The translations under genes and the position numbers were made by a program. The notes under the pieces were generated by a model that worked only from the letters and a program-made list of their open reading frames with translations, was not told the DNA's origin and made no database searches. From contig NZ_CP050138.1 of NCBI RefSeq assembly GCF_013344685.1, positions 1 to 64,000 of the forward strand: a stretch of 64,000 bases of DNA, in the 5' to 3' direction. Every line of letters starts with the position of its first letter. Positions within the stretch are counted from its first letter, which is position 1. This DNA comes from Sphingomonas sp. CL5.1. Its GTDB lineage: Bacteria; Pseudomonadota; Alphaproteobacteria; Sphingomonadales; Sphingomonadaceae. Positions 1-64,000 of the stretch are shown here, one piece after another.

Positions 1-1167
1 ATGATGAACGATAAGCGCCTTCTTGGCGGTGCGGCGGCTGTCGCGATCGTCGCCGCACTTGGCGGCTTCGGGATAGCCCGCTGGACTGCGAGCGACCCTG
101 CCGCGACCGAAGCGGCGAGCGGCAACGCCGCTGCCCCTGCGGAAGAGGAAAAGACCCCTGACACGGTGACGATGACTGCGCAGGCGGTCCAGCAGGCCGG
201 CATCGCCACAGAGACGATCAATCCCGGCGGGCTCGGCGCGGAAATCGTCGCGCAGGCCACGGTGAGCGCATCGCCGCAAGGCGAAGCTATCGTGACCGCC
301 CGCGCAGCCGGCGCGGTGACGCGGCTGATGAAGCGGCTCGGCGATCCCGTGCGCGCCGGCGAAACGCTCGCCGTCGTCGAAAGCCGGGACGCGGCGCAGT
401 TTGCCGCCGATCGCACTGCTGCCGCTGCCAAATCGACGCTTGCGCAAAAGGCGCTCGCCCGCGAGCAATATCTGTTCCGTCAGAAAGTCTCGGCGCGGGT
501 CGAGCTGGAACAGGCCGAAGCGGAAGCCGCATCGGCCGCCGCAGAAGCGCGCCGCGCCAGCGTGGCGGCAGGCGCGGCCCGCGTGACATCGGACGGTCGC
601 GGTGTGCTGGTGTCGAGCCCGATTTCGGGCCGTGTCACCTCGGAGAATGTCAGCCTAGGCGCGTTCGTCCAGCCCGAGACCGAGCTGATGCGCGTCGCGG
701 ATGCGTCGAAGATTCAAATAGAGGCTTCGGTCGGACCCACTGACGCGCAACGGCTCTCGCCAGGTGATCGAGCGATTATCGAGCTGCCTGACGGCCGGAC
801 AGTTGAGGCAAAGGTGCGTGCCGTCACGCCAGGACTTGCCAACGACACGCGCTCAGCGACCGCCGTCCTCGATGTGCCCGGCACGCTTCAGCCGGGTCTC
901 GCGGTGCGCGTGCGATTGCTGCCGAGCCGTGGCGGCGCGTCCAATGCGATCGTGGTGCCGGAGGATGCTGTGCAGACGCTCGAAGGGCGCGACATCGTGT
1001 TCGTGCGGACCGCGCAGGGCTTCCGCGCTCAGAATGTCACGATCGGACAGCGTAGCAACGGTCGCGTCGAGATCCTGAAAGGTCTCGTTGGCGGCAGCCA
1101 GGTCGCAACCAAGAACGCATTCCTGCTCAAGGCCGAACTCGGCAAGGGCGCGGGCGAGGAAGAATAA
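1..1167 (+). CDS. czcB: Efflux RND periplasmic adaptor subunit (CzcB/CusB-like)
   Basis: This is the membrane-fusion (HlyD-type) subunit of a heavy-metal tripartite pump, linking the inner-membrane RND protein to an outer-membrane channel. Residues about 8-28 form an N-terminal membrane anchor or signal. A barrel-sandwich hybrid with a central Ala-rich coiled hairpin follows (about 85-200), then beta-barrel and membrane-proximal domains. The 388-aa length fits the family. It lies 3 bp before the RND pump gene, so the two are co-transcribed. The start is the first codon of the window; MMNDKRLLGG is a plausible N-terminus, but an upstream extension cannot be excluded. The outer-membrane partner (CzcC/CusC type) would lie upstream, outside the window. 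Metal specificity cannot be read from the sequence. Confidence 0.9.
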   Translation: MMNDKRLLGGAAAVAIVAALGGFGIARWTASDPAATEAASGNAAAPAEEEKTPDTVTMTAQAVQQAGIATETINPGGLGAEIVAQATVSASPQGEAIVTARAAGAVTRLMKRLGDPVRAGETLAVVESRDAAQFAADRTAAAAKSTLAQKALAREQYLFRQKVSARVELEQAEAEAASAAAEARRASVAAGAARVTSDGRGVLVSSPISGRVTSENVSLGAFVQPETELMRVADASKIQIEASVGPTDAQRLSPGDRAIIELPDGRTVEAKVRAVTPGLANDTRSATAVLDVPGTLQPGLAVRVRLLPSRGGASNAIVVPEDAVQTLEGRDIVFVRTAQGFRAQNVTIGQRSNGRVEILKGLVGGSQVATKNAFLLKAELGKGAGEEE

Positions 1168-1170
1168 GCC

Positions 1171-4100
1171 ATGATAGCCAACCTTATGGCGCTCTCCGTC
1201 CGCGCCCGCTGGACGGTCCTTGCCTTGTTCCTCGTCATCGCCGGTCTCGGCGTGTGGCAGCTCTCCAAGCTGCCGATCGACGCGGTGCCCGATATCACCA
1301 CAAAACAGGTTCAGATCAACACGGTCGACCCGCGGCTCTCGCCGGTCGAGATCGAGAAACTCGTAACCTACCCGGTTGAAATCGCGCTCGCCGGCATCCC
1401 CGGCCTGGAAACGACGCGCTCTATCTCGCGTAACGGCTTCAGCCAGGTCAGCGCGATCTTCACTGACGATACCGATCTCTATTTTGCGCGTCAGCAGGTC
1501 GGTGAACGGCTGCGCCAAGCAACAGAAAACCTGCCCGACGGCGTGCAGCCGCAGGTTGGACCGGTGTCGACCGGCCTAGGCGAAATCGTCATGTACACGG
1601 TTGATTATGCCAACCCGGACGGGAGGGGCGCCAAAAAAGTCGCCGGCCAACCCGGCTGGCAGCCTGACGGCAGCTATCTGACACCCGAAGGAGAGCGGCT
1701 GACCGATGCGGTGGCCAAAGCGAGCTATCTGCGCACCGTTCAGGATTGGATTATCGGCCCTCAACTGCGGTCGGTTAAAGGCATTGCCGGGGTCGATTCG
1801 ATTGGCGGCTATGCCAAGACCTTCGTGGTCGAGCCGGATCCGACAAAGCTCGCCAGTTTCGGTGTATCGTACAGCGAGCTCGGCCAGGCTCTCGAAAACG
1901 CCAATCTTGCGGTCGGCGCGAATTACTATAACCGCGGCGGCGAAGCCTATCTCGTGCGCGTCGACTCACGTGTGCGAACCGTTGATGAAATCCGCAACGC
2001 GGTCGCGGCAACACGAGGCGGAACGCCGATTACCATCGGCCAGATCGCGAACGTTCGCGTTGGTGGCGATTTGCGGACGGGTGCCGGCAGCATGAACGGC
2101 CGGGAGGCGGTCATTGGCACTGTGCTGATGTTGATCGGCCAGAACAGCCGCGTCGTAGCTGAGTCGGCAACTGCCAAGCTCGATCAGGTAGCAAAGACGC
2201 TGCCGCCGGGTATCGAGGTGAAGGTTGTGCTGAACCGCGCGGCGTTGGTTGGGGCCACGGTGGCTACGGTGCAGCGCAACCTCACCGAAGGCGCAATCCT
2301 CGTTGCGGCGTCGTTGTTTCTGCTGCTCGGCAATTGGCGCGCGGCGATTATCGCGACACTGGTGATTCCGTTCTCGTTTCTGATGATGGCGATGGGGATG
2401 AACGCCTTCAAAGTCCCCGGAAACCTGATGAGCCTGGGCGCGCTCGACTTCGGTTTGATCGTCGACGGCGCGGTCATCATCATCGAAAACTGCCTCGCCA
2501 GATTGGCGCATCGACAGGAACATGAAGGGCGTCTGCTCTCTTTGCGAGAACGGCTGGAGGAGACGATGCGGGCCTCGCAGGAGATGATCAAGCCGACCGT
2601 CTTTGGCCAGGCCATCATCCTGCTCGCGTTCGCGCCGCTGCTCACTTTCACCGGCACCGAAGGCAAAACGTTCTCGCCGATGGCGATCACGATCATGCTG
2701 GCACTCGTAGCAGCGTTTGTGCTGGCGATCACGCTGGTCCCGGCGCTGGTGGCGATCATGATTCGCGGAAAAGTCGCGGAAAAGGACGTGTGGCTGATTC
2801 GGAAGTCTAAGGACCGCTACTTGCCTTTGCTGGACAAGGCGATCGGACGCCCGTGGCCGTTCATCCTGGGGGGGTTAGCCTTCTTCCTGGCGGCAATTCC
2901 CGCATTTGGCTTGCTGGGATCGGAGTTCATTCCGCAGCTCGACGAGAAGAATCTCGCCTTTGCATCGACTCGCGTGCCCTCGGTCAGCCTCGATCAGTCG
3001 CTGGCGATGGAACGCAAGGTCGAGGAGGCGGTGATGAAGATTCCTGAAGTCGCCTTGATGTTTTCCAAGACCGGCACGGCGGAAGTAGCCAGCGACCCGA
3101 TGCCGCCGAACGTATCCGACGGCTTCGTGATTCTGAAGGAGAAGGAAGAGTGGGCCGAGGGTACGACTAAAGCCGACGTGGTCGCGAAGATTGAGAAAGC
3201 GACCAAAGGGCTCCTCGGAAATCTCTACGAGGTCAGCCAGCCGATCCAGCTCCGCTTCAACGAACTAATCGCCGGTGTCCGCGGCGATGTCGCGATCAAG
3301 CTCTACGGCGACGATCTCGACAAGATGGCGCTGACCGCCAACGAGATGGTGCGGGTGCTTCAGACCGTACCCGGTGCGGCGAGCGTCAAGGCCGAGCAGG
3401 TCGGTGGTGCGCCGGCGCTTGATGTAAGGCTCGACCGCGCGGCGATAGCGCGGTTGGGTCTTACGGTGCGCGACGTCGCGGACACGGTTGCGGCAGGGCT
3501 CGGCGGCCGTGAATCGGGGCTCGTCTATGAGGGCGATCGGCGGTTCGATGTCACCGTGCGCGTGCCTGAGGCCACGCGCGCGAACCTTGACGAAATCCGG
3601 ACGCTGCCGGTGCTGCTGCCGGAAGTCGAGGGACGGCCGCGTGCCCAGGTGCCGCTTGCGCAAGTAGCGCAAATCCGGCTGACGGAAGGTCTGAACCAGA
3701 TCAGCCGGGAGAACGGCAAGCGTCGTGTGGTCGTCCAGGTCAATCTCGGCGGCCGCGATGCGGGTTCATTCGTCCAGGAAGCGCAGGCAAAGATCGCACA
3801 GGTCAAGTTGCCTGCCGGTTACTACCTCGAATGGGGCGGTCAGTTCGAGAATTTGGCCGCAGCATCGAAGCGCCTATCGATCGTGGTGCCACTGTGCTTC
3901 CTGGTCATCTTCGGGCTGCTTTACATGGCACTCGGCGGCTTCGGCAGGGCAGCATCGGTGTTTTTGGCGGTGCCACTTGGTCTGGCGGGCGGCGTGTTCA
4001 CCCTGCTGCTGACCGGCATCAACTTTTCGGTGTCGGCGGCGGTCGGATTCATCTGTCTTGCAGGCGTGGCGGTGCTGAACGGCCTCGTAGTGATGTCCGC

Positions 4101-4425
4101 GATCCGGGAACGCATCGAAGCGGGACTGCCGGTGGCGGAGGCGATCCGCCATGGCATGGCGGAGAAGATGCGGGCGGTCATCATGACCGGGTTCGTGCCC
4201 GCGATCGGCTTCGTGCCTATGGCGCTCGCCCATGGCACCGGTGCCGAGGTGCAGAAGCCGCTTGCCGTCACCGTGATCGGTGGTCTCGTGGCCGCCACCA
4301 TCCTGACACTGCTGGTGCTGCCGGCGATCGCGAAAGTGATCCTCGGGCGGACCGATCGTGAAAATGAGCAAGAGGCGAACACGCCGCATGGCCAGGAACC
4401 CGCCCCCCTGAAAGGAGAAGCATGA
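1171..4425 (+). CDS. czcA: Heavy-metal efflux RND transporter permease (CzcA/CusA family)
   Basis: This 1084-aa inner-membrane proton/metal antiporter of the HME-RND family has the standard length. It shows the first transmembrane helix at the N-terminus, a large periplasmic porter domain and the second half-repeat with its own loop. The transmembrane helix 4 signature reads DFGLIVDGAVIIIEN, containing the two Asp and one Glu that carry protons in CzcA-type pumps. C-terminal helices follow (GFVPAIGFVPMALAHGTGAE). The gene overlaps the DUF190 gene by 4 bp (ATGA) and follows the adaptor by 3 bp, forming one operon. Expected substrates are divalent ions such as Co, Zn or Cd, or monovalent Cu/Ag; the sequence alone does not decide this. 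Confidence 0.93.
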   Translation: MIANLMALSVRARWTVLALFLVIAGLGVWQLSKLPIDAVPDITTKQVQINTVDPRLSPVEIEKLVTYPVEIALAGIPGLETTRSISRNGFSQVSAIFTDDTDLYFARQQVGERLRQATENLPDGVQPQVGPVSTGLGEIVMYTVDYANPDGRGAKKVAGQPGWQPDGSYLTPEGERLTDAVAKASYLRTVQDWIIGPQLRSVKGIAGVDSIGGYAKTFVVEPDPTKLASFGVSYSELGQALENANLAVGANYYNRGGEAYLVRVDSRVRTVDEIRNAVAATRGGTPITIGQIANVRVGGDLRTGAGSMNGREAVIGTVLMLIGQNSRVVAESATAKLDQVAKTLPPGIEVKVVLNRAALVGATVATVQRNLTEGAILVAASLFLLLGNWRAAIIATLVIPFSFLMMAMGMNAFKVPGNLMSLGALDFGLIVDGAVIIIENCLARLAHRQEHEGRLLSLRERLEETMRASQEMIKPTVFGQAIILLAFAPLLTFTGTEGKTFSPMAITIMLALVAAFVLAITLVPALVAIMIRGKVAEKDVWLIRKSKDRYLPLLDKAIGRPWPFILGGLAFFLAAIPAFGLLGSEFIPQLDEKNLAFASTRVPSVSLDQSLAMERKVEEAVMKIPEVALMFSKTGTAEVASDPMPPNVSDGFVILKEKEEWAEGTTKADVVAKIEKATKGLLGNLYEVSQPIQLRFNELIAGVRGDVAIKLYGDDLDKMALTANEMVRVLQTVPGAASVKAEQVGGAPALDVRLDRAAIARLGLTVRDVADTVAAGLGGRESGLVYEGDRRFDVTVRVPEATRANLDEIRTLPVLLPEVEGRPRAQVPLAQVAQIRLTEGLNQISRENGKRRVVVQVNLGGRDAGSFVQEAQAKIAQVKLPAGYYLEWGGQFENLAAASKRLSIVVPLCFLVIFGLLYMALGGFGRAASVFLAVPLGLAGGVFTLLLTGINFSVSAAVGFICLAGVAVLNGLVVMSAIRERIEAGLPVAEAIRHGMAEKMRAVIMTGFVPAIGFVPMALAHGTGAEVQKPLAVTVIGGLVAATILTLLVLPAIAKVILGRTDRENEQEANTPHGQEPAPLKGEA

Positions 4426-4763
4426 TGGGAGAACCGGCCCGGAAACTGCTGCGCATCTATACGGATGAAGCGGCGTATATCGGCGATCGCAAGGTCTTCG
4501 AATATGTCGCCTCGCTGGCGCGTGATCGTAAGATGGCGGGCCTGACGGTGCTTGAGGCGCTGATAGGCTTCGGGGCATCGGCGCACGTCCACCGACGCCA
4601 TGTGCTTGAGAGTGATCGGGCAGTGGTGATCGAAATCGTCGATTTCGAGGATGCTTTGCGCGCGTTCGTGTCTGCCCTGAGCGATGTCCCCGACATCGGG
4701 CTGATGACGCTTGAGGCGGTCGAGGTCATTGGTGGCAAGGCCAGCAAGACGCTGGACGCCTAA
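4422..4763 (+). CDS. DUF190 domain protein linked to metal efflux pump
   Basis: A 113-aa soluble protein matching DUF190: an N-terminal LRIYTDE strand, a central GLTVLEALIGFG helix with a following ALIGFGASAHVHR stretch, and a C-terminal GLMTLEAVEVI strand. The fold expected for this family is PII-like. It starts inside the end of the RND pump gene (ATGA overlap), so it is translationally coupled to the pump. DUF190 genes are often found beside transporters, so a regulatory or sensor role towards the pump is the natural inference, though no ligand is known to me. Confidence 0.85.
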   Translation: MMGEPARKLLRIYTDEAAYIGDRKVFEYVASLARDRKMAGLTVLEALIGFGASAHVHRRHVLESDRAVVIEIVDFEDALRAFVSALSDVPDIGLMTLEAVEVIGGKASKTLDA

Positions 4764-4790
4764 GACGATGAACCGCGGCCCGGCAAGCAA

Positions 4791-4815
4791 GAGGGCTTGC
4801 GCCATGCAAGCCCTC
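4791..4815 (+). terminator. Perfect hairpin after the RND operon
   Basis: A 10-bp perfect stem (GAGGGCTTGC / GCAAGCCCTC) with a 5-nt loop lies 27 bp after the DUF190 stop. No T-run follows, so it may be an attenuator or mRNA-stabilising hairpin rather than a classic intrinsic terminator. Further GC-rich pairs follow at about 4844-4880. Confidence 0.45.
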
Positions 4816-4918
4816 GACGCCCCACCAGCTCCCATCAATCCCCCGTCCAATCGGGGAGGGGGCCGCCTCTGCGCGGCCTCCGGTTTCGCCGCGCCTTGGC
4901 CGGACAGGACAGGCAGCC

Positions 4919-5419
4919 ATGAAGGAAGAGACAAGTTTCGAGTTCAATATGTCTGCGTTGCGGGTTTGGTCGCTGATTTCCGATCTGAGGGGCTTCGCGC
5001 GGTGGCATCCGATCTATCGCATCACGGGCGATGCCGAACGCGGTGCCGAAATGGACGTCACCTGGCTGCTCTTCAAAGGCGACCGGAAGATGACGACGCA
5101 AATGGTCATCAACCGCCTGACCAAGCCCCAGCTCATCGGGTGGCAGATGGGCGTAAAGGGCTTCCTCACCTTCGACGAACGCTACGAGATCGAGCCGATC
5201 GCGAACGGTGTCTGCATTCACCATTCGGTCGAATGTCGTGGCATTATCGGCGGCTTGGCCGGCCGCATGATGCGCAAGGGTCTGCGGCGGACAATGCGGG
5301 TGCAGGATGCGGCGTTTCTCGCCCTCCTGCGCCGGCAATCGCGACTGCCAGGGCGGTCCACGCGGCATCATCGGCGCCCCATCAAACCACCGCCGCCTCG
5401 CGGTGCCGCGAACGACTAA
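4919..5419 (+). CDS. SRPBCC-family protein
   Basis: A 166-aa protein with the helix-grip (START/SRPBCC) pattern: an N-terminal strand, VWSLISDLRGFARWHPIYR, a middle beta-sheet with GDRKMTTQMVINR, and a C-terminal helix (GLAGRMMRKGLRRTMR). The last 30 residues are very basic and proline-rich and do not look like part of the fold. The family binds hydrophobic ligands or lipids; no specific ligand can be named. It lies between the metal efflux operon and a zinc-ribbon gene, 32 bp upstream of the latter. Function in the metal island is unknown. Confidence 0.75.
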   Translation: MKEETSFEFNMSALRVWSLISDLRGFARWHPIYRITGDAERGAEMDVTWLLFKGDRKMTTQMVINRLTKPQLIGWQMGVKGFLTFDERYEIEPIANGVCIHHSVECRGIIGGLAGRMMRKGLRRTMRVQDAAFLALLRRQSRLPGRSTRHHRRPIKPPPPRGAAND

Positions 5420-5450
5420 CGGGCCAGCATTCTAAAGAAGGGAATCCATC

Positions 5451-5753
5451 ATGGTAGACAACCGTCCCTCCGCAGGGCTGCTATGCCCGACGTGCCGCGT
5501 CGATCTCGTCATGAGCGAGCGGCAGAGCATTGAGATCGACTATTGCCCGCAGTGTCGTGGCGTCTGGCTCGATCGCGGCGAACTCGACAAGATTATCGAG
5601 CGCAGCGCCGGCGATGACAGCGCGCGGCCGTTGAGCGGCGTTCGCCTCGGTGTATCCGATGATCGCGGCCATGGCGATCATGGCGGAAAGCACGGCTACG
5701 AGCGGGGGCATAAGGGTCGCCGCAAGGGCTTCCTGAGCGAATTGTTCGACTGA
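5451..5753 (+). CDS. Zinc-ribbon (zf-TFIIB) domain protein
   Basis: A 100-aa protein whose N-terminal half carries two CxxC pairs (CPTC at about 12-15, CPQC at about 31-34) followed by RGVWLDRGELDKIIE. This is the hallmark of the zf-TFIIB-like family. The C-terminal half is rich in His, Gly, Asp and Lys (repeats such as HGDHGGKHG) and could bind metal. A good ribosome binding site (AAGAAGGGAAT) precedes the ATG by about 6 nt. Molecular role unknown; the His-rich tail fits the metal-handling neighbourhood. Confidence 0.8.
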   Translation: MVDNRPSAGLLCPTCRVDLVMSERQSIEIDYCPQCRGVWLDRGELDKIIERSAGDDSARPLSGVRLGVSDDRGHGDHGGKHGYERGHKGRRKGFLSELFD

Positions 5754-5866
5754 CTGCTATGGATCGGCCGCCACACAACGAGTCCTTCGGAAGTCCGTGT
5801 GGGAACGGCCCGCGCCATGGGCGTGCCCCCTGCGCCCATGGCGACAGATTATGGAAAGTCGGGGAA

Positions 5867-6307
5867 ATGGCGGCTCGGTGCCTTGGGAGCGGCCCGGTTC
5901 GGGGGATCATACTCGCAACCGGGCTTGCTTTGGCGCCGGGCCTGTTCGGCTGCTCGCCAGCCACTAACAAGAGCGAGGCTGAAGCGTCGCGTGATCGCGA
6001 GCTGCCCAACTTTATCGGCGAGCATTTCTATGCCTGTCCTGATGGTTCGCGCCTCGATGTCGACTTCCTCGGCGATGGCCTGACCCTCGACATCAAGACC
6101 CGACCGAACGCCGCTCCGGAACGCGTAACATCGCCGGCAAGCGGGCGGACCTATGTCGGTCGGAACCTCAACGTGTCGATCTCAGGCGGCGACCAGATCA
6201 CACTCAAGCGCCCCGGTGCGCGCGCGCTGGCCTGCAAGAGGGTGCTCGCTTATCAAGATGCAGCGGACAGTGTGGCAGGCGGCCAAGGCAAAGGTTCGGC
6301 CGCATGA
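5867..6307 (+). CDS. MliC-like lipoprotein
   Basis: A 146-aa lipoprotein precursor. The start is placed at ATG 5867 so that a signal sequence with lipobox LFGC follows directly (Cys about 28); the longer frame from 5759 would bury the signal. The mature part reads YACPDGSRLDVDF, then GLTLDI, then SGRTYVG, then a terminal Cys motif (ALACK). This resembles the MliC/PliC lysozyme-inhibitor beta-barrel (an N-terminal Cys paired with a C-terminal Cys). It is clearly related to the lipoprotein at 7271-7645. It overlaps the MgtC gene by 4 bp. The lysozyme-inhibitor role is inferred from pattern only. Confidence 0.68.
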   Translation: MAARCLGSGPVRGIILATGLALAPGLFGCSPATNKSEAEASRDRELPNFIGEHFYACPDGSRLDVDFLGDGLTLDIKTRPNAAPERVTSPASGRTYVGRNLNVSISGGDQITLKRPGARALACKRVLAYQDAADSVAGGQGKGSAA

Positions 6308-6762
6308 TGACGCTGCCATATTGGGGAGAGACTCTTTCCCATGTCGTCAGTCTCGCGCTGGCCTATGCGCTTGCGCTTCCGGTTGGCTGGGACCGGGAGA
6401 AAGACGAACGCAGCGCTGGCATTCGCACTTTCCCGCTGGTCGCCATCGCCAGTTGCGGGTTCGTGCTCGTCGGCATCGCCATTCTCGGACGCACGTCTCC
6501 TGCCCAAGCACGCTTGCTCGAAGGATTGATCACCGGCGTCGGCTTCATCGGCGGCGGCGCCATATTGAAGTATCGCGGGAAAGCGTCAGGGACCGCGACC
6601 GCTGCAAGCCTGTGGTCGACCGGCGCACTGGGCGCCGCTGTCGGCTACGGTCTCTATGACATCGCGGTGGTTCTCAGTCTGACGACCTTCCTGACATTGC
6701 ACTTTTCCCATCCGCTGAAGCGCGCCTCCCAAGATCACCTCGAGCCGGCTGACCGGGAATGA
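6304..6762 (+). CDS. MgtC/SapB family membrane protein
   Basis: A 152-aa hydrophobic protein with four or five membrane segments and the MgtC N-domain signatures: LALPVGWDREKDERSAGIRTFPLVAIASCG near the start and GLITGVGFIGGGAILKYRG in the middle, followed by GTATAASLWSTGALGAAVG. It has the short MgtC/SapB architecture without the C-terminal cytoplasmic domain. Related proteins are linked to magnesium homeostasis and acid or ATPase regulation. It overlaps both neighbours by 4 bp or lies adjacent to them, indicating co-translation with the lipoprotein gene. Confidence 0.88.
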   Translation: MMTLPYWGETLSHVVSLALAYALALPVGWDREKDERSAGIRTFPLVAIASCGFVLVGIAILGRTSPAQARLLEGLITGVGFIGGGAILKYRGKASGTATAASLWSTGALGAAVGYGLYDIAVVLSLTTFLTLHFSHPLKRASQDHLEPADRE

Positions 6763-6830
6763 AGCGCAATCGTCTCTCAAGTTCGCTTGTGAAATGCCGC
6801 CGGCCAAAAAGCGGTGGACATTCAAGGCCC

Positions 6831-7244
6831 ATGACTGCGCTTTCGAACGACGACCGTCGTTCGCGCTTGGTACGCTGGGCTTCTTTGCTCGAACGAGACC
6901 CAAATCAGCTTATCACGCTTCTACGTCCGTCATGGGCATTGGGCGACGACGTCGCACCGATGGCAGGCAAACCAAGTGCCTTTGACCTGGCGTTTGCCGA
7001 CCCGGTTTTTCGGGTGACGGGTCTCACGGGACGCTCTCGGGGCGACGTGAAGTCGTTTTTCCAGCTTTCGGATACCGAATTGGACCGGATCGCGTCCGGG
7101 TCTTGGCGTGTCCAGATGCGCCCTGCCTGGCAGGTCGCAACGCGCATCCGCAACGTCGCCGATCCGCGGCAGGAAAAGCTGTTGCTCGTGGGCGTCATGG
7201 TCATGATCGCCGTCGTCGTCGGAGCTGCGCAATGGCTTGGATGA
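6831..7244 (+). CDS. Hypothetical protein with C-terminal membrane anchor
   Basis: A protein of about 137 aa that I do not recognise. A soluble, helical N-terminal part (SRLVRWASLLERDPNQLI) is followed by a region with FFQLSDTELDRIASG and ends in a hydrophobic helix (LLLVGVMVMIAVVVGAAQWLG), so it is probably tail-anchored in the inner membrane. An in-frame ATG at 6759 overlaps the mgtC stop, but the extra 24 residues are basic and low in structure. I prefer ATG 6831, which is preceded by AAGG. It sits in the operon between mgtC and a second lipoprotein gene. Confidence 0.6.
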   Translation: MTALSNDDRRSRLVRWASLLERDPNQLITLLRPSWALGDDVAPMAGKPSAFDLAFADPVFRVTGLTGRSRGDVKSFFQLSDTELDRIASGSWRVQMRPAWQVATRIRNVADPRQEKLLLVGVMVMIAVVVGAAQWLG

Positions 7245-7270
7245 GTATCATGATTTTCCCGGAGGCACGC

Positions 7271-7645
7271 ATGACGCCATTGCGGATTGGGATCGCGAGC
7301 ATCAGCGCCGTGCTGGCGTTATCGGGCTGTACCGAACAGCCTCGTAAGGCACCGCCGACCGAACAGGAAATCCACGCGAGCGACAGCGGGGACGGAAGTG
7401 GAACCCCCGGACGTCACCCCTATCGGTGCGACGACAATCGCCCGCTCCTTGTCGACTTCAAGAATGAGGGCCTGGCGCTCGAGCTGCGCCGCGATGCGAA
7501 CGCGGCGCCGATCGTCCTGACCGCGCCGGCACCCGGGCTGCAATATGTCGGCGACACGATGAGCGCGACCTTCTCGGGCAACGACATCAAAATCGAGGAA
7601 GCGGACAAGCGTCCGGTTCTGTGCAGGAAGGCAACGAGCTTGTGA
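7271..7645 (+). CDS. MliC-like lipoprotein, paralogue of the 5867 gene
   Basis: A 124-aa lipoprotein precursor with a short signal peptide ending in lipobox LSGC (Cys about 19). The mature domain has YRCDDNRPLLVDFKNEGLAL, then NAAPIVLTAPAPGLQYVG, and a final VLCRK. These match, position for position, the same elements of the lipoprotein 1.4 kb upstream (NAAP, YVG, C-terminal Cys). The ATG at 7271 is chosen because GGAGG lies 5 nt upstream. An MliC-like lysozyme-inhibitor fold is inferred; it is not proven. Confidence 0.68.
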   Translation: MTPLRIGIASISAVLALSGCTEQPRKAPPTEQEIHASDSGDGSGTPGRHPYRCDDNRPLLVDFKNEGLALELRRDANAAPIVLTAPAPGLQYVGDTMSATFSGNDIKIEEADKRPVLCRKATSL

Positions 7646-7676
7646 CCAACTCTCTCGGCACAGGGGGGCGCTGACG

Positions 7677-8360
7677 ATGGCAGCGCTCAAATTCGCCCTG
7701 ATCCCCATGATCGCGATCATGATCGGCGCGCTGGTCGCCGGATGGCGCACGCCTGGTGAAAAGCTGGTCGCGGCCATGCAGCATCTCGCGGCCGGCGTGG
7801 TGTTCGCCGCCGCTGCGACGGAGATCCTGCCGCTGGTGATGCACGGCGGTTCTCCGACCGCGACGCTGATCGGCGGGGCGCTGGGCGTCGCCGTGATGCT
7901 CGGCCTGAAAGCGGCTGAAAGCCGGTTTCAGGGACCTGTCGCGCTTCTCGCCGCGATCGGGCTCGATCTGGCGATAGATGGACTGGTTCTCGGCCTCGCC
8001 TTCATTGCCGGCGAGAAGGCGGGCACGCTGTTGGCCGTCGCGCTCACGCTCGAAGTGTTGTTCCTGGCCCTGACCCTCACCAATGATCTGGCAGGTCGGT
8101 ATCGCAAGGTCAAAGCGATCGGCCTGACCTGCGCGCTGGCGGTGCTGGTGCCGATTGGCGCGCTGATCGCGCAGCCGGTGGCCTTGCTGCCGCCGATATG
8201 GATCACCGGCTTCCTGAGCTTCGGCCTGATGGCGCTGCTCTATCTCGTCACCGAAGAGCTGCTGGTCGAAGCGCACGAGAAACCGGACTCGCCGCTTATC
8301 AGCGCAATGTTCTTTGTCGGCTTCCTCGTCCTCCTGCTGATCGAGGAAATCATGGCATGA
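7677..8360 (+). CDS. ZIP-family metal transporter
   Basis: A 227-aa membrane protein with seven or eight hydrophobic segments. Conserved ZIP elements are visible: HLAAGVVFAAAATEILP near residue 38 and the amphipathic metal-binding helices around IGLDLAIDGLVLGLAFIAGEKAG (about 100-122) and EVLFLALTLTNDLAG. Family members move Zn, Fe or related divalent ions, mostly inward, but several cluster with export genes. It overlaps the next CDF gene by 4 bp (ATGA), so the two are translated together. Confidence 0.82.
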   Translation: MAALKFALIPMIAIMIGALVAGWRTPGEKLVAAMQHLAAGVVFAAAATEILPLVMHGGSPTATLIGGALGVAVMLGLKAAESRFQGPVALLAAIGLDLAIDGLVLGLAFIAGEKAGTLLAVALTLEVLFLALTLTNDLAGRYRKVKAIGLTCALAVLVPIGALIAQPVALLPPIWITGFLSFGLMALLYLVTEELLVEAHEKPDSPLISAMFFVGFLVLLLIEEIMA

Positions 8361-8962
8361 CGGCTTCACCGGACGCAAAGGTCTCGGCTGAGCGGCGCAC
8401 ACTCTGGATCGTGCTGCTGCTCAACGCGGCGATCGCCGCCGGCTTCTTCGTGACGGGCCTGATCGGCGATTCCAGCGCACTCATTGCCAACGGCGTCGAC
8501 AACCTGTCGGACACCGCGGTCTATGCGCTGAGCCTTATTGCGCTCAGCCACGGGCCGACGTGGAAGACGCGGGCCGCAACCGTGTCGGGCGTCATGCTGC
8601 TGATCTTCGCCGTCGGCATCCTGATCGACGTCGGCCGCCGCTATGTCCAGGGCAGCGATCCGATCGGCCCGGCGATGATGGTGATGTCGGCCATCGCCGG
8701 CGTCGTGAACTATGTCTGCCTGCGCCTGCTCCAGAAGCTCAAGCAGCCCGATGTGAACCTGCGTGCTGCAACCACGTTCAGTTTCAACGACTTCATCTCC
8801 AACGGCGGCATCCTGATCGCGGGCGCGCTGGTGCTTTGGCTTGGTACGAATTGGCCCGATCTGCTGGTGGGCCTGGCTACCGCTCTGATCGCGATCAAGG
8901 GCGGCATCGAAATCCTGCGTGATGCGCAGGCAGAAACCAAGACCAATGCGGAGACGGCGTGA
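8357..8962 (+). CDS. Short CDF-family cation transporter
   Basis: A 201-aa protein of the cation diffusion facilitator family consisting of the six-helix membrane domain only. The cytoplasmic C-terminal domain of standard 300-aa members is absent. Helix 2 reads SALIANGVDNLSDTAVY and helix 5 reads TTFSFNDFISNGGILI. The positions that usually hold a metal-binding His in CzcD-type proteins are occupied by Asn or Asp, so metal selectivity may differ. The start at 8357 (ATGA overlap with the ZIP gene) is preferred over the longer frame from 8198, whose N-terminus is a shadow of the ZIP gene. Confidence 0.8.
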   Translation: MTASPDAKVSAERRTLWIVLLLNAAIAAGFFVTGLIGDSSALIANGVDNLSDTAVYALSLIALSHGPTWKTRAATVSGVMLLIFAVGILIDVGRRYVQGSDPIGPAMMVMSAIAGVVNYVCLRLLQKLKQPDVNLRAATTFSFNDFISNGGILIAGALVLWLGTNWPDLLVGLATALIAIKGGIEILRDAQAETKTNAETA

Positions 8963-11502
8963 TGACCGAAAAGCTCGAACTCGATATCCCCGTCCTGCTG
9001 CCGGAGGTTCCCGATGCGGCCGATGCCTGTGTCGGGCGCCTCGTCTCGACGTTGAGCGCCAAACCCGGCGTCGAGCGCGCGCACGTCCTGCCCGCCGATG
9101 GCGACACACCGGCAAAGCTGTGCATCCATTTCGACGGCGAAGCGCTGCCGCTGTCACGCGTGCGCGAGATGGTGCGGGCGGCGGGCGCCGAGATCAGTGG
9201 GCGATACGGCCATGCGACATGGCAGGTCGAAGGGATCGGGCACGAACGCCGCGCCCGCACCGTCGGCGAAACCCTGTGCAAAGTGCCCGGCGTGCTGCAG
9301 GCCCACGCCAGCGCCTCCGGCAGTGTCCGCGTCGAATATGACAGGGAGCGCGTCGACGAGGCCGCGATCGTTGCGGCGCTGGGCAAGCTCAAGGTCAAGC
9401 CGGGGAAGCGGACCGGCTCCGATCATGCCGACGACCATGCGGGACACGATCACGGCGCTGGCGACCATGCCCGGCACAATCACGGGCCTGACGGCCATGC
9501 CGAAGGCGCGGAAAAGCACGGACCGGGCGATGGCCACGATCACGCCCACGCCAATTTCCTCGGCCCCAATACCGAGCTGATCTTCGCGCTCGCCTGCGGC
9601 GCGCTGCTGGCAGTGGGATTCGCCATCGAGAAGCTGGTTGCGGGCGCCCCCGACTGGCTTCCGACCGCCTTTTATGTCGGCGCCTACGTGTTCGGCGGCT
9701 TCTTCACGCTGCGCGAGGCGATCGACAATCTGAAGCTCAAGAAATTCGAGATCGATACGCTGATGCTCGTCGCTGCCGCCGGCGCCGCGGCGCTCGGTGC
9801 CTTTGCTGAAGGCGCGCTGCTGCTGTTCCTGTTCAGCCTCGGCCATGCGCTCGAGCATTATGCGATGGGTCGCGCCAAGCGCGCGATCGAGGCGCTGGCT
9901 GAGCTCGCGCCCGACAAGGCGACGGTGCGCCGCGACGGACAGACGAAGGAGATTCCGGTCGAGGAGCTGGTGGTCGGCGACGTTGTGATCGTTCGTCCGA
10001 ATGAACGCCTGCCCGCCGACGGCTTCGTCATCAAGGGGTCTAGCGCGATCAACCAGGCCCCCGTCACCGGCGAGAGCATCCCGGTCGACAAGGAACCGGT
10101 TGCCGATGTCGAGGCGGCGCGCGCGAAGCCCGATGCGGTCGAGGCGACGTCGCGGGTGTTCGCCGGCACGATCAACGGCGGCGCCGCGATCGAGATTGAG
10201 GTGACACGGCGTTCCAACGAAAGCGCGCTCGCCAAGGTCGTGAAGATGGTGAGCGAAGCGGAGACGCAGAAGTCGCCCACGCAGCGGTTCACCGATCAGT
10301 TTGAGCGCGTCTTCGTGCCAGCGGTGCTGGCCCTCTCGTTCATCCTGCTGTTCGCGTGGGTCGTGGTCGACGAGCCGTTCCGCGATAGCTTCTATCGCGC
10401 GATGGCAGTGCTGGTCGCCGCCAGCCCGTGCGCGCTGGCGATCGCCACCCCAAGCGCGGTCCTGTCCGGGGTTGCGCGGGCGGCACGCGGCGGCGTGTTG
10501 GTGAAGGGCGGCGCACCGCTTGAAAACCTCGGCTCGCTGAAGGCAATCGCGTTCGACAAGACGGGGACGCTGACAGAAGGGCGACCCCGCATCACCGATG
10601 TCGTCCCCGTTGAGGGGGCGAGCGAAGAGGATCTGTTGGCGCTCGCCATTGCGGTCGAGGGCTTGAGCGATCACCCGCTGGCACAGGCGATCGTCAAGGA
10701 TGGTCGCGAGCGCCTGGGTGGGCGGGAGCTGCCAACCGCGACCGATCTCAAGAGCCTGACCGGGCGCGGCGTCACCGCGACCGTCGATGGCGAGACGGTG
10801 TGGATCGGCAAGGCCGAGATGTTCGGCGTGGAGGGTATCCCCACGCTGAACGCCGCTGCAATGGAGGCGATCGCGACGCTGCGCGACAATGGGCGTACCA
10901 CGATGGTCGTCCGTAAGGGCGACAAGGACATCGGCGCGATCGGGCTGATGGACACGCCGCGCGAAGCCGCCAAGGTCGCGCTTAAGCGACTGCGCGAGAT
11001 GGGTATCAGCCGGATGATCATGATCTCGGGCGATCATCAGAAGGTCGCTGACGCCATCGCCAGGGATGTCGGCCTCGACGAGGCATGGGGCGACCTGATG
11101 CCGGAAGATAAGGTTGCCGCGATCAAGAAGCTCGCCGGCGAAGACAAGGTCGCGATGGTCGGGGATGGCGTCAACGATGCGCCGGCGATGGCGAGCGCCA
11201 CGGTCGGCATCGCGATGGGCGCTGCGGGCTCGGATGTGGCGCTGGAGACGGCCGACGTCGCGCTGATGGCCGACGATCTCGCACACCTGCCGTTCGCGGT
11301 GGGGCTAAGCCGCCACACCCGCGGCATCATCCGGCAGAATGTGTTCGTCAGCCTCGGCGTCGTCGCGTTCCTCGTGCCCGCGACGATCCTGGGGCTGGGC
11401 ATCGGCCCGGCGGTCGCTATGCACGAAGGATCGACGCTGCTGGTCGTGTTCAATGCGCTGCGGCTGCTCGCCTATCGCGATCCGGCGAAGCAAGCGGCAT
11501 GA
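8962..11502 (+). CDS. P1B-4-type heavy-metal ATPase
   Basis: An 846-aa metal-exporting P-type ATPase. Two degenerate ferredoxin-like metal-binding domains (about 1-150) lack CxxC. A His/Asp-rich loop (about 154-200, repeats such as HAGHDHGAGDHARHNHG) follows before the membrane domain. Catalytic motifs are complete: TGES, DKTGTLTEG with the phosphorylated Asp near 532, and GDGVNDAPAM. The membrane metal site is SPC (about 488-490), not CPC, and the last helix has HEGST. SPC plus HEGxT define the P1B-4 subgroup (Co, Zn, Fe, Ni). A GTG at 8959 is an alternative start. It is the last intact gene of the transport operon. Confidence 0.9.
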   Translation: MTEKLELDIPVLLPEVPDAADACVGRLVSTLSAKPGVERAHVLPADGDTPAKLCIHFDGEALPLSRVREMVRAAGAEISGRYGHATWQVEGIGHERRARTVGETLCKVPGVLQAHASASGSVRVEYDRERVDEAAIVAALGKLKVKPGKRTGSDHADDHAGHDHGAGDHARHNHGPDGHAEGAEKHGPGDGHDHAHANFLGPNTELIFALACGALLAVGFAIEKLVAGAPDWLPTAFYVGAYVFGGFFTLREAIDNLKLKKFEIDTLMLVAAAGAAALGAFAEGALLLFLFSLGHALEHYAMGRAKRAIEALAELAPDKATVRRDGQTKEIPVEELVVGDVVIVRPNERLPADGFVIKGSSAINQAPVTGESIPVDKEPVADVEAARAKPDAVEATSRVFAGTINGGAAIEIEVTRRSNESALAKVVKMVSEAETQKSPTQRFTDQFERVFVPAVLALSFILLFAWVVVDEPFRDSFYRAMAVLVAASPCALAIATPSAVLSGVARAARGGVLVKGGAPLENLGSLKAIAFDKTGTLTEGRPRITDVVPVEGASEEDLLALAIAVEGLSDHPLAQAIVKDGRERLGGRELPTATDLKSLTGRGVTATVDGETVWIGKAEMFGVEGIPTLNAAAMEAIATLRDNGRTTMVVRKGDKDIGAIGLMDTPREAAKVALKRLREMGISRMIMISGDHQKVADAIARDVGLDEAWGDLMPEDKVAAIKKLAGEDKVAMVGDGVNDAPAMASATVGIAMGAAGSDVALETADVALMADDLAHLPFAVGLSRHTRGIIRQNVFVSLGVVAFLVPATILGLGIGPAVAMHEGSTLLVVFNALRLLAYRDPAKQAA

Positions 11503-11737
11503 TGGCGGATCGCTACGATGCCCTGATCGTCGGCGGCGGTCCCGGGGGCCTCACGGCGGCGATCTACCTTGCGCGATATCACCGCCGCGTCGTCGTGGTC
11601 GACGAAGGGCATATGCGGCGGGCGATATCGTCATGTCGCTCGATCAGATCAGCGTCGCGATGGGCCATGCGGCGATCGCCGCGACCGCCCTCCACAATGA
11701 TCTCCGCAACCGCGACGGGGAGGGCACCGCGTCTTGA
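11502..11737 (+). pseudogene. Thioredoxin-reductase-like gene with large internal deletion
   Basis: The first 36 codons encode the FAD-binding start of a thioredoxin-reductase-family flavoprotein (YDALIVGGGPGGLTAAIYLA then VVVVDEG). At about 11607-11618 the reading jumps to a different frame that encodes the family C-terminus (YAAGDIVMSLDQISVAMGHA then IAATALHNDLRNR). About 230 central codons, including the redox-active Cys pair and NADPH domain, are missing. The product cannot be functional. Stop at 11735-11737 overlaps the next gene. The deletion is seen directly; the ancestral function is inferred from the two ends. Confidence 0.85.
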
Positions 11738-12483
11738 AATGGCTGATCGTATTTGACCTCGACGGGACGCTTGCGGAGAGCAAGCGGCCCTTGTCGGCCG
11801 AGATTGCGGCGACGCTCGCCCGCCTACTGGCCGTGGTCGATGTCGCGGTGATCTCGGGCGGGGACTGGCCGCAATTCGACCGGCAGGTCGCCTCGCGCTT
11901 GCCGGCTGACGCCGCGCGCGAGCGGCTGTGGCTGATGCCGACCACTGGCACGAAGCTCTATCGCTTCGTCGATGGTGCGTGGCGCGCGATCTATGCTGAG
12001 CTGTTCGACGCCGCGGAGAAGGCGAGCATTAGCGCAGCCTTCGAACATGCGCTGTCGGAAGCCGGGCTTGCCGACGAGCGCATTTGGGGAGAACGGATCG
12101 AGGATAGGGGCAGCCAGATTACCTTTTCCGGCCTCGGGCAGGACGCGCCACTGGAAGCAAAAGAGGGATGGGACCCCGATCGCGCCAAGCGGACCGAGAT
12201 TCAGAAGTCGCTACGGGCGGCGCTGCCCGGCCTTTCGATCAACCTGGGCGGCACCACGTCGATCGATGTCACCCGTGCCGGCGTCGACAAGGGCTATGGG
12301 CTGAAGCGCCTGAGCAAGGAAAGCGGCGTGCCGCTGGCGGGTATGCTCTTCCTCGGCGATGCGATTTACCCTGGCGGCAACGACTATCCAGCTGCGGAAA
12401 TCGGCGTGGATACGGTGAAGGTCCGCGACATTGCCGAAACTGCGGCCGTCGTTTCGGCGATCATTGCCTGCCTGAAGCGCTGA
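11734..12483 (+). CDS. HAD-IIB family hydrolase (phosphomannomutase/sucrose-phosphatase-like)
   Basis: A 249-aa cytoplasmic phosphatase-fold protein. Motif I is FDLDGTLAES (nucleophile Asp about 8). Motif II is VISGGDW. The cap region holds GGTTSIDVTRAGVDKGYGL (motif III Lys). Motif IV is LGDAIYPGGNDYP. This combination matches the HAD-IIB branch containing eukaryotic-type phosphomannomutase. The start is a TTG overlapping the stop of the deleted reductase gene, so it was probably coupled to it. Substrate unknown, presumably a sugar phosphate. It is the last gene of the metal island. Confidence 0.78.
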   Translation: MKWLIVFDLDGTLAESKRPLSAEIAATLARLLAVVDVAVISGGDWPQFDRQVASRLPADAARERLWLMPTTGTKLYRFVDGAWRAIYAELFDAAEKASISAAFEHALSEAGLADERIWGERIEDRGSQITFSGLGQDAPLEAKEGWDPDRAKRTEIQKSLRAALPGLSINLGGTTSIDVTRAGVDKGYGLKRLSKESGVPLAGMLFLGDAIYPGGNDYPAAEIGVDTVKVRDIAETAAVVSAIIACLKR

Positions 12484-12543
12484 GAGCCGAATTGACAGGG
12501 CCGGGAAATTAAAGATTGATAATAATTGTTATGTTAAATTTGG

Positions 12544-12555
12544 CCAGTTCTGGGG
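12544..12555. repeat. Repeat CCAGTTCTGGGG, copy 1
   Basis: The 12-mer CCAGTTCTGGGG occurs here, just past the 3' end of the wHTH gene, and again at 14924-14935 upstream of luxI. A partial copy (CCAGTTCTG) lies at 12569-12577. Its core CCAGTTCTGG is palindromic. It could be a regulator-binding site of the quorum-sensing cluster; this is inference. Confidence 0.4.
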
Positions 12556-12558
12556 TGA

Positions 12559-13125
12559 TTAGAACGCCAGTTCTGCCTGCCTTGGAACCGCTCTCGGCTG
12601 CTCCTGGCGGCCGCCGATCAGACCACGCGCGCACCCTGCCAGAACATAGACGGCTTGGCGCTGCGCACCGCGATTATGATGATCGACACAATAGCCCTGA
12701 TAGTGCCGCTTGAGCAAGCCAGCGCGCACGAGTTCAGATACTGCCCGGCTCACATTCGTTTTTCCCGACGCCCGCACTTGCTCACGGATGGCGTCGTCAA
12801 CGATTGCCGTGGCCTGATCGACGTTGGCCGGCAATGCGCCTGACAGTGCCAGATCGCTGCGTATCCGCTCTTCCAGGGCAACGCGCCGGGGGTCACGCTG
12901 CCCCATCGGGGTGAGCGCATCACAAAGCCAGTCACGCAAGGGAATGAGGCCGCCGCCCTTGGCCACCAACGGCCCCGCGCTGCCGTCGGATCGGGAAACC
13001 TGTGCAATCAGGTTGAGCACCATGAAAGCATAGCGCGGTCGAGACGAGGACCGCGCAAGCATCTCCAGCAAGCAGGGCATATCCAGTTGCGGGCGGCCGT
13101 CGCCAATGATCGGAGCGTGCAACAT
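12559..13125 (-). CDS. Winged-helix-type conserved hypothetical protein
   Basis: A 188-aa protein without a name I can assign. Its C-terminal half looks like a DNA-binding winged helix: DDAIREQVRASGKTNVSRAVSELVRAGLLKRHYQGY, where a helix-turn-helix is followed by a basic wing (HHNRGAQRQAVYVL). The N-terminal half is helical (LLEMLARSSSRPRYAFMVLNLIAQ). It is transcribed away from luxR1, from a 260-bp intergenic region that holds a 30-bp palindrome. A regulatory role, perhaps at that palindrome, is inferred. Confidence 0.6.
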   Translation of the reverse strand: MLHAPIIGDGRPQLDMPCLLEMLARSSSRPRYAFMVLNLIAQVSRSDGSAGPLVAKGGGLIPLRDWLCDALTPMGQRDPRRVALEERIRSDLALSGALPANVDQATAIVDDAIREQVRASGKTNVSRAVSELVRAGLLKRHYQGYCVDHHNRGAQRQAVYVLAGCARGLIGGRQEQPRAVPRQAELAF

Positions 13126-13200
13126 AACAGGATTGAATCAAGCACATATAGGGGGTGAAGTGAATCCCCCTTTGCCGCAGATTTCATCATTTTGTCGGCT

Positions 13201-13230
13201 GTGACACTTTGCCCGAGGGTAAAGTGTCAC
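13201..13230. promoter_or_regulatory. 30-bp palindrome between wHTH gene and luxR1
   Basis: Ten-base arms GTGACACTTT and AAAGTGTCAC are perfectly complementary. The inner bases extend the stem through a G-T pair and CCC/GGG to a 2-nt centre. It lies in the divergent intergenic region, 75 bp upstream of the wHTH gene start. A second, shorter inverted repeat (AGGGGG / CCCCCT) lies at 13150-13171. The most likely use is an operator for a dimeric regulator; a cruciform or terminator is possible but no T-run follows. Confidence 0.5.
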
Positions 13231-13370
13231 GCGCGCCCTTTCCTTATAGCACCAGGCGAAGCCCGCTGAAGACGAGCTGTGCATTTCTTGCGGGGAGTCG
13301 GACATTGGCGGCACCCGGTCTTGTTTTTCAATGGCTTTGCCGAATGGTGGCTGGACTAAGCCGCCGTCGA

Positions 13371-13389
13371 AATGCGAGCCGTTCGCATT
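13371..13389. promoter_or_regulatory. Inverted repeat abutting the luxR1 start
   Basis: AATGCGA and TCGCATT are perfect 7-bp arms around GCCGT. The right arm ends at the base before the ATG at 13390. Binding of a regulator, or mRNA folding, here would block luxR1 translation or transcription. Inference from position only. Confidence 0.4.
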
Positions 13390-14148
13390 ATGGGAAGTTT
13401 GAAAGATGCCGGTCGCCTGGGTGACATCACTGCGTTCGAAGCAGAATGCCGGCAGGCGACGACCCTCGACCAACTCAAATCCATGCTCGATGCGATCGTG
13501 CGTCAGTTCGGGTTCCGCTGGTTCGCATTGGTGCATAATGTCGATCTGAAACGGACCACCCGCAAAGCTCTCCTCATAACCACCTACCCGGTGCGCTGGA
13601 TCGAGGAGGTGATGGATGCGCGCCTCTATATGGAGGATCCGGTCCACGCCGCCTGTGCCAAGACCGTCTCCGGGCTCACCTGGGATCAGATCGGGGACTA
13701 CATCGCGCCCAACGCGCGCCAGCTATCAATCCTGGAGCGGGGCCGCGCGCACGGACTGGCAGCTGGGTTCACCATGCCGATCAGGATGCGCGACGAGCCC
13801 GACGCGATGTTCACGGTGGCACGCCAAGGCGATGAGATGATTTCAAGCCCGGACCTTCTTTCGGCCCGTTTGGTTGGCACGGTCGCGTTCGACCGGGCGC
13901 GTAGCCTTCTGGGTCCCGATGAACTGGCAAACATGCCGATAGCTCTCAGCCCTCGCCAGATCGACTGCCTTGACCTCGTGGCACAAGGGAAAAGCGACTG
14001 GGAAATTGGCCAGATTCTGGGGCTGAGCCGCGATACGGTCCACGAATATGTCGAAGGCGCGCGCCGCCGTTATGGCGTCCGGCGCCGAACGCAGCTGGTG
14101 CTTCGCGCTGTTCGCGACGGCCATCTCAATATTGAGGCTCTCGTGTAG
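13390..14148 (+). CDS. LuxR-family quorum-sensing regulator 1
   Basis: A 252-aa regulator with an autoinducer-binding domain (about 20-165) and a LuxR-type helix-turn-helix (about 180-245). The N-domain has FGFRWFALVHNVDL, TYPVRWIEEVMDARLYMEDPV and WDQIGDYI, with the Trp/Tyr/Asp pattern of acyl-homoserine-lactone receptors. The C-domain has LSPRQIDCLDLVAQGKSDWEIGQILGLS. An upstream ATG at 13372 would add six residues; ATG 13390 aligns better with luxR2. It lies directly upstream of a second luxR and of luxI, so the pair probably controls the cluster or conjugation. Confidence 0.87.
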   Translation: MGSLKDAGRLGDITAFEAECRQATTLDQLKSMLDAIVRQFGFRWFALVHNVDLKRTTRKALLITTYPVRWIEEVMDARLYMEDPVHAACAKTVSGLTWDQIGDYIAPNARQLSILERGRAHGLAAGFTMPIRMRDEPDAMFTVARQGDEMISSPDLLSARLVGTVAFDRARSLLGPDELANMPIALSPRQIDCLDLVAQGKSDWEIGQILGLSRDTVHEYVEGARRRYGVRRRTQLVLRAVRDGHLNIEALV

Positions 14149-14168
14149 CGCAAGCAGATCGGCGGTTC

Positions 14169-14918
14169 ATGATCACCCTTGCCGAAGTGCAGGCATTCTG
14201 CACCGTTGCCCGTGCCGCTACCACCCCCCATGCTCTCATGCAGGCTGTCGAAGAAATCACGGCAGCGATGGGCTTTCGATATTTTGCTCTCGTGCATCAC
14301 GTCGACTTACTGAACCCTAGCAGCACAATCGTTCGTCTCGTCAGCTATCCTCGAGATTGGGTCGATGCGTTCGAAGAGGGTCGGCTGTATGCGGCCGACC
14401 CGATACATCGCGCCAGCCACACAACGACCGTCGGCTTCGCCTGGTCGAAGGTAGCAACGCTGATCACGTTGAACCCGCGCGATCACGCCGTACTCGCTGC
14501 CGCTCGCACAGCCGGCCTCGGCGACGGATTTACAATCCCCGCCCATATCCCCGGCGAGGCGAACGGATCATGCTCTTTTGCTATGCGCACCGGGGAGGAA
14601 CTGGAGGATGCGCAATTGCCGCTGGTCCAGCTCGTGGGCAGTTTTGCATTCGAGGCCGCCCGCAAGATAGCCCGATCGGGCATCGCGCCCATCCCGCCCG
14701 CCCCACAGCTCACCGATCGGCAAACAGAATGCGTAGCGCTTGTCGCGCGGGGAAAGACCGATTGGGAGATCGCCAGGATCCTTGGCGTCGGGGTTGAAAC
14801 GGTAACCCAGCATGTGAAAGACGCCCGCGACCGTTACGGTGTGACAAAGCGAACGATGCTCGCCATCCGGGCGCTGTTCGACGGAGCCATCAGCTTCACT
14901 GACATTCTCCGGCGCTGA
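14169..14918 (+). CDS. LuxR-family quorum-sensing regulator 2
   Basis: A 249-aa paralogue of the preceding regulator. The ligand domain has MGFRYFALVHHVDLL, YPRDWVDAFEEGRLYAADPIH and FAWSKV. The DNA-binding domain has LTDRQTECVALVARGKTDWEIARILGVG. It follows luxR1 by 20 bp and precedes luxI by 73 bp, a spacer holding the palindrome CCCCAGTTCTGGGG. Two tandem receptors next to one synthase may respond to different signals or form heterodimers; the sequence does not tell which. Confidence 0.87.
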   Translation: MITLAEVQAFCTVARAATTPHALMQAVEEITAAMGFRYFALVHHVDLLNPSSTIVRLVSYPRDWVDAFEEGRLYAADPIHRASHTTTVGFAWSKVATLITLNPRDHAVLAAARTAGLGDGFTIPAHIPGEANGSCSFAMRTGEELEDAQLPLVQLVGSFAFEAARKIARSGIAPIPPAPQLTDRQTECVALVARGKTDWEIARILGVGVETVTQHVKDARDRYGVTKRTMLAIRALFDGAISFTDILRR

Positions 14919-14921
14919 TCT

Positions 14922-14935
14922 CCCCAGTTCTGGGG
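14922..14935. promoter_or_regulatory. Palindrome CCCCAGTTCTGGGG upstream of luxI (repeat copy 2)
   Basis: A perfect 14-bp palindrome 56 bp upstream of the luxI ATG, sharing 12 bases with the copy at 12544. Position relative to luxI fits a lux-box-like operator. The luxI ribosome site GAGGAGG lies at about 14979-14985. Confidence 0.5.
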
Positions 14936-14991
14936 ATAACGCGGCTCATTACAAACTGCTCGATTGACGGCCTCTCACGAGGAGGTGCGTT

Positions 14992-15605
14992 ATGGTTGTT
15001 ATTGGTAATGGTATTGAACAGGCATTGAGTGACCGCCTGTTTCGCTCGATGTTTGAGGAACGCAAGCGAGTCTTTGTTGATCTGCTTGGCTGGGACATTC
15101 CTGTCCTCGCCGGTCGATATGAAATCGACCAGTTCGATGACGACGAAGCGACCTATATTGTCGTGACCGACGGGACAGGCGAGCATTGCGGATCTGCCCG
15201 TCTGCTTCGGACCGACCGACCGCACATCCTCGACACAATTTTCCCCCACCTGTGTGACGATATCCCGCCAGCAGGGCCGACGGTCCTCGAGATTACACGC
15301 TTTTGCTTGGCGCGTCGGCTGAAGGCTCGCGAGCGACTTGCGACGCGCAATCGTCTCGTGTCCGCTCTGGTCGAACATGCCCTTTGCACGGCATCACGAC
15401 ATATACCGGCGTTGCTGAGTGGGCGTGGTTTCAGCAGATTCTCGCATTTGGTTGGCAATGCCTTCCGCTCGGGATGCCGAGCAACGCCGACCGCGGCCTG
15501 TCTGCGATGCGGATAGATATTTCGCCGGCGACACCGGGCCTGCTGCGCCAATCCGGCATCTTCACGCCGATCCAGCTGATGGATCTCGATCGCGCGGCTG
15601 CCTGA
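14992..15605 (+). pseudogene. luxI: Acyl-homoserine-lactone synthase (LuxI), frameshifted
   Basis: Residues 1-131 read as a LuxI N-terminus: the FEERKRVFVDLLGWDIPV segment, DQFDDDEATYIVV, and SARLLRTDRPHILDTIFP, then ITRFCL. Near 15382-15386 the frame breaks. The correct continuation (LHGITTYTGVAEWAWFQQIL then AFGWQCLPLGMP, ending LDRAAA) is in the next frame and runs to 15605. One extra T in the run CCCTTTGC would restore a 205-aa protein of normal length. As read, the product stops at 15516 without the acyl-ACP-binding C-terminus. Either a true mutation or a homopolymer base-call error. Confidence 0.82.
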
Positions 15606-15623
15606 GAACTGGGAGATCATGAT

Positions 15624-16533
15624 ATGGCGACGAAATTAGCATCCGCGACGCTCGGATCTGAGCCGCATCATTCGCTCTGCGACACATTGTTGGCGGAGGG
15701 TTTTTGCGTTGTGCCGAACCTGATGCCAGTGCGCGACGTCGGTCTGTTGGCCGCAGATCTTGCTCCTCATTTTGAGGCAACGCCGTTTTGTGAAGGCGGA
15801 TTTTGGTGCTCGCACCAAGCGGTTCGGGAGTCTGCTCAAGCGATCCCGACATGCGCCGGCGTTCATCCAGCACCCGCAGATCATTGAGATGGCGCAGGCG
15901 GTACTCGGCCCGTGGTGTGACACGATCCAGCTCAATCTCGCCCAGGCACTTGAACTGCACCCGGGTGCCCTGCCGCAATTTCCACACCGGGATCAGGATA
16001 TGTGGCGCGGCCAGACCGGAGAAATCGAATATCTGATCAACGTGATGTGGCCGTTCACCGACTATCGGGCTGACAATGGGACGACCCTGATCTGGCCGAA
16101 CAGTCACGCCGTAAATGCGCTGAATCCGGAGCCTCCCGAGAAGCCGGTTGCCGTGGAATGCAGCCCGGGATCTGCGATTGTCTTTCTCGGCTCGACGCTT
16201 CACGGCGCCGGCGGCAACCAGTCATCCGATGTGCGTCAGGGCATGATCGTAAGCTACTGCCTAGGGTGGCTGAAGCCGTATGAAAATCAATGGCTGGTGT
16301 ATCCGCCAGACGTGGCGCGCTCGTTCGCACCCAGCCTGGCCGCACTGATCGGCTATCAGCAGCACAGACCCAATCTGGGGAATTACGAAGGGCGATGCCC
16401 ATCTATTCTGCTTGGGGACGAGCGTCTCGACCATGTCGGCGCGATCGATGCGTTACGTCCAGATCAAGCGGCAGCGCTTGAGGAATTCCTGGAAGGTCAG
16501 CGCCGGTTGCGCGCCGCATCGAACGAAATCTGA
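15624..16533 (+). pseudogene. Phytanoyl-CoA dioxygenase family protein (PhyH), frameshifted
   Basis: An Fe(II)/2-oxoglutarate dioxygenase-type protein encoded directly downstream of luxI, an association known in sphingomonads. Codons 1-59 (to FCEGGF) are in one frame. From about 15800 the rest (GARTKRFGSLLKRSRHAPAF to RLRAASNEI at 16533) is in the next frame. Removing one base from the GGCGGATTTTGG stretch restores a protein of about 302 aa. The second part contains FPHRDQD (metal-binding His and Asp) and STLHGAGGN (distal His). Substrate unknown; modification of the signal molecule has been considered for this family position. Confidence 0.78.
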
Positions 16534-16542
16534 TCGGCGCAC

Positions 16543-16560
16543 TCCCCCTTGGTGGGGGGA
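16543..16560 (+). terminator. GC hairpin after phyH
   Basis: TCCCCC and GGGGGA arms with a 6-nt loop, 10 bp after the phyH stop. Only a short TT follows, so it is a weak intrinsic terminator candidate separating the quorum-sensing cluster from the transfer operon. Confidence 0.4.
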
Positions 16561-16661
16561 TTGCTCGATAATGCCGCGCCGGGTTCAAAAGAAAGGTGAT
16601 TTTCAACGGAGAGTGGTCGGCGCATTTTTAATGCAGCGGCGCTGAAAAGCGGAGAAATCAG

Positions 16662-17024
16662 ATGCAGCGCCTGCGCTTTGTCCTTGCCGTGCCGTTCGTC
16701 GTGATGTCCGTCCAGACGGTTCCGGCGCGAGCCAACGACCTTGGCTGCCAGGTTCTGCTTTGCCTCTCAAATCCGGGCGGTGCGACGCAATATGGCGCGT
16801 GCATCCCCCCGATGACCAAGCTTTGGCAAAAGCTGGCGACCGGTGGCTCCTTTCCCGGCTGTAGCGGCGGCGGTGTCGCGAAGACGAGAGTTTACGACCG
16901 CGACTCCGCCACCCGCCGCCGTGTCGTGATGACGTTTGCCGATGGGCGGCAACAAACCTTTTCGCTGGCCAATATCGAGCGCCTGACGCCGGTTCCGGAC
17001 TCAGCCGAAATGGGATCACAATGA
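16662..17024 (+). CDS. TrbM/KikA-family conjugal transfer protein
   Basis: A 120-aa exported protein with a signal peptide (residues 1-24, ending PARA). The mature part has LGCQVLLCLSNPGG and YGACIPPMTKLWQKLATGGSFPGC, the Cys-rich pattern of the TrbM/KikA/MpfK family. It is the first gene of the type IV secretion operon, preceded by a ribosome site (GCGGAGAAATC), and overlaps virB1 by 4 bp. Its exact role in mating-pair formation is not defined. Confidence 0.8.
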   Translation: MQRLRFVLAVPFVVMSVQTVPARANDLGCQVLLCLSNPGGATQYGACIPPMTKLWQKLATGGSFPGCSGGGVAKTRVYDRDSATRRRVVMTFADGRQQTFSLANIERLTPVPDSAEMGSQ

Positions 17025-17704
17025 TCCTGCAACTGGCCAGCGTCGTCGCCCTCGCGCAACAATGCGCCCCTTCGGTCGCGCCGGAAACACTGCTTTCCGT
17101 CGTGCATGCCGAAAGCAAGTTCGACACATTGGCCATCGGTGTAAACGCCCGCGGCGTCCGACCCGAAATACCCGCGACGCCTGCCGCCGCCGCCCGGATC
17201 GCCCGGTCGTTGATCGCCAAGGGATATAATATCGACCTCGGCCTCGGGCAGATCAACAGCGCCAATCTTCGGTGGCTGGGCCTTTCGGTCGAGGACACAT
17301 TCAATCCCTGTCGCAATCTCGCCGCCGCAGCACGGGTCCTGTCGAGCAACTTTCTTGACGCGGCGCGCACCCAGGGTTCGTCCGATCGCGCGATCTCCGT
17401 TGCTCTCTCGATGTACAATACCGGAAGCCAGGCCCGTGGCTTCGGCAACGGCTATGTGGCGAGAGTCTATGCGAGCTCTGCGGTCATTATTCCCGCGATC
17501 AGGGGATTAGCGCCAGCCGGCGCAGGCTCGGCCAGGTCCACCACTCCAATACCCGCATCCGAAACGCCAATCCAGGAGCCTCGCATTGTGCAGGCGGCGG
17601 TGAAAGCGCCGCAGTCCTGGGACATTTCCGCACGCGCCCAAACCGCCTCGATGATGGTGTTTGGCGACGGGACACCGCCATCGAGAGAAGGACCGACCGA
17701 ATGA
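17021..17704 (+). CDS. virB1: VirB1-type lytic transglycosylase
   Basis: A 227-aa periplasmic murein hydrolase that opens the cell wall for the secretion channel. The SLT domain (about 10-150) shows the catalytic Glu in VVHAESKFDTLAIGVN and the later IDLGLGQINSANLRWLGL and VALSMYNTGS motifs. A Pro/Ala-rich C-terminal tail follows. The start ATG overlaps the trbM-like gene, and the stop overlaps virB2 (ATGA), placing it inside the operon. Confidence 0.88.
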   Translation: MILQLASVVALAQQCAPSVAPETLLSVVHAESKFDTLAIGVNARGVRPEIPATPAAAARIARSLIAKGYNIDLGLGQINSANLRWLGLSVEDTFNPCRNLAAAARVLSSNFLDAARTQGSSDRAISVALSMYNTGSQARGFGNGYVARVYASSAVIIPAIRGLAPAGAGSARSTTPIPASETPIQEPRIVQAAVKAPQSWDISARAQTASMMVFGDGTPPSREGPTE

Positions 17705-18042
17705 CAATCTCCGCCTCGACCATATCGATCTGGCTCCCGCCACGTCGCCGCGCTTTCGTCCAGACGCTGGCGCTCGTCGCCACCGCCATACTGGTTTCGA
17801 TGCTACTGAGCGACCCCGCGCATGCCCAGGCGGCCGATGGCGTCACGTCGATGGCCGAGAATATCAAGACCTGGCTGACCGGGACATTTGCAAAGACGAT
17901 CGCGGTGATCGCGGTCGTTATCGTCGGTTTCATGTTTTTCACCGGCCGTGCCAGCCTCGGTCTCCTCGTGACGGTCATCGTGGGTATCTTCATCGTGTTC
18001 AGCGCGCAGTGGATCGTCGATACCATCACCGGCGGCGCGTGA
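17701..18042 (+). CDS. virB2: VirB2/TrbC-family pilin
   Basis: A 113-aa pro-pilin. The long leader (about 1-43, ending AHAQA) is followed by a mature part with two hydrophobic helices (TIAVIAVVIVGFMFFTGRAS and LLVTVIVGIFIVFSAQWIV) joined by a short polar turn. This is the standard VirB2 layout. It forms the extracellular conjugative pilus. It is translationally coupled to virB1 and lies 10 bp before virB3. Confidence 0.87.
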   Translation: MTISASTISIWLPPRRRAFVQTLALVATAILVSMLLSDPAHAQAADGVTSMAENIKTWLTGTFAKTIAVIAVVIVGFMFFTGRASLGLLVTVIVGIFIVFSAQWIVDTITGGA

Positions 18043-18052
18043 GTGCGCCGCG

Positions 18053-18388
18053 ATGGATGACGAAAAGCTTAGGGAAGAGACGCTCTTCCTGGCCGTGACC
18101 CGACCAACGATGTGGTTGGGCGTACCGATCGAGGCATCGCTGCCGATCGCGCTGGCAGCGTGCCTGACCCTCATCATCACCGGCAACCCGCTCTACGCTT
18201 TCGCATTGGCCGGTGCGTTTCTGGCGATTGCCCGACTCATTGTCCGGCACGACGCCAACGCGTTTCGACTGTTGTGGCTTTGGACGACGACCAAGGCGCG
18301 CTGCCGCAACCGCGGCTGGTGGGGAGGCAGCTCCTACTCTCCCCTGCCGATCGACGGGGCGAAGCGCCCGGGCTTCGCACGTGGCTAG
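18053..18388 (+). CDS. virB3: VirB3-family inner-membrane protein
   Basis: A 111-aa protein with the N-terminal LFLAVTRPTMWLGVPIEASL motif typical of VirB3 and two adjacent hydrophobic segments (about 20-60), then a cytoplasmic tail (LLWLWTTTKARCRNRGWWGG). VirB3 works with VirB4 in assembling the channel. Its end overlaps the GTG start of virB4 by 8 bp. Confidence 0.87.
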   Translation: MDDEKLREETLFLAVTRPTMWLGVPIEASLPIALAACLTLIITGNPLYAFALAGAFLAIARLIVRHDANAFRLLWLWTTTKARCRNRGWWGGSSYSPLPIDGAKRPGFARG

Positions 18389-20798
18389 CCGGGCCAGCGC
18401 ATTGAGCGGAGCGACAGCCCGCACGCCATGGCGGATCCTCAAACAAGAGGCCGACCCGGCGCGTTACCTGCCCTATGCGCGCCATATCGACGAGAACGTC
18501 ATCGCGCTCGATGGGCGCGACCTCATGATGATGTTCAAGCTCGAAGGCATGGCGTTTGAAACCGCCGACCCTGTCCATCTCAATGACTGGCACGAGAAGC
18601 TCAACGGTACGCTGCGCAATATTGCCGACGACCGCCTCGCGATCTGGACCCACATCGTTCGCCGGCCGATCACGGACTATCCCGAAGGCGAGTTCCGCTC
18701 GGCTTTTGCGGCCGACCTCGATGCAAAATATCGTGCGCGCGTCACCGCCAAGCGGATGTTTGTCAACGAACTGTACCTCACCCTGATCATGCGCCCGTCC
18801 GTGGGATCGGCCGACCGCACCGGCGTGCTGCTTCGCCGTCTGGCGTCGGCACGCAAGGAAGGGACCGAGGTGGACGAGGATGAGCTCGCACGCTTCGAGG
18901 ATAAGGCGCGCGATATCGAGAAGCTCCTCGCACGCTGCCGGCCTCGGCGTCTGCACCTCTACGAGCATAACGGCCTGATGTTCTCCCAACCGCTCGAGGT
19001 GCTCGAGCTGGTAATGATGGGCCGCGCCAGCAGAGTGCCGCTGGTCCGCGGCCATCTCGGTTCCGCCATCTATGGGGAACGCGTGATCTTCGGCCGCGAG
19101 ACGGTCGAGGTGCGCGCGCATGATACGAGCCGCTTCGTCGGTCTGTTCGGTATCCGCGAATATCCGGCCATGACGCGACCCGGCCAGATGAACGCGCTGC
19201 TCAGCCAGGACTTCGCGTTCGTCGTCACGCAGTCCTTTGCGTTCATGGGCAAGGCGCGGGCCTCCGAGCGCCTGCGGCGGCGCCAGAACCAGATGGCATC
19301 GACCGAGGATGCCGCTGCAAGTCAGGCGCTTGAGTTGGCGGACGCGGCCGACGATCTGCAGAGCAATCGCTTTGTCCTGGGCGAGCATCATTTCTCGCTC
19401 GCGGTCTTCGGTGAAAATCAGAAACGCCTGGCCGAGAATCTCTCAACGGCGCGGGCAGCGCTTGCCGATGCCGGTCTGGTCTCGGCGCGGGAAGGCCCGG
19501 CGCTGGAAGCCGCTTTCTGGTCGCAGCTTCCGGGTAACTTTGCGTGGCGTGCGCGGCCGGCGGCGATCACGTCACGCAATTTCGCCGCCCTCTCCCCCTT
19601 CCACACCTTTCCTGCCGGCAAGGCGGAGGGCAACCATTGGGGCGCTGCGATCGCGTTGATGAAGACCGCGGCTCAGTCCCCTTTCTACTTCAATTTTCAT
19701 GTGAACGATCTCGGTCATACGCTGATCATCGGTCCGTCGGGAGGCGGCAAGACTGTCGTCCAGAATTTCCTTATGGCGCAACTCGAGAAAACCGGCGCGC
19801 AGCAGATCTTCATCGATAAAGACCGAGGCGCTGAGATCTATGTGCGCTCATCCGGTGGCACGTATCTGGCGCTGCGCAACGGCGTGCCGACCGGCTTCGC
19901 ACCGCTCCGCGCGCTCGAGCAGAGCCCGGGCAACATCGTCTTCCTCGGCAGGCTGATCCGCCATCTCGTAACGCCCGCAGGGAGCCAACTCGGCGTCACG
20001 CAGGAGCGGATGATTGACGAGGGCATCCTCTCGATCGGACGCCTTCCCCCGGAGGAGCGGTCCATCCTCGCGCTCCGGCAGTTGCTCGGGCAGCGCGATC
20101 CGGAAGGTATCGGCGCGCGGCTTGAGAAATGGTCGCGCGGCGGAGCGCTTGGCTGGGTGTTCGACAATGACCGGGACGAGTTGACGCTCGAGGCCAGGTT
20201 CATCGGTTTCGACATGACGGAATTCCTCGACAATCCCGAGATCCGCACCCCGCTGATGATGTACATGTTCCATCGGATCGATGCCCTGCTCGATGGCCGT
20301 CGCCTCGTAATCGACATCGACGAGTTCTGGAAGGCGCTGGGCGATGATGCCTTCCGCGCCTTCGCGCAGGATGGCCTGAAAACCTACCGCAAGCAGAACG
20401 CCTTTCTGGTCTTCGGCACGCAAAGCCCCGCCGACGCGCTCCGCTCGGACATCTCGCATAGCATCATGGAGCAGGTCGCCACCAAGATCCTTTTGCCCAA
20501 CCCCCACGGCCGGGAGGTCGATTACATTGACGGGCTTGGCCTTACCCGTGCCGAGTTCAAGCTCATCAGAAACGATCTGATCCCCGAAAGCCGGCGCTTC
20601 CTGGTCAAGCAGGGTCACGATTCCATCGTCGTGGAACTCGATCTCGGCGGCCTGTCCGACGAACTGGCCGTCCTCTCGGGCACCACCGAAACCGTTGGAA
20701 TCCTCGATCAGGTTCGCCGCGAACATGGCGACGATCCCAGCGACTGGCTGCCCGTCTTTCACGAGCGCCGTCGGGCCACCAGCAGAAGGAAAGGATAA
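18381..20798 (+). CDS. virB4: VirB4 secretion ATPase
   Basis: An 805-aa ATPase energising pilus assembly and DNA transfer. The N-terminal CagE/TrbE/VirB domain (about 150-400) is followed by the P-loop GPSGGGKT (about 451-458), Walker B around RLVIDIDEFWKAL, and the FLVFGTQSPADAL motif. I place the start at GTG 18381, which overlaps virB3; the open frame continues upstream to 18213 only as a shadow of virB3. It precedes virB5 by 4 bp. Confidence 0.92.
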   Translation: MASRASALSGATARTPWRILKQEADPARYLPYARHIDENVIALDGRDLMMMFKLEGMAFETADPVHLNDWHEKLNGTLRNIADDRLAIWTHIVRRPITDYPEGEFRSAFAADLDAKYRARVTAKRMFVNELYLTLIMRPSVGSADRTGVLLRRLASARKEGTEVDEDELARFEDKARDIEKLLARCRPRRLHLYEHNGLMFSQPLEVLELVMMGRASRVPLVRGHLGSAIYGERVIFGRETVEVRAHDTSRFVGLFGIREYPAMTRPGQMNALLSQDFAFVVTQSFAFMGKARASERLRRRQNQMASTEDAAASQALELADAADDLQSNRFVLGEHHFSLAVFGENQKRLAENLSTARAALADAGLVSAREGPALEAAFWSQLPGNFAWRARPAAITSRNFAALSPFHTFPAGKAEGNHWGAAIALMKTAAQSPFYFNFHVNDLGHTLIIGPSGGGKTVVQNFLMAQLEKTGAQQIFIDKDRGAEIYVRSSGGTYLALRNGVPTGFAPLRALEQSPGNIVFLGRLIRHLVTPAGSQLGVTQERMIDEGILSIGRLPPEERSILALRQLLGQRDPEGIGARLEKWSRGGALGWVFDNDRDELTLEARFIGFDMTEFLDNPEIRTPLMMYMFHRIDALLDGRRLVIDIDEFWKALGDDAFRAFAQDGLKTYRKQNAFLVFGTQSPADALRSDISHSIMEQVATKILLPNPHGREVDYIDGLGLTRAEFKLIRNDLIPESRRFLVKQGHDSIVVELDLGGLSDELAVLSGTTETVGILDQVRREHGDDPSDWLPVFHERRRATSRRKG

Positions 20799-20802
20799 GG
20801 TC

Positions 20803-21513
20803 ATGAAGGTAATTCAAGCGCTGGCGATTGTCGGCGGACTGGCAATGTCCATGCCGGCATTCGCGCAAGGCATTCCGGTTTATGATTCCAGCACCTTCCT
20901 GCAGACGCTCTCGACGGTGAAGAACACCCTATCGATGATCGAGCAGGGCAAACAGCAGATTTCGCAGGCAACCGAGCTCTACAACAGCGTCAACAAACTG
21001 ACGAACGTCAATCAGATTGCCTCGTCCCTGAACACCGATGCCGTTCGCCACCTCTTGCCGAGCGAAGCACGCGATATTCAGCGCCTCATGTCATCCGACA
21101 CCACGGGCCTCGGCAGCCTTGGGACCGCCGCAGATCGGATCCGTAGCAGCAACCGTATCGAGCTTCCCGAGCTGCGCCCGGATGCGACGGCTTTCGAGCG
21201 CTCGAACCGCGATTCCATCTCCCGAAATGGTGACATGGCGGCGCGCGACGCGGCCATTGCCGAGGCAGCGTATGGCGTCACCGCGCAGCGGACGACGGGT
21301 CTCGAGGAACTGCGCTCGTCGCTCGACACCGCGTCAGACGCGAAGGACGTGATGGATATCCAAGCCCGTGTCGGCGTGGAAAATGCTCATATCCAGAACG
21401 ACGCAGTGCAACTTCAGGCTCTCACAATGAGGCAGCAGGCGGAGCAGCGGATTCGATCGCAGCAGGAGAGCGAGCAAATCTTAGCAAGAAAGCTTGGGAG
21501 CCTACATCAATGA
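20803..21513 (+). CDS. virB5: VirB5-family pilus tip protein
   Basis: A 236-aa exported protein with a signal peptide ending MPAFAQ (about 21-22). The mature part is helical: TFLQTLSTVKNTLSMIEQGKQQISQATELYNSV, then a Ser/Arg-rich middle and a long C-terminal helix (ALTMRQQAEQRIRSQQESEQ). This matches the VirB5/TrbJ minor pilin layout. The ATG at 20803 follows AGAAGGAAAGGATAAGG. It overlaps the next lipoprotein gene by 4 bp. Confidence 0.85.
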   Translation: MKVIQALAIVGGLAMSMPAFAQGIPVYDSSTFLQTLSTVKNTLSMIEQGKQQISQATELYNSVNKLTNVNQIASSLNTDAVRHLLPSEARDIQRLMSSDTTGLGSLGTAADRIRSSNRIELPELRPDATAFERSNRDSISRNGDMAARDAAIAEAAYGVTAQRTTGLEELRSSLDTASDAKDVMDIQARVGVENAHIQNDAVQLQALTMRQQAEQRIRSQQESEQILARKLGSLHQ

Positions 21514-21737
21514 AGGCAACCATCTTCAACGCATTCGCGCTTTTGGTCCCGGCATTTCTGGTCGCGTGCCAACCCCCTGCGCGCGGAAAGGATTACCTCA
21601 AAGCCCACCCCCAAGAGCTCGCGGAAGTCCTGAAGGCGTGCGCAGATGGCACGCATCGCGACGCACAGGAATGCTCGAACGCAGAGAGTGTGAAGACGCT
21701 TGATCAAAAGCTGCGCTCGCTGTCGCCGGCCCATTGA
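21510..21737 (+). CDS. EexN-like entry-exclusion lipoprotein
   Basis: A 75-aa lipoprotein precursor with signal and lipobox (FLVAC, Cys about 20), then a short mature peptide with KAHPQELAEVLKACADGTH and ECSNAE, two Cys likely disulfide-bonded. The size, Cys pattern and position between virB5 and virB6 match EexN/TrbK-type entry-exclusion proteins that block transfer into cells already carrying the element. It overlaps virB5 by 4 bp. Confidence 0.78.
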   Translation: MKATIFNAFALLVPAFLVACQPPARGKDYLKAHPQELAEVLKACADGTHRDAQECSNAESVKTLDQKLRSLSPAH

Positions 21738-21755
21738 CCGTGATGGAAAGATGAG

Positions 21756-22700
21756 ATGGCCGACGGGCTCTTCACCACTCTCTACACCAACATCGACGGC
21801 AAGCTCGACATGTTCCTCAACGAGCGCTTGAACAATGTCATCGAGGTTGTGCGCGGCCCACTCGCGCTTGGTTTGGTCATCTATATCGCGCTGTTCGGCT
21901 ACATGGTGATGCGCGGCATCGTCAGCGAGCCGTGGGGCGAGCTTGTCTACCGAATGGTGAAACTGTGTTTGCTCTACGTTGCGGCCACCACGGTCGCCTA
22001 CACGGAGTGGGTAACTAATCCCCTGTTTCACGGCATGCCTGATGCGATCTCGCAGGCGTTGGCGGGGCATACCGTCACGAGCGTTGGCAACGTGTTCGAC
22101 GACTATTTCAGCCAGTGTGACGTTATTATCGCGAGGATCGAGACCGAGGCGGCAACCTACAGCGATATCAACCCATACAAGCTCGTTTTGTACGTCCTGA
22201 GCCTCGGTCTTAAAGCGCTTGCAGGACTATCTGCGGCGATCGGCTTCTCCATCACCGTTTTCGCGAAGGTGGCGCTGGCCATCATCATCGCGCTCGGACC
22301 GATCTTCATCGCCCTTTCGCTCTTCGAGACCACGCGAAGACTATTTCACGGCTGGCTCGGGCAGGCCTTCAACTTCATTGTACTGATGGCAGTGATCATC
22401 GCGATCACGGCCTTGATCACTGACCTTGGTGCTACCGCGATTACCGCATCCGAAGGTGTTGGAGACGCCGCCTTGGGTGCGGTGCTGTTCGCCGTTTATA
22501 TTTTCTTGGGAACGATTTTCTTCTTTCAGGCCCCGTCGATCGCGACCGGCATTGCCGGGGGCGCGTCCGCCGGCATCGGCGCCTTCGCCGGCTCTGCGTG
22601 GGGGTCCATGGCGGCACCGTTCCAGCAACGCCGTATCGCTCGCAACAGTCGCAATCTCGAACGGGCCGCTCAGCGCGGCGGTTCGGTGAGCCGCGCATGA
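21756..22700 (+). CDS. virB6: VirB6/TrbL-family inner-membrane channel protein
   Basis: A 314-aa polytopic protein with about six hydrophobic helices (for example LALGLVIYIALFGYMVM, FAKVALAIIIALGPIFIALSLF and FNFIVLMAVIIAITALI). It has the central Trp-containing motif GWLGQAFNF and a Gly-rich C-terminus (GIAGGASAGIGAFAG). This is the VirB6 type, which forms the inner-membrane part of the DNA channel. A ribosome site GGAAAGATGAG precedes the ATG. Confidence 0.87.
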   Translation: MADGLFTTLYTNIDGKLDMFLNERLNNVIEVVRGPLALGLVIYIALFGYMVMRGIVSEPWGELVYRMVKLCLLYVAATTVAYTEWVTNPLFHGMPDAISQALAGHTVTSVGNVFDDYFSQCDVIIARIETEAATYSDINPYKLVLYVLSLGLKALAGLSAAIGFSITVFAKVALAIIIALGPIFIALSLFETTRRLFHGWLGQAFNFIVLMAVIIAITALITDLGATAITASEGVGDAALGAVLFAVYIFLGTIFFFQAPSIATGIAGGASAGIGAFAGSAWGSMAAPFQQRRIARNSRNLERAAQRGGSVSRA

Positions 22701-22713
22701 GGAAGGAACACCA

Positions 22714-23025
22714 ATGACGAGGCCGTCCACGATAGTCCGTGCGCTCCGACGATCGGCAGTCGTCATCGCCCTGCTCCCGACGCTCGCCCAAGGGGCATCC
22801 GGGCCGAAGAAGCTGCCCGTCTGCAATGGCAAGCACCTGCGCGACGTCAACATCTATGGGAGCGTTCTGCCGGGCTCGCCGATCCCCGCAGTGGTGGCGC
22901 CGCCTGCCCCACCACCCGTGCCACAGATCAAGCAACCAGCTGATCGCGGCACACCGCCCCCGCCCGTCCCCCTGTCCGAGAAGACATCGGCGCGAGCAGC
23001 TCCCAGCACCTATGGAAGTTGCTGA
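22714..23025 (+). CDS. Small proline-rich exported protein in the virB7 position
   Basis: A 103-aa protein with a signal-like N-terminus (AVVIALLPTLAQGASG) and a proline-rich second half (VVAPPAPPPVPQI and PPPPVPLSE). One conserved-looking segment is VCNGKHLRDVNIYGSVLPG. There is no lipobox at the expected place, so it is not a standard VirB7 lipoprotein, though its place between virB6 and virB8 is that of virB7. A structural role in the outer part of the channel is inferred from position only. Confidence 0.65.
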   Translation: MTRPSTIVRALRRSAVVIALLPTLAQGASGPKKLPVCNGKHLRDVNIYGSVLPGSPIPAVVAPPAPPPVPQIKQPADRGTPPPPVPLSEKTSARAAPSTYGSC

Positions 23026-23027
23026 TC

Positions 23028-23717
23028 ATGCGGAATAAGACCGAAGGCGTGCCGGCCAAAGACGCCGAACTCTATTTCAGCCATGCCCGATCCTGGGACC
23101 AGGACCGTCAGCGCAAATCGTTACGGTCCGAACGCATCGCCTGGATGGTGGCCGGCCTGGGCCTGCTTGCCGCGACCGCGGAGGGTTTCGCACTCGCGGG
23201 CCTTGCGCCGCTGAAGACGGTCATGCCGTACATCATTCGGGTCAATCAGACGACGGGCGCCGTCGACGTGCAGACCACCGTCACCCAGAAGCCGATGCGC
23301 TATGACGAGGCGGTCACGAAATTCTTCCTCGCGCAATATGTTCGGACCCGGGAAAGCTGGTTGCCGGCGGCGGCTGAAGAGAATTTCCGGGCCGTCACTA
23401 TCCTGTCCGAACCAGGCGAGCAGCAACGCTGGGGCCGGTTTTTCAGCTCGAACAACGCCGCAAGCCCACAGATCGTGTGGGGCAAGAGCGCGGTCGTCCA
23501 GGCCCGCGTGCGCAATATCGCCTTCATCAACGATCATGTCGCCAACGTCCGCTTCACGCGAACAGTCCAGACCGATACCGACACGCAGAGCAGCGACTGG
23601 ATCGCGACTGTCACCTTCCGGTACACGAATGCGCCGATGGCGGAGGGCGACCGCTATCGTAACCCACTGGGGTTCCAGGTCGAGAATTACCGCGCGGACC
23701 CCGAGGTGGTGCGGTGA
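23028..23717 (+). CDS. virB8: VirB8-family bridge protein
   Basis: A 229-aa bitopic inner-membrane protein with a short cytoplasmic N-terminus, one membrane helix (WMVAGLGLLAATAEGFALAGL, about 38-58) and a periplasmic NTF2-like domain. The domain has KTVMPYIIRVNQTTGAVDV, DEAVTKFFLAQYVRTRESW and, near the end, NPLGFQVENYRADPEV. This matches VirB8, which nucleates the channel complex. The ATG at 23028 is preferred over an in-frame TTG at 23019. It overlaps virB9 by 4 bp. Confidence 0.9.
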   Translation: MRNKTEGVPAKDAELYFSHARSWDQDRQRKSLRSERIAWMVAGLGLLAATAEGFALAGLAPLKTVMPYIIRVNQTTGAVDVQTTVTQKPMRYDEAVTKFFLAQYVRTRESWLPAAAEENFRAVTILSEPGEQQRWGRFFSSNNAASPQIVWGKSAVVQARVRNIAFINDHVANVRFTRTVQTDTDTQSSDWIATVTFRYTNAPMAEGDRYRNPLGFQVENYRADPEVVR

Positions 23718-24571
23718 ACCGCCTTCTTCCCATAGCGGGCCTTCTCGCCATTTTAGCGACACCAGCGCTCGCGGAGGACACGCCGCGCGGCGGGCCGGCG
23801 GATCCACGTGTGAAGTTCGTCGAGTATCAGGAGACCCAGGTCTACCGGATCGTCGGCACATTTCGGACGGCGACCCAGGTCGTGCTCGGCGCCGACGAGA
23901 CGATTGAACATGTCGCGCTCGGCGACACCGTCTCCTGGGAAGTGGCGGTTGCCGGTCACATTCTGTTCCTGAAGCCCCGTGAGCGGGCGGGACCGACGAA
24001 CCTTATCGTCACGACCAATCGCGGGGGTGAGCTGCGCAACTACGCCTTCGAACTGACCGCACGCCGGGGACCGATCGGCAGCGGGAGCCGCGATACATTC
24101 TTCCAGGTTCGGTTTCGCTACCCGCGCGATGAAGCTGATCGTGCCGCTCGCATGCGCGCGACGCAGGAAGCACAGCGCGTCGCAGCATTGCAGGCGAGCG
24201 CCGTTCGGGGAGCCCTTGACCACGGCGTCATCGATGGACCGCGCAATCTGAACTACAAGGTCCAGGGTGCGAGCTATCTTCAGCCGTCGGAGATCTCCGA
24301 CAACGGCCAGTTCACGGTCCTGCGTTTTCCCGGCAACCATGAAATCCCGGCGATTTATCTCGTGCGCCCGGACGGCTCGGAGACATTGGTCCCATTCGAT
24401 GTCCGGGACGAGTTCGTGGTCGTCCACGCCGTGGCGGCTCAACTGCGCCTGCGCCGGAATCGGGAGGTGCTGTGCATCTATAATCTCGCGCCGACACCCT
24501 ACGGCGTCGATCACGGCACCAACACAGCGTCGCCGCATGTCGAACGCACCATACAAGACCCGAAGGAGTGA
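23714..24571 (+). CDS. virB9: VirB9/TrbG-family outer-membrane complex protein
   Basis: A 285-aa periplasmic protein with a signal peptide ending TPALAED. The N-domain has YQETQVYRIVGTFRTATQVVLG; the C-domain has LNYKVQGASYLQPSEISDNG, FTVLRFPGNHEIPAIYLV and VVHAVAAQLRLRRN. These are VirB9/CagX features. It starts with GTG overlapping the virB8 stop. With VirB10 it forms the core of the outer-membrane ring. Confidence 0.9.
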   Translation: MNRLLPIAGLLAILATPALAEDTPRGGPADPRVKFVEYQETQVYRIVGTFRTATQVVLGADETIEHVALGDTVSWEVAVAGHILFLKPRERAGPTNLIVTTNRGGELRNYAFELTARRGPIGSGSRDTFFQVRFRYPRDEADRAARMRATQEAQRVAALQASAVRGALDHGVIDGPRNLNYKVQGASYLQPSEISDNGQFTVLRFPGNHEIPAIYLVRPDGSETLVPFDVRDEFVVVHAVAAQLRLRRNREVLCIYNLAPTPYGVDHGTNTASPHVERTIQDPKE

Positions 24572-24576
24572 GCGCG

Positions 24577-25803
24577 ATGGACGAGTCTGCGGCCGAGGCC
24601 CCTCGTCGCCCGCAAGGCGATCCAACACCTGAACGCGACGAAATCATTCGCGAGCGCGGCATCGATCCGATAGGCGGGATGACACCGGCAAAGCGGAATA
24701 CCGCCCTGATTTTCGCAGGAACGGCGATGGTTCTCGGCATCTTGTGGGTCAACTCGGGGCCTAGCGCCAACAATGCCGGCAGCCTGATGGGCAAACCGGA
24801 GTCGATGGCCAAACGCCCCGATCTGGCAGCGCGCGAGACCGTCGCGTATGATGCCGTCGCGGCGAAACCCAAGCCGCTTGGCGCGCTCGCCGCAGATCCC
24901 AACGCACCCGTCATCAATCCTCCGGCTGGCACGCAGGTCGTTGGCCCTGACGGACAGATCGTTCCTGCCATGCAACCGGGCGCAGCGCCGGCGGGCGCGA
25001 CGCAGAATACGCGCCAGAACCTGGCCGACCAGGCACGGCGATCGACATTGATCGCCTATGGAGGGCGCGATGCGCTACAGCCATCGGCGAGTGGAAGTGG
25101 CGCAGGTAGCGGCACCACCAGTCCGGACGGCGGCGATGATGCAAACGATACGGCCGCCCGCGGCGCACCCAATGCGCTCGACGCGCTTCGACAGAGTTCG
25201 GCCGTCGGCGAGGCACGGGCCTCGATGCTGCCCAACCGCAATTATCTCGTCACCGCCGGCACGCTGATCCCGTGCATCCTCCAGACAGCGATGAATTCGG
25301 CGCAGCCCGGTTATACCTCGTGCCTGATTCCGCGCGACGTCTATTCGGAGAATGGCCGTGTCGTGCTCATGGAGAAGGGCACCAAAGTCCTCGGCGAATA
25401 TCATGGCGGCATCCAGCAAGGGCAGAACCGCCTGTTCGTTTTGTGGACGCGGGCCGTCACGCCGCAGGGCGTGCGCATCGACCTGGCTTCGCCGGGGTCG
25501 GACGCCCTTGGCCGCGCCGGCATCGCCGGGTCCGTGGACACCTTTTTCTGGGCGCGCTTCGGTAGCGCGTTGCTGCTCTCGCTGGTCGACGACGCCGCTT
25601 ATATCGCCGGTCAGTCCGTTTCAGGTGGCAGCAACAACTTCAATAATACGACCCGGACCCCGAGCGAGGGGGCGAGCATCGCGCTCCAGAACAGCATCAA
25701 CATCCGACCGGTGCTGAAAAAGAACCAGGGCGAGGAGGTCGGGATCTTCGTGGCCAAGGACTTCAACTTCGCCGACGTTTACAATCTCGAGCTGCGGCGC
25801 TGA
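24577..25803 (+). CDS. virB10: VirB10/TrbI-family core complex protein
   Basis: A 408-aa protein with a cytoplasmic N-terminus, one membrane helix (ALIFAGTAMVLGILWVNSG, about 44-62), a Pro/Ala/Gly-rich linker and the C-terminal TrbI beta-barrel domain (about 210-400). Typical elements are GTLIPCILQTAMNSAQPGYT, CLIPRDVYSENGRVVLMEKG and GQNRLFVLWTRAVTPQGVRI. A GTG at 24568, overlapping virB9, is an alternative start. It spans inner and outer membranes and transmits ATPase signals. Confidence 0.9.
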   Translation: MDESAAEAPRRPQGDPTPERDEIIRERGIDPIGGMTPAKRNTALIFAGTAMVLGILWVNSGPSANNAGSLMGKPESMAKRPDLAARETVAYDAVAAKPKPLGALAADPNAPVINPPAGTQVVGPDGQIVPAMQPGAAPAGATQNTRQNLADQARRSTLIAYGGRDALQPSASGSGAGSGTTSPDGGDDANDTAARGAPNALDALRQSSAVGEARASMLPNRNYLVTAGTLIPCILQTAMNSAQPGYTSCLIPRDVYSENGRVVLMEKGTKVLGEYHGGIQQGQNRLFVLWTRAVTPQGVRIDLASPGSDALGRAGIAGSVDTFFWARFGSALLLSLVDDAAYIAGQSVSGGSNNFNNTTRTPSEGASIALQNSINIRPVLKKNQGEEVGIFVAKDFNFADVYNLELRR

Positions 25804-25806
25804 TCC

Positions 25807-26811
25807 ATGAGCGATACCGCCGTCCTGCGCCATTATCTCGCGCCGATCCTGCCGCTGCTGGAACCGGTCGAGGTCACCGAGCTGGTGATCAACAAGCCCG
25901 GCGAAGTCGGCATTGAGGATCATCGCGGTTGGCACTGGCATAGCGTTGCCGAACTCGACAGCGACTGGCTAGCGACGCTGGCCGTCGCGGCCGCAAGCTT
26001 CACTCGGCAGGACGTCAATGCCGAGACCCCGATCTGCTCGACGATCTTGCCGGGCGGGGAGCGGTGCCAGATCGTCATACCCTCGGTGACGCCGAACGGG
26101 GCGCCGTCCTTCACGGTGCGTAAGCCGTCCCGGGTCAACCTTGCGATCGATCAGCTCGCGCAGACCGGCCTGTTCAAGGGAACCCGTTCAGCGGCGCTTG
26201 GGCTTGGCGAGGTCGATGCCCAATTGGTGGCACAGCGCGACGCCGGCGACTGGCCGGCTTTCTTCAGGACCGCCGTCGCCGCCCGCAAGAATATCCTGGT
26301 GAGCGGCGCGACCGGCTCCGGCAAGACCACTTTCGCCAAGGCGCTAATCCAGTTGATCCCGCCCGACGAGCGGTTGCTCACGATCGAGGATACGCGCGAG
26401 CTCGTCGTCGAGCATCGCAATGTCGTGCACATGGTTTATTCGAGCGAGCGACAGGGCCTGGCCAAAGTCGGCCCCAAGCAGCTGCTCGAAAGTGCGCTGC
26501 GCATGCGGCCCGATCGCATCCTTCTGCAGGAGCTACGAGACGGCACTGCCTTCTTTTATCTGCGCAACGTGAACTCGGGCCACCCTGGCTCGATCACAAC
26601 CGTCCATGCCGGCTCGGCCATGGGCGCTTTCGAGCAGCTCACCTTGCTGGTGAAGGAGTCCGAAGGCGGGCGCGATCTGGCCCGCGACGATATCCGTGGG
26701 CTGCTGCACATGCTGGTCGACGTCGTCGTCCAGACCCGCAAGCGCGCCGGAAAATTCGAAGTCGAGGAGGTGTATTTTGACCCGCCTGTCGGACGCGCGA
26801 CCGCTCACTAA
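25807..26811 (+). CDS. virB11: VirB11 secretion ATPase
   Basis: A 334-aa hexameric traffic ATPase. The N-domain has LEPVEVTELVINKPGEVGIE; the C-domain has Walker A GATGSGKT (about 167-174), the Asp box LLTIEDTRELVV, Walker B-like MRPDRILLQELRDGTAF and the His box NVNSGHPGSITTVHAGSA. All hallmarks of VirB11 are present. The gene follows virB10 by 3 bp and its end overlaps the start of virD4. Confidence 0.93.
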   Translation: MSDTAVLRHYLAPILPLLEPVEVTELVINKPGEVGIEDHRGWHWHSVAELDSDWLATLAVAAASFTRQDVNAETPICSTILPGGERCQIVIPSVTPNGAPSFTVRKPSRVNLAIDQLAQTGLFKGTRSAALGLGEVDAQLVAQRDAGDWPAFFRTAVAARKNILVSGATGSGKTTFAKALIQLIPPDERLLTIEDTRELVVEHRNVVHMVYSSERQGLAKVGPKQLLESALRMRPDRILLQELRDGTAFFYLRNVNSGHPGSITTVHAGSAMGAFEQLTLLVKESEGGRDLARDDIRGLLHMLVDVVVQTRKRAGKFEVEEVYFDPPVGRATAH

Positions 26812-28789
26812 GGTCGCGATCGTCGCGGGGATGCTCGCGGCAACCTTTTTGGCATGTGCCTTGTGCGCGGTGCTGGTCGCGCTCGTCGGCCTCAACCAGA
26901 TCGGCCCGCGCATGCAGGTCTCGGCGATACCCGGATGGCTCTGGTACTATCGCGGCGACCCGCTGCTGCATCTGTGGCTGGAGCGCGGTGCGCTGGTCAG
27001 CGGCGCCATCGCCTTCGTCATCCTGCTCATCATCCTGAAGCGGGGGCGCACGCTCCATGGCGAGGCACGGTTCGCGCGCGAAAGCGAGATCCGGCGCGAA
27101 CATCTGCGCAGCAACAGCGGGATCATCGTCGGGCAGAAAGGCGGCCGCTATCTGGTTTTCGGTGGCACCGAACATGTCTTGCTCGAGGCGCCGACGCGCG
27201 CCGGAAAGGGCGTCGGCGTGGTGATCCCCAATCTTCTGAGTTGGGCGGACTCGGTGGTGGTGCTCGATGTGAAGCGCGAGAATTGGGACATCACCGCAGG
27301 TTTTCGCGCACGGCATGGCCAAGCGGTTTATCTGTTCGATCCGCTCGATCCCGAAGGGCGAAGCGCCCGCTACAATCCCTTGAGCTTCATCGACCGGCTC
27401 GACGACACCGATGTGATCAATGAACTCCAGAAGATCGGCGGCATGTTGTTTCCGGCTACGGAAAAGGCTGATCCGTTCTGGGCGGAAGCGGCGCGAGCCG
27501 CCTTCGTCGGCGTCGGCGCCCTTGTCGCGGCCAATCCCGCCCTCCCCTTCACGATAGGCGAAATCTATCGGCGACTGACGACGGGCGATCCGAAGGTCGA
27601 ACTGCCGAAGGTCGTCGAAGAGGCCCAGCGCCGCGGCCAGCGGCTGAGCCAGGCCTGTGTGTCGGCGCTGAGTGACTTCACCTCCGCGTCGGACAACACA
27701 TTTTCGGGCATCAAGCAGACGATCACCTCGAAGCTCAATCTCTGGCTCAATCCCTATGTCGATGCCGCGACGTCAGAGACCGATTTCGATCTGCGCCAAA
27801 TCCGCCGCGAGCGGATATCGATCTATCTTGGGGTCTCGCCCGACAATATCGACCGGATCGCGCCCGTCTATAACCTCTTCCTCCAGCAGCTGATCGATCT
27901 CAATACGCGAGAACTGCCTGAGAATGGCGGCCGCGTGCCAGTGCTCATTCTGCTCGACGAATTCGCCCGCCTCGGCAAGGCGCCGGTCATCGCATCGGCT
28001 TTTTCCTATGTTGCAGGCTACGGGCTTCGCCTGTTGCCAGTCATCCAGAGCCGGTCCCAGCCCCGCAGTATCTATGGCGTGGACGTCACCGACGAGATCA
28101 TCGCCAACTGCGGTCTGGAGATCGTATTCACACCCAAGGAGCTGAAGGTCGCCAACGAACTGTCCGAGCGGCTCGGTTTTTTCACGATGAACGTCAAATC
28201 GAAAAGCCGGACGATCCATGGCCTGCTCGCCAACCGCAGCGTGTCGGAATCGGACCAGCGGCGCGCGCTGATGATGCCCCAGGAACTGATGCAGATGCCC
28301 AAGGGAGACCTTCTGCTGATGCGCGGTGGCATTCCGCCCGTCAGGGGCCGCAAGATCGAGTATTTCCGCTCGAAGCGCTTCACGAACCGGATCAGTGACC
28401 CACCCAAGGTCGCGCCGCGTCCGATCGCGATCAACGCCGTGTCGTCCGCCGCCAAATTGGCAGGCGGGGCGAGCAGCAGTGATCCGTTGGCGCAGGCCCT
28501 TAGCGCGAAGCGGGCTGCTCTGTTGAACGACGGTCCAGAGACTGCGGCAACGGAGCAGGCGCAATCCAGCGCGCGCGCGTTGACCGATGACGAACTGTCG
28601 GGCTTTGCCGAAATCACCGATGACATGTTGGTGCTCGGCGACATGGTGGATCTGCCACCCCCCGGCGACGAACAGGCCGCTATTGCCTTTGTCACGGCGA
28701 TGACGGCCCGGGCCGTTCTTGAGCCCGTGGGTGCCGGCGCCCAATCTCCAGCATTTGTGACCGAGAGGCATGACCATGGCAGAGAGTGA
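26777..28789 (+). CDS. virD4: VirD4/TraG type IV coupling protein
   Basis: A 670-aa coupling ATPase that brings relaxase-bound DNA to the channel. Two N-terminal membrane helices (about 11-37 and 73-93) precede the P-loop APTRAGKGVG (about 138-147), then WADSVVVLDVKRENW and Walker B VLILLDEFARLGKAP. The end is Gln/Ala-rich and acidic. I place the start at TTG 26777, inside virB11, because GAGGAGG lies 6 nt upstream and the first residues lead directly into the membrane helix. The frame upstream of it is a virB11 shadow. Confidence 0.9.
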   Translation: MTRLSDARPLTKVAIVAGMLAATFLACALCAVLVALVGLNQIGPRMQVSAIPGWLWYYRGDPLLHLWLERGALVSGAIAFVILLIILKRGRTLHGEARFARESEIRREHLRSNSGIIVGQKGGRYLVFGGTEHVLLEAPTRAGKGVGVVIPNLLSWADSVVVLDVKRENWDITAGFRARHGQAVYLFDPLDPEGRSARYNPLSFIDRLDDTDVINELQKIGGMLFPATEKADPFWAEAARAAFVGVGALVAANPALPFTIGEIYRRLTTGDPKVELPKVVEEAQRRGQRLSQACVSALSDFTSASDNTFSGIKQTITSKLNLWLNPYVDAATSETDFDLRQIRRERISIYLGVSPDNIDRIAPVYNLFLQQLIDLNTRELPENGGRVPVLILLDEFARLGKAPVIASAFSYVAGYGLRLLPVIQSRSQPRSIYGVDVTDEIIANCGLEIVFTPKELKVANELSERLGFFTMNVKSKSRTIHGLLANRSVSESDQRRALMMPQELMQMPKGDLLLMRGGIPPVRGRKIEYFRSKRFTNRISDPPKVAPRPIAINAVSSAAKLAGGASSSDPLAQALSAKRAALLNDGPETAATEQAQSSARALTDDELSGFAEITDDMLVLGDMVDLPPPGDEQAAIAFVTAMTARAVLEPVGAGAQSPAFVTERHDHGRE

Positions 28790-29735
28790 TCGCAAGCAAT
28801 CGGGTACGGCGCGGACCACTACCAACAGCGTTGGCATCGACGCCGCCGAACGGCGCAAGGCGCGGGCGCCTGGGTCGGTTCCGCCGGAAAGGTCCTCGCC
28901 TGGGGGATCGAAGGATGGTCCCACTGAAGCGCCTGATCATGCCGGGGCTGTCGGTGCGCCGCGCCGCGCGCCCAAGGTGCATTCCCTCGAGGCGGGCGAT
29001 GTGCCGGAGAGCGTGCGGAAGCGCTATTATGCCGACAAGGCAAAATGGTCGGGCGAACCCGCCTTTTTCACGACGGCGCAAGCAAAGGATCCCGCGTTTC
29101 GCGATCAGGGCCGGCGCCTAGTCACGGCGACGGAGAGCCAGGAAGTCGTCAAGGATCTGGTGGCGATCGCACAACACCGCAATTGGGATCGGATTCACGT
29201 CACGGGATCGGAAGAATTTCGGCGATCGGTCTGGATCGAGGCCAGTCAAAAGGGGCTGGAGGTACGTGGCTACAAGCCCAATGATCGCGATCTCCAGGAG
29301 CTCGACCGGCTCCGCGGAGAGACGAGCCGCAATACGATCGCGCCCATGGCAGCCCGTGACGTCGATGTCGCCCGTGGGTCAACCGGGATAAGCCGCCAGA
29401 GCGATGGCAATGGTTTGGAACGGCCCGATGCCCGGCGCGGCGATCGTGGCAACACGCCGAATGATAGAGCGGTCGACAGCCAGATGCGCGTGATGGAAGC
29501 GGTGATCCGACGGACCTTGTTCGACAATCCCGAAGCGGTCGCGCGGGTGATGACAGTCGCCCGCACGCAGCTCGATGCGCATATTGCGGCGGGACGGAAC
29601 ATTCGCCCGGCAATGGTCAAGGACGCCTCGCCGATCGTCAGGCAGGATATAGTCCGCGGCCGTGGCCCAGCCACGCCCCCCATCCCTCGTCCAGGTCGCG
29701 AGCCCAAGCCCCAGGAACGCAGCCGGTCTCGGTGA
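28776..29735 (+). CDS. LPD7-domain conjugation-associated protein
   Basis: A 319-aa protein with a disordered N-terminus (Arg/Pro/Ser rich), an LPD7-like domain at about 83-185 (AFFTTAQAKDPAFRDQGRRL, SQEVVKDLVAIAQHRNWDRI, RSVWIEASQKGLEVRGYKP) and a basic C-terminus (PRPGREPKPQERSRSR). LPD7 is usually a C-terminal part of relaxases; here it stands alone, 18.5 kb from the relaxase gene. It overlaps virD4 and ends the transfer operon. I prefer ATG 28776 because GAGAGG lies 8 nt upstream; ATG 28770 is the alternative. Confidence 0.78.
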   Translation: MAESDRKQSGTARTTTNSVGIDAAERRKARAPGSVPPERSSPGGSKDGPTEAPDHAGAVGAPRRAPKVHSLEAGDVPESVRKRYYADKAKWSGEPAFFTTAQAKDPAFRDQGRRLVTATESQEVVKDLVAIAQHRNWDRIHVTGSEEFRRSVWIEASQKGLEVRGYKPNDRDLQELDRLRGETSRNTIAPMAARDVDVARGSTGISRQSDGNGLERPDARRGDRGNTPNDRAVDSQMRVMEAVIRRTLFDNPEAVARVMTVARTQLDAHIAAGRNIRPAMVKDASPIVRQDIVRGRGPATPPIPRPGREPKPQERSRSR

Positions 29736-29777
29736 CCGGGGATCAATCGGCTCCTGATTTAAGAACCGCCACTTTTG

Positions 29778-29913
29778 TTCGCCTGTGCCGAACATTTATC
29801 AAAATTGATAAACCGCGAACAGCCCAACCCCAGGCCTGTCGGATGTATACTGTCTGCGCGAACCGTCCCACATAGCACGACAATCTTGCCAGATAATATA
29901 ATTGCCGTTATAT
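29778..29913. promoter_or_regulatory. Cluster of inverted repeats upstream of abiE 1
   Basis: The 212-bp, AT-richer gap before the first AbiE operon holds three inverted repeats. GTTCG-N7-CGAAC is at 29777-29793. TTTATCAA-AA-TTGATAAA is at 29795-29812. ATATAA-N6-TTATAT is at 29896-29913, 34 bp before the TTG start. They are candidate operator sites for autoregulation by the AbiEi antitoxin; the last could overlap the promoter. Confidence 0.4.
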
Positions 29914-29947
29914 CGAACGCGCCATACATCGCCCAGAGAGGCTCAGA

Positions 29948-30778
29948 TTGCGCGAAGGATATAATCTTAAGAGGCTTGGGCCTCGTGCCGCTCAGCTGAT
30001 CGTCGAACTGAACGAGCGCCGTCAGCCGATTTTTTCGCTCGCGGACGTCACCGCGATCACAGGTCTGAGCCCATCATCGGCACGTAGCCTCGTCGCGAAC
30101 ACCGAAGCGCGCGGGATCGTCACGCGCCTAAAGCCTGGTCTCTACAATCTGGTGCCATTCGAGCGGGGCCGCGACACCGAGCATGTGAGCGATCCTTACC
30201 TCATCGCAAGAACGCTGGTTGGCGACGCGGACTACTTCATCTCCCACGGCAGCGCCCTAGAGCTGCACCGCATGGTCACCCAACCGCAGTTGGCCATCAT
30301 CGTCTCCTGCGCCAAACGGCTGCGCCCGCAGCACATCCATGGGTATGAGTTCCGCTTCGTCGACGTCAAACCGCAGGATTTCTTCGGTCTGACCGAGATC
30401 TGGATTACATCCGAAGAGCAAGTCAGGGTCAGCGACCCCGAGCGGACCATCATCGATGGTCTCGACCGTCCGCAATATGTCGGTGGCGTCACGGAGGTTG
30501 CCAAGGGGCTCTGGATGAAGCGCGACACGCTGCGGGTCGAACTGATGATCGAATACGCGCTTCGCCTCGGCGTTGGCGCGGTGATCCGCCGCCTGGGCTA
30601 TCTGCTGGAATTTTACGAACTGGCCGACGCAGCCGCATTGGCACCGCTGCGCGCGCGGCTGACGCCGACCTATCAGCGTCTTGATCCCCTGTTTCCCAAT
30701 GAGGGCAGGATGCTGGCCCGCTGGCGCATCCGACTCAACGTCGAGCCCGATGAACTCGATATAATCCGGAGCAGCTGA
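29948..30778 (+). CDS. abiEi: AbiEi-family type IV antitoxin
   Basis: A 276-aa antitoxin and transcriptional repressor. The N-terminal winged helix (about 15-60, FSLADVTAITGLSPSSARSLV then IVTRLKPGLYNLVPF) binds the promoter. The central and C-terminal part (YFISHGSALELHRM, VSDPERTIIDGLDRPQYVGG) is the AbiEi antitoxin domain. The start is TTG 29948 with GAGAGG 6 nt upstream. The stop overlaps the toxin ATG, so the pair is translationally coupled. Such systems act against phage and stabilise elements. Confidence 0.87.
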   Translation: MREGYNLKRLGPRAAQLIVELNERRQPIFSLADVTAITGLSPSSARSLVANTEARGIVTRLKPGLYNLVPFERGRDTEHVSDPYLIARTLVGDADYFISHGSALELHRMVTQPQLAIIVSCAKRLRPQHIHGYEFRFVDVKPQDFFGLTEIWITSEEQVRVSDPERTIIDGLDRPQYVGGVTEVAKGLWMKRDTLRVELMIEYALRLGVGAVIRRLGYLLEFYELADAAALAPLRARLTPTYQRLDPLFPNEGRMLARWRIRLNVEPDELDIIRSS

Positions 30779-31611
30779 TGATTCCCCAGCGCGATCTCTC
30801 CCGTATCGCCAACGGCCTTCTCAAGCCTCGCGGCCGCCGCGTGCCCGAGGCGGTGATCGAACGCGACTATTGCCTGGCCTGGTTCCTGACCGGTCTGGCC
30901 CAGCATCCTTTACGCGAATTTCTTGCCTTCAAGGGCGGGACGGCATTGCGGCGTTGCTGGTTCGAGAATTACCGCTTTTCCGAGGATCTCGATTTTTCGC
31001 TGATCAAGCCGATCGAACTGGACGAGATCCTATCAGGACTGAACCAGATCTTCGCGATCGTCGAGGCGGCGTCGGGAATCAACATGACCTATGACCGGCC
31101 CGATCGGCACGGTCATCAGAACACCCACACCTTCTATCTGAGCTACAAAGGCCCCCTACCCGCGCGCAGCGACGTAAAAGTCGATATCACGATCAATGAG
31201 GTGTTCTGCTTTCCGCTGACTGAACGCCCGATCCTGCGGACCTTCGAAGAATTTGCCGACCTGCCTGAAGGCCCGACGGTGCTCGCCTATAGCCTGGCGG
31301 AGATATTCGTCGAAAAGTTGGCGGCACTGTCGGACAAGGCGCGAACCGAGCCGCGCGATCTCTACGACCTTTGGAATTTGCTCGAGGAGCGTGACATTCG
31401 ACCAGCGGAATATCTCGCCGAGTTCGCCCAGAAGCTCATCCTTCGAGAACGCACGCCCAACGGCGTGACCGCCGCGATCGCCGCGAAAGAGAAGCGTCTG
31501 AGTACCCTCTGGACTGGACGATTGCAGCAGCAGATGAGCGATCTGCCGCCATTCGAAGGGGTATTCCGCGAGGTTATGCGCGTGCTGCGCGAAGCCGATC
31601 TACCAGAATAA
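30778..31611 (+). CDS. abiEii: AbiEii-family type IV toxin (nucleotidyltransferase)
   Basis: A 277-aa toxin. The nucleotidyltransferase signature is FLAFKGGTALRRCWFENYRFSEDLDFSLI (GG-T/S plus two Asp, about 57-80), followed by VKVDITINEVFCFPL and an EIFVEKLAALSDKARTEPRDLYDLW segment near 180-200. All are AbiEii features. The family is thought to transfer nucleotides to tRNA or another acceptor; here it is paired with the antitoxin directly upstream. Confidence 0.87.
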   Translation: MIPQRDLSRIANGLLKPRGRRVPEAVIERDYCLAWFLTGLAQHPLREFLAFKGGTALRRCWFENYRFSEDLDFSLIKPIELDEILSGLNQIFAIVEAASGINMTYDRPDRHGHQNTHTFYLSYKGPLPARSDVKVDITINEVFCFPLTERPILRTFEEFADLPEGPTVLAYSLAEIFVEKLAALSDKARTEPRDLYDLWNLLEERDIRPAEYLAEFAQKLILRERTPNGVTAAIAAKEKRLSTLWTGRLQQQMSDLPPFEGVFREVMRVLREADLPE

Positions 31612-31684
31612 GAGGTAGAAGCTCAGACGGCCGCCGCGGGCAAACCTAACTATTCCTTCCTGGAGTACGTAACCTTCGGATCAG

Positions 31685-32308
31685 TTATGGCGCACTCGGG
31701 GTTCTTCGCGAAAATACGAAGGTCCGCCAGCGATGCTCCAGCCGGCCTAAGGCATCCGATGCGAAATTCTGACGGAAAAGGCTCAGGCCCGCATCATCGG
31801 CCGCTGTGAGAATGTCATTGTCACTATGCGCGTGCACGAGTTCCGCCGGCTCACCGCCCACCGGGTTTCTAAGATTGATAGCCAGCATGCCGCCGGCCTC
31901 GAGCAGCCGGGCCATGGTGGCGAAGCTCGGGGCTAATTCATGCCGCGGAACAAGCATCAGCACCGCTGAGCACAGAATGAAGGCAAAGCATTGATCCTTG
32001 GCGCACAGCGACGAAAGATCGGGCAAGCGATCGTCGACCCATTCAATGCGGCCATCCGTGCAGGCCATTTGCCGGAAGGCCGCAGAAGGTTCGACGGCGG
32101 TCACCCGGAAACCCAGTGCCGCGAGCGCCCGGGCATCGCGACCGCTCCCAGCACCGACATCGAGCACTGCGGCACCCGCAGCTGGAAGCAAATCAGTGAG
32201 GCCGGCATGGACGCTGTCGAAGGTCACGCTGTCATACCGTCGCGCGAAGGCTGACGCATCCTGATCGTAATAATCGACCGCGTCTTGAGGGTCGGTGAGG
32301 GCCATCAC
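31685..32308 (-). CDS. Class I SAM-dependent methyltransferase
   Basis: A 207-aa Rossmann methyltransferase. Motif I is VLDVGAGSGRDARALAALG (about 49-67), with the motif II Glu in VTAVEPSAAF and later MLAINLRNPV. The N-terminal helix YDQDASAFARRYDSV is common in this superfamily. The substrate is not visible: no DNA-methylase (N/D)PPY motif is present, so it is not a restriction-type DNA methylase. It overlaps the membrane-protein gene by 4 bp, so the two form a small operon running away from sspA. Confidence 0.78.
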   Translation of the reverse strand: MMALTDPQDAVDYYDQDASAFARRYDSVTFDSVHAGLTDLLPAAGAAVLDVGAGSGRDARALAALGFRVTAVEPSAAFRQMACTDGRIEWVDDRLPDLSSLCAKDQCFAFILCSAVLMLVPRHELAPSFATMARLLEAGGMLAINLRNPVGGEPAELVHAHSDNDILTAADDAGLSLFRQNFASDALGRLEHRWRTFVFSRRTPSAP

Positions 32309-32757
32309 TGTACCTTGACCGGCGCGCCTGGAGGGGCACGCGGGGCCGGTGGCACCGGGCCCGATGCGGCGCCCTTGGTAAAATATTTCGCAGGGCAGGC
32401 GCCTGCCACAAAGGATCCGATCGCCGCCATCAAGAGAAGCAGCGAAAACAGGATAACGATCGTGAAATCGAACTTGATCTTGTGGAGGTTATCAAGCTTG
32501 CGAATATCGTTGAGCACGCTTTGCATGACCAGACGAAGCCGCAGCAAAGCGCCGATCATGATGAGATTGGCAAGCCCCGCAAAGATGAGCAGCATCGAGC
32601 GAGCACCTGTGCTCATATCGAAGCTTGCAACGGCAAACCACAAGCCACCGGTTAACGTCATAATGATCAGAGGCGACTGCCACAGGAAGCCGTTCAAAGA
32701 ACGAAAATCCTGGCAGCGCTGGTCGTATATCACCGCGTCATCTACAGGGATGGTCAT
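32305..32757 (-). CDS. Three-helix membrane protein of unknown function
   Basis: A 150-aa protein that I do not recognise. Hydrophobic helices lie at about 26-43 (SPLIIMTLTGGLWFAVAS), 51-72 (MLLIFAGLANLIMIGALL) and 96-118 (FTIVILFSLLLLMAAIGSFV), with a basic coil between helices 2 and 3 and a Pro-rich C-terminal tail. ATG 32757 is preferred; 32766 would add three residues. It is coupled to the methyltransferase gene and transcribed divergently from sspA. A membrane effector role is only a guess from location. Confidence 0.6.
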   Translation of the reverse strand: MTIPVDDAVIYDQRCQDFRSLNGFLWQSPLIIMTLTGGLWFAVASFDMSTGARSMLLIFAGLANLIMIGALLRLRLVMQSVLNDIRKLDNLHKIKFDFTIVILFSLLLLMAAIGSFVAGACPAKYFTKGAASGPVPPAPRAPPGAPVKVQ

Positions 32758-32825
32758 GCCTCGCACTGCTCCTTTGCCACACAGTCATAGCACGAACCGC
32801 GCCGCTGCGCGTGGGCGCGACTGAT

Positions 32826-33998
32826 ATGCAGTCGGTGCCCATCTATCTCGATGGATTCGCCACGCTTCCACTGGCGGATGAAGCGCGCGCCGCGATGCTG
32901 GCCGTCTGGGAACAGCCCGGCAACGCAGGCTCCCCGAACGCTTCTGGCGAACGTGCCGCGCGAATCATCGCCGATGCACGGGCCGACGTCGCCAGTTTGA
33001 TTGGAGCCACCGCGTCGGAAATCATCTTCACCTCCGGGGCGACCGAAGCGAACAATCTCGCGTTGCTCGGCGTCGCCACGGCGACCCGATCTCAGTCCGC
33101 GCGGAGGCGGATTGTCGTCTCGGCGATCGAACATAAGGCGGTGCTGGAGCCAGCAGCCGCCCTTGCCGCAGAGGGATTTGAGGTCAGAATTGCGCCGGTC
33201 GACCGACATGGTCGCCTCGATCTCGAAGCGATGAGCGGGTTGCTCGATGAGACGGTATTGCTGGTCTCGGTGATGCTCGTCAATAACGAGACAGGGGTGA
33301 TCCAGCCGGTAGAAGAGGTAGCGGCCCTCGCCCATCGCGTGGGGGCCTATGTTCATACCGACGCGGCCCAGGCGGCAGGCAAAATTGCTATTGATGTGGC
33401 CGCGCTCGACGTCGACTACCTCAGCCTCTCGGCCCACAAATGCTACGGCCCGATGGGCGTGGGTGCGCTGTATGTAGCCGCCGGTATGCCGGCCCCCGTC
33501 CCGCTGATGCGCGGCGGTGGGCAGCAATCCGGCATCCGGCCGGGCACCGAGCCGGTTCCGTTGATCGCAGGCTTCGGAGCAGCCGCCCGTGTGGCTATCG
33601 CCGACCTCGCCCGAGGCGAAATCGCCGGGCCGACGGCGCGGATCGGCCGGTTGCTCGAAGGACTGGCGAGCCGACAACTGCGGTTTGCGCGGATCACGGG
33701 CGATCACGCGGTGGTGCCCGGCAGCGCCGCAATCGCGATCGACGGCATCGATGGCGATAGCCTTTGCGCCCAGCTGGCGCGTGACGTGTCGCTGTCGACC
33801 GGATCGGCTTGCACCAGCGGACAGATCAGAATCTCCCATGTCCTTGAAGCGATGGGATTTTCTGAAGAGACTGCGCGATCGGTCGTTCGCATTTTCTGCG
33901 ATCGTACTGTGACCGATGCCGATATCGACCGCGCGACTGAAGCCATTGTGGCATCTATCCACCGTTCTCAGCTTGCGACCGGAGAGGTTCGCCAGTAG
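32826..33998 (+). CDS. sspA: Cysteine desulfurase (SspA-type)
   Basis: A 390-aa PLP enzyme that takes sulfur from cysteine. PLP-binding elements are visible: SGATEANNLALLG, SAIEHKAVLEPAAALA with the stacking His, HTDAAQAAG, and the Lys in LSAHKCYGPMGVGALY. The catalytic Cys is in LSTGSACTSG (about 322). ATG 32826 is chosen because MQSVPIYLDGFATLPL matches the usual NifS/IscS start. It lies directly upstream of sspBCD, so it is assigned as the sulfur donor of the phosphorothioation pathway rather than a housekeeping IscS. Confidence 0.88.
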   Translation: MQSVPIYLDGFATLPLADEARAAMLAVWEQPGNAGSPNASGERAARIIADARADVASLIGATASEIIFTSGATEANNLALLGVATATRSQSARRRIVVSAIEHKAVLEPAAALAAEGFEVRIAPVDRHGRLDLEAMSGLLDETVLLVSVMLVNNETGVIQPVEEVAALAHRVGAYVHTDAAQAAGKIAIDVAALDVDYLSLSAHKCYGPMGVGALYVAAGMPAPVPLMRGGGQQSGIRPGTEPVPLIAGFGAAARVAIADLARGEIAGPTARIGRLLEGLASRQLRFARITGDHAVVPGSAAIAIDGIDGDSLCAQLARDVSLSTGSACTSGQIRISHVLEAMGFSEETARSVVRIFCDRTVTDADIDRATEAIVASIHRSQLATGEVRQ

Positions 33999-34007
33999 CG
34001 TTCTCTC

Positions 34008-34928
34008 ATGAGACAAGGCGCGTTCGACAATGATTCGAGAGGGCAGTTCGCGGGACATGAAACCTTCCCGCTTCGCCTGCTATGGCTGAAGAAGGCATTC
34101 GATGCCGTAGCGGAGGGGGCGCCATCTGGAACATTTCAAGAACAAGATGCTATCGCACGCTTTGGCGTAGGGCGCAACATGGCCGCTTCGATCCGCTATT
34201 GGGCGCTCGCCTCGCGGTTCTTCGAGGAGAGCGATAAGCACATTAGGCCGAGCGCGCTCGGCGCACTCGTCCTCGCCGACAAGGGGTTCGACCCCTATGT
34301 CGAACAAGCCTCAACCGTATGGCTGACGCATTGGCACATCGCCAGCGACGCGCACATGACGACCACGGCCTATTATGCCTTCAATGCCCTCGCAGCGATT
34401 GAGTTTGATCCGGCAACGCTGATCGAGGAGCTATTGACGTTGGTCACAGCACGCGGATGGCGGGCGACACGCGGCACCCTGAAGCGCGACGTTGAAGTGT
34501 TCCTGCGCAGTTATGTCCGTCGCGGCGATGCTCTGAATGAGGATGCGGCCGAACCTTTGCTTGCTGAACTCGGGCTCATTCGGGAAGCCCGTCTTGGCGG
34601 CTGGTACGAATTCGTGCGCGGACCAAAGCCCAGCCTGCACGATGGCGTCTTTGCCTATGCGCTTGCGCAGTTCTGGGAACGACAGGGCGGCTCGACCGCG
34701 CTGACCGCCGAACAAATCTGCTATGCGCCCGGTTCGCCAGGCCGGGTCTTCAAGCTTGATGAAGACAGCGTGATCACACGGCTGATGCATCTCGACGAGA
34801 TTACCGATGATGCGTGGCAATGGACCGACACCGCAGGCCTGCGCCAGATTCAGCGGCGCGCCGAGATCGATCCGCTGGAGCTAGCCGCGCTTGCGTATCA
34901 GCGCCACGCGTTGGCGGAAGCGGCATGA
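34008..34928 (+). CDS. sspB: DUF4007 protein, SspB-type phosphorothioation factor
   Basis: A 306-aa protein with the DUF4007 signature near the start (GQFAGHETFPLRLLWLKKAF) followed by FGVGRNMAASIRYWALASRF and a helical C-terminal part. In the SspABCD system the DUF4007 protein SspB nicks DNA as part of single-strand phosphorothioate installation. It follows sspA by 9 bp and overlaps sspC by 4 bp. The presence of DUF4007, not the DndD/DndE genes, is the main reason for calling this Ssp and not Dnd. Confidence 0.85.
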   Translation: MRQGAFDNDSRGQFAGHETFPLRLLWLKKAFDAVAEGAPSGTFQEQDAIARFGVGRNMAASIRYWALASRFFEESDKHIRPSALGALVLADKGFDPYVEQASTVWLTHWHIASDAHMTTTAYYAFNALAAIEFDPATLIEELLTLVTARGWRATRGTLKRDVEVFLRSYVRRGDALNEDAAEPLLAELGLIREARLGGWYEFVRGPKPSLHDGVFAYALAQFWERQGGSTALTAEQICYAPGSPGRVFKLDEDSVITRLMHLDEITDDAWQWTDTAGLRQIQRRAEIDPLELAALAYQRHALAEAA

Positions 34929-37900
34929 CCAAGCTGTCGAAAATCGTCGAAATCGATCGTCGCTTTGCTCGGTCGGCGCGCATTGATGCCGATCTGAACG
35001 GGACACCGCCTCTCGTCGGCTACGTGATGCAAGCGAGTGTGGCCAAGGCCCTGACGACGCTCGCCGATAGCCAGATTGAGAGCCATCAGGGCGCCTTCAC
35101 CTGGACCGGCCCCTATGGTGGCGGTAAATCGAGCGCAGCCCTGCTCGTTGCCAATTTGATCGCTGGTGCGCCCGAAAATCGCAAGATTGCGCGCAAGATC
35201 GCCGGCAAAGCGCTCACGACCGTCTATCAGAAGGCGTTCCCGGAGGCTTCCGGTCCCTGGCACGTCGTCGCAGTGACCGGGAGCCGGATGCGGTTGCGCG
35301 ACGCCATTGCCGACGCCGCCGCAATCACGTTCCAATGGGATGAAGTGACGAGGCAAAGCGCTGGTTCCAGCGACGATGGCCTGATCACCCAGATCAAACG
35401 ATCGAGCGAGACGCACAGCAGTGGAACGCTGGTTGTGCTCGACGAACTCGGCAAGCTCCTCGAGCATGAAGCGCTCGACGGGGGCGATATCCATCTACTC
35501 CAGGACATCGCCGAGCATGCATCGCGCAGTGGTGGCCGACTTGTCGTCATCGGCATCCTACACCAGTCCTTCGAGCAATATGCCGCCCGCGCCGCGCGAG
35601 ACGCTCGCCAGGAATGGGCGAAGGTGCAGGGCCGTTTCCACGACATCGCGTTCTTGAGTGGCGCCGATGAGACTGTCGCGCTGCTTGGCCGCGCAATCTC
35701 CTGCACGGCTCATCCCGACATAACAAAAGCCAGCGCGCGTGACGTCGCGCAGGCTGTGGCGCTGCGCCGGCCTACCGAAGTCGATGCTCTGACTGAGGCC
35801 TTAGCGGCGACCTGGCCGCTGAACCCCGTCACCGCGCTGCTGCTAGGACCGGTATCACGTGCCCGTTTCGCGCAGAATGAGCGAAGCGTCTTCGGATTCC
35901 TCAGTTCGGCAGAACCCGCCGGTTTCCAAGAGTTTCTGCAGGCCACGGAGGCCGGAGAGGCCACCTATGATCCGGCGCGTCTCTGGGATTACCTAGCGTC
36001 CAATTTTGGAATGGCGCTTGCCGGCGGCAATGACGGCAACCGGTTCAGTCTCGCCTTCGAGGCTATCGAGCGCGCCGCGGTCAAAGGCGGCGATACCCAT
36101 GTCGCGCTGACCAAGGCCGCTGCCGTCATCGAGTTTTTCCGCAACGGATCCGGGTTGGCCTTGGCGGACGATATCCTAGCGCAGGCGGTCCCCGGGATCG
36201 GGGCCGACCAGCGCCGCGACGCGATCGCTGACCTGCTCGACTGGGCAGTCCTGATCCGCCAACCGCGGCTGAAGGGCTACGCTCTCTTCGCAGGCAGCGA
36301 TTTCGACCTTGAAGAGGCCATCGGTCGATCGGTCACGCCGATCGACACCACCCAGCTAGAAGGCATCCCGCAGCGGGTCGGCCTCGGCTTTGCGACCGCG
36401 AAGCGGCATTATTTCCTGACAGGCGCGCTGAGGACGTTCGAGATCACCCTTCAACTTGTTGGCGCAAGCGACACGGCAGAGAGCGTCGCGGCTGACATTC
36501 TGGCGAAGCCGGCGCGGGGTAGCGGTACATTGGCGCTGGTCCTAAGCGACGGCTCGATCGGTAAGGGCGAGGTCGATCCACTTTGTAAGGCGATCGCCAA
36601 ACGATTGACGAAAAGCGGGCGCGTCATCGCGGTGGGTGGCGCTACCGACAGTTTCGCGCTCCGCGCCAGCGCCGCGGAATTGATCGCGGTCGAACGCGTT
36701 TTCCGGGATCATCCCCAATTGGAGGGCGATCGGATTGCCCGGCGCGAGATCGCCGCCCGGCAATCGCAGTGCATCGACGTCCTGCATCGCACGCTTGAGG
36801 CCGCGCTCGAAAGTGCCAAGTGGATCCTCTCGCCCAAGCCCGGCAAGGCCTTGCGCGAGCCCTTGGCGTTGATCGCAAGCGCCCTGGCTGACGCAGGCTA
36901 TCCGGACGCGCCAATCCTCAAGAGCGAGCTACTTCAGCGCGACCGCCCATCATCCAATTCGATGGCGGCACTGCGTGATCTTGCCCACGCGATGGTCAGC
37001 CGGTTCGGCACCTCCGATCTTGGCATGACGGGTTATCCCGCTGAACTCGGCCTCTACCTCACCGTCGTGAAGCCGTTCGGTCTCCACCGTGAGATCGAAC
37101 CCGGTCGGTTCGATTTTGCGCCCCCTGACGACAGCGAGCAGGGTCGTTCGCTTCAGCCGGCGTGGGCGCTGATTGATACGGCAGGCGACCAAAATCTGGA
37201 GGAAGTCTACGCGCGCTGGGCAAAGCCGCCTTACGGTATCAAGGCCGGGGTGATGCCGGTGCTGGCCCTTACCTATATGCTGGCAAAGCGCGATACAGTG
37301 GCCGTCTACATCGACGGCGTGTTTCAGACCGCGATCGACGATGTCATCGTCGACAAGCTTCTGCAGCGCCCCGCCGACTTCAGGCTTCGCAAAATCGACC
37401 GCTCTGTACGCGAGACTGCCTTCCTGAGCGGCCTTGCCCGCCACTTTGGCGTCGATCATGATGGTGCGTCCCTTCCCGTCGCCCAAGCCCTTTATCAGCG
37501 CTTCGAAGCGTTGCCGACCTTCGCAGCACGAACCAATCGGCTGAGTGAAGACACTCGGCTTGTTCGGCGGGTCGTGCTCAAGTCGACCGATCCCGAAGCA
37601 ATGCTGTTCGACGATCTGCCCGCTGCTTTCGGCGATCGGCTGACGCCCGATCTGGTGGTTGGGGCGCTGGCCGAGTGCGAGGCGAGCTACCCGGCCCTTC
37701 TCGACGAACTCCGCGCGGCGCTGGCCCGTTCGCTCGGGGTCGATCCGCTCACCTTCACCGGTATGGGCGAGCGCGCGGCCATCACCCATGGGCTCACCAA
37801 TGACTATAATTTCGAAGCATTCGCCGATCGCGCCGCGGCGATCGAAGCGGGTAGCGGCGATATCGAGGGCCTGGTCAGCATACTGCTCCATCGCCCGGCG

Positions 37901-38239
37901 CACGGCTGGTCGGATCGTGACCGCGAACAGGCGTTGACCGAAGTCGCGCGTTATGGCCGCCGGTTCCGTGAACTCGAAGCGCTAGCGGTCGTTCGCGATC
38001 GGGGCGCGCATACTGAGGCTCTCGCGCTCGTGGTTGGGCTTGATCCGTTGACCCCGCCCTTGATGCGTAGTTTCGTCCTGACCGACGTCGAAAAAACAGC
38101 TGCGGCAGGCCTTGCCGATCGTGTCCTCGCGACCTTGGGCGCTGATCGCGCTGATCGGCGGATGCAGTTGGCGGCTCTCGCCCGGGCCGTCGCGAGCCTC
38201 GCTGGCGAAGACGACCGGGAAGAGGCGGAAGCGGCATGA
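34925..38239 (+). CDS. sspC: SspC-type large P-loop ATPase
   Basis: A 1104-aa ATPase. Walker A is GPYGGGKSS (about 62-70) and Walker B is TLVVLDELGKLLEHEAL (about 164-180), followed by DIAEHASRSGGRLVVIGILHQSF. The remaining 800 residues are helical with no other motif I recognise. In the SspABCD pathway SspC supplies the ATPase activity. The start is ATG 34925, overlapping the sspB stop; the open frame from 34814 is a shadow. It overlaps sspD by 4 bp. Confidence 0.83.
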   Translation: MTKLSKIVEIDRRFARSARIDADLNGTPPLVGYVMQASVAKALTTLADSQIESHQGAFTWTGPYGGGKSSAALLVANLIAGAPENRKIARKIAGKALTTVYQKAFPEASGPWHVVAVTGSRMRLRDAIADAAAITFQWDEVTRQSAGSSDDGLITQIKRSSETHSSGTLVVLDELGKLLEHEALDGGDIHLLQDIAEHASRSGGRLVVIGILHQSFEQYAARAARDARQEWAKVQGRFHDIAFLSGADETVALLGRAISCTAHPDITKASARDVAQAVALRRPTEVDALTEALAATWPLNPVTALLLGPVSRARFAQNERSVFGFLSSAEPAGFQEFLQATEAGEATYDPARLWDYLASNFGMALAGGNDGNRFSLAFEAIERAAVKGGDTHVALTKAAAVIEFFRNGSGLALADDILAQAVPGIGADQRRDAIADLLDWAVLIRQPRLKGYALFAGSDFDLEEAIGRSVTPIDTTQLEGIPQRVGLGFATAKRHYFLTGALRTFEITLQLVGASDTAESVAADILAKPARGSGTLALVLSDGSIGKGEVDPLCKAIAKRLTKSGRVIAVGGATDSFALRASAAELIAVERVFRDHPQLEGDRIARREIAARQSQCIDVLHRTLEAALESAKWILSPKPGKALREPLALIASALADAGYPDAPILKSELLQRDRPSSNSMAALRDLAHAMVSRFGTSDLGMTGYPAELGLYLTVVKPFGLHREIEPGRFDFAPPDDSEQGRSLQPAWALIDTAGDQNLEEVYARWAKPPYGIKAGVMPVLALTYMLAKRDTVAVYIDGVFQTAIDDVIVDKLLQRPADFRLRKIDRSVRETAFLSGLARHFGVDHDGASLPVAQALYQRFEALPTFAARTNRLSEDTRLVRRVVLKSTDPEAMLFDDLPAAFGDRLTPDLVVGALAECEASYPALLDELRAALARSLGVDPLTFTGMGERAAITHGLTNDYNFEAFADRAAAIEAGSGDIEGLVSILLHRPAHGWSDRDREQALTEVARYGRRFRELEALAVVRDRGAHTEALALVVGLDPLTPPLMRSFVLTDVEKTAAAGLADRVLATLGADRADRRMQLAALARAVASLAGEDDREEAEAA

Positions 38240-39075
38240 CCCAAGAGCGACATATATTGGGAATCTCGGGGGGCCGGGACAGTGCCGCGCTCGCGGTCTA
38301 CATGAGGCAATATCATCCCGCCCTTCCGATCGAATATTTCTTCACCGACACCGGTAAGGAACTGCCGGAGGTCTACGAGTTTCTCGACAAGCTCGAAGGG
38401 TTTCTCGGCAAGCCGATCAAGCGGCTAAACCCCGATCGCGACTTCGATTTCTGGCTGTCGGAATATGGTAATTTTCTCCCGTCGCCGCGCACCCGCTGGT
38501 GCACGCGGCAACTCAAATTGCGCCCACTCGAACATTGGCTGCGCGCCGATCTGGATGCAGGTATCACCGTACACTCCTACGTTGCGATCCGGTCCGACGA
38601 GCCGAGCCGCGAAGGCTATCAGTCGACCCACACGAATATGAAGGTACATCTACCGCTGCGGGATGCCGGGATCGATCGGGCCGGTGTAATCGAGATCCTC
38701 AGCCAAGCCGACGTTGGCGAGCCGGCTTATTATGGCTGGCGGTCCCGATCGGGCTGCACCTTCTGCTTCTTTCAGCAGAAGATCGAATGGGTCAGGCTGG
38801 CTGAACACCACCCGCAGCGCTTCGCCGAAGCGGTCGACTATGAGAAGACGGCGCTCAAAGACGGGTCTCCCTTCACATGGAGCCAGGGCGAAAGTCTAAC
38901 CGAGCTGATCGAACCCAAGAGAGTGGATCAGATCAAGCTCGACTATGACAAGCGGCGGGAACGGCTCCGGCGCAACCGCAGGATCAACCCCCTGTCAGCG
39001 CGCGCATCGGAGACGATCGACGATGTCTATGGCATCGATGAAGCGGCTGGCGGCTGCGTCATCTGCCATAAGTAG
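38236..39075 (+). CDS. sspD: SspD-type PAPS-reductase-like ATP pyrophosphatase
   Basis: A 279-aa protein of the PP-loop/PAPS-reductase family with the PP-loop ISGGRDSAALAVYM at about 10-23. Cys residues at RWCTRQLK, SGCTFCFF and the C-terminal CVICHK could hold an iron-sulfur cluster, as in DndC-like proteins. It activates the DNA backbone for sulfur insertion in the SspABCD scheme. It is the last gene of the operon and its stop lies 5 bp from the convergent stop of sspH. Confidence 0.88.
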   Translation: MTQERHILGISGGRDSAALAVYMRQYHPALPIEYFFTDTGKELPEVYEFLDKLEGFLGKPIKRLNPDRDFDFWLSEYGNFLPSPRTRWCTRQLKLRPLEHWLRADLDAGITVHSYVAIRSDEPSREGYQSTHTNMKVHLPLRDAGIDRAGVIEILSQADVGEPAYYGWRSRSGCTFCFFQQKIEWVRLAEHHPQRFAEAVDYEKTALKDGSPFTWSQGESLTELIEPKRVDQIKLDYDKRRERLRRNRRINPLSARASETIDDVYGIDEAAGGCVICHK

Positions 39076-39080
39076 CGCCG

Positions 39081-42000
39081 TCATCCGCTAAGCCCGTCAT
39101 TGACGATTATGGCATCGACAGCACGCTCGATGTCGTCATCCGACAGGAATGGTGCCTGCGCATAGATGATGCCGGGTTCGCCCGACAGGCGGGCCGCGAG
39201 ATGGCCAAGACCCAGCAACTGCTCCGCGCCTTTCACCCCCAAGGCAATCTCGGATGTGCCGACGCTCGCGACCTTGAGGATCAACCGGTTGCCGAGATTG
39301 TCGCGCAACTGCATCGGCATCACGTTCGCATCCGGGCGCTGCGCCGCGAAGATCAGATGGATGCCCGCGGCGCGCGCCTTGACCCCGAGCCGGGAAACAT
39401 TGGCGGTCACCGCCGCCTTATAATCCTCGGTCAGCATCCACTCAGCGAACTCGTCATGGACCAGGAATTTGAGCGGTAGCCGGTCAGACGGGCCGGCCTT
39501 GGTATTGAAGGCCCGGATGTCACGCGCGCCATGGACACGAAACAGCTCATACCGTCGCTCCATCTCGGCGACGAGCCCCTCCATTACCTCTATTGCCTGA
39601 CCCTGCTCGACAATGACTCCGCCCTGCAGATGGGGGAGCCGCTCGACTGCCGCATAATCCACACCCATTTTCGGATCGATCAGGTGAATATGCGCAAGCG
39701 CGCTGGGATTGGTCGCAGCTATATCCAGCAGTAGCGCCTGGATCAGCACCGATTTGCCACTACCGGTCGCGCCGGCGACCAGCGTGTGTGGCTCGTGCGG
39801 TTGGCCGCCGCCAAAGGCGCCACCGAGGTTGAGATAAAGGATCTCGCCATCGAGCTCCTTCAGGCCCAGCACGAAGGAGGTATTGACCCCGGCGGGGTTC
39901 CGATTGATCTCCCGGCGCGCCCACACATCCCACAGCGAAACGATCTGCCGCTGTGGCCTCGCCACGCCCACCACGATCTCGCCGGGAAGGGGGGAAATGG
40001 AAATCAGGCGCAGCCCGTGCGTCGTCAACAAGGCCGATTGCCGAGCTTCGATATCTTCGACCCGCAGTCGGTCACTGCCCATGAAGCGAATAAGGGCGGC
40101 GTTCGGCGTCAGCCTCGTACCGACAATCTTTGCCTGGAGGGTGTAGCCAAGAAGCGCAGTCCGCAGCTTCTGCGCCGTCTGTTCAAGCCAGGCCTGTTCC
40201 TCCGCTGAATCCTCATGCGACCGCTCGGCATTGCTTTGGATCAGCGCCTCAAGCGACTGAGCGGCCGGCACCTGTATTACGTTCGGTGTCGGAATAGGGG
40301 GAGGACCGGCGACCGGCTCCGTCGCGCTTTCGACGGCCTGTTCCTCCACCTCCGACGCTACGAACGGTTCAGAGATCGGCGAAGCGTCGTCTTCGTCAGA
40401 TGCCATCCTCGGCGAGACGGACATTGCAGGCCCAGATTGCGGAGACGGCTTCGGCACCGATCCCGACGAAATGCCGCCATCACCGTCGTCATCATCGTCG
40501 TCATCGCTGATGTCGCTTATGATCGGTGTCGGCAGAGCGGCCTTAGGATCGATGGCGATCGCCTTGGTCCAGTCAACGCGCGGTGCCGGATCCCGATAAC
40601 TTGCCTTATCCCAGAGATGGATTTCTCCGAGCGCCGAGCGGACGCTGCCCAGCGGAGTCTTAGCCTCATAGGCCTTGATCAGTTGCCGTAGGCCCTCGCG
40701 AGTGAACGTCTCCTGCAAACCGTTGGCGATGTCGGTGATCGGGTCCTGCTCTCCGAGCGAACTCCCATCGTCCGCTGGACCAGATACCAGAATGTGGGAG
40801 TAGCCGCGCAGATCAATGGGGACCGAACCGCGGCGGATGCCATCACGAACCCGTTCGAGCAGCGCGGCCTGTCCCAGCGCAGCGGTGCCGTCGAGAAGAA
40901 GGTCGGCGATCCGCGAAAGCCAAAGGTCGCGGTCGAGCCGACCTGGGTCGCCAAATAAGGCGTCGTCCATACGCGTGACCGTATGCCGCAGCTGCTGGCG
41001 TGACTTGCGTGACGCTTCGGCAAGTCCCGACGCGTCGACATATTTGGCTTCGGTAACGATCGCGCGCAGCGTTGCGTTGCCGTCCGGCGCTGGCGCCACC
41101 GAAAGCGCGAGGATATCGGCGATCCCTTCTTCGCGCTGGCCGAGCCACTCGGCATAATCGTCGAGCAGGAACCAGGCCACGGTCGCATTGCCGCCGAGTT
41201 CCTCCGCGACCAGCGCACGGCTGAGCACGAGCCCGATCAATTCGCCCGCCGAAACGCCGCGCTTGGCAGCGCGCAACACGATATCGCCAGAGATGGCAGC
41301 GGCATCGTCGATCATACGCCGCGCCAGTGCCGACAACTTATCGTCGCTCAGGCCGAGCGACAGCTCGGTAAGGCGACGCCGAACGAGCACATGAAGAATT
41401 CGCAATTCGGACGTCGATGAAACGACCATGTTGCGGCCGTGTGTGCGCTGACGCCGGTAGCGGATGACGCTGATGCCCTGGGCAGCGAGCTGCCGCTTGT
41501 CGAGCAGGTCATCATAGGTTGCGACCCATTCAGCAAGCGCATGGACCTCATCGAACATCGACTTGAGGCCATGGTCCTGAAAGGAAATTTGCCGGGCCGG
41601 AAGATAGTGCTCATTCACGCCATGCGACTGACGACGAATGACTCCCGCAACCGCGTCGACATAGGCCCAACCCGCATCAGGCTGACGCGGACACGTCAAA
41701 TAGCTAGTGGCCTTGAGCTCGTCCTCGGCGGTCACGCGCCGATAAGACCAACGCGCCGGTACATGCTCCAGTAAGCCGGGATTGTGGGCTTCGGCCGGGA
41801 CGGGGAACCAGGCCTCTCGCGCCTGGCGTGAGACAACGTCATGGAGGAAGGCGACATCGATCTCTCGCGTCTTGCCGTCGCCGCCCGCGCCGCCGCTATC
41901 GAGCATGACGCCGATGCGGAGCTTCGACATGAAGTTGCGTGATGTTTCGCTGACTACGACAGCGTCAGGGTCGCCTTCGGACCGGTCGAGCAGCTCGCCA

Positions 42001-44513
42001 TAGACATGTCCGAGCTTCGATCGATCGCGATGCCGAACAAGGACGTTGCAATGAACTTCGTCCTGATCTTGCACCGAACTCAACGCATTGACGGTGGCAA
42101 GCGGTAGGCCTGCGGCGTCGCAATTGTACAGCATGATGCTGAGATTGGAGCGTTCGTGCGGCTGAAGGTCGAGATAGCGTTCTAGGAGCCCACGAATCTG
42201 GCGTGAGGCTTCAGCCGGATCAACATCGGTGGACGCCTCGGAAGGGTCGCGCACCGGGCGTTCGAGCAACGAATAGTCATTCGTCGTGCTCGTCTCCGCA
42301 AGAAGAACCGGCTCTGTGCCATCATACCCGACAGCGATTTCTGGATAGAGCGGATGAGCGAGCTCCTCCCGAAGGTCCGAGAAGAAGAGCCGCGAATCGC
42401 CGAAATTCACTTCGACGTCAGACAAGAGGTAGTCGACCAAGCCGGTTAGCGACCGGGTCTTCACCGCTGTTCCGGCAAGACGCATCGGATGCCATGGCGC
42501 GATGATGGCAGAGAGGGCAGCGCCGGTCACCATCACGGCCCCGATGCCGAGTATCGGCTCCCACAGGTCGCGCCGGTTGATATCGCCACCAGCATGGACA
42601 CCCAGACTGCGAAGCAGCGCTCCATAAGCTTCGACCTGTTCAAGAAGAACAGGTGAGGCGTAGCCGGAACTCTGCAAAGCGGTCAGGGCTTCGGTATATT
42701 TCTCGGCAAATGCCTCCCAGGCCGCGCCGATCGCCCGACCGCCCTCCGCGGTGATACGCCCGGCAGTAACCGCGATCTTGAGTTGCTTCGGAAAGAGTTT
42801 GCCAACGTCCTCACCGGCATTGGTGCGCGGGACCAGCGATCCCGCGTCCTGCCCGAAAGCGGGCTGCAATGTGCCGACGTCTGCGAGGGAAACTGACTGC
42901 AGCGCCCCTTTGTGGCTGACCGCGAGCCGGGCGACATTGGTTCGCATCAGCGGCCGCTTGAGCAACCGGGCGAGATCGCTCGGCAATTCGAGACCAATCG
43001 CATTGGGCTGCGCCTGCCAGACAAGCTGAACGACGGCACGTTCGGCGCTTGCGCCAGTGCCCACCTCAAGAACGATGTCGAACTTGATCTGCAAGCTCGC
43101 GCGCGAAACAGACACGTTGGCCCTGTATTTCTTGCGGCGCTTGGCGCGTTCAAGGAGCGCCTCATATTCAAATAGATAGGGCACGTCCCACGTTACGGCC
43201 GCGCCCATCAACGGTTTCAGGCCGCGATAGCGCAGGCCGAAAGCCAGGCCGACATCGGCATTGACGTCGAGCCATTGGGCGCGACTGCGCCGGGAGGATC
43301 TGATCGTCAGCTTCCGTGCGTTGCCATAGGGCGTCACCTGGCCGAACAAACGCTCAATCGCGCGCAACAGGCCGTCGGCGAAATCGCTGCACTCAATCGG
43401 GCGCCCGAAGATGAAGCGCTCCCATTTCGCCCGGAGCGCCTTGTCCTGCACGAGATCGTCGCGATGATTCTCAAAAAACTCGCGATCGTCGTCGCGGGTT
43501 TCCTTGAGCGAGCGCGTTTTGAGGACCTTGAGATACTCGATATCGGCATCGCTCAACCGGCCCGGCAGCTCGAACTCGAAGAAGGTGACGGTCTCCTCGG
43601 GGAGGGTCGTCTTTTTCTGCTTCAAGCCGGAGAACAACTGCAGGATATTCTCGGCCTCCCACTCGAAGGTCGACAAGGCCTCGGCTTCGGCTCCCCAGCT
43701 CGGAGCGGCGTCGATGAAGGCCTCAATCGTCTCATAAGCTGCAGGGATGATGTCATCGCGGACCTGCTCGAACTGGGATCGAAGCTCTTCGCTTTCGATG
43801 ATCTGCCGGTTGGAGCGCTGCTTGGCGAGGAGCGGTTTCCGGTCGCTGACGAGTTTTTCGTAAAGCCGCTTCCAGCGGCGGAACTGCTCAAGATCCTTTT
43901 CCCGCAGGCCTAGGAAATAGCCGCTGTCGCGCGGAAGATGGAGCGCCGGCAGCGCCCAACCCAAGGCTTCCGAGACGGGCTTGGACTGCTCCTCGATGCA
44001 TTGACGCGTGAGCGCAACATAATGGGAAATCTGGTGAAGCGTCCAATCGTCAGCTTCGTTGAGCCCACGCAGCGCCGCCTTCCAGGCCCCAATCTGGCTG
44101 TCCGGCAACCCCAGACCCGCACAGGCGGCATCGACCCACGGCTGTGGATCTTCGGTCAGTTGCTTGGCACCGAGGAGCGTCACATCCTGCAGCGAGGCGC
44201 CCTGATCGTCGTCGGTATTGGCGAGGAGAAGGGCCGGCTTGTCACATTCCGCATTGCGGATCGCGACCGTCCGTTCGTCCGTCACGACATGCTGGGGCAA
44301 ATCGTAGGCGGCAACCAAGCTCCGTGGAATCGCGATCTTCAGGCGGAGATCGGTCGTCGGATCCTTGAGCAACGCCATCGTAATGGCGGCGACCTGCTCG
44401 CCGGTCAGACGGTCGAGCAGGAAGCGAGCCACACCGTCATCCTCGGCGATCGCGTCGAGCCGGAGCCGCAATGATGTGGCGCCTGCGGCGCCGATCAGTT
44501 CTGATGGTTTCAC
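39081..44513 (-). CDS. sspH: Very large FtsK/HerA-type translocase, SspH candidate
   Basis: An 1810-aa protein. The C-terminal quarter (about 1500-1800) is an FtsK-like motor: Walker A GATGSGKSVLIQALLLDIA (about 1575-1595), DPKMGVDYAAVE, Walker B LKFLVHDEFAEWML, then HLIFAAQRPDANVMPMQLRD. An acidic low-complexity linker (DISDDDDDDDGDGG) lies near 1335. The N-terminal 1300 residues resemble nothing I can name. In known SspFGH and DndFGH loci the third gene is a DNA-binding ATPase of this kind. It overlaps sspG by 4 bp. The Ssp letter is inferred from order and context. Confidence 0.72.
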   Translation of the reverse strand: MKPSELIGAAGATSLRLRLDAIAEDDGVARFLLDRLTGEQVAAITMALLKDPTTDLRLKIAIPRSLVAAYDLPQHVVTDERTVAIRNAECDKPALLLANTDDDQGASLQDVTLLGAKQLTEDPQPWVDAACAGLGLPDSQIGAWKAALRGLNEADDWTLHQISHYVALTRQCIEEQSKPVSEALGWALPALHLPRDSGYFLGLREKDLEQFRRWKRLYEKLVSDRKPLLAKQRSNRQIIESEELRSQFEQVRDDIIPAAYETIEAFIDAAPSWGAEAEALSTFEWEAENILQLFSGLKQKKTTLPEETVTFFEFELPGRLSDADIEYLKVLKTRSLKETRDDDREFFENHRDDLVQDKALRAKWERFIFGRPIECSDFADGLLRAIERLFGQVTPYGNARKLTIRSSRRSRAQWLDVNADVGLAFGLRYRGLKPLMGAAVTWDVPYLFEYEALLERAKRRKKYRANVSVSRASLQIKFDIVLEVGTGASAERAVVQLVWQAQPNAIGLELPSDLARLLKRPLMRTNVARLAVSHKGALQSVSLADVGTLQPAFGQDAGSLVPRTNAGEDVGKLFPKQLKIAVTAGRITAEGGRAIGAAWEAFAEKYTEALTALQSSGYASPVLLEQVEAYGALLRSLGVHAGGDINRRDLWEPILGIGAVMVTGAALSAIIAPWHPMRLAGTAVKTRSLTGLVDYLLSDVEVNFGDSRLFFSDLREELAHPLYPEIAVGYDGTEPVLLAETSTTNDYSLLERPVRDPSEASTDVDPAEASRQIRGLLERYLDLQPHERSNLSIMLYNCDAAGLPLATVNALSSVQDQDEVHCNVLVRHRDRSKLGHVYGELLDRSEGDPDAVVVSETSRNFMSKLRIGVMLDSGGAGGDGKTREIDVAFLHDVVSRQAREAWFPVPAEAHNPGLLEHVPARWSYRRVTAEDELKATSYLTCPRQPDAGWAYVDAVAGVIRRQSHGVNEHYLPARQISFQDHGLKSMFDEVHALAEWVATYDDLLDKRQLAAQGISVIRYRRQRTHGRNMVVSSTSELRILHVLVRRRLTELSLGLSDDKLSALARRMIDDAAAISGDIVLRAAKRGVSAGELIGLVLSRALVAEELGGNATVAWFLLDDYAEWLGQREEGIADILALSVAPAPDGNATLRAIVTEAKYVDASGLAEASRKSRQQLRHTVTRMDDALFGDPGRLDRDLWLSRIADLLLDGTAALGQAALLERVRDGIRRGSVPIDLRGYSHILVSGPADDGSSLGEQDPITDIANGLQETFTREGLRQLIKAYEAKTPLGSVRSALGEIHLWDKASYRDPAPRVDWTKAIAIDPKAALPTPIISDISDDDDDDDGDGGISSGSVPKPSPQSGPAMSVSPRMASDEDDASPISEPFVASEVEEQAVESATEPVAGPPPIPTPNVIQVPAAQSLEALIQSNAERSHEDSAEEQAWLEQTAQKLRTALLGYTLQAKIVGTRLTPNAALIRFMGSDRLRVEDIEARQSALLTTHGLRLISISPLPGEIVVGVARPQRQIVSLWDVWARREINRNPAGVNTSFVLGLKELDGEILYLNLGGAFGGGQPHEPHTLVAGATGSGKSVLIQALLLDIAATNPSALAHIHLIDPKMGVDYAAVERLPHLQGGVIVEQGQAIEVMEGLVAEMERRYELFRVHGARDIRAFNTKAGPSDRLPLKFLVHDEFAEWMLTEDYKAAVTANVSRLGVKARAAGIHLIFAAQRPDANVMPMQLRDNLGNRLILKVASVGTSEIALGVKGAEQLLGLGHLAARLSGEPGIIYAQAPFLSDDDIERAVDAIIVNDGLSG

Positions 44514-46060
44514 GCCGCCTCGGTCCGCTGGAATGGGTTTTCGACATAGGCGCAGGAGTCCGATAGACGCTTGAGCAGCCCAAGGCTCGCAAGCCGTTCT
44601 TCGAGCCGCCTGGCATTGTCGGAGAAGTCCTCCTGATCGGCATTCCCGCTCGCGATCAGACCGCGCGCCTGCCCATCGCCGATGACGATCCCGTACCGAT
44701 CGTAAAGGCGCGCAAGGAAGTCCTTGAACTCGATACGACGGTCGACACAGGCGACGACCAGCGTCTTGAGCAGGCGGTCAGTTGGCGCATAGCGAACGCG
44801 GCGGCTTGAGCGGCGCGACGATAGCCCAATCGCGCGTGCCCAAGTCGCATGAACCTTGCCGACATGCTGTTTGTGGCGCGTGACGGCACGATCGATCAGC
44901 TTTGTGACCAACTTGTCGGGCGCGCCCGCAATATCTTCGCTATCGTCCGGATCGGGCCAGTCGAAGGCTTTCTTGAGAATTTCCGCCGCGTTGAGCAGCG
45001 GCTCGTCCGACGCAACGGCGGCCTGCCACTCGGGCGTCTCGGTCGCAGCGCGAATGTACCGTTCGAGTGCTTGTTGCGGGAGCATATTATTGTGCTGAAA
45101 AGAGTCGGCCGAAAGATCGCGCACAACCGACTTCTTCGGAGAAACGATCTCGCACACGATTGTGATCGGGTCGCGGTCGAGCACCTCGCGCGAGCGGTCG
45201 AGCTGGTAGAGGATCATGTTGAGACCAGTGACCGACACCAGGTGGGGAATTGCGTCATAGGCAGGGATGGGCAAGGCGAGAATTGCCAGCCAATCCTCTG
45301 TCAGCCGGTCGAAGATCGGATGGGTCGAGCAAGGGAGGAATGCCCCCCCGCGCTCGGCACGGGCCAATTGCGGTTCGCCCTGCAGCGCACGCACCATGCC
45401 GTCATAGGGCGCCGCATTTTCAAGGAAGCGCTCGACCAGCTTGCTGCGTAACTCGGCGGAACGGCTGCTCCGGCACAGCATCAAGTAGAGGATTTCCCCG
45501 GTACGCGCGAAGAAGCGGCGGTCGGTCGAAATGCCGCCCTTCGCGCTGACGCTGACGTCCTCGTAAAGCGCGTTGGGGCCGAAGGGGAAGACGAACTTGG
45601 AACTCCAGCGCTTATTGCTGGTCCCTTCGATGGCCGAACCCTGGAGGAATTTCACGACCGCAGCGAAGTCTTGAAACTGCTCGAAACGCTCACGCAGATA
45701 AGAAAAATCGGGATGCTCAAGGCCGCCCGCGCTCTGCGCCATTTTCTCGAGCCAAAGTGCCCAGGCCGCCTCGTCGGAGCGGGTCTCGGCCTCGACCGTC
45801 ATAATGTGCGGGTTGTTGAAGATGAGATTGCGCAGCTTCAGCTGCACCTGCGGCCGGTAGGAAAGGCTGTTGAGGGCACCCTCATCAAGTGCTCGGCCGG
45901 AGTTATGCTCGGCCAGCAGCACCGTGAGAAACTCCATGAAGGTGAGCCAAGGCGATTGCTCGTCATGGAGACGATGACCCCAGATCGCCTCATCCACCCA
46001 CATTTGCGGGCCGGACTTGTCCTCAAACAGGACCGGGCGGTTCAGAATTTCCATGCTCAT
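44510..46060 (-). CDS. sspG: SspG candidate, middle gene of the restriction operon
   Basis: A 516-aa soluble protein without a catalytic motif I can identify. Visible are an N-terminal EDKSGPQMWVDEAIWGHRLH, then FPFGPNALYEDVSVSAKGGI, RFFARTGEILYLMLCRSS and a basic C-terminal third (LSSRRSSRRVRYAPTDRLLK). These resemble the DndG-like middle protein of phosphorothioate restriction modules. It overlaps both neighbours by 4 bp (ATGA), so the three gene products are made together. The assignment rests on position between an F-like ATPase and an H-like motor. Confidence 0.65.
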   Translation of the reverse strand: MSMEILNRPVLFEDKSGPQMWVDEAIWGHRLHDEQSPWLTFMEFLTVLLAEHNSGRALDEGALNSLSYRPQVQLKLRNLIFNNPHIMTVEAETRSDEAAWALWLEKMAQSAGGLEHPDFSYLRERFEQFQDFAAVVKFLQGSAIEGTSNKRWSSKFVFPFGPNALYEDVSVSAKGGISTDRRFFARTGEILYLMLCRSSRSAELRSKLVERFLENAAPYDGMVRALQGEPQLARAERGGAFLPCSTHPIFDRLTEDWLAILALPIPAYDAIPHLVSVTGLNMILYQLDRSREVLDRDPITIVCEIVSPKKSVVRDLSADSFQHNNMLPQQALERYIRAATETPEWQAAVASDEPLLNAAEILKKAFDWPDPDDSEDIAGAPDKLVTKLIDRAVTRHKQHVGKVHATWARAIGLSSRRSSRRVRYAPTDRLLKTLVVACVDRRIEFKDFLARLYDRYGIVIGDGQARGLIASGNADQEDFSDNARRLEERLASLGLLKRLSDSCAYVENPFQRTEAA

Positions 46061-47820
46061 GCCCGCACCATCACGCGGCGCTGGATGGCACGCCCGTCTC
46101 CCCCAAGTTCGATGAAACGCAAAACAAGCTCGCCATCGACCGCCTGATCATCGCCATCCAGTTCCCGTCGCTTCTCGGTCTCGCGCAGCAGGCGCGCCTT
46201 GAACGCGAGCAGATCCTCATGGCATTCGAGCGAAAAGCTGCTGGGAAGCGCGCCTTCCGCGACGCGACCCAGAAATTCGAACCGCGTCGGTGAGAGCGCC
46301 AGCACCACCAGTGGGATCTCGTTTCCACGAACGAGGCGGACCGACACGCCAAACCCACCGGCACCGTCCGCGACAAGATTGACTTCCTCTCCCGCGGCGC
46401 GAGGGACGGAGATCAACTCATCCAGCAAGGGGCTGCGTTTTGATTGCGAATAGCTCCCCGACGTAGCCAGGACGAGCTCATCCTGATTCTGGACGAGCAT
46501 GCCGGTGAAGATGCGATTGAGCCCTCGCACGACCTGACCCAGGGCCTGTCTCGGCAGCGCTTGCTTCGCTGCGAGCTTATCGGCCACCTCGAGAAAGAGC
46601 CCTGCAAAACGAAACACCGTCAGATCCCAGAGCTGATAACTCTCGGCCAGGGCATCGGGCAGCGTGAAGAAGAGCCGCTGTCGTTGAGCCCGTAAGGCCG
46701 CGAGGAATTGGCTCCGATCGGTTCCCTCATCGCCTTCCAGATACGCGCGCTGAGCCTGCGCGAAAGCGGGCGTGGCGCCGTATATCGGATCGCTCAAAAC
46801 GAGGGCGGCATAGGGTTCGGCTTGGGCCGGATCGTCAGCGCCATAGACCAGAAGGTTGTCGACCCGATTGCTGGTTTCGGCCCCAATCCCAAAGAGGTTG
46901 AGCTTTTTAAACAGCTCGGTCTTCTCCGCGCGGCTCTGCTTGAGATTCTCGCCGAAGATGTTCCGGTAGACACTGGCGAGATCGGCGCGTCCGCTTTGCT
47001 GAATGCCGGGCACATCGGCGCAAGACATGAGTCCGTCGCGCGCTGCCGGGTGCCCGAGCAGGCTGTTGGCAACCAAAGCAAGGAGCTGGCGCACGGGAAA
47101 GTGGCCGCCATTGCGCTCGCTCAGTTCGATCAGCGCGGTGAGGCGGCGCTGGAACGGGTCGCTCTCTTCCTCCGCCATAAGCCTGCGGCGATTTTCGAGG
47201 ATCGGACAAACCTGACCCTCGGCTTGTGAAGGGCAACTCGCACAGCCAACCCATCCCTCATGGGTCGTGATTGCTTCGATGATGTCAGCCGTCATCTTGG
47301 CGGCAGGCGCGCGGCTCAGATCCTTCAGTTCCAGCCGCATTCCGACATCAGAGGTCTTCCCGACGACGAGCAGATCCTCGACCACTGTCGCTAGGCGTTT
47401 GACGGTGGGGGTGTCGGGCGCTGTCTTGAGCTTCTCCAGCAGCTGACCGTGATTGGCCGCGAGCAGGTAAAATGTCGATGATGCCGGATCGATTACGTCG
47501 CGCGCGAAAGCCTCGATGAGCTCGGCACCTTCATCGTCCATCAACTCGCTCAGATCCTTGACGATCACGAGCGTCCGACCTTCGAGGGCAAGCCGCTGGA
47601 TCTTCGCACCCTGGTTCCAAACCGCAGCGTCGCCGCCCAGCGCAATCCAAACTTCGCGGCAATGATAGGTTTTGCCGTCGCCAGCGGTGCCGGTGATGAT
47701 CTGCGAGAGAGGGGTGTCGCTTTGAAAATTGTCGAGCAAGGCCGGGAGAAACTGCGCCGGGAGCGTAATCGGCGTGATCTTGTGCCGCTTCAGAGCCCGC
47801 TGAATCGATTCATCATACAT
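46057..47820 (-). CDS. sspF: SspF candidate, P-loop protein with Cys cluster
   Basis: A protein of about 587 aa. Walker A is TGTAGDGKTYH (about 43-53), with a Walker B-like TLVIVKDLSELMDDEG further on. A CASC-x7-C cluster near residues 195-206 (GWVGCASCPSQAEGQVCP) probably binds zinc. The first gene of the known F-G-H phosphorothioate restriction operons is a P-loop protein of this type. I place the start at ATG 47820 (MYDESIQRALKRH); the frame is open to 48036, but that part is low-quality sequence. No clear ribosome site is seen, so the start is uncertain. Confidence 0.68.
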   Translation of the reverse strand: MYDESIQRALKRHKITPITLPAQFLPALLDNFQSDTPLSQIITGTAGDGKTYHCREVWIALGGDAAVWNQGAKIQRLALEGRTLVIVKDLSELMDDEGAELIEAFARDVIDPASSTFYLLAANHGQLLEKLKTAPDTPTVKRLATVVEDLLVVGKTSDVGMRLELKDLSRAPAAKMTADIIEAITTHEGWVGCASCPSQAEGQVCPILENRRRLMAEEESDPFQRRLTALIELSERNGGHFPVRQLLALVANSLLGHPAARDGLMSCADVPGIQQSGRADLASVYRNIFGENLKQSRAEKTELFKKLNLFGIGAETSNRVDNLLVYGADDPAQAEPYAALVLSDPIYGATPAFAQAQRAYLEGDEGTDRSQFLAALRAQRQRLFFTLPDALAESYQLWDLTVFRFAGLFLEVADKLAAKQALPRQALGQVVRGLNRIFTGMLVQNQDELVLATSGSYSQSKRSPLLDELISVPRAAGEEVNLVADGAGGFGVSVRLVRGNEIPLVVLALSPTRFEFLGRVAEGALPSSFSLECHEDLLAFKARLLRETEKRRELDGDDQAVDGELVLRFIELGGDGRAIQRRVMVRA

Positions 47821-48273
47821 GTTGTCGTTGGTAGGAATGGGGCCATAATTCCGTAGGAATCGAACCCAAGTCGCTGTTGACGATGTTTCCGACAAACCTA
47901 TCCCCCCAAACCTGCTCCCACCTCCTAAGGCATACGGTCGAGAGCGCAAAGGAGAGACGTGCGAATATCTCGATTGGCTGTGCGCCGATAGCAGGGCATA
48001 CGCCCCAAGATCAAACAGAACGGCAATGAATTGCAAGCTGCGTTTGTAATCGTCGCCGCAGCTTAGTCGCCCGCCTAAGCTTTATGACGGCGAAAATCGC
48101 TACTCAAGCATAGAATTGGATAGCCGACATGCAGTAGTTTAAGGCAATATTCGGTCGCCAACTGGCCGGGCTGGGTCGATGGCTGCCGCGCAAAAGGCCT
48201 GTTGCCCGCTTACATTGTTGTCTCGACGAAGACCGACCCGATTTGGCTTACCATCTTATTAACTAGCCACTTG
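47821..48273. other. Intergenic stretch between sspF and the relaxase gene
   Basis: About 450 bp of lower GC content without a convincing gene. The + frame at 48202-48594 overlaps the relaxase gene and is a shadow. The sspF promoter must lie here. The direct repeat TAGGAAT occurs twice near 47832 and 47854. I see no RNA gene. Confidence 0.5.
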
Positions 48274-49413
48274 CTAACGATCGCGGTCCCGAGGCTTTCG
48301 TTCAATCGGGATCGGCGTTTGGCCTTCAGCAACATCTTTATCGGTGTCGCGCGAACGACTGCCCGCCGAACCCTTCGCCCGATCTGCCATCATGATCTCC
48401 CGCGCCCGCTCCAACCGCCGCGACACCGCCGCCGGCATATCGGCCACGAACCCTGCGATATCCTCTGCCAGCGCGCGATCCTCGTCCTTCCCGGTTGCCG
48501 CCAGCGCTGCCGCGGCCTCTGCGTAAGCCCCCCGGATCTGCTTCTGGCGGCCGAGCGCCAGCACGTCCTCCACTCGCCGCTCCGGATTCTGTGACCGTGC
48601 AAACGCCTGCGCGCGCTCTTCGATCAGCCGGTTGAGATCCAAATCCCTCCCCTGCCCCGCTGTCCGTGCCTCCAGATGGTGCGCCGGCGAGCGCACCCGC
48701 TTCTGGACGTGGCCGCGCGCGCGGCGCGGCGTCGCTTCGGCGGCGATACCGCGCTGGCGCAATTCATGGGCGAAGCTTTCGCGCCAATGATGAAGGTCGG
48801 CCTTGCGCGGATTGAACCGCGCCCCGTCCGCACCCTGAGTCGCGACGGTCAGATGGACATGGGCGTGAGCGGTGTCGGTGTGGAGCGCCACCATATAGCT
48901 GAACTGCCCTTCAAACTCGACGCGCGCGAACGCGTGGACGGCATCATGGATGGTCGCGGCATCGGTTGTACCGCCGGGCATCGACAACACCATCGACATC
49001 GAGGTCGGACGGTCTTTGCCATGCGCGTTCATCGCCTGATCGAGCATGTCCCAGTCGGCGGCAATCGCCTTCAACCGCTTCTCATCGGTGATGATCTCGC
49101 CCTCGCTGCTGCGAACCTCAAGCTTCCCATGCCGCGAGATATAGCCAAAATGCTCGGCAAGATGCCTGGCGCCACGCTGTTTGCCCGAGATCTTGACCAT
49201 GACCTCTGGGGCCTTGCGCACGATCCGCTCAAGCTTGGCGCGCGCCTCGGCCGGCGACAACATCGGCGCAGCGGCGCTTCCGCCCCTGCCCTTGCCACCG
49301 CCAGAACGGATCCGCAGCGTCCCCCCGCGCAGGCTGCGCTTGCCCCCGGTCGGCGGTCGCCAGGCTTCCATCAGACTGGGGAGCGGCAGGACGCCATCAT
49401 CATCCTCAGTCAT
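48274..49413 (-). CDS. Relaxase (VirD2-like, HUH type)
   Basis: A 379-aa DNA relaxase that nicks oriT and pilots the strand. The catalytic Tyr is probably in HFGYISRHG (about residue 91). The metal-binding three-His motif is HTDTAHAHVHLTV (about 176-188). It is preceded by SMSMVLSMPGGT. The C-terminal third is a basic, helical tail (RRLERAREIMMADRAKG). The start overlaps the mobC gene by 8 bp, so the two are co-expressed. Confidence 0.87.
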   Translation of the reverse strand: MTEDDDGVLPLPSLMEAWRPPTGGKRSLRGGTLRIRSGGGKGRGGSAAAPMLSPAEARAKLERIVRKAPEVMVKISGKQRGARHLAEHFGYISRHGKLEVRSSEGEIITDEKRLKAIAADWDMLDQAMNAHGKDRPTSMSMVLSMPGGTTDAATIHDAVHAFARVEFEGQFSYMVALHTDTAHAHVHLTVATQGADGARFNPRKADLHHWRESFAHELRQRGIAAEATPRRARGHVQKRVRSPAHHLEARTAGQGRDLDLNRLIEERAQAFARSQNPERRVEDVLALGRQKQIRGAYAEAAAALAATGKDEDRALAEDIAGFVADMPAAVSRRLERAREIMMADRAKGSAGSRSRDTDKDVAEGQTPIPIERKPRDRDR

Positions 49414-49942
49414 CGGGCGTATCCCAATAGGTCAGGTCCCCTTTGAGAGCGTGGCCAAGCGCGCGCAGCTGGTCGGCCACCTCGTCGCGGAAGGAGGCGA
49501 CGCGCGCGGCCTCGCGCGCCAGATCGAGACGCGAATCCACCATGGTCGCGGCATGAAGGGCATGGACCGCCTGGTTGAGATTGATGCCGATCCGGTTGAG
49601 CTCGCGCCAGGACTGCGCGATCTGTACCCGGTCGGCGCGCGGTGGAAGCGGATGTGTATGAAGCCGCCGACGCAACAGCATGACGAGCCATTCGGTCCGT
49701 TTTAGCCCGCGCGCATCGGCAGCCGCATCGAGCCGCTCAATATCCTCCCGCAACAGCCGAAGCTGCAGCCGGTCAGTCGTGCGGGTCCGAGGCGAAGCCG
49801 TCTCACTCGACCTGTCCCCGGCGTCCTCAAGCGCATCGTCGATCAGCTTGCGCAGGAGCGCTGAGCGACCGCCGGCGGCAGTCGCCCTAGCATCGAAGCG
49901 CGCCGCGAGATCATCGGGCAGACGGAGGCCAAAAAACGCCAC
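49406..49942 (-). CDS. mobC: MobC-like relaxosome accessory protein
   Basis: A 178-aa protein with a ribbon-helix-helix-like N-terminus (FFGLRLPDDLAARFDARA) and a MobC signature in the second half (SWRELNRIGINLNQAVHALH). Such proteins bind oriT and help the relaxase melt the DNA. It is the first gene of the mob operon, and a palindrome at 49954 lies 11 bp upstream of its start, which fits autoregulation. Confidence 0.83.
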   Translation of the reverse strand: MAFFGLRLPDDLAARFDARATAAGGRSALLRKLIDDALEDAGDRSSETASPRTRTTDRLQLRLLREDIERLDAAADARGLKRTEWLVMLLRRRLHTHPLPPRADRVQIAQSWRELNRIGINLNQAVHALHAATMVDSRLDLAREAARVASFRDEVADQLRALGHALKGDLTYWDTPDD

Positions 49943-49953
49943 ACCCCATTGCT

Positions 49954-49966
49954 ATTGTTTAACAAT
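49954..49966. promoter_or_regulatory. Palindrome upstream of mobC; oriT-side region
   Basis: A 13-bp palindrome (ATTGTT-T-AACAAT) lies 12 bp upstream of the mobC start. A ribbon-helix-helix protein such as MobC could bind here. The stretch 49967-50128 between it and the par terminator is the best place for oriT in this window, but I cannot point to a nick site. Confidence 0.45.
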
Positions 49967-50011
49967 GACGGCGCCAAGCCTATCCGGCCCTCACCTAAAA
50001 CCACTCGTCTT

Positions 50012-50031
50012 ATAGTCTGCTCAAGCAGACT
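50012..50031. repeat. Candidate parS site, copy 1
   Basis: The 20-mer ATAGTCTGCTCAAGCAGACT contains an 8+8-bp palindrome (AGTCTGCT / AGCAGACT). The identical 20-mer occurs at 52264-52283. The two copies flank the parAB genes, which is where ParB-binding centromere sites are found. Confidence 0.68.
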
Positions 50032-50128
50032 CCGCCCGTCTTCTAGCCAGGCATCTCACCCGACCTGACATCTACAGAAAAGCAGAATATTTCCGAGCGA
50101 TCCAATCCGCCCGATCCGCGAAAATGAA

Positions 50129-50163
50129 GACAGCCACGCCCCTGAAGAAGGGACGCGGCTGTC
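50129..50163 (-). terminator. Terminator of the parAB operon
   Basis: Arms GACAGCC and GGCTGTC, continued inward by CG/CG and CCC/GGG pairs, form a strong hairpin with a 7-nt loop. On the - strand it is followed by a T-rich stretch (TTCATTTT), as expected for intrinsic termination after parB. Confidence 0.6.
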
Positions 50164-50234
50164 AAAATTGTGTGAAAAGCTCGATCGTTTCTACGCGGAG
50201 TGAGGGGTGAACGAGTGAGCGCCCCGCCGATGGT

Positions 50235-51173
50235 TTACCCCATAACGATATCGGCAACGGGCGCTTCGATCTCCTCGCCGTCGTCGAACACCACCCGGAC
50301 CCGCTCGGGCAAGACCAAACGTCCTGTCCGCCCGCCCAATGTCACCCGAACCGCATCAAGGGGCCGGGGCTGCAAAGACACCTCCGTGCCGAACATCGAC
50401 CGCAAACCGGCCCCGGCACGCACCGGCCTGCTTGGCGCAGCGCGCTCGGTGCCCTGCCCATTCGACTGGGCAGGCACGTCACTCAATCCGGTATCAGGCA
50501 GAGCCTCGGATGCCTTGAGCCCTGCGATGAACCGGCCGCCCTCCGCCAGGGTCACGCTCTCGTCGCCGAGCCGCTCGACATAGGCGCGCACCGCGTCGCC
50601 ATGCGTGCGGGCAGCGCGGTGCAGATCGTAAAGCAACCGGATCGGCATCTGATCGATCGCTGCTCGCAACCAGGGCGCCATATCGGCACAAGCGGCGTAG
50701 AGCGATACGAACTGCTTCGACCGGCCGAGCGCGCGGGCGATCTCCGCCTGGGTGACGCCGGCCGCCAGCATCCGTTCGATGCCGGTCGCCAGATCATGCG
50801 GGGTCAGACCCGCTCGCTGATCATTCTCGACGATCTGGTCGGCGAGCGTGTCGGCCCGGTTCACCACCGCCATCACGATCGCCGGAATAGTCTCGCGCCC
50901 CGCAAGGCGCGATGCCCGATAGCGCCGCTCGCCGACGCGGATGACATGAAGCCCGTCCCCATTTTTCGGGGCGACGATGATCGGCTGCAGGACGCCGCGC
51001 GCCGCGATCGAAGCGGCAAGATCCTTGAGCTCGGTCTCGTCGAACACGCGCCGTGGGTTTTCGGGGTCGGCGATGATCCAGTCGAGCGGCAGATCCTCGA
51101 CGCGCCGCGCACTGTCGTGGAGACCGACAAGCAGCCCGAACTCTTCGGCGCGCTGATCGAACTTGCCCATCAC
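50235..51173 (-). CDS. parB: ParB/RepB/Spo0J-family partition protein
   Basis: A 312-aa centromere-binding protein. Box I is ASIAARGVLQPIIVAPK, box II is HVIRVGERRYRASRLAG, and the helix-turn-helix is GVTQAEIARALGRSKQFVSLYAAC. It overlaps parA by 4 bp. The C-terminus (LPERVRVVFDDGEEIEAPV) resembles a small beta-domain. The two flanking palindromes at 50012 and 52264 are its probable binding sites. Confidence 0.9.
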   Translation of the reverse strand: MMGKFDQRAEEFGLLVGLHDSARRVEDLPLDWIIADPENPRRVFDETELKDLAASIAARGVLQPIIVAPKNGDGLHVIRVGERRYRASRLAGRETIPAIVMAVVNRADTLADQIVENDQRAGLTPHDLATGIERMLAAGVTQAEIARALGRSKQFVSLYAACADMAPWLRAAIDQMPIRLLYDLHRAARTHGDAVRAYVERLGDESVTLAEGGRFIAGLKASEALPDTGLSDVPAQSNGQGTERAAPSRPVRAGAGLRSMFGTEVSLQPRPLDAVRVTLGGRTGRLVLPERVRVVFDDGEEIEAPVADIVMG

Positions 51174-51934
51174 GCCGCACTCAGGCGACGGTCATCCATC
51201 CGGCGAACGATCTCGGCCAGGATCGGACGGATTTCGTCGGCCGCCGCTTTCGCGCCGCTGCCGGTTTCGCGCCAGACCGGATGATGCTGTTCGGCCGAAT
51301 GCTTGTAGGTCGGTCGGGCCTTGATGAAGGCAGGAAACATCAGTTTCTCGCCGACGGCGCGGGCGAGCTTGACCGCATTGTCCATTTCGCGCCGGTCGAA
51401 CGGATTGACCATCGAGGGCAACAGCCCGAGAAAATCGACTTTGCGCCCGCCTCTCGCCCCTTCCGCTTTTTTGAGCGCGGTGAGCAGCATCTTGGCGCAC
51501 TCGATCGAATCCTCGGCGACCTGAACCGGCGCGATCACCGCGTCGGCCACCGCCATCGCGCTCAAGGTGAGCTCATCCCATTTGGGACCGGTGTCGATGA
51601 CGATATGATCGAAATGGGCACCAAGCGCGGGAAACCGGCCGAGGAAATCGCGGACGTCCGCGGCTGCCTTGACCATCTGCAAGCGCGGATCGGCGGCGAA
51701 AACCGTGATGCCGGGCGCATCGCTCAGGTCGAGCCGCGCCTCGGGATCGAACAGGTCCGCTGCGAACCACCCGGTCCGCTCGCTGGCGAGCCGGCGCGTG
51801 GAACTGCCCTGCGGATCGAGGTCGAGAAACGCGACCCGGTTGCCGCCTTGCTCGGCAAGATACCAGGCAAGGTGCGTTGCGAGAAAGGTCTTGCCGACCC
51901 CGCCCTTGAGCAGGCTGACGACGATCGTTCGCAT
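51170..51934 (-). CDS. parA: ParA-family partition ATPase
   Basis: A 254-aa Walker-type ATPase with the deviant Walker A KGGVGKTFLATHLAWYLAE close to the N-terminus, motif GNRVAFLDLDPQGSSTR, and HFDHIVIDTGPKWDELTLSA. It has no N-terminal DNA-binding domain, so it is the small ParA type and regulation would fall to ParB or another factor. I prefer ATG 51934; ATG 51958 would add eight residues and overlap the upstream membrane-protein gene by 11 bp. The frame reaching 52276 is a shadow. Confidence 0.9.
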   Translation of the reverse strand: MRTIVVSLLKGGVGKTFLATHLAWYLAEQGGNRVAFLDLDPQGSSTRRLASERTGWFAADLFDPEARLDLSDAPGITVFAADPRLQMVKAAADVRDFLGRFPALGAHFDHIVIDTGPKWDELTLSAMAVADAVIAPVQVAEDSIECAKMLLTALKKAEGARGGRKVDFLGLLPSMVNPFDRREMDNAVKLARAVGEKLMFPAFIKARPTYKHSAEQHHPVWRETGSGAKAAADEIRPILAEIVRRMDDRRLSAA

Positions 51935-51947
51935 CGGCGCCGCGCCG

Positions 51948-52145
51948 TCAGGATTCATAGTCGCGCGGACCATCGCGCAGGTTGCGCTCATAATGCTCGC
52001 GCGACGACCAGTCGCCACCGCCGCCGATGCCGGGTCCGACATAACGGAACAGGTAGACGGTGATGACGAAGCAGACGAATGCGAACAGCAACGCATGGTC
52101 TGGATGACGCGAAAAATAGTCGGCCACGGTGGGTCTCCTTGGCAT
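51948..52145 (-). CDS. Small membrane protein upstream of parA
   Basis: A 65-aa protein with one hydrophobic helix (ALLFAFVCFVITVYLFRYV, about 18-36), a Gly-rich turn (GPGIGGGGDWS) and a charged tail (REHYERNLRDGPRDYES). The ATG at 52145 is preceded by CAAGGAGACC. It is 13 bp upstream of parA and probably co-transcribed. I do not recognise it. Confidence 0.6.
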   Translation of the reverse strand: MPRRPTVADYFSRHPDHALLFAFVCFVITVYLFRYVGPGIGGGGDWSSREHYERNLRDGPRDYES

Positions 52146-52263
52146 GTTCCAGGGAAACCGGTCGGTCCCCTCACCGCGCAGCAAAACGCGGCCGCTCTCG
52201 CCGCGCAGCCTCCCCTCTCGTGCCGGGAGCAAGGCCCGATGGAATGTCTGGGCGGCACCGACG

Positions 52264-52283
52264 ATAGTCTGCTCAAGCAGACT
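52264..52283. repeat. Candidate parS site, copy 2
   Basis: Identical to the 20-mer at 50012-50031 (AGTCTGCT-CA-AGCAGACT core). It lies about 120 bp upstream of the small gene that precedes parA, inside the likely par promoter region. Confidence 0.68.
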
Positions 52284-52291
52284 TTTCGGCT

Positions 52292-52311
52292 ATCCCCCCG
52301 GTCAGGGGGAT
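52292..52311. terminator. GC hairpin next to parS copy 2
   Basis: ATCCCCC and GGGGGAT arms with a 6-nt loop, directly beside the parS candidate. It could end transcription from the 52416-53158 genes (- strand) or help fold the centromere; no clear T-run. Confidence 0.4.
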
Positions 52312-52415
52312 GGCCGGGGTCACCATCGCTCGGTGAGACATTTTGCGCAGCCCGGAGGCAGCTCCAGCGGGCTCGGTTGGCGCGACGCGATCAGCGCTCG
52401 CAGCTGACGCCCTGG

Positions 52416-52709
52416 TCAGTCGGCAGGCTCACGCAACCGCCACTGGTGGACCAGGGCGACGATCTTGTCCTCATAGCCGAGCTGGTCGGGATAGATCGCG
52501 CCGTGATGACCGCCTAGATAGACGAACACGACGGCCATGTCGGCCGCAACTTCGCGGTCGACACCGAACAGGTCGGCAAGATCGAACCCGCCATTGTCCT
52601 GCGCATTCCACCAAGCGAGCAGGAAGTTGGCGGCGCGGCGCGCTTGCCCCGTGTCCGAGGCGGCCAGATCGAAAAGCCGGTCGAGGGCTTGGATGACGGG
52701 CTCGCTCAT
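52416..52709 (-). CDS. Conserved plasmid protein (DUF7673-like)
   Basis: A 97-aa protein starting at ATG 52709. It reads ALDRLFDLAASDTGQARRAA, then NFLLAWWNAQDNGGFDLADL, then VDREVAADMAVVFVYLGGHH. This pattern (DTGQ, FLLAWWNA, GGFD) is that of small plasmid-borne proteins I know as DUF7673; the family name is from memory. Function unknown. The longer frame from 52766 reads through the terminator hairpin and is not used. Confidence 0.65.
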   Translation of the reverse strand: MSEPVIQALDRLFDLAASDTGQARRAANFLLAWWNAQDNGGFDLADLFGVDREVAADMAVVFVYLGGHHGAIYPDQLGYEDKIVALVHQWRLREPAD

Positions 52710-52733
52710 CTGCGAATCCTTTCGGTAAAAGGT

Positions 52734-52754
52734 GGCCCCGACAGGGTCGGGGCC
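52734..52754 (-). terminator. Terminator after the DUF3768 gene
   Basis: A perfect 9-bp stem (GGCCCCGAC / GTCGGGGCC) with a 3-nt loop, 8 bp after the DUF3768 stop. On the - strand CCTTTTACC follows. Confidence 0.6.
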
Positions 52755-52762
52755 ATGATAGC

Positions 52763-53158
52763 TCAATATTCGTGGGTGAGAAGCAGCGTCAGCACGCGGG
52801 TGGTGACTTCCGGATCGGTCGGATCGGGCGATCCATAGGTCAGCGCGCGATCATAATAGTCGATCTTCCAGTACAGGCTTTCGCCGGCAAATTCGAAGCG
52901 CCCGAAATCACGCTCGCCATGGGGATCGACGTCGGGACCAAAGGCGTCATAGTCGCGCACGGTGCGCAGCAATTCGGCGCGACGCTGGAACCCGCGAAAC
53001 AGGCTGGTATCGCCGATCAGCTCGGCGACCCCGGCGGTCATGACCACCTGGTTGACGCCCGGGTTATGGATGGACTGGCGCAGGGCATCATTGAGCCGCG
53101 CGATAGTCGCGACGCGCTGGTCTGCGGATACGGCTTTGTCATTCTGGGGGTCGGCCAT
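52763..53158 (-). CDS. DUF3768 family protein
   Basis: A 131-aa protein starting at ATG 53158. It has VATIARLNDALRQSIHNPGV, then VVMTAGVAELIGDTSLFRGF and, in the second half, DPHGERDFGRFEFAGESLYWKIDYYDRALTYGSPDP. The HGERDFG and WKIDYYD elements are the DUF3768 signature, common on alphaproteobacterial plasmids. Function unknown; a single gene followed by its own terminator. Confidence 0.8.
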   Translation of the reverse strand: MADPQNDKAVSADQRVATIARLNDALRQSIHNPGVNQVVMTAGVAELIGDTSLFRGFQRRAELLRTVRDYDAFGPDVDPHGERDFGRFEFAGESLYWKIDYYDRALTYGSPDPTDPEVTTRVLTLLLTHEY

Positions 53159-53432
53159 GTCGTTCGACTTCCTGATCTGTGTCAGACCCCGCCGATCGGG
53201 GCCTTTCGACAGGCGACCGGACCGCCGGGGCATAGCGCGCCCGCGCACCCGCAGGGTCGCAACGGATGTGGAGAAGCCCGGCACCGGGCTTGCGCTGGCA
53301 AGTGCCGCGGCGAGGACGCCAAGCCAGAAAGGAACCATCGGTGCAGCGGTGATAGGGAAAATGGAACGACATGGCCGACTTTTCGGACGTGCTGCTGGAC
53401 GCGCGACCGAGGGCTTCGCTATCCCCTCGATC

Positions 53433-53810
53433 ATGACAGACACCGCCCGGATCATTGCCCTCTGGCCACGCTGGACATCGAGCGTGGGCGTGATGCAGCG
53501 GCTGCAGATCCAGGTTCGCACCCAGTGCCGCCGCTGCGGCGCCCTGATGCGCGCCGATCTGGACGATTTGGTCGCCCGCTATGGCGCAAGTGCTTCGCTG
53601 ATCGATCGCCAGGAACGATGCCGGATGGTCGCGTGCGATGGCGCGACCTTCTACCTTGCCGCTCGGCGGCACGGCGAACCGTGGCGGATCCTGCTCGACG
53701 CCGCGACGCTGCGCGACGGGCTGAGCCTATGCCCGCCAGCGCATCTCGCCCATGGGCGACCAGCCCCTGTCGCGAATGCCCCAGACCTGCGCGGTCCAGG
53801 GCGCCGTTGA
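53433..53810 (+). CDS. Small zinc-ribbon-like plasmid protein
   Basis: A 125-aa protein that I do not recognise. It has CRRCGALMRADLDDLVARYG and a second Cys pair in RCRMVAC, a spacing that suggests a zinc ribbon. The ATG at 53433 is the first good start; the open frame reaches far upstream as an antisense shadow of the DUF3768 gene. The + orientation is opposite to its neighbours. The gap at 53159-53432 upstream holds nothing clear. Confidence 0.55.
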   Translation: MTDTARIIALWPRWTSSVGVMQRLQIQVRTQCRRCGALMRADLDDLVARYGASASLIDRQERCRMVACDGATFYLAARRHGEPWRILLDAATLRDGLSLCPPAHLAHGRPAPVANAPDLRGPGRR

Positions 53811-53920
53811 CGGCCTGCCCCACGGCAGGGATCGTGACCCGCATGGGCCGAGACCCGGCACGGGGCTCGGGGCGTTTCGCCTAGAGCCCGGTCCGGCGCA
53901 GCCGGAGCCGCCCCGACCGC

Positions 53921-54454
53921 TCAAGCGCCTTTTGCATCACCCAGATCACCGAACAATCGACTCAATATCTCGTCCAAGCTAAAAACCTTCTCGAACCTCG
54001 ATATCCGCACCTTGCGGTGGTTCGGCCGCTCATTCTTCTCGCCCTCCGCCGTGCCCTTGCTATGTTTGGCGACGGCAAACGGACTGATGTCCGGCAAAGG
54101 CTCGCCTGGCCCCGCGCCGAACCACAGATAATGGTCGAAGAGGAGGTCCGGCGTCACCACGATCCAGATGACGCATCCGCTCGACTTCTCCATCAGCTTG
54201 AGGCTGATCTTGACCTCATCGGTCTTGCCGCCGACGATTTTGGTCTTGAACTGGATATGGCGGGTCACGCGGCCGCGGGCCATGACCAGATCATAACCGC
54301 CCGCGTCGAATTCGGAGCGCAGCACCTCGACGTCGGTCACACCCAGTTGCCACAGGCGGCGCAGCGCGTCCCCGACAAAGACATGCTCCACGATGCGCTC
54401 ACGCAGGGTCGAGTGGATGAAATGCGGGCTCGCTTCCTCGGTAAGATCGTCCAA
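53921..54454 (-). CDS. Plasmid protein with nuclease-like E/D-QxK pattern
   Basis: A 177-aa protein without a known name. The segment VLRSEFDAGGYDLVMARGRVTRHIQFKTKIVGG places Glu, Asp and a Gln-x-Lys in the order seen in PD-(D/E)xK-fold nucleases, preceded by a helix (GDALRRLWQLG). The rest (VIWIVVTPDLLFDHYLWFG) fits the beta-strands of that fold. The C-terminus is basic. A DNA-cleaving or DNA-binding role is inferred only. Confidence 0.6.
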   Translation of the reverse strand: MDDLTEEASPHFIHSTLRERIVEHVFVGDALRRLWQLGVTDVEVLRSEFDAGGYDLVMARGRVTRHIQFKTKIVGGKTDEVKISLKLMEKSSGCVIWIVVTPDLLFDHYLWFGAGPGEPLPDISPFAVAKHSKGTAEGEKNERPNHRKVRISRFEKVFSLDEILSRLFGDLGDAKGA

Positions 54455-54473
54455 TCAGCACTCGCACAATAAG

Positions 54474-54495
54474 GGCGGGGGCGAATGCCCCCGCC
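54474..54495 (-). terminator. Terminator after the small membrane gene
   Basis: A perfect 9-bp stem (GGCGGGGGC / GCCCCCGCC) with a GAAT loop, 9 bp after the stop of the 54504 gene. On the - strand CTTATTG follows. Confidence 0.6.
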
Positions 54496-54503
54496 TGAAG
54501 GTT

Positions 54504-54668
54504 TCAGCTGAACGGATCATATTCATTGATGACTGCGACGTCGCCATCGAACTCATCGGCTGTGATGACCGCGAACTGCGTGCCGATGCCGATAACCATT
54601 GTTGCGATCATGAGGGTTCTGGAGAGGCCGAGCGCGTGGAGGCGGGCGATCTTGATGTCGGTGAACAT
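54504..54668 (-). CDS. Small membrane-anchored hypothetical protein
   Basis: A 54-aa protein with one hydrophobic helix (SRTLMIATMVIGIGTQFAVI, about 17-36) and an acidic C-terminus (ADEFDGDVAVINEYDPFS). ATG 54668 is chosen because AGGAG lies 7 nt upstream; the frame open to 54686 ignores it. The good ribosome site and the terminator directly after it support a real gene. Function unknown. Confidence 0.6.
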   Translation of the reverse strand: MFTDIKIARLHALGLSRTLMIATMVIGIGTQFAVITADEFDGDVAVINEYDPFS

Positions 54669-54896
54669 ATCGAGGCTCCTTGCCAAGCCGGCGGGTTCAT
54701 CCCCGCTCGACTGGCGCCCGATGTGTTCGGCCGGTGGCCGCGATCACTTTTTTGCCAACGGCCAAAAAGCCGTAGCGCAAGCGACCGGACCCTTTACGGG
54801 TTGATCGCATAAGGCCTCCGGCCGGACCAAGGATTGCGCCTCAAAGAGCGGGGTGGACCCGCCTGACGCCAGGATTTGGGCTTCGCACCGACCCTG

Positions 54897-55076
54897 CTAG
54901 AATGCCTCCTGGGTCGGCCCTTGCGCAGATCGTGCGGTCTTGCGCAGGATGCTGGAGAGCTCATCCATCGAATAGGGTTTGTTGAGCAGCGCGAACCCGC
55001 TGGCTCCTTCGTCGGCCAGGACATGGCTATAGTCGCTTGCCAAGATGATCGGCAGGCCGGGATAGGGGGTGACCTC
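54897..55076 (-). pseudogene. Fragment of a response-regulator receiver domain
   Basis: About 60 codons encode the end of a receiver domain as found at the C-terminus of hybrid sensor kinases: YPGLPIILASDYSHVLADEG, then GFALLNKPYSMDELSSILRK. The conserved Lys-Pro pair is present, but the phosphoacceptor Asp half and the kinase are missing. The upstream frame (to 55334) does not look like a protein. The break lies near 55085, beside a T-rich stretch. It is a remnant of a rearrangement. Confidence 0.68.
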
Positions 55077-55085
55077 TTGCCGTAT

Positions 55086-55100
55086 GTTCTTTTTTTGTTC
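55086..55100. promoter_or_regulatory. Candidate LexA (SOS) box GTTC-N7-GTTC
   Basis: GTTC, seven T, GTTC matches the alphaproteobacterial LexA consensus GTTC-N7-GTTC. A third GTTC is at 55104-55107. It lies 54 bp upstream of the small + gene at 55154. The spacer of only T makes a chance match possible. Confidence 0.4.
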
Positions 55101-55153
55101 TATGTTCCTCTCATGCTCCGAGTCGATGAAGATAGCCTGACCTCCATCTCGAG

Positions 55154-55336
55154 GTGTCGCTCGCAACCGCCGAACCGGCACTGGTGACGGATATTCGCTG
55201 CGGTGACGCGGCCGCACGGCGGCGTGCGGTGGCGCAGCTGGCCCGGCATCTGGCGGTCCGTTTGCGTTGTTATGATATTCTCGCCGACGAGCCCGCCGTG
55301 ATGGCGGGGACATTGCCGCTTTTCCCCGACGCATGA
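55154..55336 (+). CDS. Small hypothetical protein with TLPLF C-terminus
   Basis: A 60-aa protein starting with GTG. It is helical (AAARRRAVAQLARHLAVRLR) and ends AVMAGTLPLFPDA. The TLPLF stretch near the end resembles beta-clamp-binding motifs (QLxLF type). The gene lies downstream of the SOS-box candidate and 28 bp before the SNase-like gene. No family is known to me and the start is uncertain. Confidence 0.4.
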   Translation: MSLATAEPALVTDIRCGDAAARRRAVAQLARHLAVRLRCYDILADEPAVMAGTLPLFPDA

Positions 55337-55364
55337 CGAACGCCTCGTCCCGGTCCCATCGCTT

Positions 55365-55793
55365 ATGCTCATAGCCTTGCTTCTCGCTGTCGCGACCGTA
55401 CCCGCCGGGCAGACATTCATCTGCACGCCCATCAGGGTGTGGGACGGCGATGGACCGGTCTGGTGCCGGGAGGGACCACGGATTCGGCTTGGCGGAATAG
55501 CGGCACGCGAAATCGACGGCTCATGCCGGCGGGGACAACCCTGCCCGCGCGCCAGCGGCATTGCCGCGCGGGACGCGCTGGTCCGATTGCTTGGCGGCGC
55601 CAGGGGCCGAAGCGGCACCGGCCATATCCTTGTCTCTGGCCCGAGGCTCCAATGCCGGTCAACCGGCAACGCGAAAGGGGATCGCACCGGGGCCTGGTGT
55701 TCTGCGCCGGGGATCGGCGACCTGAGCTGCGCGATGATCGCGACGGGCACAGTGCTGCGATGGCAGCGCTATGCGGCAGGCCATTGCCGCTGA
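55365..55793 (+). CDS. Secreted thermonuclease-like (SNase) protein
   Basis: A 142-aa protein with a signal peptide (about 1-15). The mature part has FICTPIRVWDGDGPVWCREGPRIRLGGIAAREID, the SNase-like pattern with WDGDG and IRLGGI, then ARDALVRLLGG and Cys pairs. It is shorter than classical staphylococcal nuclease, and the catalytic Arg/Glu set is only partly recognisable (REID). This is the thermonuclease-like type common on plasmids of this group; activity is uncertain. Confidence 0.75.
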   Translation: MLIALLLAVATVPAGQTFICTPIRVWDGDGPVWCREGPRIRLGGIAAREIDGSCRRGQPCPRASGIAARDALVRLLGGARGRSGTGHILVSGPRLQCRSTGNAKGDRTGAWCSAPGIGDLSCAMIATGTVLRWQRYAAGHCR

Positions 55794-55822
55794 CAGATCG
55801 CAAAGGGCAAGCCGAAAGTGCT

Positions 55823-55850
55823 GTCCGAAATCTGTCTACAAATTTCGGAC
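55823..55850. promoter_or_regulatory. Operator palindrome 1 of abiE 2
   Basis: Arms GTCCGAAAT and ATTTCGGAC are perfect, and an inner TGT/ACA also pairs: 12 of 14 positions are symmetric over 28 bp. The second site has the same arms 45 bp downstream. AbiEi antitoxins are known to repress their promoters through paired inverted repeats. Confidence 0.68.
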
Positions 55851-55867
55851 GGGTTCGATTTACTTTT

Positions 55868-55895
55868 GTCCGAAATTTGTATAGATATTTCGGAC
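55868..55895. promoter_or_regulatory. Operator palindrome 2 and probable promoter of abiE 2
   Basis: The same GTCCGAAAT / ATTTCGGAC arms, ending at the base before ATG 55896. The centre holds TATAGA (55880-55885), a -10-like hexamer, with TTTACT at 55859 as a -35 candidate. A transcript would start about 3-4 nt before the ATG, so the mRNA is probably leaderless; there is no ribosome binding site. Confidence 0.6.
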
Positions 55896-56555
55896 ATGGC
55901 CACTGATGCTCCCGACCTCAAAGCCGCCATTCTCCAGCGGATCGACGCGCGCGCGCCCAAAGCGGTGTGGACGCCTGGGGATTTCCTTGACTTGGGCAGC
56001 CGCGATGCGGTCGACAAGACACTGCAACGCCTTGTGACCGCCGACATGCTCCGCCGGATCGACCGCGGCCTCTACGACAAGCCAGGGCGCAACAGCCTGA
56101 CCCAGCAAAGCAGCCCGCCTGATCCGCGCGAGGTCATCGATGCGGTCGCCCGCCGCGATCAGATCCGGGTGCTGGTCGACGGCATGACCGCCGCCAATGA
56201 TCTGGGCCTCACCAATGCAGTCCCGGCCAGGATCGTCGTTCATACCGATGCGCGCCTCAAGACAATCCATCTCGGCCATCTCACCATCAGCTTCCGCCTG
56301 ACCGCCGCCAGCAAGCTTTTCTGGGCGGGCCGGCCCGCGATGCGTATCGTCCAGGCACTCCATTGGCTGCGCGATACTATGGGCGGTGATAGTCAGGACG
56401 ATGCCATGGTCCACCGGCGGCTCAGGACGCTGCTGCATGACCCCCGACAGGGCAAAACCCTGCGCGACGATCTGGTCGATGGCCTACCGACATTGCCGGC
56501 ATGGATGCAGGCGTATCTCAAGCCACTGCTGGCCAGCCAGGCATCGGCCGCATGA
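55896..56555 (+). CDS. AbiEi-like antitoxin 2 (DUF6088 family)
   Basis: A 219-aa antitoxin and repressor. The N-terminal winged helix has VWTPGDFLDLGSRDAVDKTL, then RLVTADMLRRIDRGLYDKPG. A middle domain follows (VDGMTAANDLGLTNAVPARI, VVHTDARLKTIHLGHLTISF). ATG 55896 is used, directly after operator 2; the frame upstream to 55818 is only the translated palindromes. The end overlaps the toxin ATG by 4 bp. It is a separate AbiE-type system, not a duplicate of the 29948 pair. Confidence 0.82.
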   Translation: MATDAPDLKAAILQRIDARAPKAVWTPGDFLDLGSRDAVDKTLQRLVTADMLRRIDRGLYDKPGRNSLTQQSSPPDPREVIDAVARRDQIRVLVDGMTAANDLGLTNAVPARIVVHTDARLKTIHLGHLTISFRLTAASKLFWAGRPAMRIVQALHWLRDTMGGDSQDDAMVHRRLRTLLHDPRQGKTLRDDLVDGLPTLPAWMQAYLKPLLASQASAA

Positions 56556-57604
56556 TGAATCCTGACTATGACCGGATCATCAGCGCGGACAACGAGACCC
56601 GTCTCGGCCTGTTCACGACGACCGCGCAACGCATCGGCACCACGCCCCAGAATGTCGAAAAGGATTTCTGGGTCTGCTGGACGCTCGACGCCTTGTTCAA
56701 CGGATTGCCGCCAGGTCCACGCCTGCTGTTCAAGGGCGGCACCTCGCTGTCGAAGGGCTTCGGGCTCATCCGGCGCTTCTCCGAGGATATCGACGTCACC
56801 GTCTTTCGCGACGATCTCGGGCAGACCGCCTCGATCGCCGAACTCGAGGCGATGAGCGGAAAGAAACGGCAAGCCGCGCTCGACGCAATCCGCGAAGCCT
56901 GCGAGGCGCATATCCAAGGACCGCTGCACGACCAGCTCGCCACGCTCGTTGGCGAAGCCGCAGACCGCCTGAACATCGCCATCGGGCAATGGCGCGTCGA
57001 ACCGGACCCCGAGGACGCGCAGGCGCTTTATCTACGCTATCCCACGGTCACGCCTGTCGACGCCTATGTCGGTAAGGCGGTGAAGATCGAGTCTGGCGCG
57101 AAGTCCGCGCTCGATCCCCACGCATTACATACGGTCCGGCCCTATCTCGAAAACGACGTGCCGGGGATCGATCTGGCCATCACCAATATCACGATCGTCG
57201 ATGCGGAACGGACGTTCTGGGACAAGGTGGTCATCCTCCACGGCCTGCGGCGCTGGTTCGAGATCCGCGGCGTCCTGCGCGGCAACGGGCAGCGCGTGTC
57301 GCGCCATTATTATGACCTCTATGAGCTGCTGCAATCCGACGCGGGCAAGCGCGCGCTGGCTGATCCGGCGCTTGGACGTGATTGCGTCGCCCATGCCAGG
57401 CTGTTCTTCAACCGGCCCGCCTTCGATCTCGCGACCGCCGTGCCTGGAAGCTTCGCGCTGTGCCCCGAGGGCGACATGGTCGATGATTTGCGCCGTGACT
57501 ATCGCGCGATGACGGGCATGATCTTCGGCGCGGCGCCCGCGTTCGAGGATGTCGTCGAAAGCATTGCTGCGCTCCAGAACGCCCTGAACGTATCGGCATC
57601 CTGA
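56552..57604 (+). CDS. AbiEii/AbiGii-family toxin 2 (nucleotidyltransferase)
   Basis: A 350-aa toxin with the nucleotidyltransferase signature LLFKGGTSLSKGFGLIRRFSEDIDVTVFRDD (GG-T-S and the two Asp, about 54-80). Later ITIVDAERTFWDKVVILHGL and HYYDLYELLQ match the AbiEii family. It is longer than the 277-aa toxin at 30778 and only distantly similar. ATG 56552 overlaps the antitoxin stop. Confidence 0.85.
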   Translation: MMNPDYDRIISADNETRLGLFTTTAQRIGTTPQNVEKDFWVCWTLDALFNGLPPGPRLLFKGGTSLSKGFGLIRRFSEDIDVTVFRDDLGQTASIAELEAMSGKKRQAALDAIREACEAHIQGPLHDQLATLVGEAADRLNIAIGQWRVEPDPEDAQALYLRYPTVTPVDAYVGKAVKIESGAKSALDPHALHTVRPYLENDVPGIDLAITNITIVDAERTFWDKVVILHGLRRWFEIRGVLRGNGQRVSRHYYDLYELLQSDAGKRALADPALGRDCVAHARLFFNRPAFDLATAVPGSFALCPEGDMVDDLRRDYRAMTGMIFGAAPAFEDVVESIAALQNALNVSAS

Positions 57605-57611
57605 CCGAATT

Positions 57612-57902
57612 CTATACGAGCGCCAAGGCGCCGACAGCTATGACCAGGCCACCGCCCGCGATCAGCGCCGCACGCCAATAGTCAGCTTCGATATGAGCAC
57701 AGAAGCCAAAGAAAGTGCCGCCCACGATCGCTGCAACGGCCACAAGCCGTGCAGCGAGATCGGCCCCAGTCAGAAAAGCACTGCCAGCCGTGTCCCACAG
57801 CAATAGGATCGCCCCCATTCCCACAAATGGAATGCCGATGATGCCCAAAAGCACTTGGCTGACCAGTCGTAGGATGGGGACTGATGGTCTGCCGCATGCC
57901 AA
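57612..57902 (-). CDS. Small membrane protein at the end of the ars operon
   Basis: A 96-aa protein with four hydrophobic stretches (VLLGIIGIPFVGMGAILLLW, ARLVAVAAIVGGTFFGFCA, ALIAGGGLVIAVGALAL). It starts 4 bp after the arsH stop, so it is probably part of the arsenic operon. I do not recognise it. Confidence 0.6.
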   Translation of the reverse strand: MACGRPSVPILRLVSQVLLGIIGIPFVGMGAILLLWDTAGSAFLTGADLAARLVAVAAIVGGTFFGFCAHIEADYWRAALIAGGGLVIAVGALALV

Positions 57903-57906
57903 TGGC

Positions 57907-58686
57907 TCATCCCCGTATGGTTTGGGGCGCTATCGCGATCGACGAGAGATCGTTCGATGGGTCTACAGGAATGCCCGCTTCGCTCCGTTCGGAATAGCGA
58001 TCGACGAGTTGGTCCGCATGCGGCCGCAGCAGGACGGTAAAGCGCACAAGCTCCTCGACCACATCGACGATGCGATCATAATAGCTCGACGGCTTCATGC
58101 GGCCGTCATCGTCAAATTCGGCGAACGCCTTGGCCACGCTCGACTGGTTGGGGATCGTGAACATGCGCATCCACCGGCCAAGGATGCGCAGTGTGTTGAC
58201 GCTGTTGAAGGATTGCGAACCCGCGCTGACCTGCATCACAGCCAGGGTCCGCCCCTGTGTCGGGCGCATGCCTTGATACGCCAGAGGCAGATGGTCGATC
58301 TGGGCCTTCATGATACCGGTGATCTGCCCATGCCGTTCCGGGCTGCACCAGATCTGCCCTTCCGACCACAAGGAATGCGCCCGTAGTTCGGCAACGGCCG
58401 GGTGATCGTCCCCTTCGACCTGGTCGGGAAGCGGCAGATCAGAAGGATCGAATATCCGCGTTTCACATCCGAAAAACTGGAGCAGCCGCGCAGATTCCTC
58501 CACCACAAGCCGCGAGTAGGATCGCTCCCGCAAGCTGCCATAGAGGAGAAGAATGCGCGGCGGCGGATCGTTCGGGCCGAGACCAAGCGCGGGCCGCCGG
58601 CGGGCAAATGCCATCTTCAGAGCCGGTAGATAATCCGGCTCGGATAGCTGGCGCAGGCGTTCAAAGGCCATGATGTCCTCGCTCAT
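57907..58686 (-). CDS. arsH: ArsH, NADPH-dependent FMN reductase
   Basis: A 259-aa flavoprotein. The FMN-binding signature is [23 protein letters not shown]; further features are [20 protein letters not shown] and [20 protein letters not shown]. ArsH oxidises trivalent organoarsenicals and reduces other substrates. It overlaps acr3 by 4 bp in the arsenic operon. Confidence 0.92.
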
Positions 58687-59750
58687 CGGCCTTCCTCGGG
58701 CACGGTATCGGGAAACCAGCGGCGACCGAACCAGAAGGCGACATTCACCAGCAGGATCAGCACTGGCACCTCCACCAGTGGGCCGATGACGGCTGCGAAA
58801 GCGACCGGGGACGCCAGCCCGAAAGCGGCGATCGCGACGGCAATGGCCAGTTCGAAATTATTGCCCGCAGCCGTGAAAGCCACCGCCGTCGTGCGTGGAT
58901 AGTCGCTGGCGATAAGCTTGCCCATGAAGAAGCTGATCGAGAACTGGACAACGAAATAGATCGTCAGCGGGATGGCGATGCGGACGGCGTCACCAGGGAG
59001 CGTGACGATCTCGCTGCCCTTCAGGCTGAACATGGCAACGATCGTGAACAGGAGGGCGATGAGCGTGACCGGACCGATCTTGGGGAGGAATACGCCCTCG
59101 TACCAGTCGCGCCCTTTGGCCGCGACAAGACCCTTCCGGGTCAGATATCCCGCGAGGAAAGGGATACCGAGGTAGACCGCGACCGCTTGCGCGATGATCC
59201 AGAAACTGACGTTGATGACGCTGCCCTCCAGCCCGAACAAGGGCGGCAGGAAGGCGAGGAAGAACCAGGCATAAAGGCTGAAGAACAGGATCTGGAAGAT
59301 CGAATTGAACGCCACCAGCGCCGCGACATATTGATTGTCGCCCTTGGCAAGCTGGTTCCAGACGATGACCATCGCGATGCATCGGGCCAGCCCGATCAAG
59401 ATGAGACCCGTCATATAGGCCGGCTCGGCGCGCAGGAAGATGACGGCCAGGAGGAACATCAGCACCGGGCCGATGATCCAGTTCTGGACAAGCGATATCG
59501 CCAGCACCCGCTTGTCCTCGAAGACGCGCGGCAGCTCCTCATAGCGAACCTTGGCCAGCGGTGGATACATCATCAGGATGAGGCCAATCGCGATCGGTAT
59601 ATTCGTGGTGCCCCAGGACAGGCCGTTGATCGCGGCAGGTAGGCCCTCGATGCTCGTGCCAAGGCCTACGCCCAGGGCCATCGCCAGAAAAATCCACAAG
59701 GTGAGATAGCGATCGAGAAAGGATAGCCGTGGTCGACGGGTCTGGGTCAT
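58683..59750 (-). CDS. acr3: Acr3-type arsenite efflux permease
   Basis: A 355-aa membrane protein with ten hydrophobic segments and the Acr3 signatures: [20 protein letters not shown] at the start, [17 protein letters not shown] with the conserved Cys (about 140), and [19 protein letters not shown]. It exports arsenite from the cytoplasm using the proton gradient. It overlaps arsN and arsH by 4 bp. Confidence 0.95.
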
Positions 59751-60283
59751 TGCGGTTCCTTGAGCGGTGGGGCGGCGTCACCGACGCCCAGCGCGATCTG
59801 CATGTAGATGGTGTCGAGCCAGCGTCCGAACTTGCGTCCCACCGACCGCATCGTTCCGGCATGTTCGAAGCCGAGCTTGGCATGGAGGGCGATCGATGCC
59901 GCTTCACCCCCGCCGATGACGGCAATCATCTGGCGAAATCCTGCCACCTCGGCCTGTGTCAGCAGAGCAGCAAGCAGCGCTTTTCCGACACCTCGGCGCT
60001 GATGCCCGGGATCGATATAAATCGAGTTCTCACAGCTCGATGCATAGGCAGGCCGATCGCGAAACTGCGTGGCATAGGCATAGCCGACAACATGGCCGCC
60101 CTGCTGGGCGGCGAGGAACGGCCAGCCTTTCGCAATGCATACGTCAATCTTGGCTTCGGTCTCCATCACCGAGCGCGGGCTGGTATCGAAGCTGGCGGTG
60201 CCCTCCCGGACATGATGGGCGTAGATGGCGGCGATCGCCGGCGCGTCGGCGAGGACCGCCGGCCGGACCGTGAACGCTGCCAT
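59747..60283 (-). CDS. arsN: GNAT acetyltransferase, ArsN1-like
   Basis: A 178-aa GNAT enzyme: [20 protein letters not shown] at the N-terminus, [20 protein letters not shown] with the acetyl-CoA loop (QRRGVG), and [14 protein letters not shown]. It matches the phosphinothricin/arsinothricin N-acetyltransferase branch (ArsN1). In an ars operon the expected role is detoxifying arsinothricin-like compounds; this is inferred, not seen. Confidence 0.82.
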
Positions 60284-60286
60284 CGT

Positions 60287-60721
60287 TCAGCCTGCCGTGA
60301 CGCGGTTGCCGGCAGCGTCGACGACCTGCTCGCCGTCTTCCTTGGCGAAAGCACCGCGTTGGGCCGCGGGGATGAGTTCCAGCACCGCTTCGGAAGGGCG
60401 GCAGAGCTTGACGCCGAGCGGCGAGACCACGAGCGGACGGTTGATGAGGATGGGATGGGCCATCATTGCGTCGATCAGCGCCGCATCGGAAAGGCCTTCA
60501 TCGCCCAGGCCGAGGTCCGCAAAGGGCGTGCCCTTCTCGCGCAACAAGGCGCGCGCACCGATCCCGGCGCGTGCGATCAGGCTTTCCAGTTGACTGCGTG
60601 AAGGCGGCGTCTTCAGATATTCGACCACATGCGGTTCGATCCCGGCATTGCGGATCATCGCGAGCGCATTGCGCGACGTCCCGCATTCGGGATTGTGGTA
60701 GATGATGATGTCCACGGTCAT
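60287..60721 (-). CDS. arsC: Arsenate reductase, glutaredoxin-dependent type
   Basis: A 144-aa ArsC of the glutaredoxin-coupled family. The active site is HNPECGTSRNALAMI (Cys about 13), followed by the Arg in the LINRPLVVSPLGVKLCRPSE segment. It reduces arsenate to arsenite for export by Acr3. It overlaps the second arsenate reductase gene by 4 bp. Confidence 0.92.
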   Translation of the reverse strand: MTVDIIIYHNPECGTSRNALAMIRNAGIEPHVVEYLKTPPSRSQLESLIARAGIGARALLREKGTPFADLGLGDEGLSDAALIDAMMAHPILINRPLVVSPLGVKLCRPSEAVLELIPAAQRGAFAKEDGEQVVDAAGNRVTAG

Positions 60722-61239
60722 TCACTCGCCTCCGCCTTGGCGCTCGCGCCTTCGCTCTGTCCGATGTCCTTGAGCTTGCGTCGCATCGCCATGTCATCGA
60801 GGCTCGAGATCGGGAGCGCCAGAAACAGCGCAATGCGATTCTGCAAATAGCGCAGCGCCTGCAGGAAGGCCTCGCGTTGCCCCTCGCCCTCGATCGCGGC
60901 AGGGTCTTCAATGCCCCAATGCGCTGTCATGGGATGACCGATCCATACCGGACAGGTCTCACCGGCTGCATTGTCGCAGACCGTGAAGATGAAATCGAAC
61001 TGCGGCGCGCCGGAACCGGCAAACTCATCCCAGCTCTTGGACCGCATATCGGCGGTATCGAAGCCGAGCCCCTGAAGCACCGACAATGCCATTGGGTGGA
61101 CCTGCCCTTTTGGCTGGCTCCCGGCGCTATAGGCTCTGAAACGCCCCTCGCCGAGCTTGTTCATGACCGCTTCGCCAAGGATGGAACGCGCCGAGTTTCC
61201 GGTACACAGGAACAGGACATTATAAATACGGTCGGGCAT
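60718..61239 (-). CDS. Arsenate reductase, low-molecular-weight phosphatase type
   Basis: A 173-aa enzyme of the second, unrelated arsenate reductase class. The P-loop is VLFLCTGNSARSILGE (CX5R at about 13-19). Asp in the GHPMTAHWGIEDPAAIEG region fits the acid residue. The tail (DDMAMRRKLKDIGQSEG) is helical. ATG 61239 (MPDRIYN) is chosen; the longer frame to 61314 overlaps arsR. A thioredoxin-coupled cycle is expected. Confidence 0.87.
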   Translation of the reverse strand: MPDRIYNVLFLCTGNSARSILGEAVMNKLGEGRFRAYSAGSQPKGQVHPMALSVLQGLGFDTADMRSKSWDEFAGSGAPQFDFIFTVCDNAAGETCPVWIGHPMTAHWGIEDPAAIEGEGQREAFLQALRYLQNRIALFLALPISSLDDMAMRRKLKDIGQSEGASAKAEASE

Positions 61240-61250
61240 ACAGGGCTCCG

Positions 61251-61583
61251 TCAGCAGCAGGGAACAAGCTCCGCGATCAGCGGCTCGCACAGTTCCGCCC
61301 TGCCGCCGCAGCAATCCTTGACCAGGAACAGGGTCAGCGCCTTGAGCTGATCGAGGTCGGCGCGGTAGATGATCTGGCGACTGTGGCGCTCGGCACGGAT
61401 CAGGCCCGCACGCGCAAGCCCGGCCAGATGCGATGACATCGTATTCTGGGGGATATTGAGCTGGCGGGCGACTTCGCCCGCGGCCAGGCCATCGGGCTCA
61501 TGACGCACCAGCAAGCGAAACGCATCAAGGCGAGTGCCTTGGGCAAGCGCCGCCAGTGCGCTGATAGCAGAATCATTGTCCAT
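61251..61583 (-). CDS. arsR: ArsR-family arsenic-sensing repressor
   Basis: A 110-aa winged-helix repressor: ALAQGTRLDAFRLLVRHEPDG, the recognition region AGEVARQLNIPQNTMSSHLAGLARAGLI, and the wing RQIIYRADLDQLKALTLFLV. C-terminal Cys residues (VKDCCGGRAELC and a final CC) probably bind arsenite, as in the C-terminal-site ArsR type. It is the first gene of the operon. Its operator covers the start codon. Confidence 0.92.
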   Translation of the reverse strand: MDNDSAISALAALAQGTRLDAFRLLVRHEPDGLAAGEVARQLNIPQNTMSSHLAGLARAGLIRAERHSRQIIYRADLDQLKALTLFLVKDCCGGRAELCEPLIAELVPCC

Positions 61584-61607
61584 ATATCGATAATATTGGA
61601 TATATGG
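61580..61607. promoter_or_regulatory. ArsR operator overlapping the arsR start
   Basis: Perfect 9-bp arms CCATATATC and GATATATGG separated by 10 bp. The left arm includes the arsR start codon (complement of CAT at 61581-61583). Autorepression by ArsR at this site is the natural reading. Confidence 0.68.
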
Positions 61608-61649
61608 ATTTCTGACAAGCCCGAGCAGAGGAATGCCGAAACAGCAAAA

Positions 61650-61675
61650 GGCCCGGTGGTTGCTGCCACCGGGCC
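61650..61675 (-). terminator. Intrinsic terminator of ssb
   Basis: A 10-bp perfect stem (GGCCCGGTGG / CCACCGGGCC) with a 6-nt loop, 10 bp after the ssb stop. On the - strand it is followed by TTTTGCTGTTT, a typical terminator. Confidence 0.75.
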
Positions 61676-61685
61676 TTCGCGGGTT

Positions 61686-62099
61686 TCAGAAGGGAATTTC
61701 GTCGTCATCGATCGAGCTGTCATTGCCGCCCTGGTCGCCACTGGCGGGCTTGGCGCGGGTGAGGAAGGTCACCTCGTCGGCGATGATCTCGACGCCGTAC
61801 CGCTCGATATTCTCGTTGTCGGTCCAGCGGGTGTAATGGATGCGGCCGCGCACCATCACCTTCATCCCCTTGTCGACATATTGTTCGACGGTCTTGCCGA
61901 CGCCGTTGAAGCAGGTGATCCGGTGCCATTCGGTATCTTCGATCCGCCGGCCATTGTCGTCCTTGACGATCTTGCCGTTGCTGTCGCGCTTGGGCCGCGA
62001 GGTCGCGAGGCTGAAGTGGGTGATCTTGGTGCCGCTCTGGGTGGTGCGGGCTTCCGGCGTGGCGCCGACATTGCCGGCGAGGATGACGAGGTTCTGCAT
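61686..62099 (-). CDS. ssb: Single-stranded DNA-binding protein
   Basis: A 137-aa SSB. The OB-fold has MQNLVILAGNVGATPEARTT, then KITHFSLATSRPKR and DTEWHRITCFNGVGKTVEQY. It ends in an acidic tip DDDEIPF that binds partner proteins. ATG 62099 is preceded by AAAAAAGGAACC. It is an element-borne ssb, useful for protecting incoming single strands during conjugation. The frame open to 62243 is a shadow. Confidence 0.93.
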   Translation of the reverse strand: MQNLVILAGNVGATPEARTTQSGTKITHFSLATSRPKRDSNGKIVKDDNGRRIEDTEWHRITCFNGVGKTVEQYVDKGMKVMVRGRIHYTRWTDNENIERYGVEIIADEVTFLTRAKPASGDQGGNDSSIDDDEIPF

Positions 62100-62122
62100 G
62101 TCGAGGTTCCTTTTTTGGGTGC

Positions 62123-62141
62123 CGAAGGGACCGTCCCTTCG
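62123..62141. promoter_or_regulatory. Inverted repeat upstream of ssb
   Basis: CGAAGGGAC and GTCCCTTCG arms around one C, 24 bp upstream of the ssb start. Candidate operator or 5' mRNA hairpin. Confidence 0.4.
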
Positions 62142-62300
62142 ACTGACCCCCGAAAAAGGCGGGCATGGGCGGTGCTTCCACCGGAGCGCGTCAGCCGCGC
62201 AGGGGAACGCCGACACAAGGGGTGGTGCGGGCAGCCGTGGCACACGGCAACTCGGCCCGAAGGGGAGCGGGTTGGAAGGACCGAACGACCGACTTAGGGA

Positions 62301-62915
62301 TCAGGTCAAAAAGAAGGGATGGTCGACGCAGTGAGAGGCGTCGGCCACATCGAAGGGTGACGCTCCGGCCCGGAACAAGGCGTCGATCTGGTGGCGGCGA
62401 TAGGCCGGCGAAAGGATCGCTGCGAGTTCCGGCAATTCTGGAGGCAGGCCCGACAGGCCCGCCTCCATCGCAAGCGCCAGGGCCTTTTCGAGGTCATGCC
62501 GAATATGGACACGGTTCCAGTCGTCGGCGTAGCCGGCCTTCATCAGAAAGGCTTTGAGGCCGAGTTCGATCGCGATCGCCAGCGAATGTGCGGCACTCGC
62601 GGGGGCGATCTTCACGCTACCCGCCGCACCGCGGGCAAATCCCACAGCATTCGCCATGAAAGTGGCGACCAGCGCCGGATCGGCGATCCCGGCGAAACGG
62701 CGCGCGGCATCATCGAGCGTACCGGCAGGAAGCCCGATCAACCAGCGCGGTCCTGCGATATTGCGCAGATGGCGCAGATGCGCCGAACCCGGTTCATGGG
62801 TGTCGGCGCCGGCCGACCAGCGTAGCAGCAGCGCGGCCTTCCAGCAGCGCCCGTGACGCTGCCGGAACGCCAGCAGAGCGCGCAGTTCCTCATCATGCAA
62901 TTCGTGCATCATCAT
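62301..62915 (-). CDS. Plasmid protein with HEPN-like C-terminal domain
   Basis: A 204-aa protein. The N-terminal part (ALLAFRQRHGRCWKAALLLR then GSAHLRHLRNIAGPRWL) resembles a small plasmid protein family. The C-terminal part (SAAHSLAIAIELGLKAFLMK and VHIRHDLEKALALAMEAGL) has the pattern of a HEPN domain: a lysine-bearing helix then a conserved His-Asp-Leu. No canonical Rx4-6H RNase motif is clear. The join looks like a fusion. Function unknown. The 63112 terminator upstream separates it from the DUF2493 gene. Confidence 0.6.
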   Translation of the reverse strand: MMMHELHDEELRALLAFRQRHGRCWKAALLLRWSAGADTHEPGSAHLRHLRNIAGPRWLIGLPAGTLDDAARRFAGIADPALVATFMANAVGFARGAAGSVKIAPASAAHSLAIAIELGLKAFLMKAGYADDWNRVHIRHDLEKALALAMEAGLSGLPPELPELAAILSPAYRRHQIDALFRAGASPFDVADASHCVDHPFFLT

Positions 62916-63111
62916 CTCTCTCTAGTTCGTGGTAAGGGCGACAGCCGGCGCAGCGTCGGCAACGCGGATGGCCGGTGGACTGCGAACCGCGTCCCGGCCG
63001 CCAAAACCGCCGACGGGTTCCAGTGCTGCTCAGCGACACCAGAAGGGCCTCGGCGCCCTCCCCTCTCGCCTGCGGGAATTCCGAGGGGACGACGGTGAAC
63101 GGAGCGAAAAA

Positions 63112-63135
63112 GGGCCGCCGGAAAACCGGCGGCCC
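63112..63135 (-). terminator. Intrinsic terminator of the DUF2493 gene
   Basis: A perfect 10-bp stem (GGGCCGCCGG / CCGGCGGCCC) with an AAAA loop. On the - strand it is followed by TTTTTCGC. It lies 7 bp after the gene's stop. Confidence 0.8.
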
Positions 63136-63141
63136 GCGGCT

Positions 63142-64000
63142 TCAGTCCGCACCGCGACGGGCAGCTGAAGGAGGGCTTCCCAATGGGCCGCGTCGATCAA
63201 CGACACGCAGTCCCCGAGCCTTGGCTTCGATGACAAGCCGCTCCGTCACGCCGTTGCCCTGGAAGGCGACCACGAACCGCGGCTTGAGCGAGAGCATCTG
63301 CTCGTTGCGACGGAAGCCCGCGCGATCCCCGAGTTTGCGATCGAGACCGAACCGCACCTGCTGGATGCCATTCTGCTCGGCCCAGGACGCTGCAAGACGC
63401 TCGATACCTTTCATATCGCCGCCGTGTACGAGATACATGTCGCCGACATGGGCGCGAACCTTGTTGAGGGTGGCCAGCAGGTTATCGGCGAACGTCTTCA
63501 TATCTTCGTCGTTAGCGAAGCTGAGGCGGCCACCGGCGAACACAACGGGCGTACCCTGCGCGGTGTTGGCGTTCAGAGCCCGCTCGCGGCGCGCTCGCAG
63601 GAAGGCATGGCCATCGACGATCCCGGCGGTGACGCCGAGCGAGATGCGGTTGCCGGACGATGGCACCCACGATCTCCCGGTCTCCCGGATATAGTGGGCG
63701 GCGGCGACATCGCGCATGATCTCGAAGGCACCAGCGGATTCCTCGACCTTCTTGGCGAGATCGATCTTCTCCTCAAGATTGGCCGTGCTGATTTCGGAGC
63801 CGTCCTGTTCGGCGAGGAGAAGGCGGATGTCGTCGGTCAATCGATCGACCAGCCCGTGTTTCTTGGCGGCGGCGCGGTGGAAGAGGTTCACCAGGCCCCA
63901 GCCCAGGTCTTCGATGTCGCGCTCCAGCGAGGTGTTTCCCATCGTCGTGAAGAGATCGCTCCAGATTGCGGTGACGGTGTGCTCCAGGGCCTCGGTTGGT
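63142..64000 (-). CDS. DUF2493 (SLOG-like) protein, cut by window edge
   Basis: A protein of at least 286 aa. The C-terminal domain has VVFAGGRLSFANDEDMKTFA, then DMYLVHGGDMKGIERLAASW, then PRFVVAFQGNGVTERLVIEA, the DUF2493/YspA-type SLOG nucleotide-binding pattern. An ATG at 63942 exists, but the frame stays open to the window end and reads as coding (ALEHTVTAIWSDLFTT), so the true start is probably beyond 64000. The N-terminal WGLVNLFHRAA is typical for these plasmid proteins. Ligand unknown. Confidence 0.78.
   Translation of the reverse strand, partial: PTEALEHTVTAIWSDLFTTMGNTSLERDIEDLGWGLVNLFHRAAAKKHGLVDRLTDDIRLLLAEQDGSEISTANLEEKIDLAKKVEESAGAFEIMRDVAAAHYIRETGRSWVPSSGNRISLGVTAGIVDGHAFLRARRERALNANTAQGTPVVFAGGRLSFANDEDMKTFADNLLATLNKVRAHVGDMYLVHGGDMKGIERLAASWAEQNGIQQVRFGLDRKLGDRAGFRRNEQMLSLKPRFVVAFQGNGVTERLVIEAKARGLRVVDRRGPLGSPPSAARRGAD

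Follow-up and report, generated by a model that had tools for sequence, protein, structure and literature searches.

SspABCD marks DNA with a phosphorothioate in a single strand at CCA. In V. anguillarum FF-93, as set out in the relevant passages of PMC8092258, sspB, sspC, and sspD, which use iscS, are accompanied by sspF, sspG, and sspH and no sspE; SspF contains a Walker A motif, and SspH has an FtsK-like C end. The same passages report that SspFGH harms DNA lacking phosphorothioate (PT), that each of the three genes is needed for this, and that the FF-93 SspFGH is toxic when SspABCD is absent. Two further kinds of system share parts with this one. DndABCDE-DndFGH comprises a desulfurase, a PAPS-reductase-like enzyme, and an attack arm with an FtsK/HerA-type motor, and Type 4 BREX, according to the relevant passages of PMC12839542, contains BrxC/SspC, PAPS reductase, and DUF4007 homologues. 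The locus described here lies in a 64,000-nucleotide stretch of Sphingomonas sp. CL5.1 (NZ_CP050138.1, positions 1 to 64,000; hereafter, the window). It is very probably an apparently intact SspABCD-SspFGH phosphorothioate defense that forms exchangeable cargo on a conjugative plasmid of sphingomonads, an assignment based on the gene content, motifs, layout, plasmid setting, and slot observed here. The core is of the kind published for FF-93 (in the relevant passages of PMC8092258).

The initial annotation had read the locus as a complete SspABCD and SspFGH set and had proposed a profile search of the seven proteins as a check. All seven ORFs were present in the window, and each protein strongly matched its own PADLOC Ssp model over near-full length, those of the SspFGH arm included, which confirmed the set. 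The cysteine desulfurase SspA (32826..33998, + strand; PADLOC SspA, 1.4e-115; Pfam Aminotran_5) retained the lysine and cysteine motifs when aligned with a solved desulfurase. SspB (34008..34928, +; PADLOC SspB, 3.2e-104; Pfam DUF4007) had solved SspB (6juf, 2.1e-23) as its sole PDB sequence relative at E 0.001. The P-loop ATPase SspC (34925..38239, +; PADLOC SspC, E = 0, 1128.8 bits) contains GPYGGGKS, which did not vary across four aligned sequences, and the PAPS-reductase-like SspD (38236..39075, +; PADLOC SspD, 8.6e-132; Pfam PAPS_reduct) contains the PP-loop motif SGGRDS. On the minus strand, and in one gene row adjoining sspBCD, follow the 1,810-aa SspH with an FtsK-type motor at its C end (39081..44513; PADLOC SspH, E = 0, 2386.4 bits; Pfam FtsK_SpoIIIE, 3e-31), SspG (44510..46060; PADLOC SspG, 1.9e-220), and the Walker A protein SspF (46057..47895, the start being probable; PADLOC SspF, 1.2e-240), the N-terminus of which is conserved. 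SspC, SspF, and SspG had no Pfam match. The absence of an SspE-type (DUF262) gene, also claimed initially, held for the whole genome, in which profile PF03235 found no match at E 0.001.

Compared with FF-93 (relevant passages of PMC8092258), the window differs in that sspA is part of the operon, the set is plasmid-borne, and a pair of genes for a hydrophobic protein and a methyltransferase is attached to it. The DndA and DndC models matched SspA and SspD, respectively, but none of DndB, DndD, DndE, DndF, DndG, and DndH matched any of the seven proteins at E 0.01, which places the attack arm outside DndFGH. Likewise, the PADLOC BrxC and BrxP models matched SspC and SspD, and PglZ and BrxL found no match in the seven proteins at E 0.01 or in 97 other ORFs of the contig at 1e-15; where Type 4 BREX (relevant passages of PMC12839542) has PglZ/BrxL, the window has the FGH arm.

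By analogy with V. anguillarum, from which phosphorothioation chemistry and attack are inferred, SspA would draw sulfur from cysteine and SspD would activate it, upon which SspB and SspC would select and nick the site, leading to backbone sulfur in one DNA strand. SspF, SspG, and SspH would travel along DNA and damage DNA without the mark. The hydrophobic protein and the TehB-like methyltransferase may make up a third component, associated with the modification arm.

The genes of both arms are tightly packed, as had been stated at the outset. A spacing of 9 bp separates sspA from sspB, and the next two boundaries, sspB/sspC and sspC/sspD, are 4-bp overlaps, as are both boundaries in the row of sspF, sspG, and sspH. 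The sspD stop codon ends at 39075 and that of sspH begins at 39081, which confirms that the three coupled genes face the four with stops 5 bp apart. Two start positions had to be revised. The earlier upstream in-frame start of sspC was wrong, the start being 34925, and the ATG at 47820 previously taken for sspF is probably too late, the gene more likely extending from 46057 to a TTG at 47895, because the motif W[VI][RK]FLRNYGPIPTNDNMYDE upstream of that ATG is conserved in 9 of 10 compared sequences, among them that of the window (the exception, L056, has broken frames). Annotation of this start varies: the Sphingopyxis record also uses the leucine start, that of S. americanum the later methionine.

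A convergent arrangement of the arms is normal among close relatives; it was found in all 22 SspH-holding loci among 31 related loci examined (the 22 include a few near-duplicates, for example, L027 and L048; the other nine had no SspH in the DNA examined). From this layout follows the inference that the mark and attack modules would have separate promoters. A scan for the sigma-70 consensus yielded one site versus 3.7 expected. At least 31 plasmid records contain both SspC and SspF, with layouts judged by eye for 60 of 65 SspC and 37 of 37 SspF matches: in 18, the genes are convergent and near, in two they face each other ∼48 kb apart (C to F), and in 11 they lie on one strand, one of these having a mere sspF remnant. 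Thus, among more distant relatives, both genes can lie on one strand. The gap between sspD and sspH measured 882–2189 bp in 10 of the 22 convergent loci; a tight junction is therefore not required. Regulation via the 5-bp convergent junction was rejected on this ground and because the junction has neither a stable fold (z −0.14) nor a terminator-like site.

By its content, the 126.7-kb contig (126,708 bp) is a conjugative plasmid, and its closest relatives are plasmids typed as conjugative (MOBP/MPF_T). Genes for a conjugative type IV secretion system (T4SS; VirB4-, VirB5-, VirB6-, VirB9-, VirB10-, and VirB11-like proteins and a VirD4-like coupling protein; 18213..28789, +) were recognized by Pfam CagE_TrbE_VirB, T4SS, TrbL, CagX, TrbI, T2SSE, and T4SS-DNA_transf and by annotated homologues. 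They are followed by an abiEi-abiEii pair (29948..31611, +; Pfam AbiEi_4 and AbiEii; PADLOC AbiEi and AbiEii). On the other side of the ssp genes lie a relaxase gene (Pfam Relaxase) with that of a MobC/NikA-like protein (48274..49942, −; NikA-like and MobC matches both slightly under cut-off), then parB (KorB-like) and parA (50235..52276, −; Pfam ParB_N, KorB, and AAA_31). These genes, together with the conjugative-typed relatives, support the initial description of the set as mobile. That it lies inside a conjugation region is correct insofar as conjugation genes flank it; more precisely, it occupies a sharp-edged, variable cargo slot (31612..48378) bounded by the T4SS/abiE end on one side and by the relaxase gene on the other, as delimited by breaks in homology with six sister plasmids, which ends at 31589–31613 and restarts at 48192–48379. 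These six are the records covering the full query at ≥88% identity, out of 36 matching; three of the other 30 were inspected. With PADLOC run on selected slot genes, the slots of these nearest plasmids were seen to contain Gabija, Shango, or Pycsar systems, candidates of PADLOC, or ssp in inverted and diverged form; that of an outgroup plasmid holds only a small HTH gene. As a control, 97 of the 100 other ORFs of the contig (≥110 aa) were scanned, and the PADLOC matches at E 1e-15 were to AbiE models only, with two AbiEii models matching a second contig ORF. Base composition does not mark the ssp locus as foreign (GC 0.60–0.65 between 20000 and 59999 at a step of 2 kb). The initial annotation was silent on the slot and on the membrane protein/methyltransferase pair.

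The ssp locus of pUPO218 (Rhizorhabdus wittichii MPO218, NZ_CP059321.1) is the sister of that of the window in both the SspC and the SspH trees (support 85/86 and 99/98), the main groups of which appear similar as judged by eye. Both plasmids share the backbone (∼89% identity), the slot, the seven genes (ssp block ∼74–75% identical), and the convergent layout; the text of PMC9195938, which names pUPO218, contains neither "defense" nor "phosphorothio". The sister relationship in both trees could mean that a single insertion, in an ancestor common to the two plasmids, gave rise to both loci, which would then simply be evolving fast. This is improbable, as the ssp block of pUPO218 is inverted relative to the backbone, and differences at four-fold degenerate sites amount to 1200 of 2002 (59.9%) over six ssp genes, compared with 479 of 1873 (25.6%) over ten backbone genes. 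Decay among relatives raises another question, namely, whether the locus is a plasmid relic that possibly still makes marks while its FGH arm is dead: the sspF match of pUPO218 contains an IS5 transposase gene, the sspH frame of S. xenophagum p1 is broken and has no annotated gene, and pBAR3 has an sspF truncated close to IS6100. For the window, however, this is very unlikely because sspF, sspG, and sspH are open across nearly the entire PADLOC models with no internal stop.

Two minus-strand genes at 31685–32757 belong with the ssp locus; pUPO218 has no match to either within the 43 kb compared. The first encodes a class I SAM-dependent methyltransferase of 206 aa (MT; 31685..32305; Pfam Methyltransf_11/25), the second, divergent from sspA, its partner, a hydrophobic protein of 150 aa with three long predicted helices (TM; 32305..32757). 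MT resembles TehB-type methyltransferases by weak matches (NCBIfam TehB, 2.7e-9; solved TehB in a PDB sequence search, 4.2e-5), but at 36.8 bits, it stays far under the model cut-off of 218 and thus outside TehB; moreover, other class I methyltransferases match too, and MT occurs alongside, or fused to, a protein that belongs to no known family. TM is apparently a membrane protein, judging from its hydrophobic sequence and one source so naming a homologue. Its signature is approximately FRxLNxxxxQxPxxxxTLTGGLWF, the predicted number of helices seemingly varies between versions, and its structure model reached a mean pLDDT of 81.2 and a pTM of 0.61. TM has no name in PADLOC, Pfam, or NCBIfam, and no PDB relative was found by sequence. 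A description of the pair was not found in the open-licence literature or family libraries, and the relevant passages of PMC10853773 do not contain it.

Searching for TM only, all 12 non-redundant carriers (eight genomes and four plasmids) had it beside ssp or dnd genes; in five, TM and MT are fused, all five adjoining dnd genes. The protein database holds 160 TM relatives (120 listed). Among the 31 ssp loci, seven contain both members, the window included (49–72% identity), and four more a distant TM without MT; the pair is therefore not required for the core system. MT is less confined, with MT-only matches in many plasmids and homologues without SspC in two of the four genomes having one. 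The pair would act as an accessory of the sulfur-modification arm. On balance, it is somewhat favored that the pair is an accessory of DNA phosphorothioation common to Ssp and Dnd, undescribed relative to open-licence papers and family libraries, and acts on modification-arm sulfur. Being common to both would point to the step that the two have in common, sulfur transfer, or to common use of the mark. The most likely role, tentative as it is, would be the handling of sulfur through methylation of sulfide or thiol leaking from the desulfurase; the main alternative, a membrane effector linked to the mark and triggered, for example, by mark loss, is only slightly less likely. The pair could also be a passenger defense or toxin module merely sharing islands with phosphorothioation genes, as its patchiness among ssp loci and across the ssp tree, its varying position (divergent from sspA, between sspC and sspD, or after sspA or dndA), and a TIR-like gene adjoining it in one dnd case would suggest. 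Yet a passenger should occur elsewhere too, whereas every non-redundant carrier had TM at an ssp or dnd locus, and in two of the 12, the pair sits between sspC and sspD; this origin is thus rather unlikely.

If the accessory reading is true, the pair would accompany phosphorothioation in systems that differ in their target-selecting machinery, Ssp and Dnd. A plasmid family whose members carry different defense genes at one and the same site, between mating genes and relaxase, is a natural place to seek new defense systems, and a plasmid carrying SspFGH raises the question of how, entering a cell unmarked, it survives its own SspFGH.

The contig is 126,708 bp long and belongs to a two-contig genome of 4.57 Mb; the window comprises its first 64 kb. 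Each of the PADLOC models for SspA, B, C, D, F, G and H was matched near full length by one of seven genes, which bears out the system identity (SspABCD plus SspFGH) proposed in the initial annotation. When SspA was aligned with a solved enzyme, both the lysine and the cysteine motif of the desulfurase were present. SspC carries the P-loop GPYGGGKS (invariant in all four aligned sequences), SspD SGGRDS, SspF GTAGDGKT, and SspH GATGSGKS. Judged from sequence, motifs expected for activity are in place in these five proteins. The sole solved relative of the SspB protein recovered by sequence (E 0.001) is an SspB, and DUF4007 has one match in the whole genome. As DUF262 has none there, no sign of SspE was found, just as the initial annotation had claimed for an SspE-type gene.

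According to PMC8092258, SspBCD together with a cysteine desulfurase inserts sulfur into a single strand at CCA, and SspFGH damages unmarked DNA and suppresses phage replication; sspF, sspG, and sspH are each described as indispensable, and cells without the mark are harmed by SspFGH alone. Gene identity suggests that the system in the window has the same mode of action: by analogy, SspABCD would place a sulfur mark on one DNA strand, and SspFGH would damage DNA not carrying it.

The modification arm (sspABCD, + strand) and the attack arm (sspFGH, − strand) indeed converge, as had initially been noted, with the stops of sspD and sspH 5 bp apart. Among 31 loci (the window, three plasmids, and 27 genome contigs), SspH was contained in the available DNA of 22, and all 22, which include near-duplicates such as L027 and L048 (identical SspC), are convergent; convergence is therefore a rule of the clade, not a peculiarity of the window. 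The sspD–sspH gap measures 5–99 bp in 12 of these loci and 882–2189 bp in the other 10, five of which (L033, L034, L036, L040, L045) contain a DUF262 gene in the gap. The DUF262 protein of these gaps, like one encoded after sspD in locus L039, has ∼340 aa and is shorter than the SspE-like protein (776 aa) of S. xenophagum p1; the gene is accompanied by a further same-strand open frame. More distant plasmid relatives, e.g., in Microvirga ossetica, have both arms on one strand. That the arms can separate is illustrated by NZ_CP009431.1 of Sphingopyxis macrogoltabida (L025, L107), where sspABCD lies ∼40 kb from sspFGH on the same plasmid; the genes next to sspD there encode a protein kinase and a Tn3 transposase. 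In three relatives retaining the modification genes, the attack arm is broken (positions of the respective regions): an IS5 transposase gene lies within the sspF match of pUPO218 (27800–30565), the sspH frame is broken in S. xenophagum p1 (20460–25876), and sspF is shortened near IS6100 in pBAR3 (17853–18455). Such breakage is consistent with a cost of maintaining the attack arm.

On one side of the ssp locus lies the abiE pair, which closes the run of T4SS genes, and on the other the relaxase; Sphingomonas bisphenolicum is the source of the nearest plasmid. Against the six plasmids that are closest in their relaxase-par region, homology breaks off at 31610 (pUPO218, pBAR4), 31589 (pANTQ-1), or 31613 (pEP2, pSWIT02, S. 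baderi unnamed4), and sets in again at 48379 (four of the six), 48347 (pUPO218), or 48192 (S. baderi). Between these points, pBAR4 carries an annotated ABC-three-component system (matching PADLOC candidate PDC-M68); pEP2 carries Gabija (PADLOC; GajA 2.7e-303, GajB 3.9e-243) and candidate PDC-S06; S. baderi unnamed4 Pycsar genes and a TIR/JAB/E1-E2 set; pSWIT02 Shango SngABC and AbiD; pANTQ-1 PDC-S06, a partial type III restriction enzyme, and many metabolic genes; and pUPO218 an ssp block in inverted orientation, besides sensor-kinase and other genes, the contents of two of the six resting mainly on candidate defence systems. Seven sphingomonad plasmids (these six and that of the window) thus have the same sharp-edged slot between abiEii and the relaxase (31612–48378 in the window), with differing defence genes, ssp in two. 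Further out, S. naphthae (L062) is without abiE and its slot holds a small HTH gene only. In two S. yanoikuyae plasmids, abiE is accompanied by two SOS-peptidase-like genes and, in one of the plasmids, by an IS110; neither shows a named defence system beyond abiE. In a control with 97 of the 100 other ORFs of the contig, only AbiE models matched (PADLOC, 1e-15). Besides the abiEii at the slot, a second ORF, outside 31612–48378, was matched by two PADLOC AbiEii models. Where the contig begins (1–11502), it carries genes of the heavy-metal efflux type (HlyD/CusB-type, AcrB-type, P-type ATPase).

The ssp genes of the window and pUPO218 share this slot and are sisters in two trees, one of SspC (30 rows; support 85/86) and one of SspH (22 rows; support 99/98). 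Six of their ssp genes (sspF, interrupted in pUPO218, was omitted) nevertheless differ at 1200 of 2002 four-fold sites (59.9%), compared with 479 of 1873 (25.6%) for ten backbone genes. This disparity, plus the inversion, argues for two separate captures out of a related pool.

Divergently from sspA, the window encodes a 150-aa hydrophobic protein (TM; 32305..32757, −) and a 206-aa methyltransferase (MT; 31685..32305, −). Both occur in the same place and orientation in seven of the 31 loci (window, L033, L040, L045, L052, L053, L055), with 66–72% (TM) and 49–57% (MT) identity to the window; L027, L036, L042, and L048 contain a distant TM alone (24–25%), and L034 a remnant. Because that sample had been chosen by SspC, specificity was tested by searching with TM alone, which matched 5 of 396 genomes in an order draw, 1 of 385 in a class draw (the window's own), and 5 of 397 in a family draw. 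The draws overlap and comprise eight distinct carriers, all with TM at phosphorothioation genes: divergent from sspA (G000, G325), between sspC and sspD (G221, G1145), directly after sspA (G1044), or as a TM-MT fusion adjoining dnd genes (G028, G023, G992). NCBIfam cut-offs were passed by both DndD and DndE in G028 and by DndD in G023; the dnd genes of G992 were recognised by tblastn with G028 proteins. Seven of 72,556 plasmid records matched TM and, judged from equal length and coordinates, look like four different plasmids, three deposited twice. All four (one region each) have ssp or dnd genes alongside, two as fusions in Rhizobium, and the search rows of the three duplicates showed the same neighbours. 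Across these genomes and plasmids, TM is thus found at ssp or dnd genes in 12 of 12 non-redundant carriers; the protein database contains 160 more TM relatives. Beside the dnd cluster of L093, a TIR-like open frame (7924–8886; named by eye from sequence) overlaps the fusion end; in Rhizobium phaseoli (L105, 11325–13087), the fusion is separated from dndD by genes for a TusA-family sulfurtransferase and an FtsK-type protein. MT on its own is a common enzyme among plasmids, and some relatives occur without SspC. In S. macrogoltabida, the pair adjoins sspABCD and not the distant sspFGH, and is thereby linked to the modification arm.

The nearest matches of MT, all weak, are methyltransferases of the TehB type and others that act on small molecules. 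TehB itself transfers methyl groups to compounds of tellurium and selenium. Given the desulfurase next door, the simplest guess is a putative sulfide or thiol methylation. MT is assigned to the cytosol because SAM is located in that compartment. The main rival is a putative membrane effector: in general shape, TM presumably resembles small membrane effectors known from other defence systems. It matched nothing in PADLOC or NCBIfam and nothing significant in Pfam, and its topology may differ between versions, some of which have three apparent helices and others four (read by eye). The core itself is a further member of the published kind of system, sited in a defence slot of a plasmid; with the pair attached, it becomes a variant worth testing.
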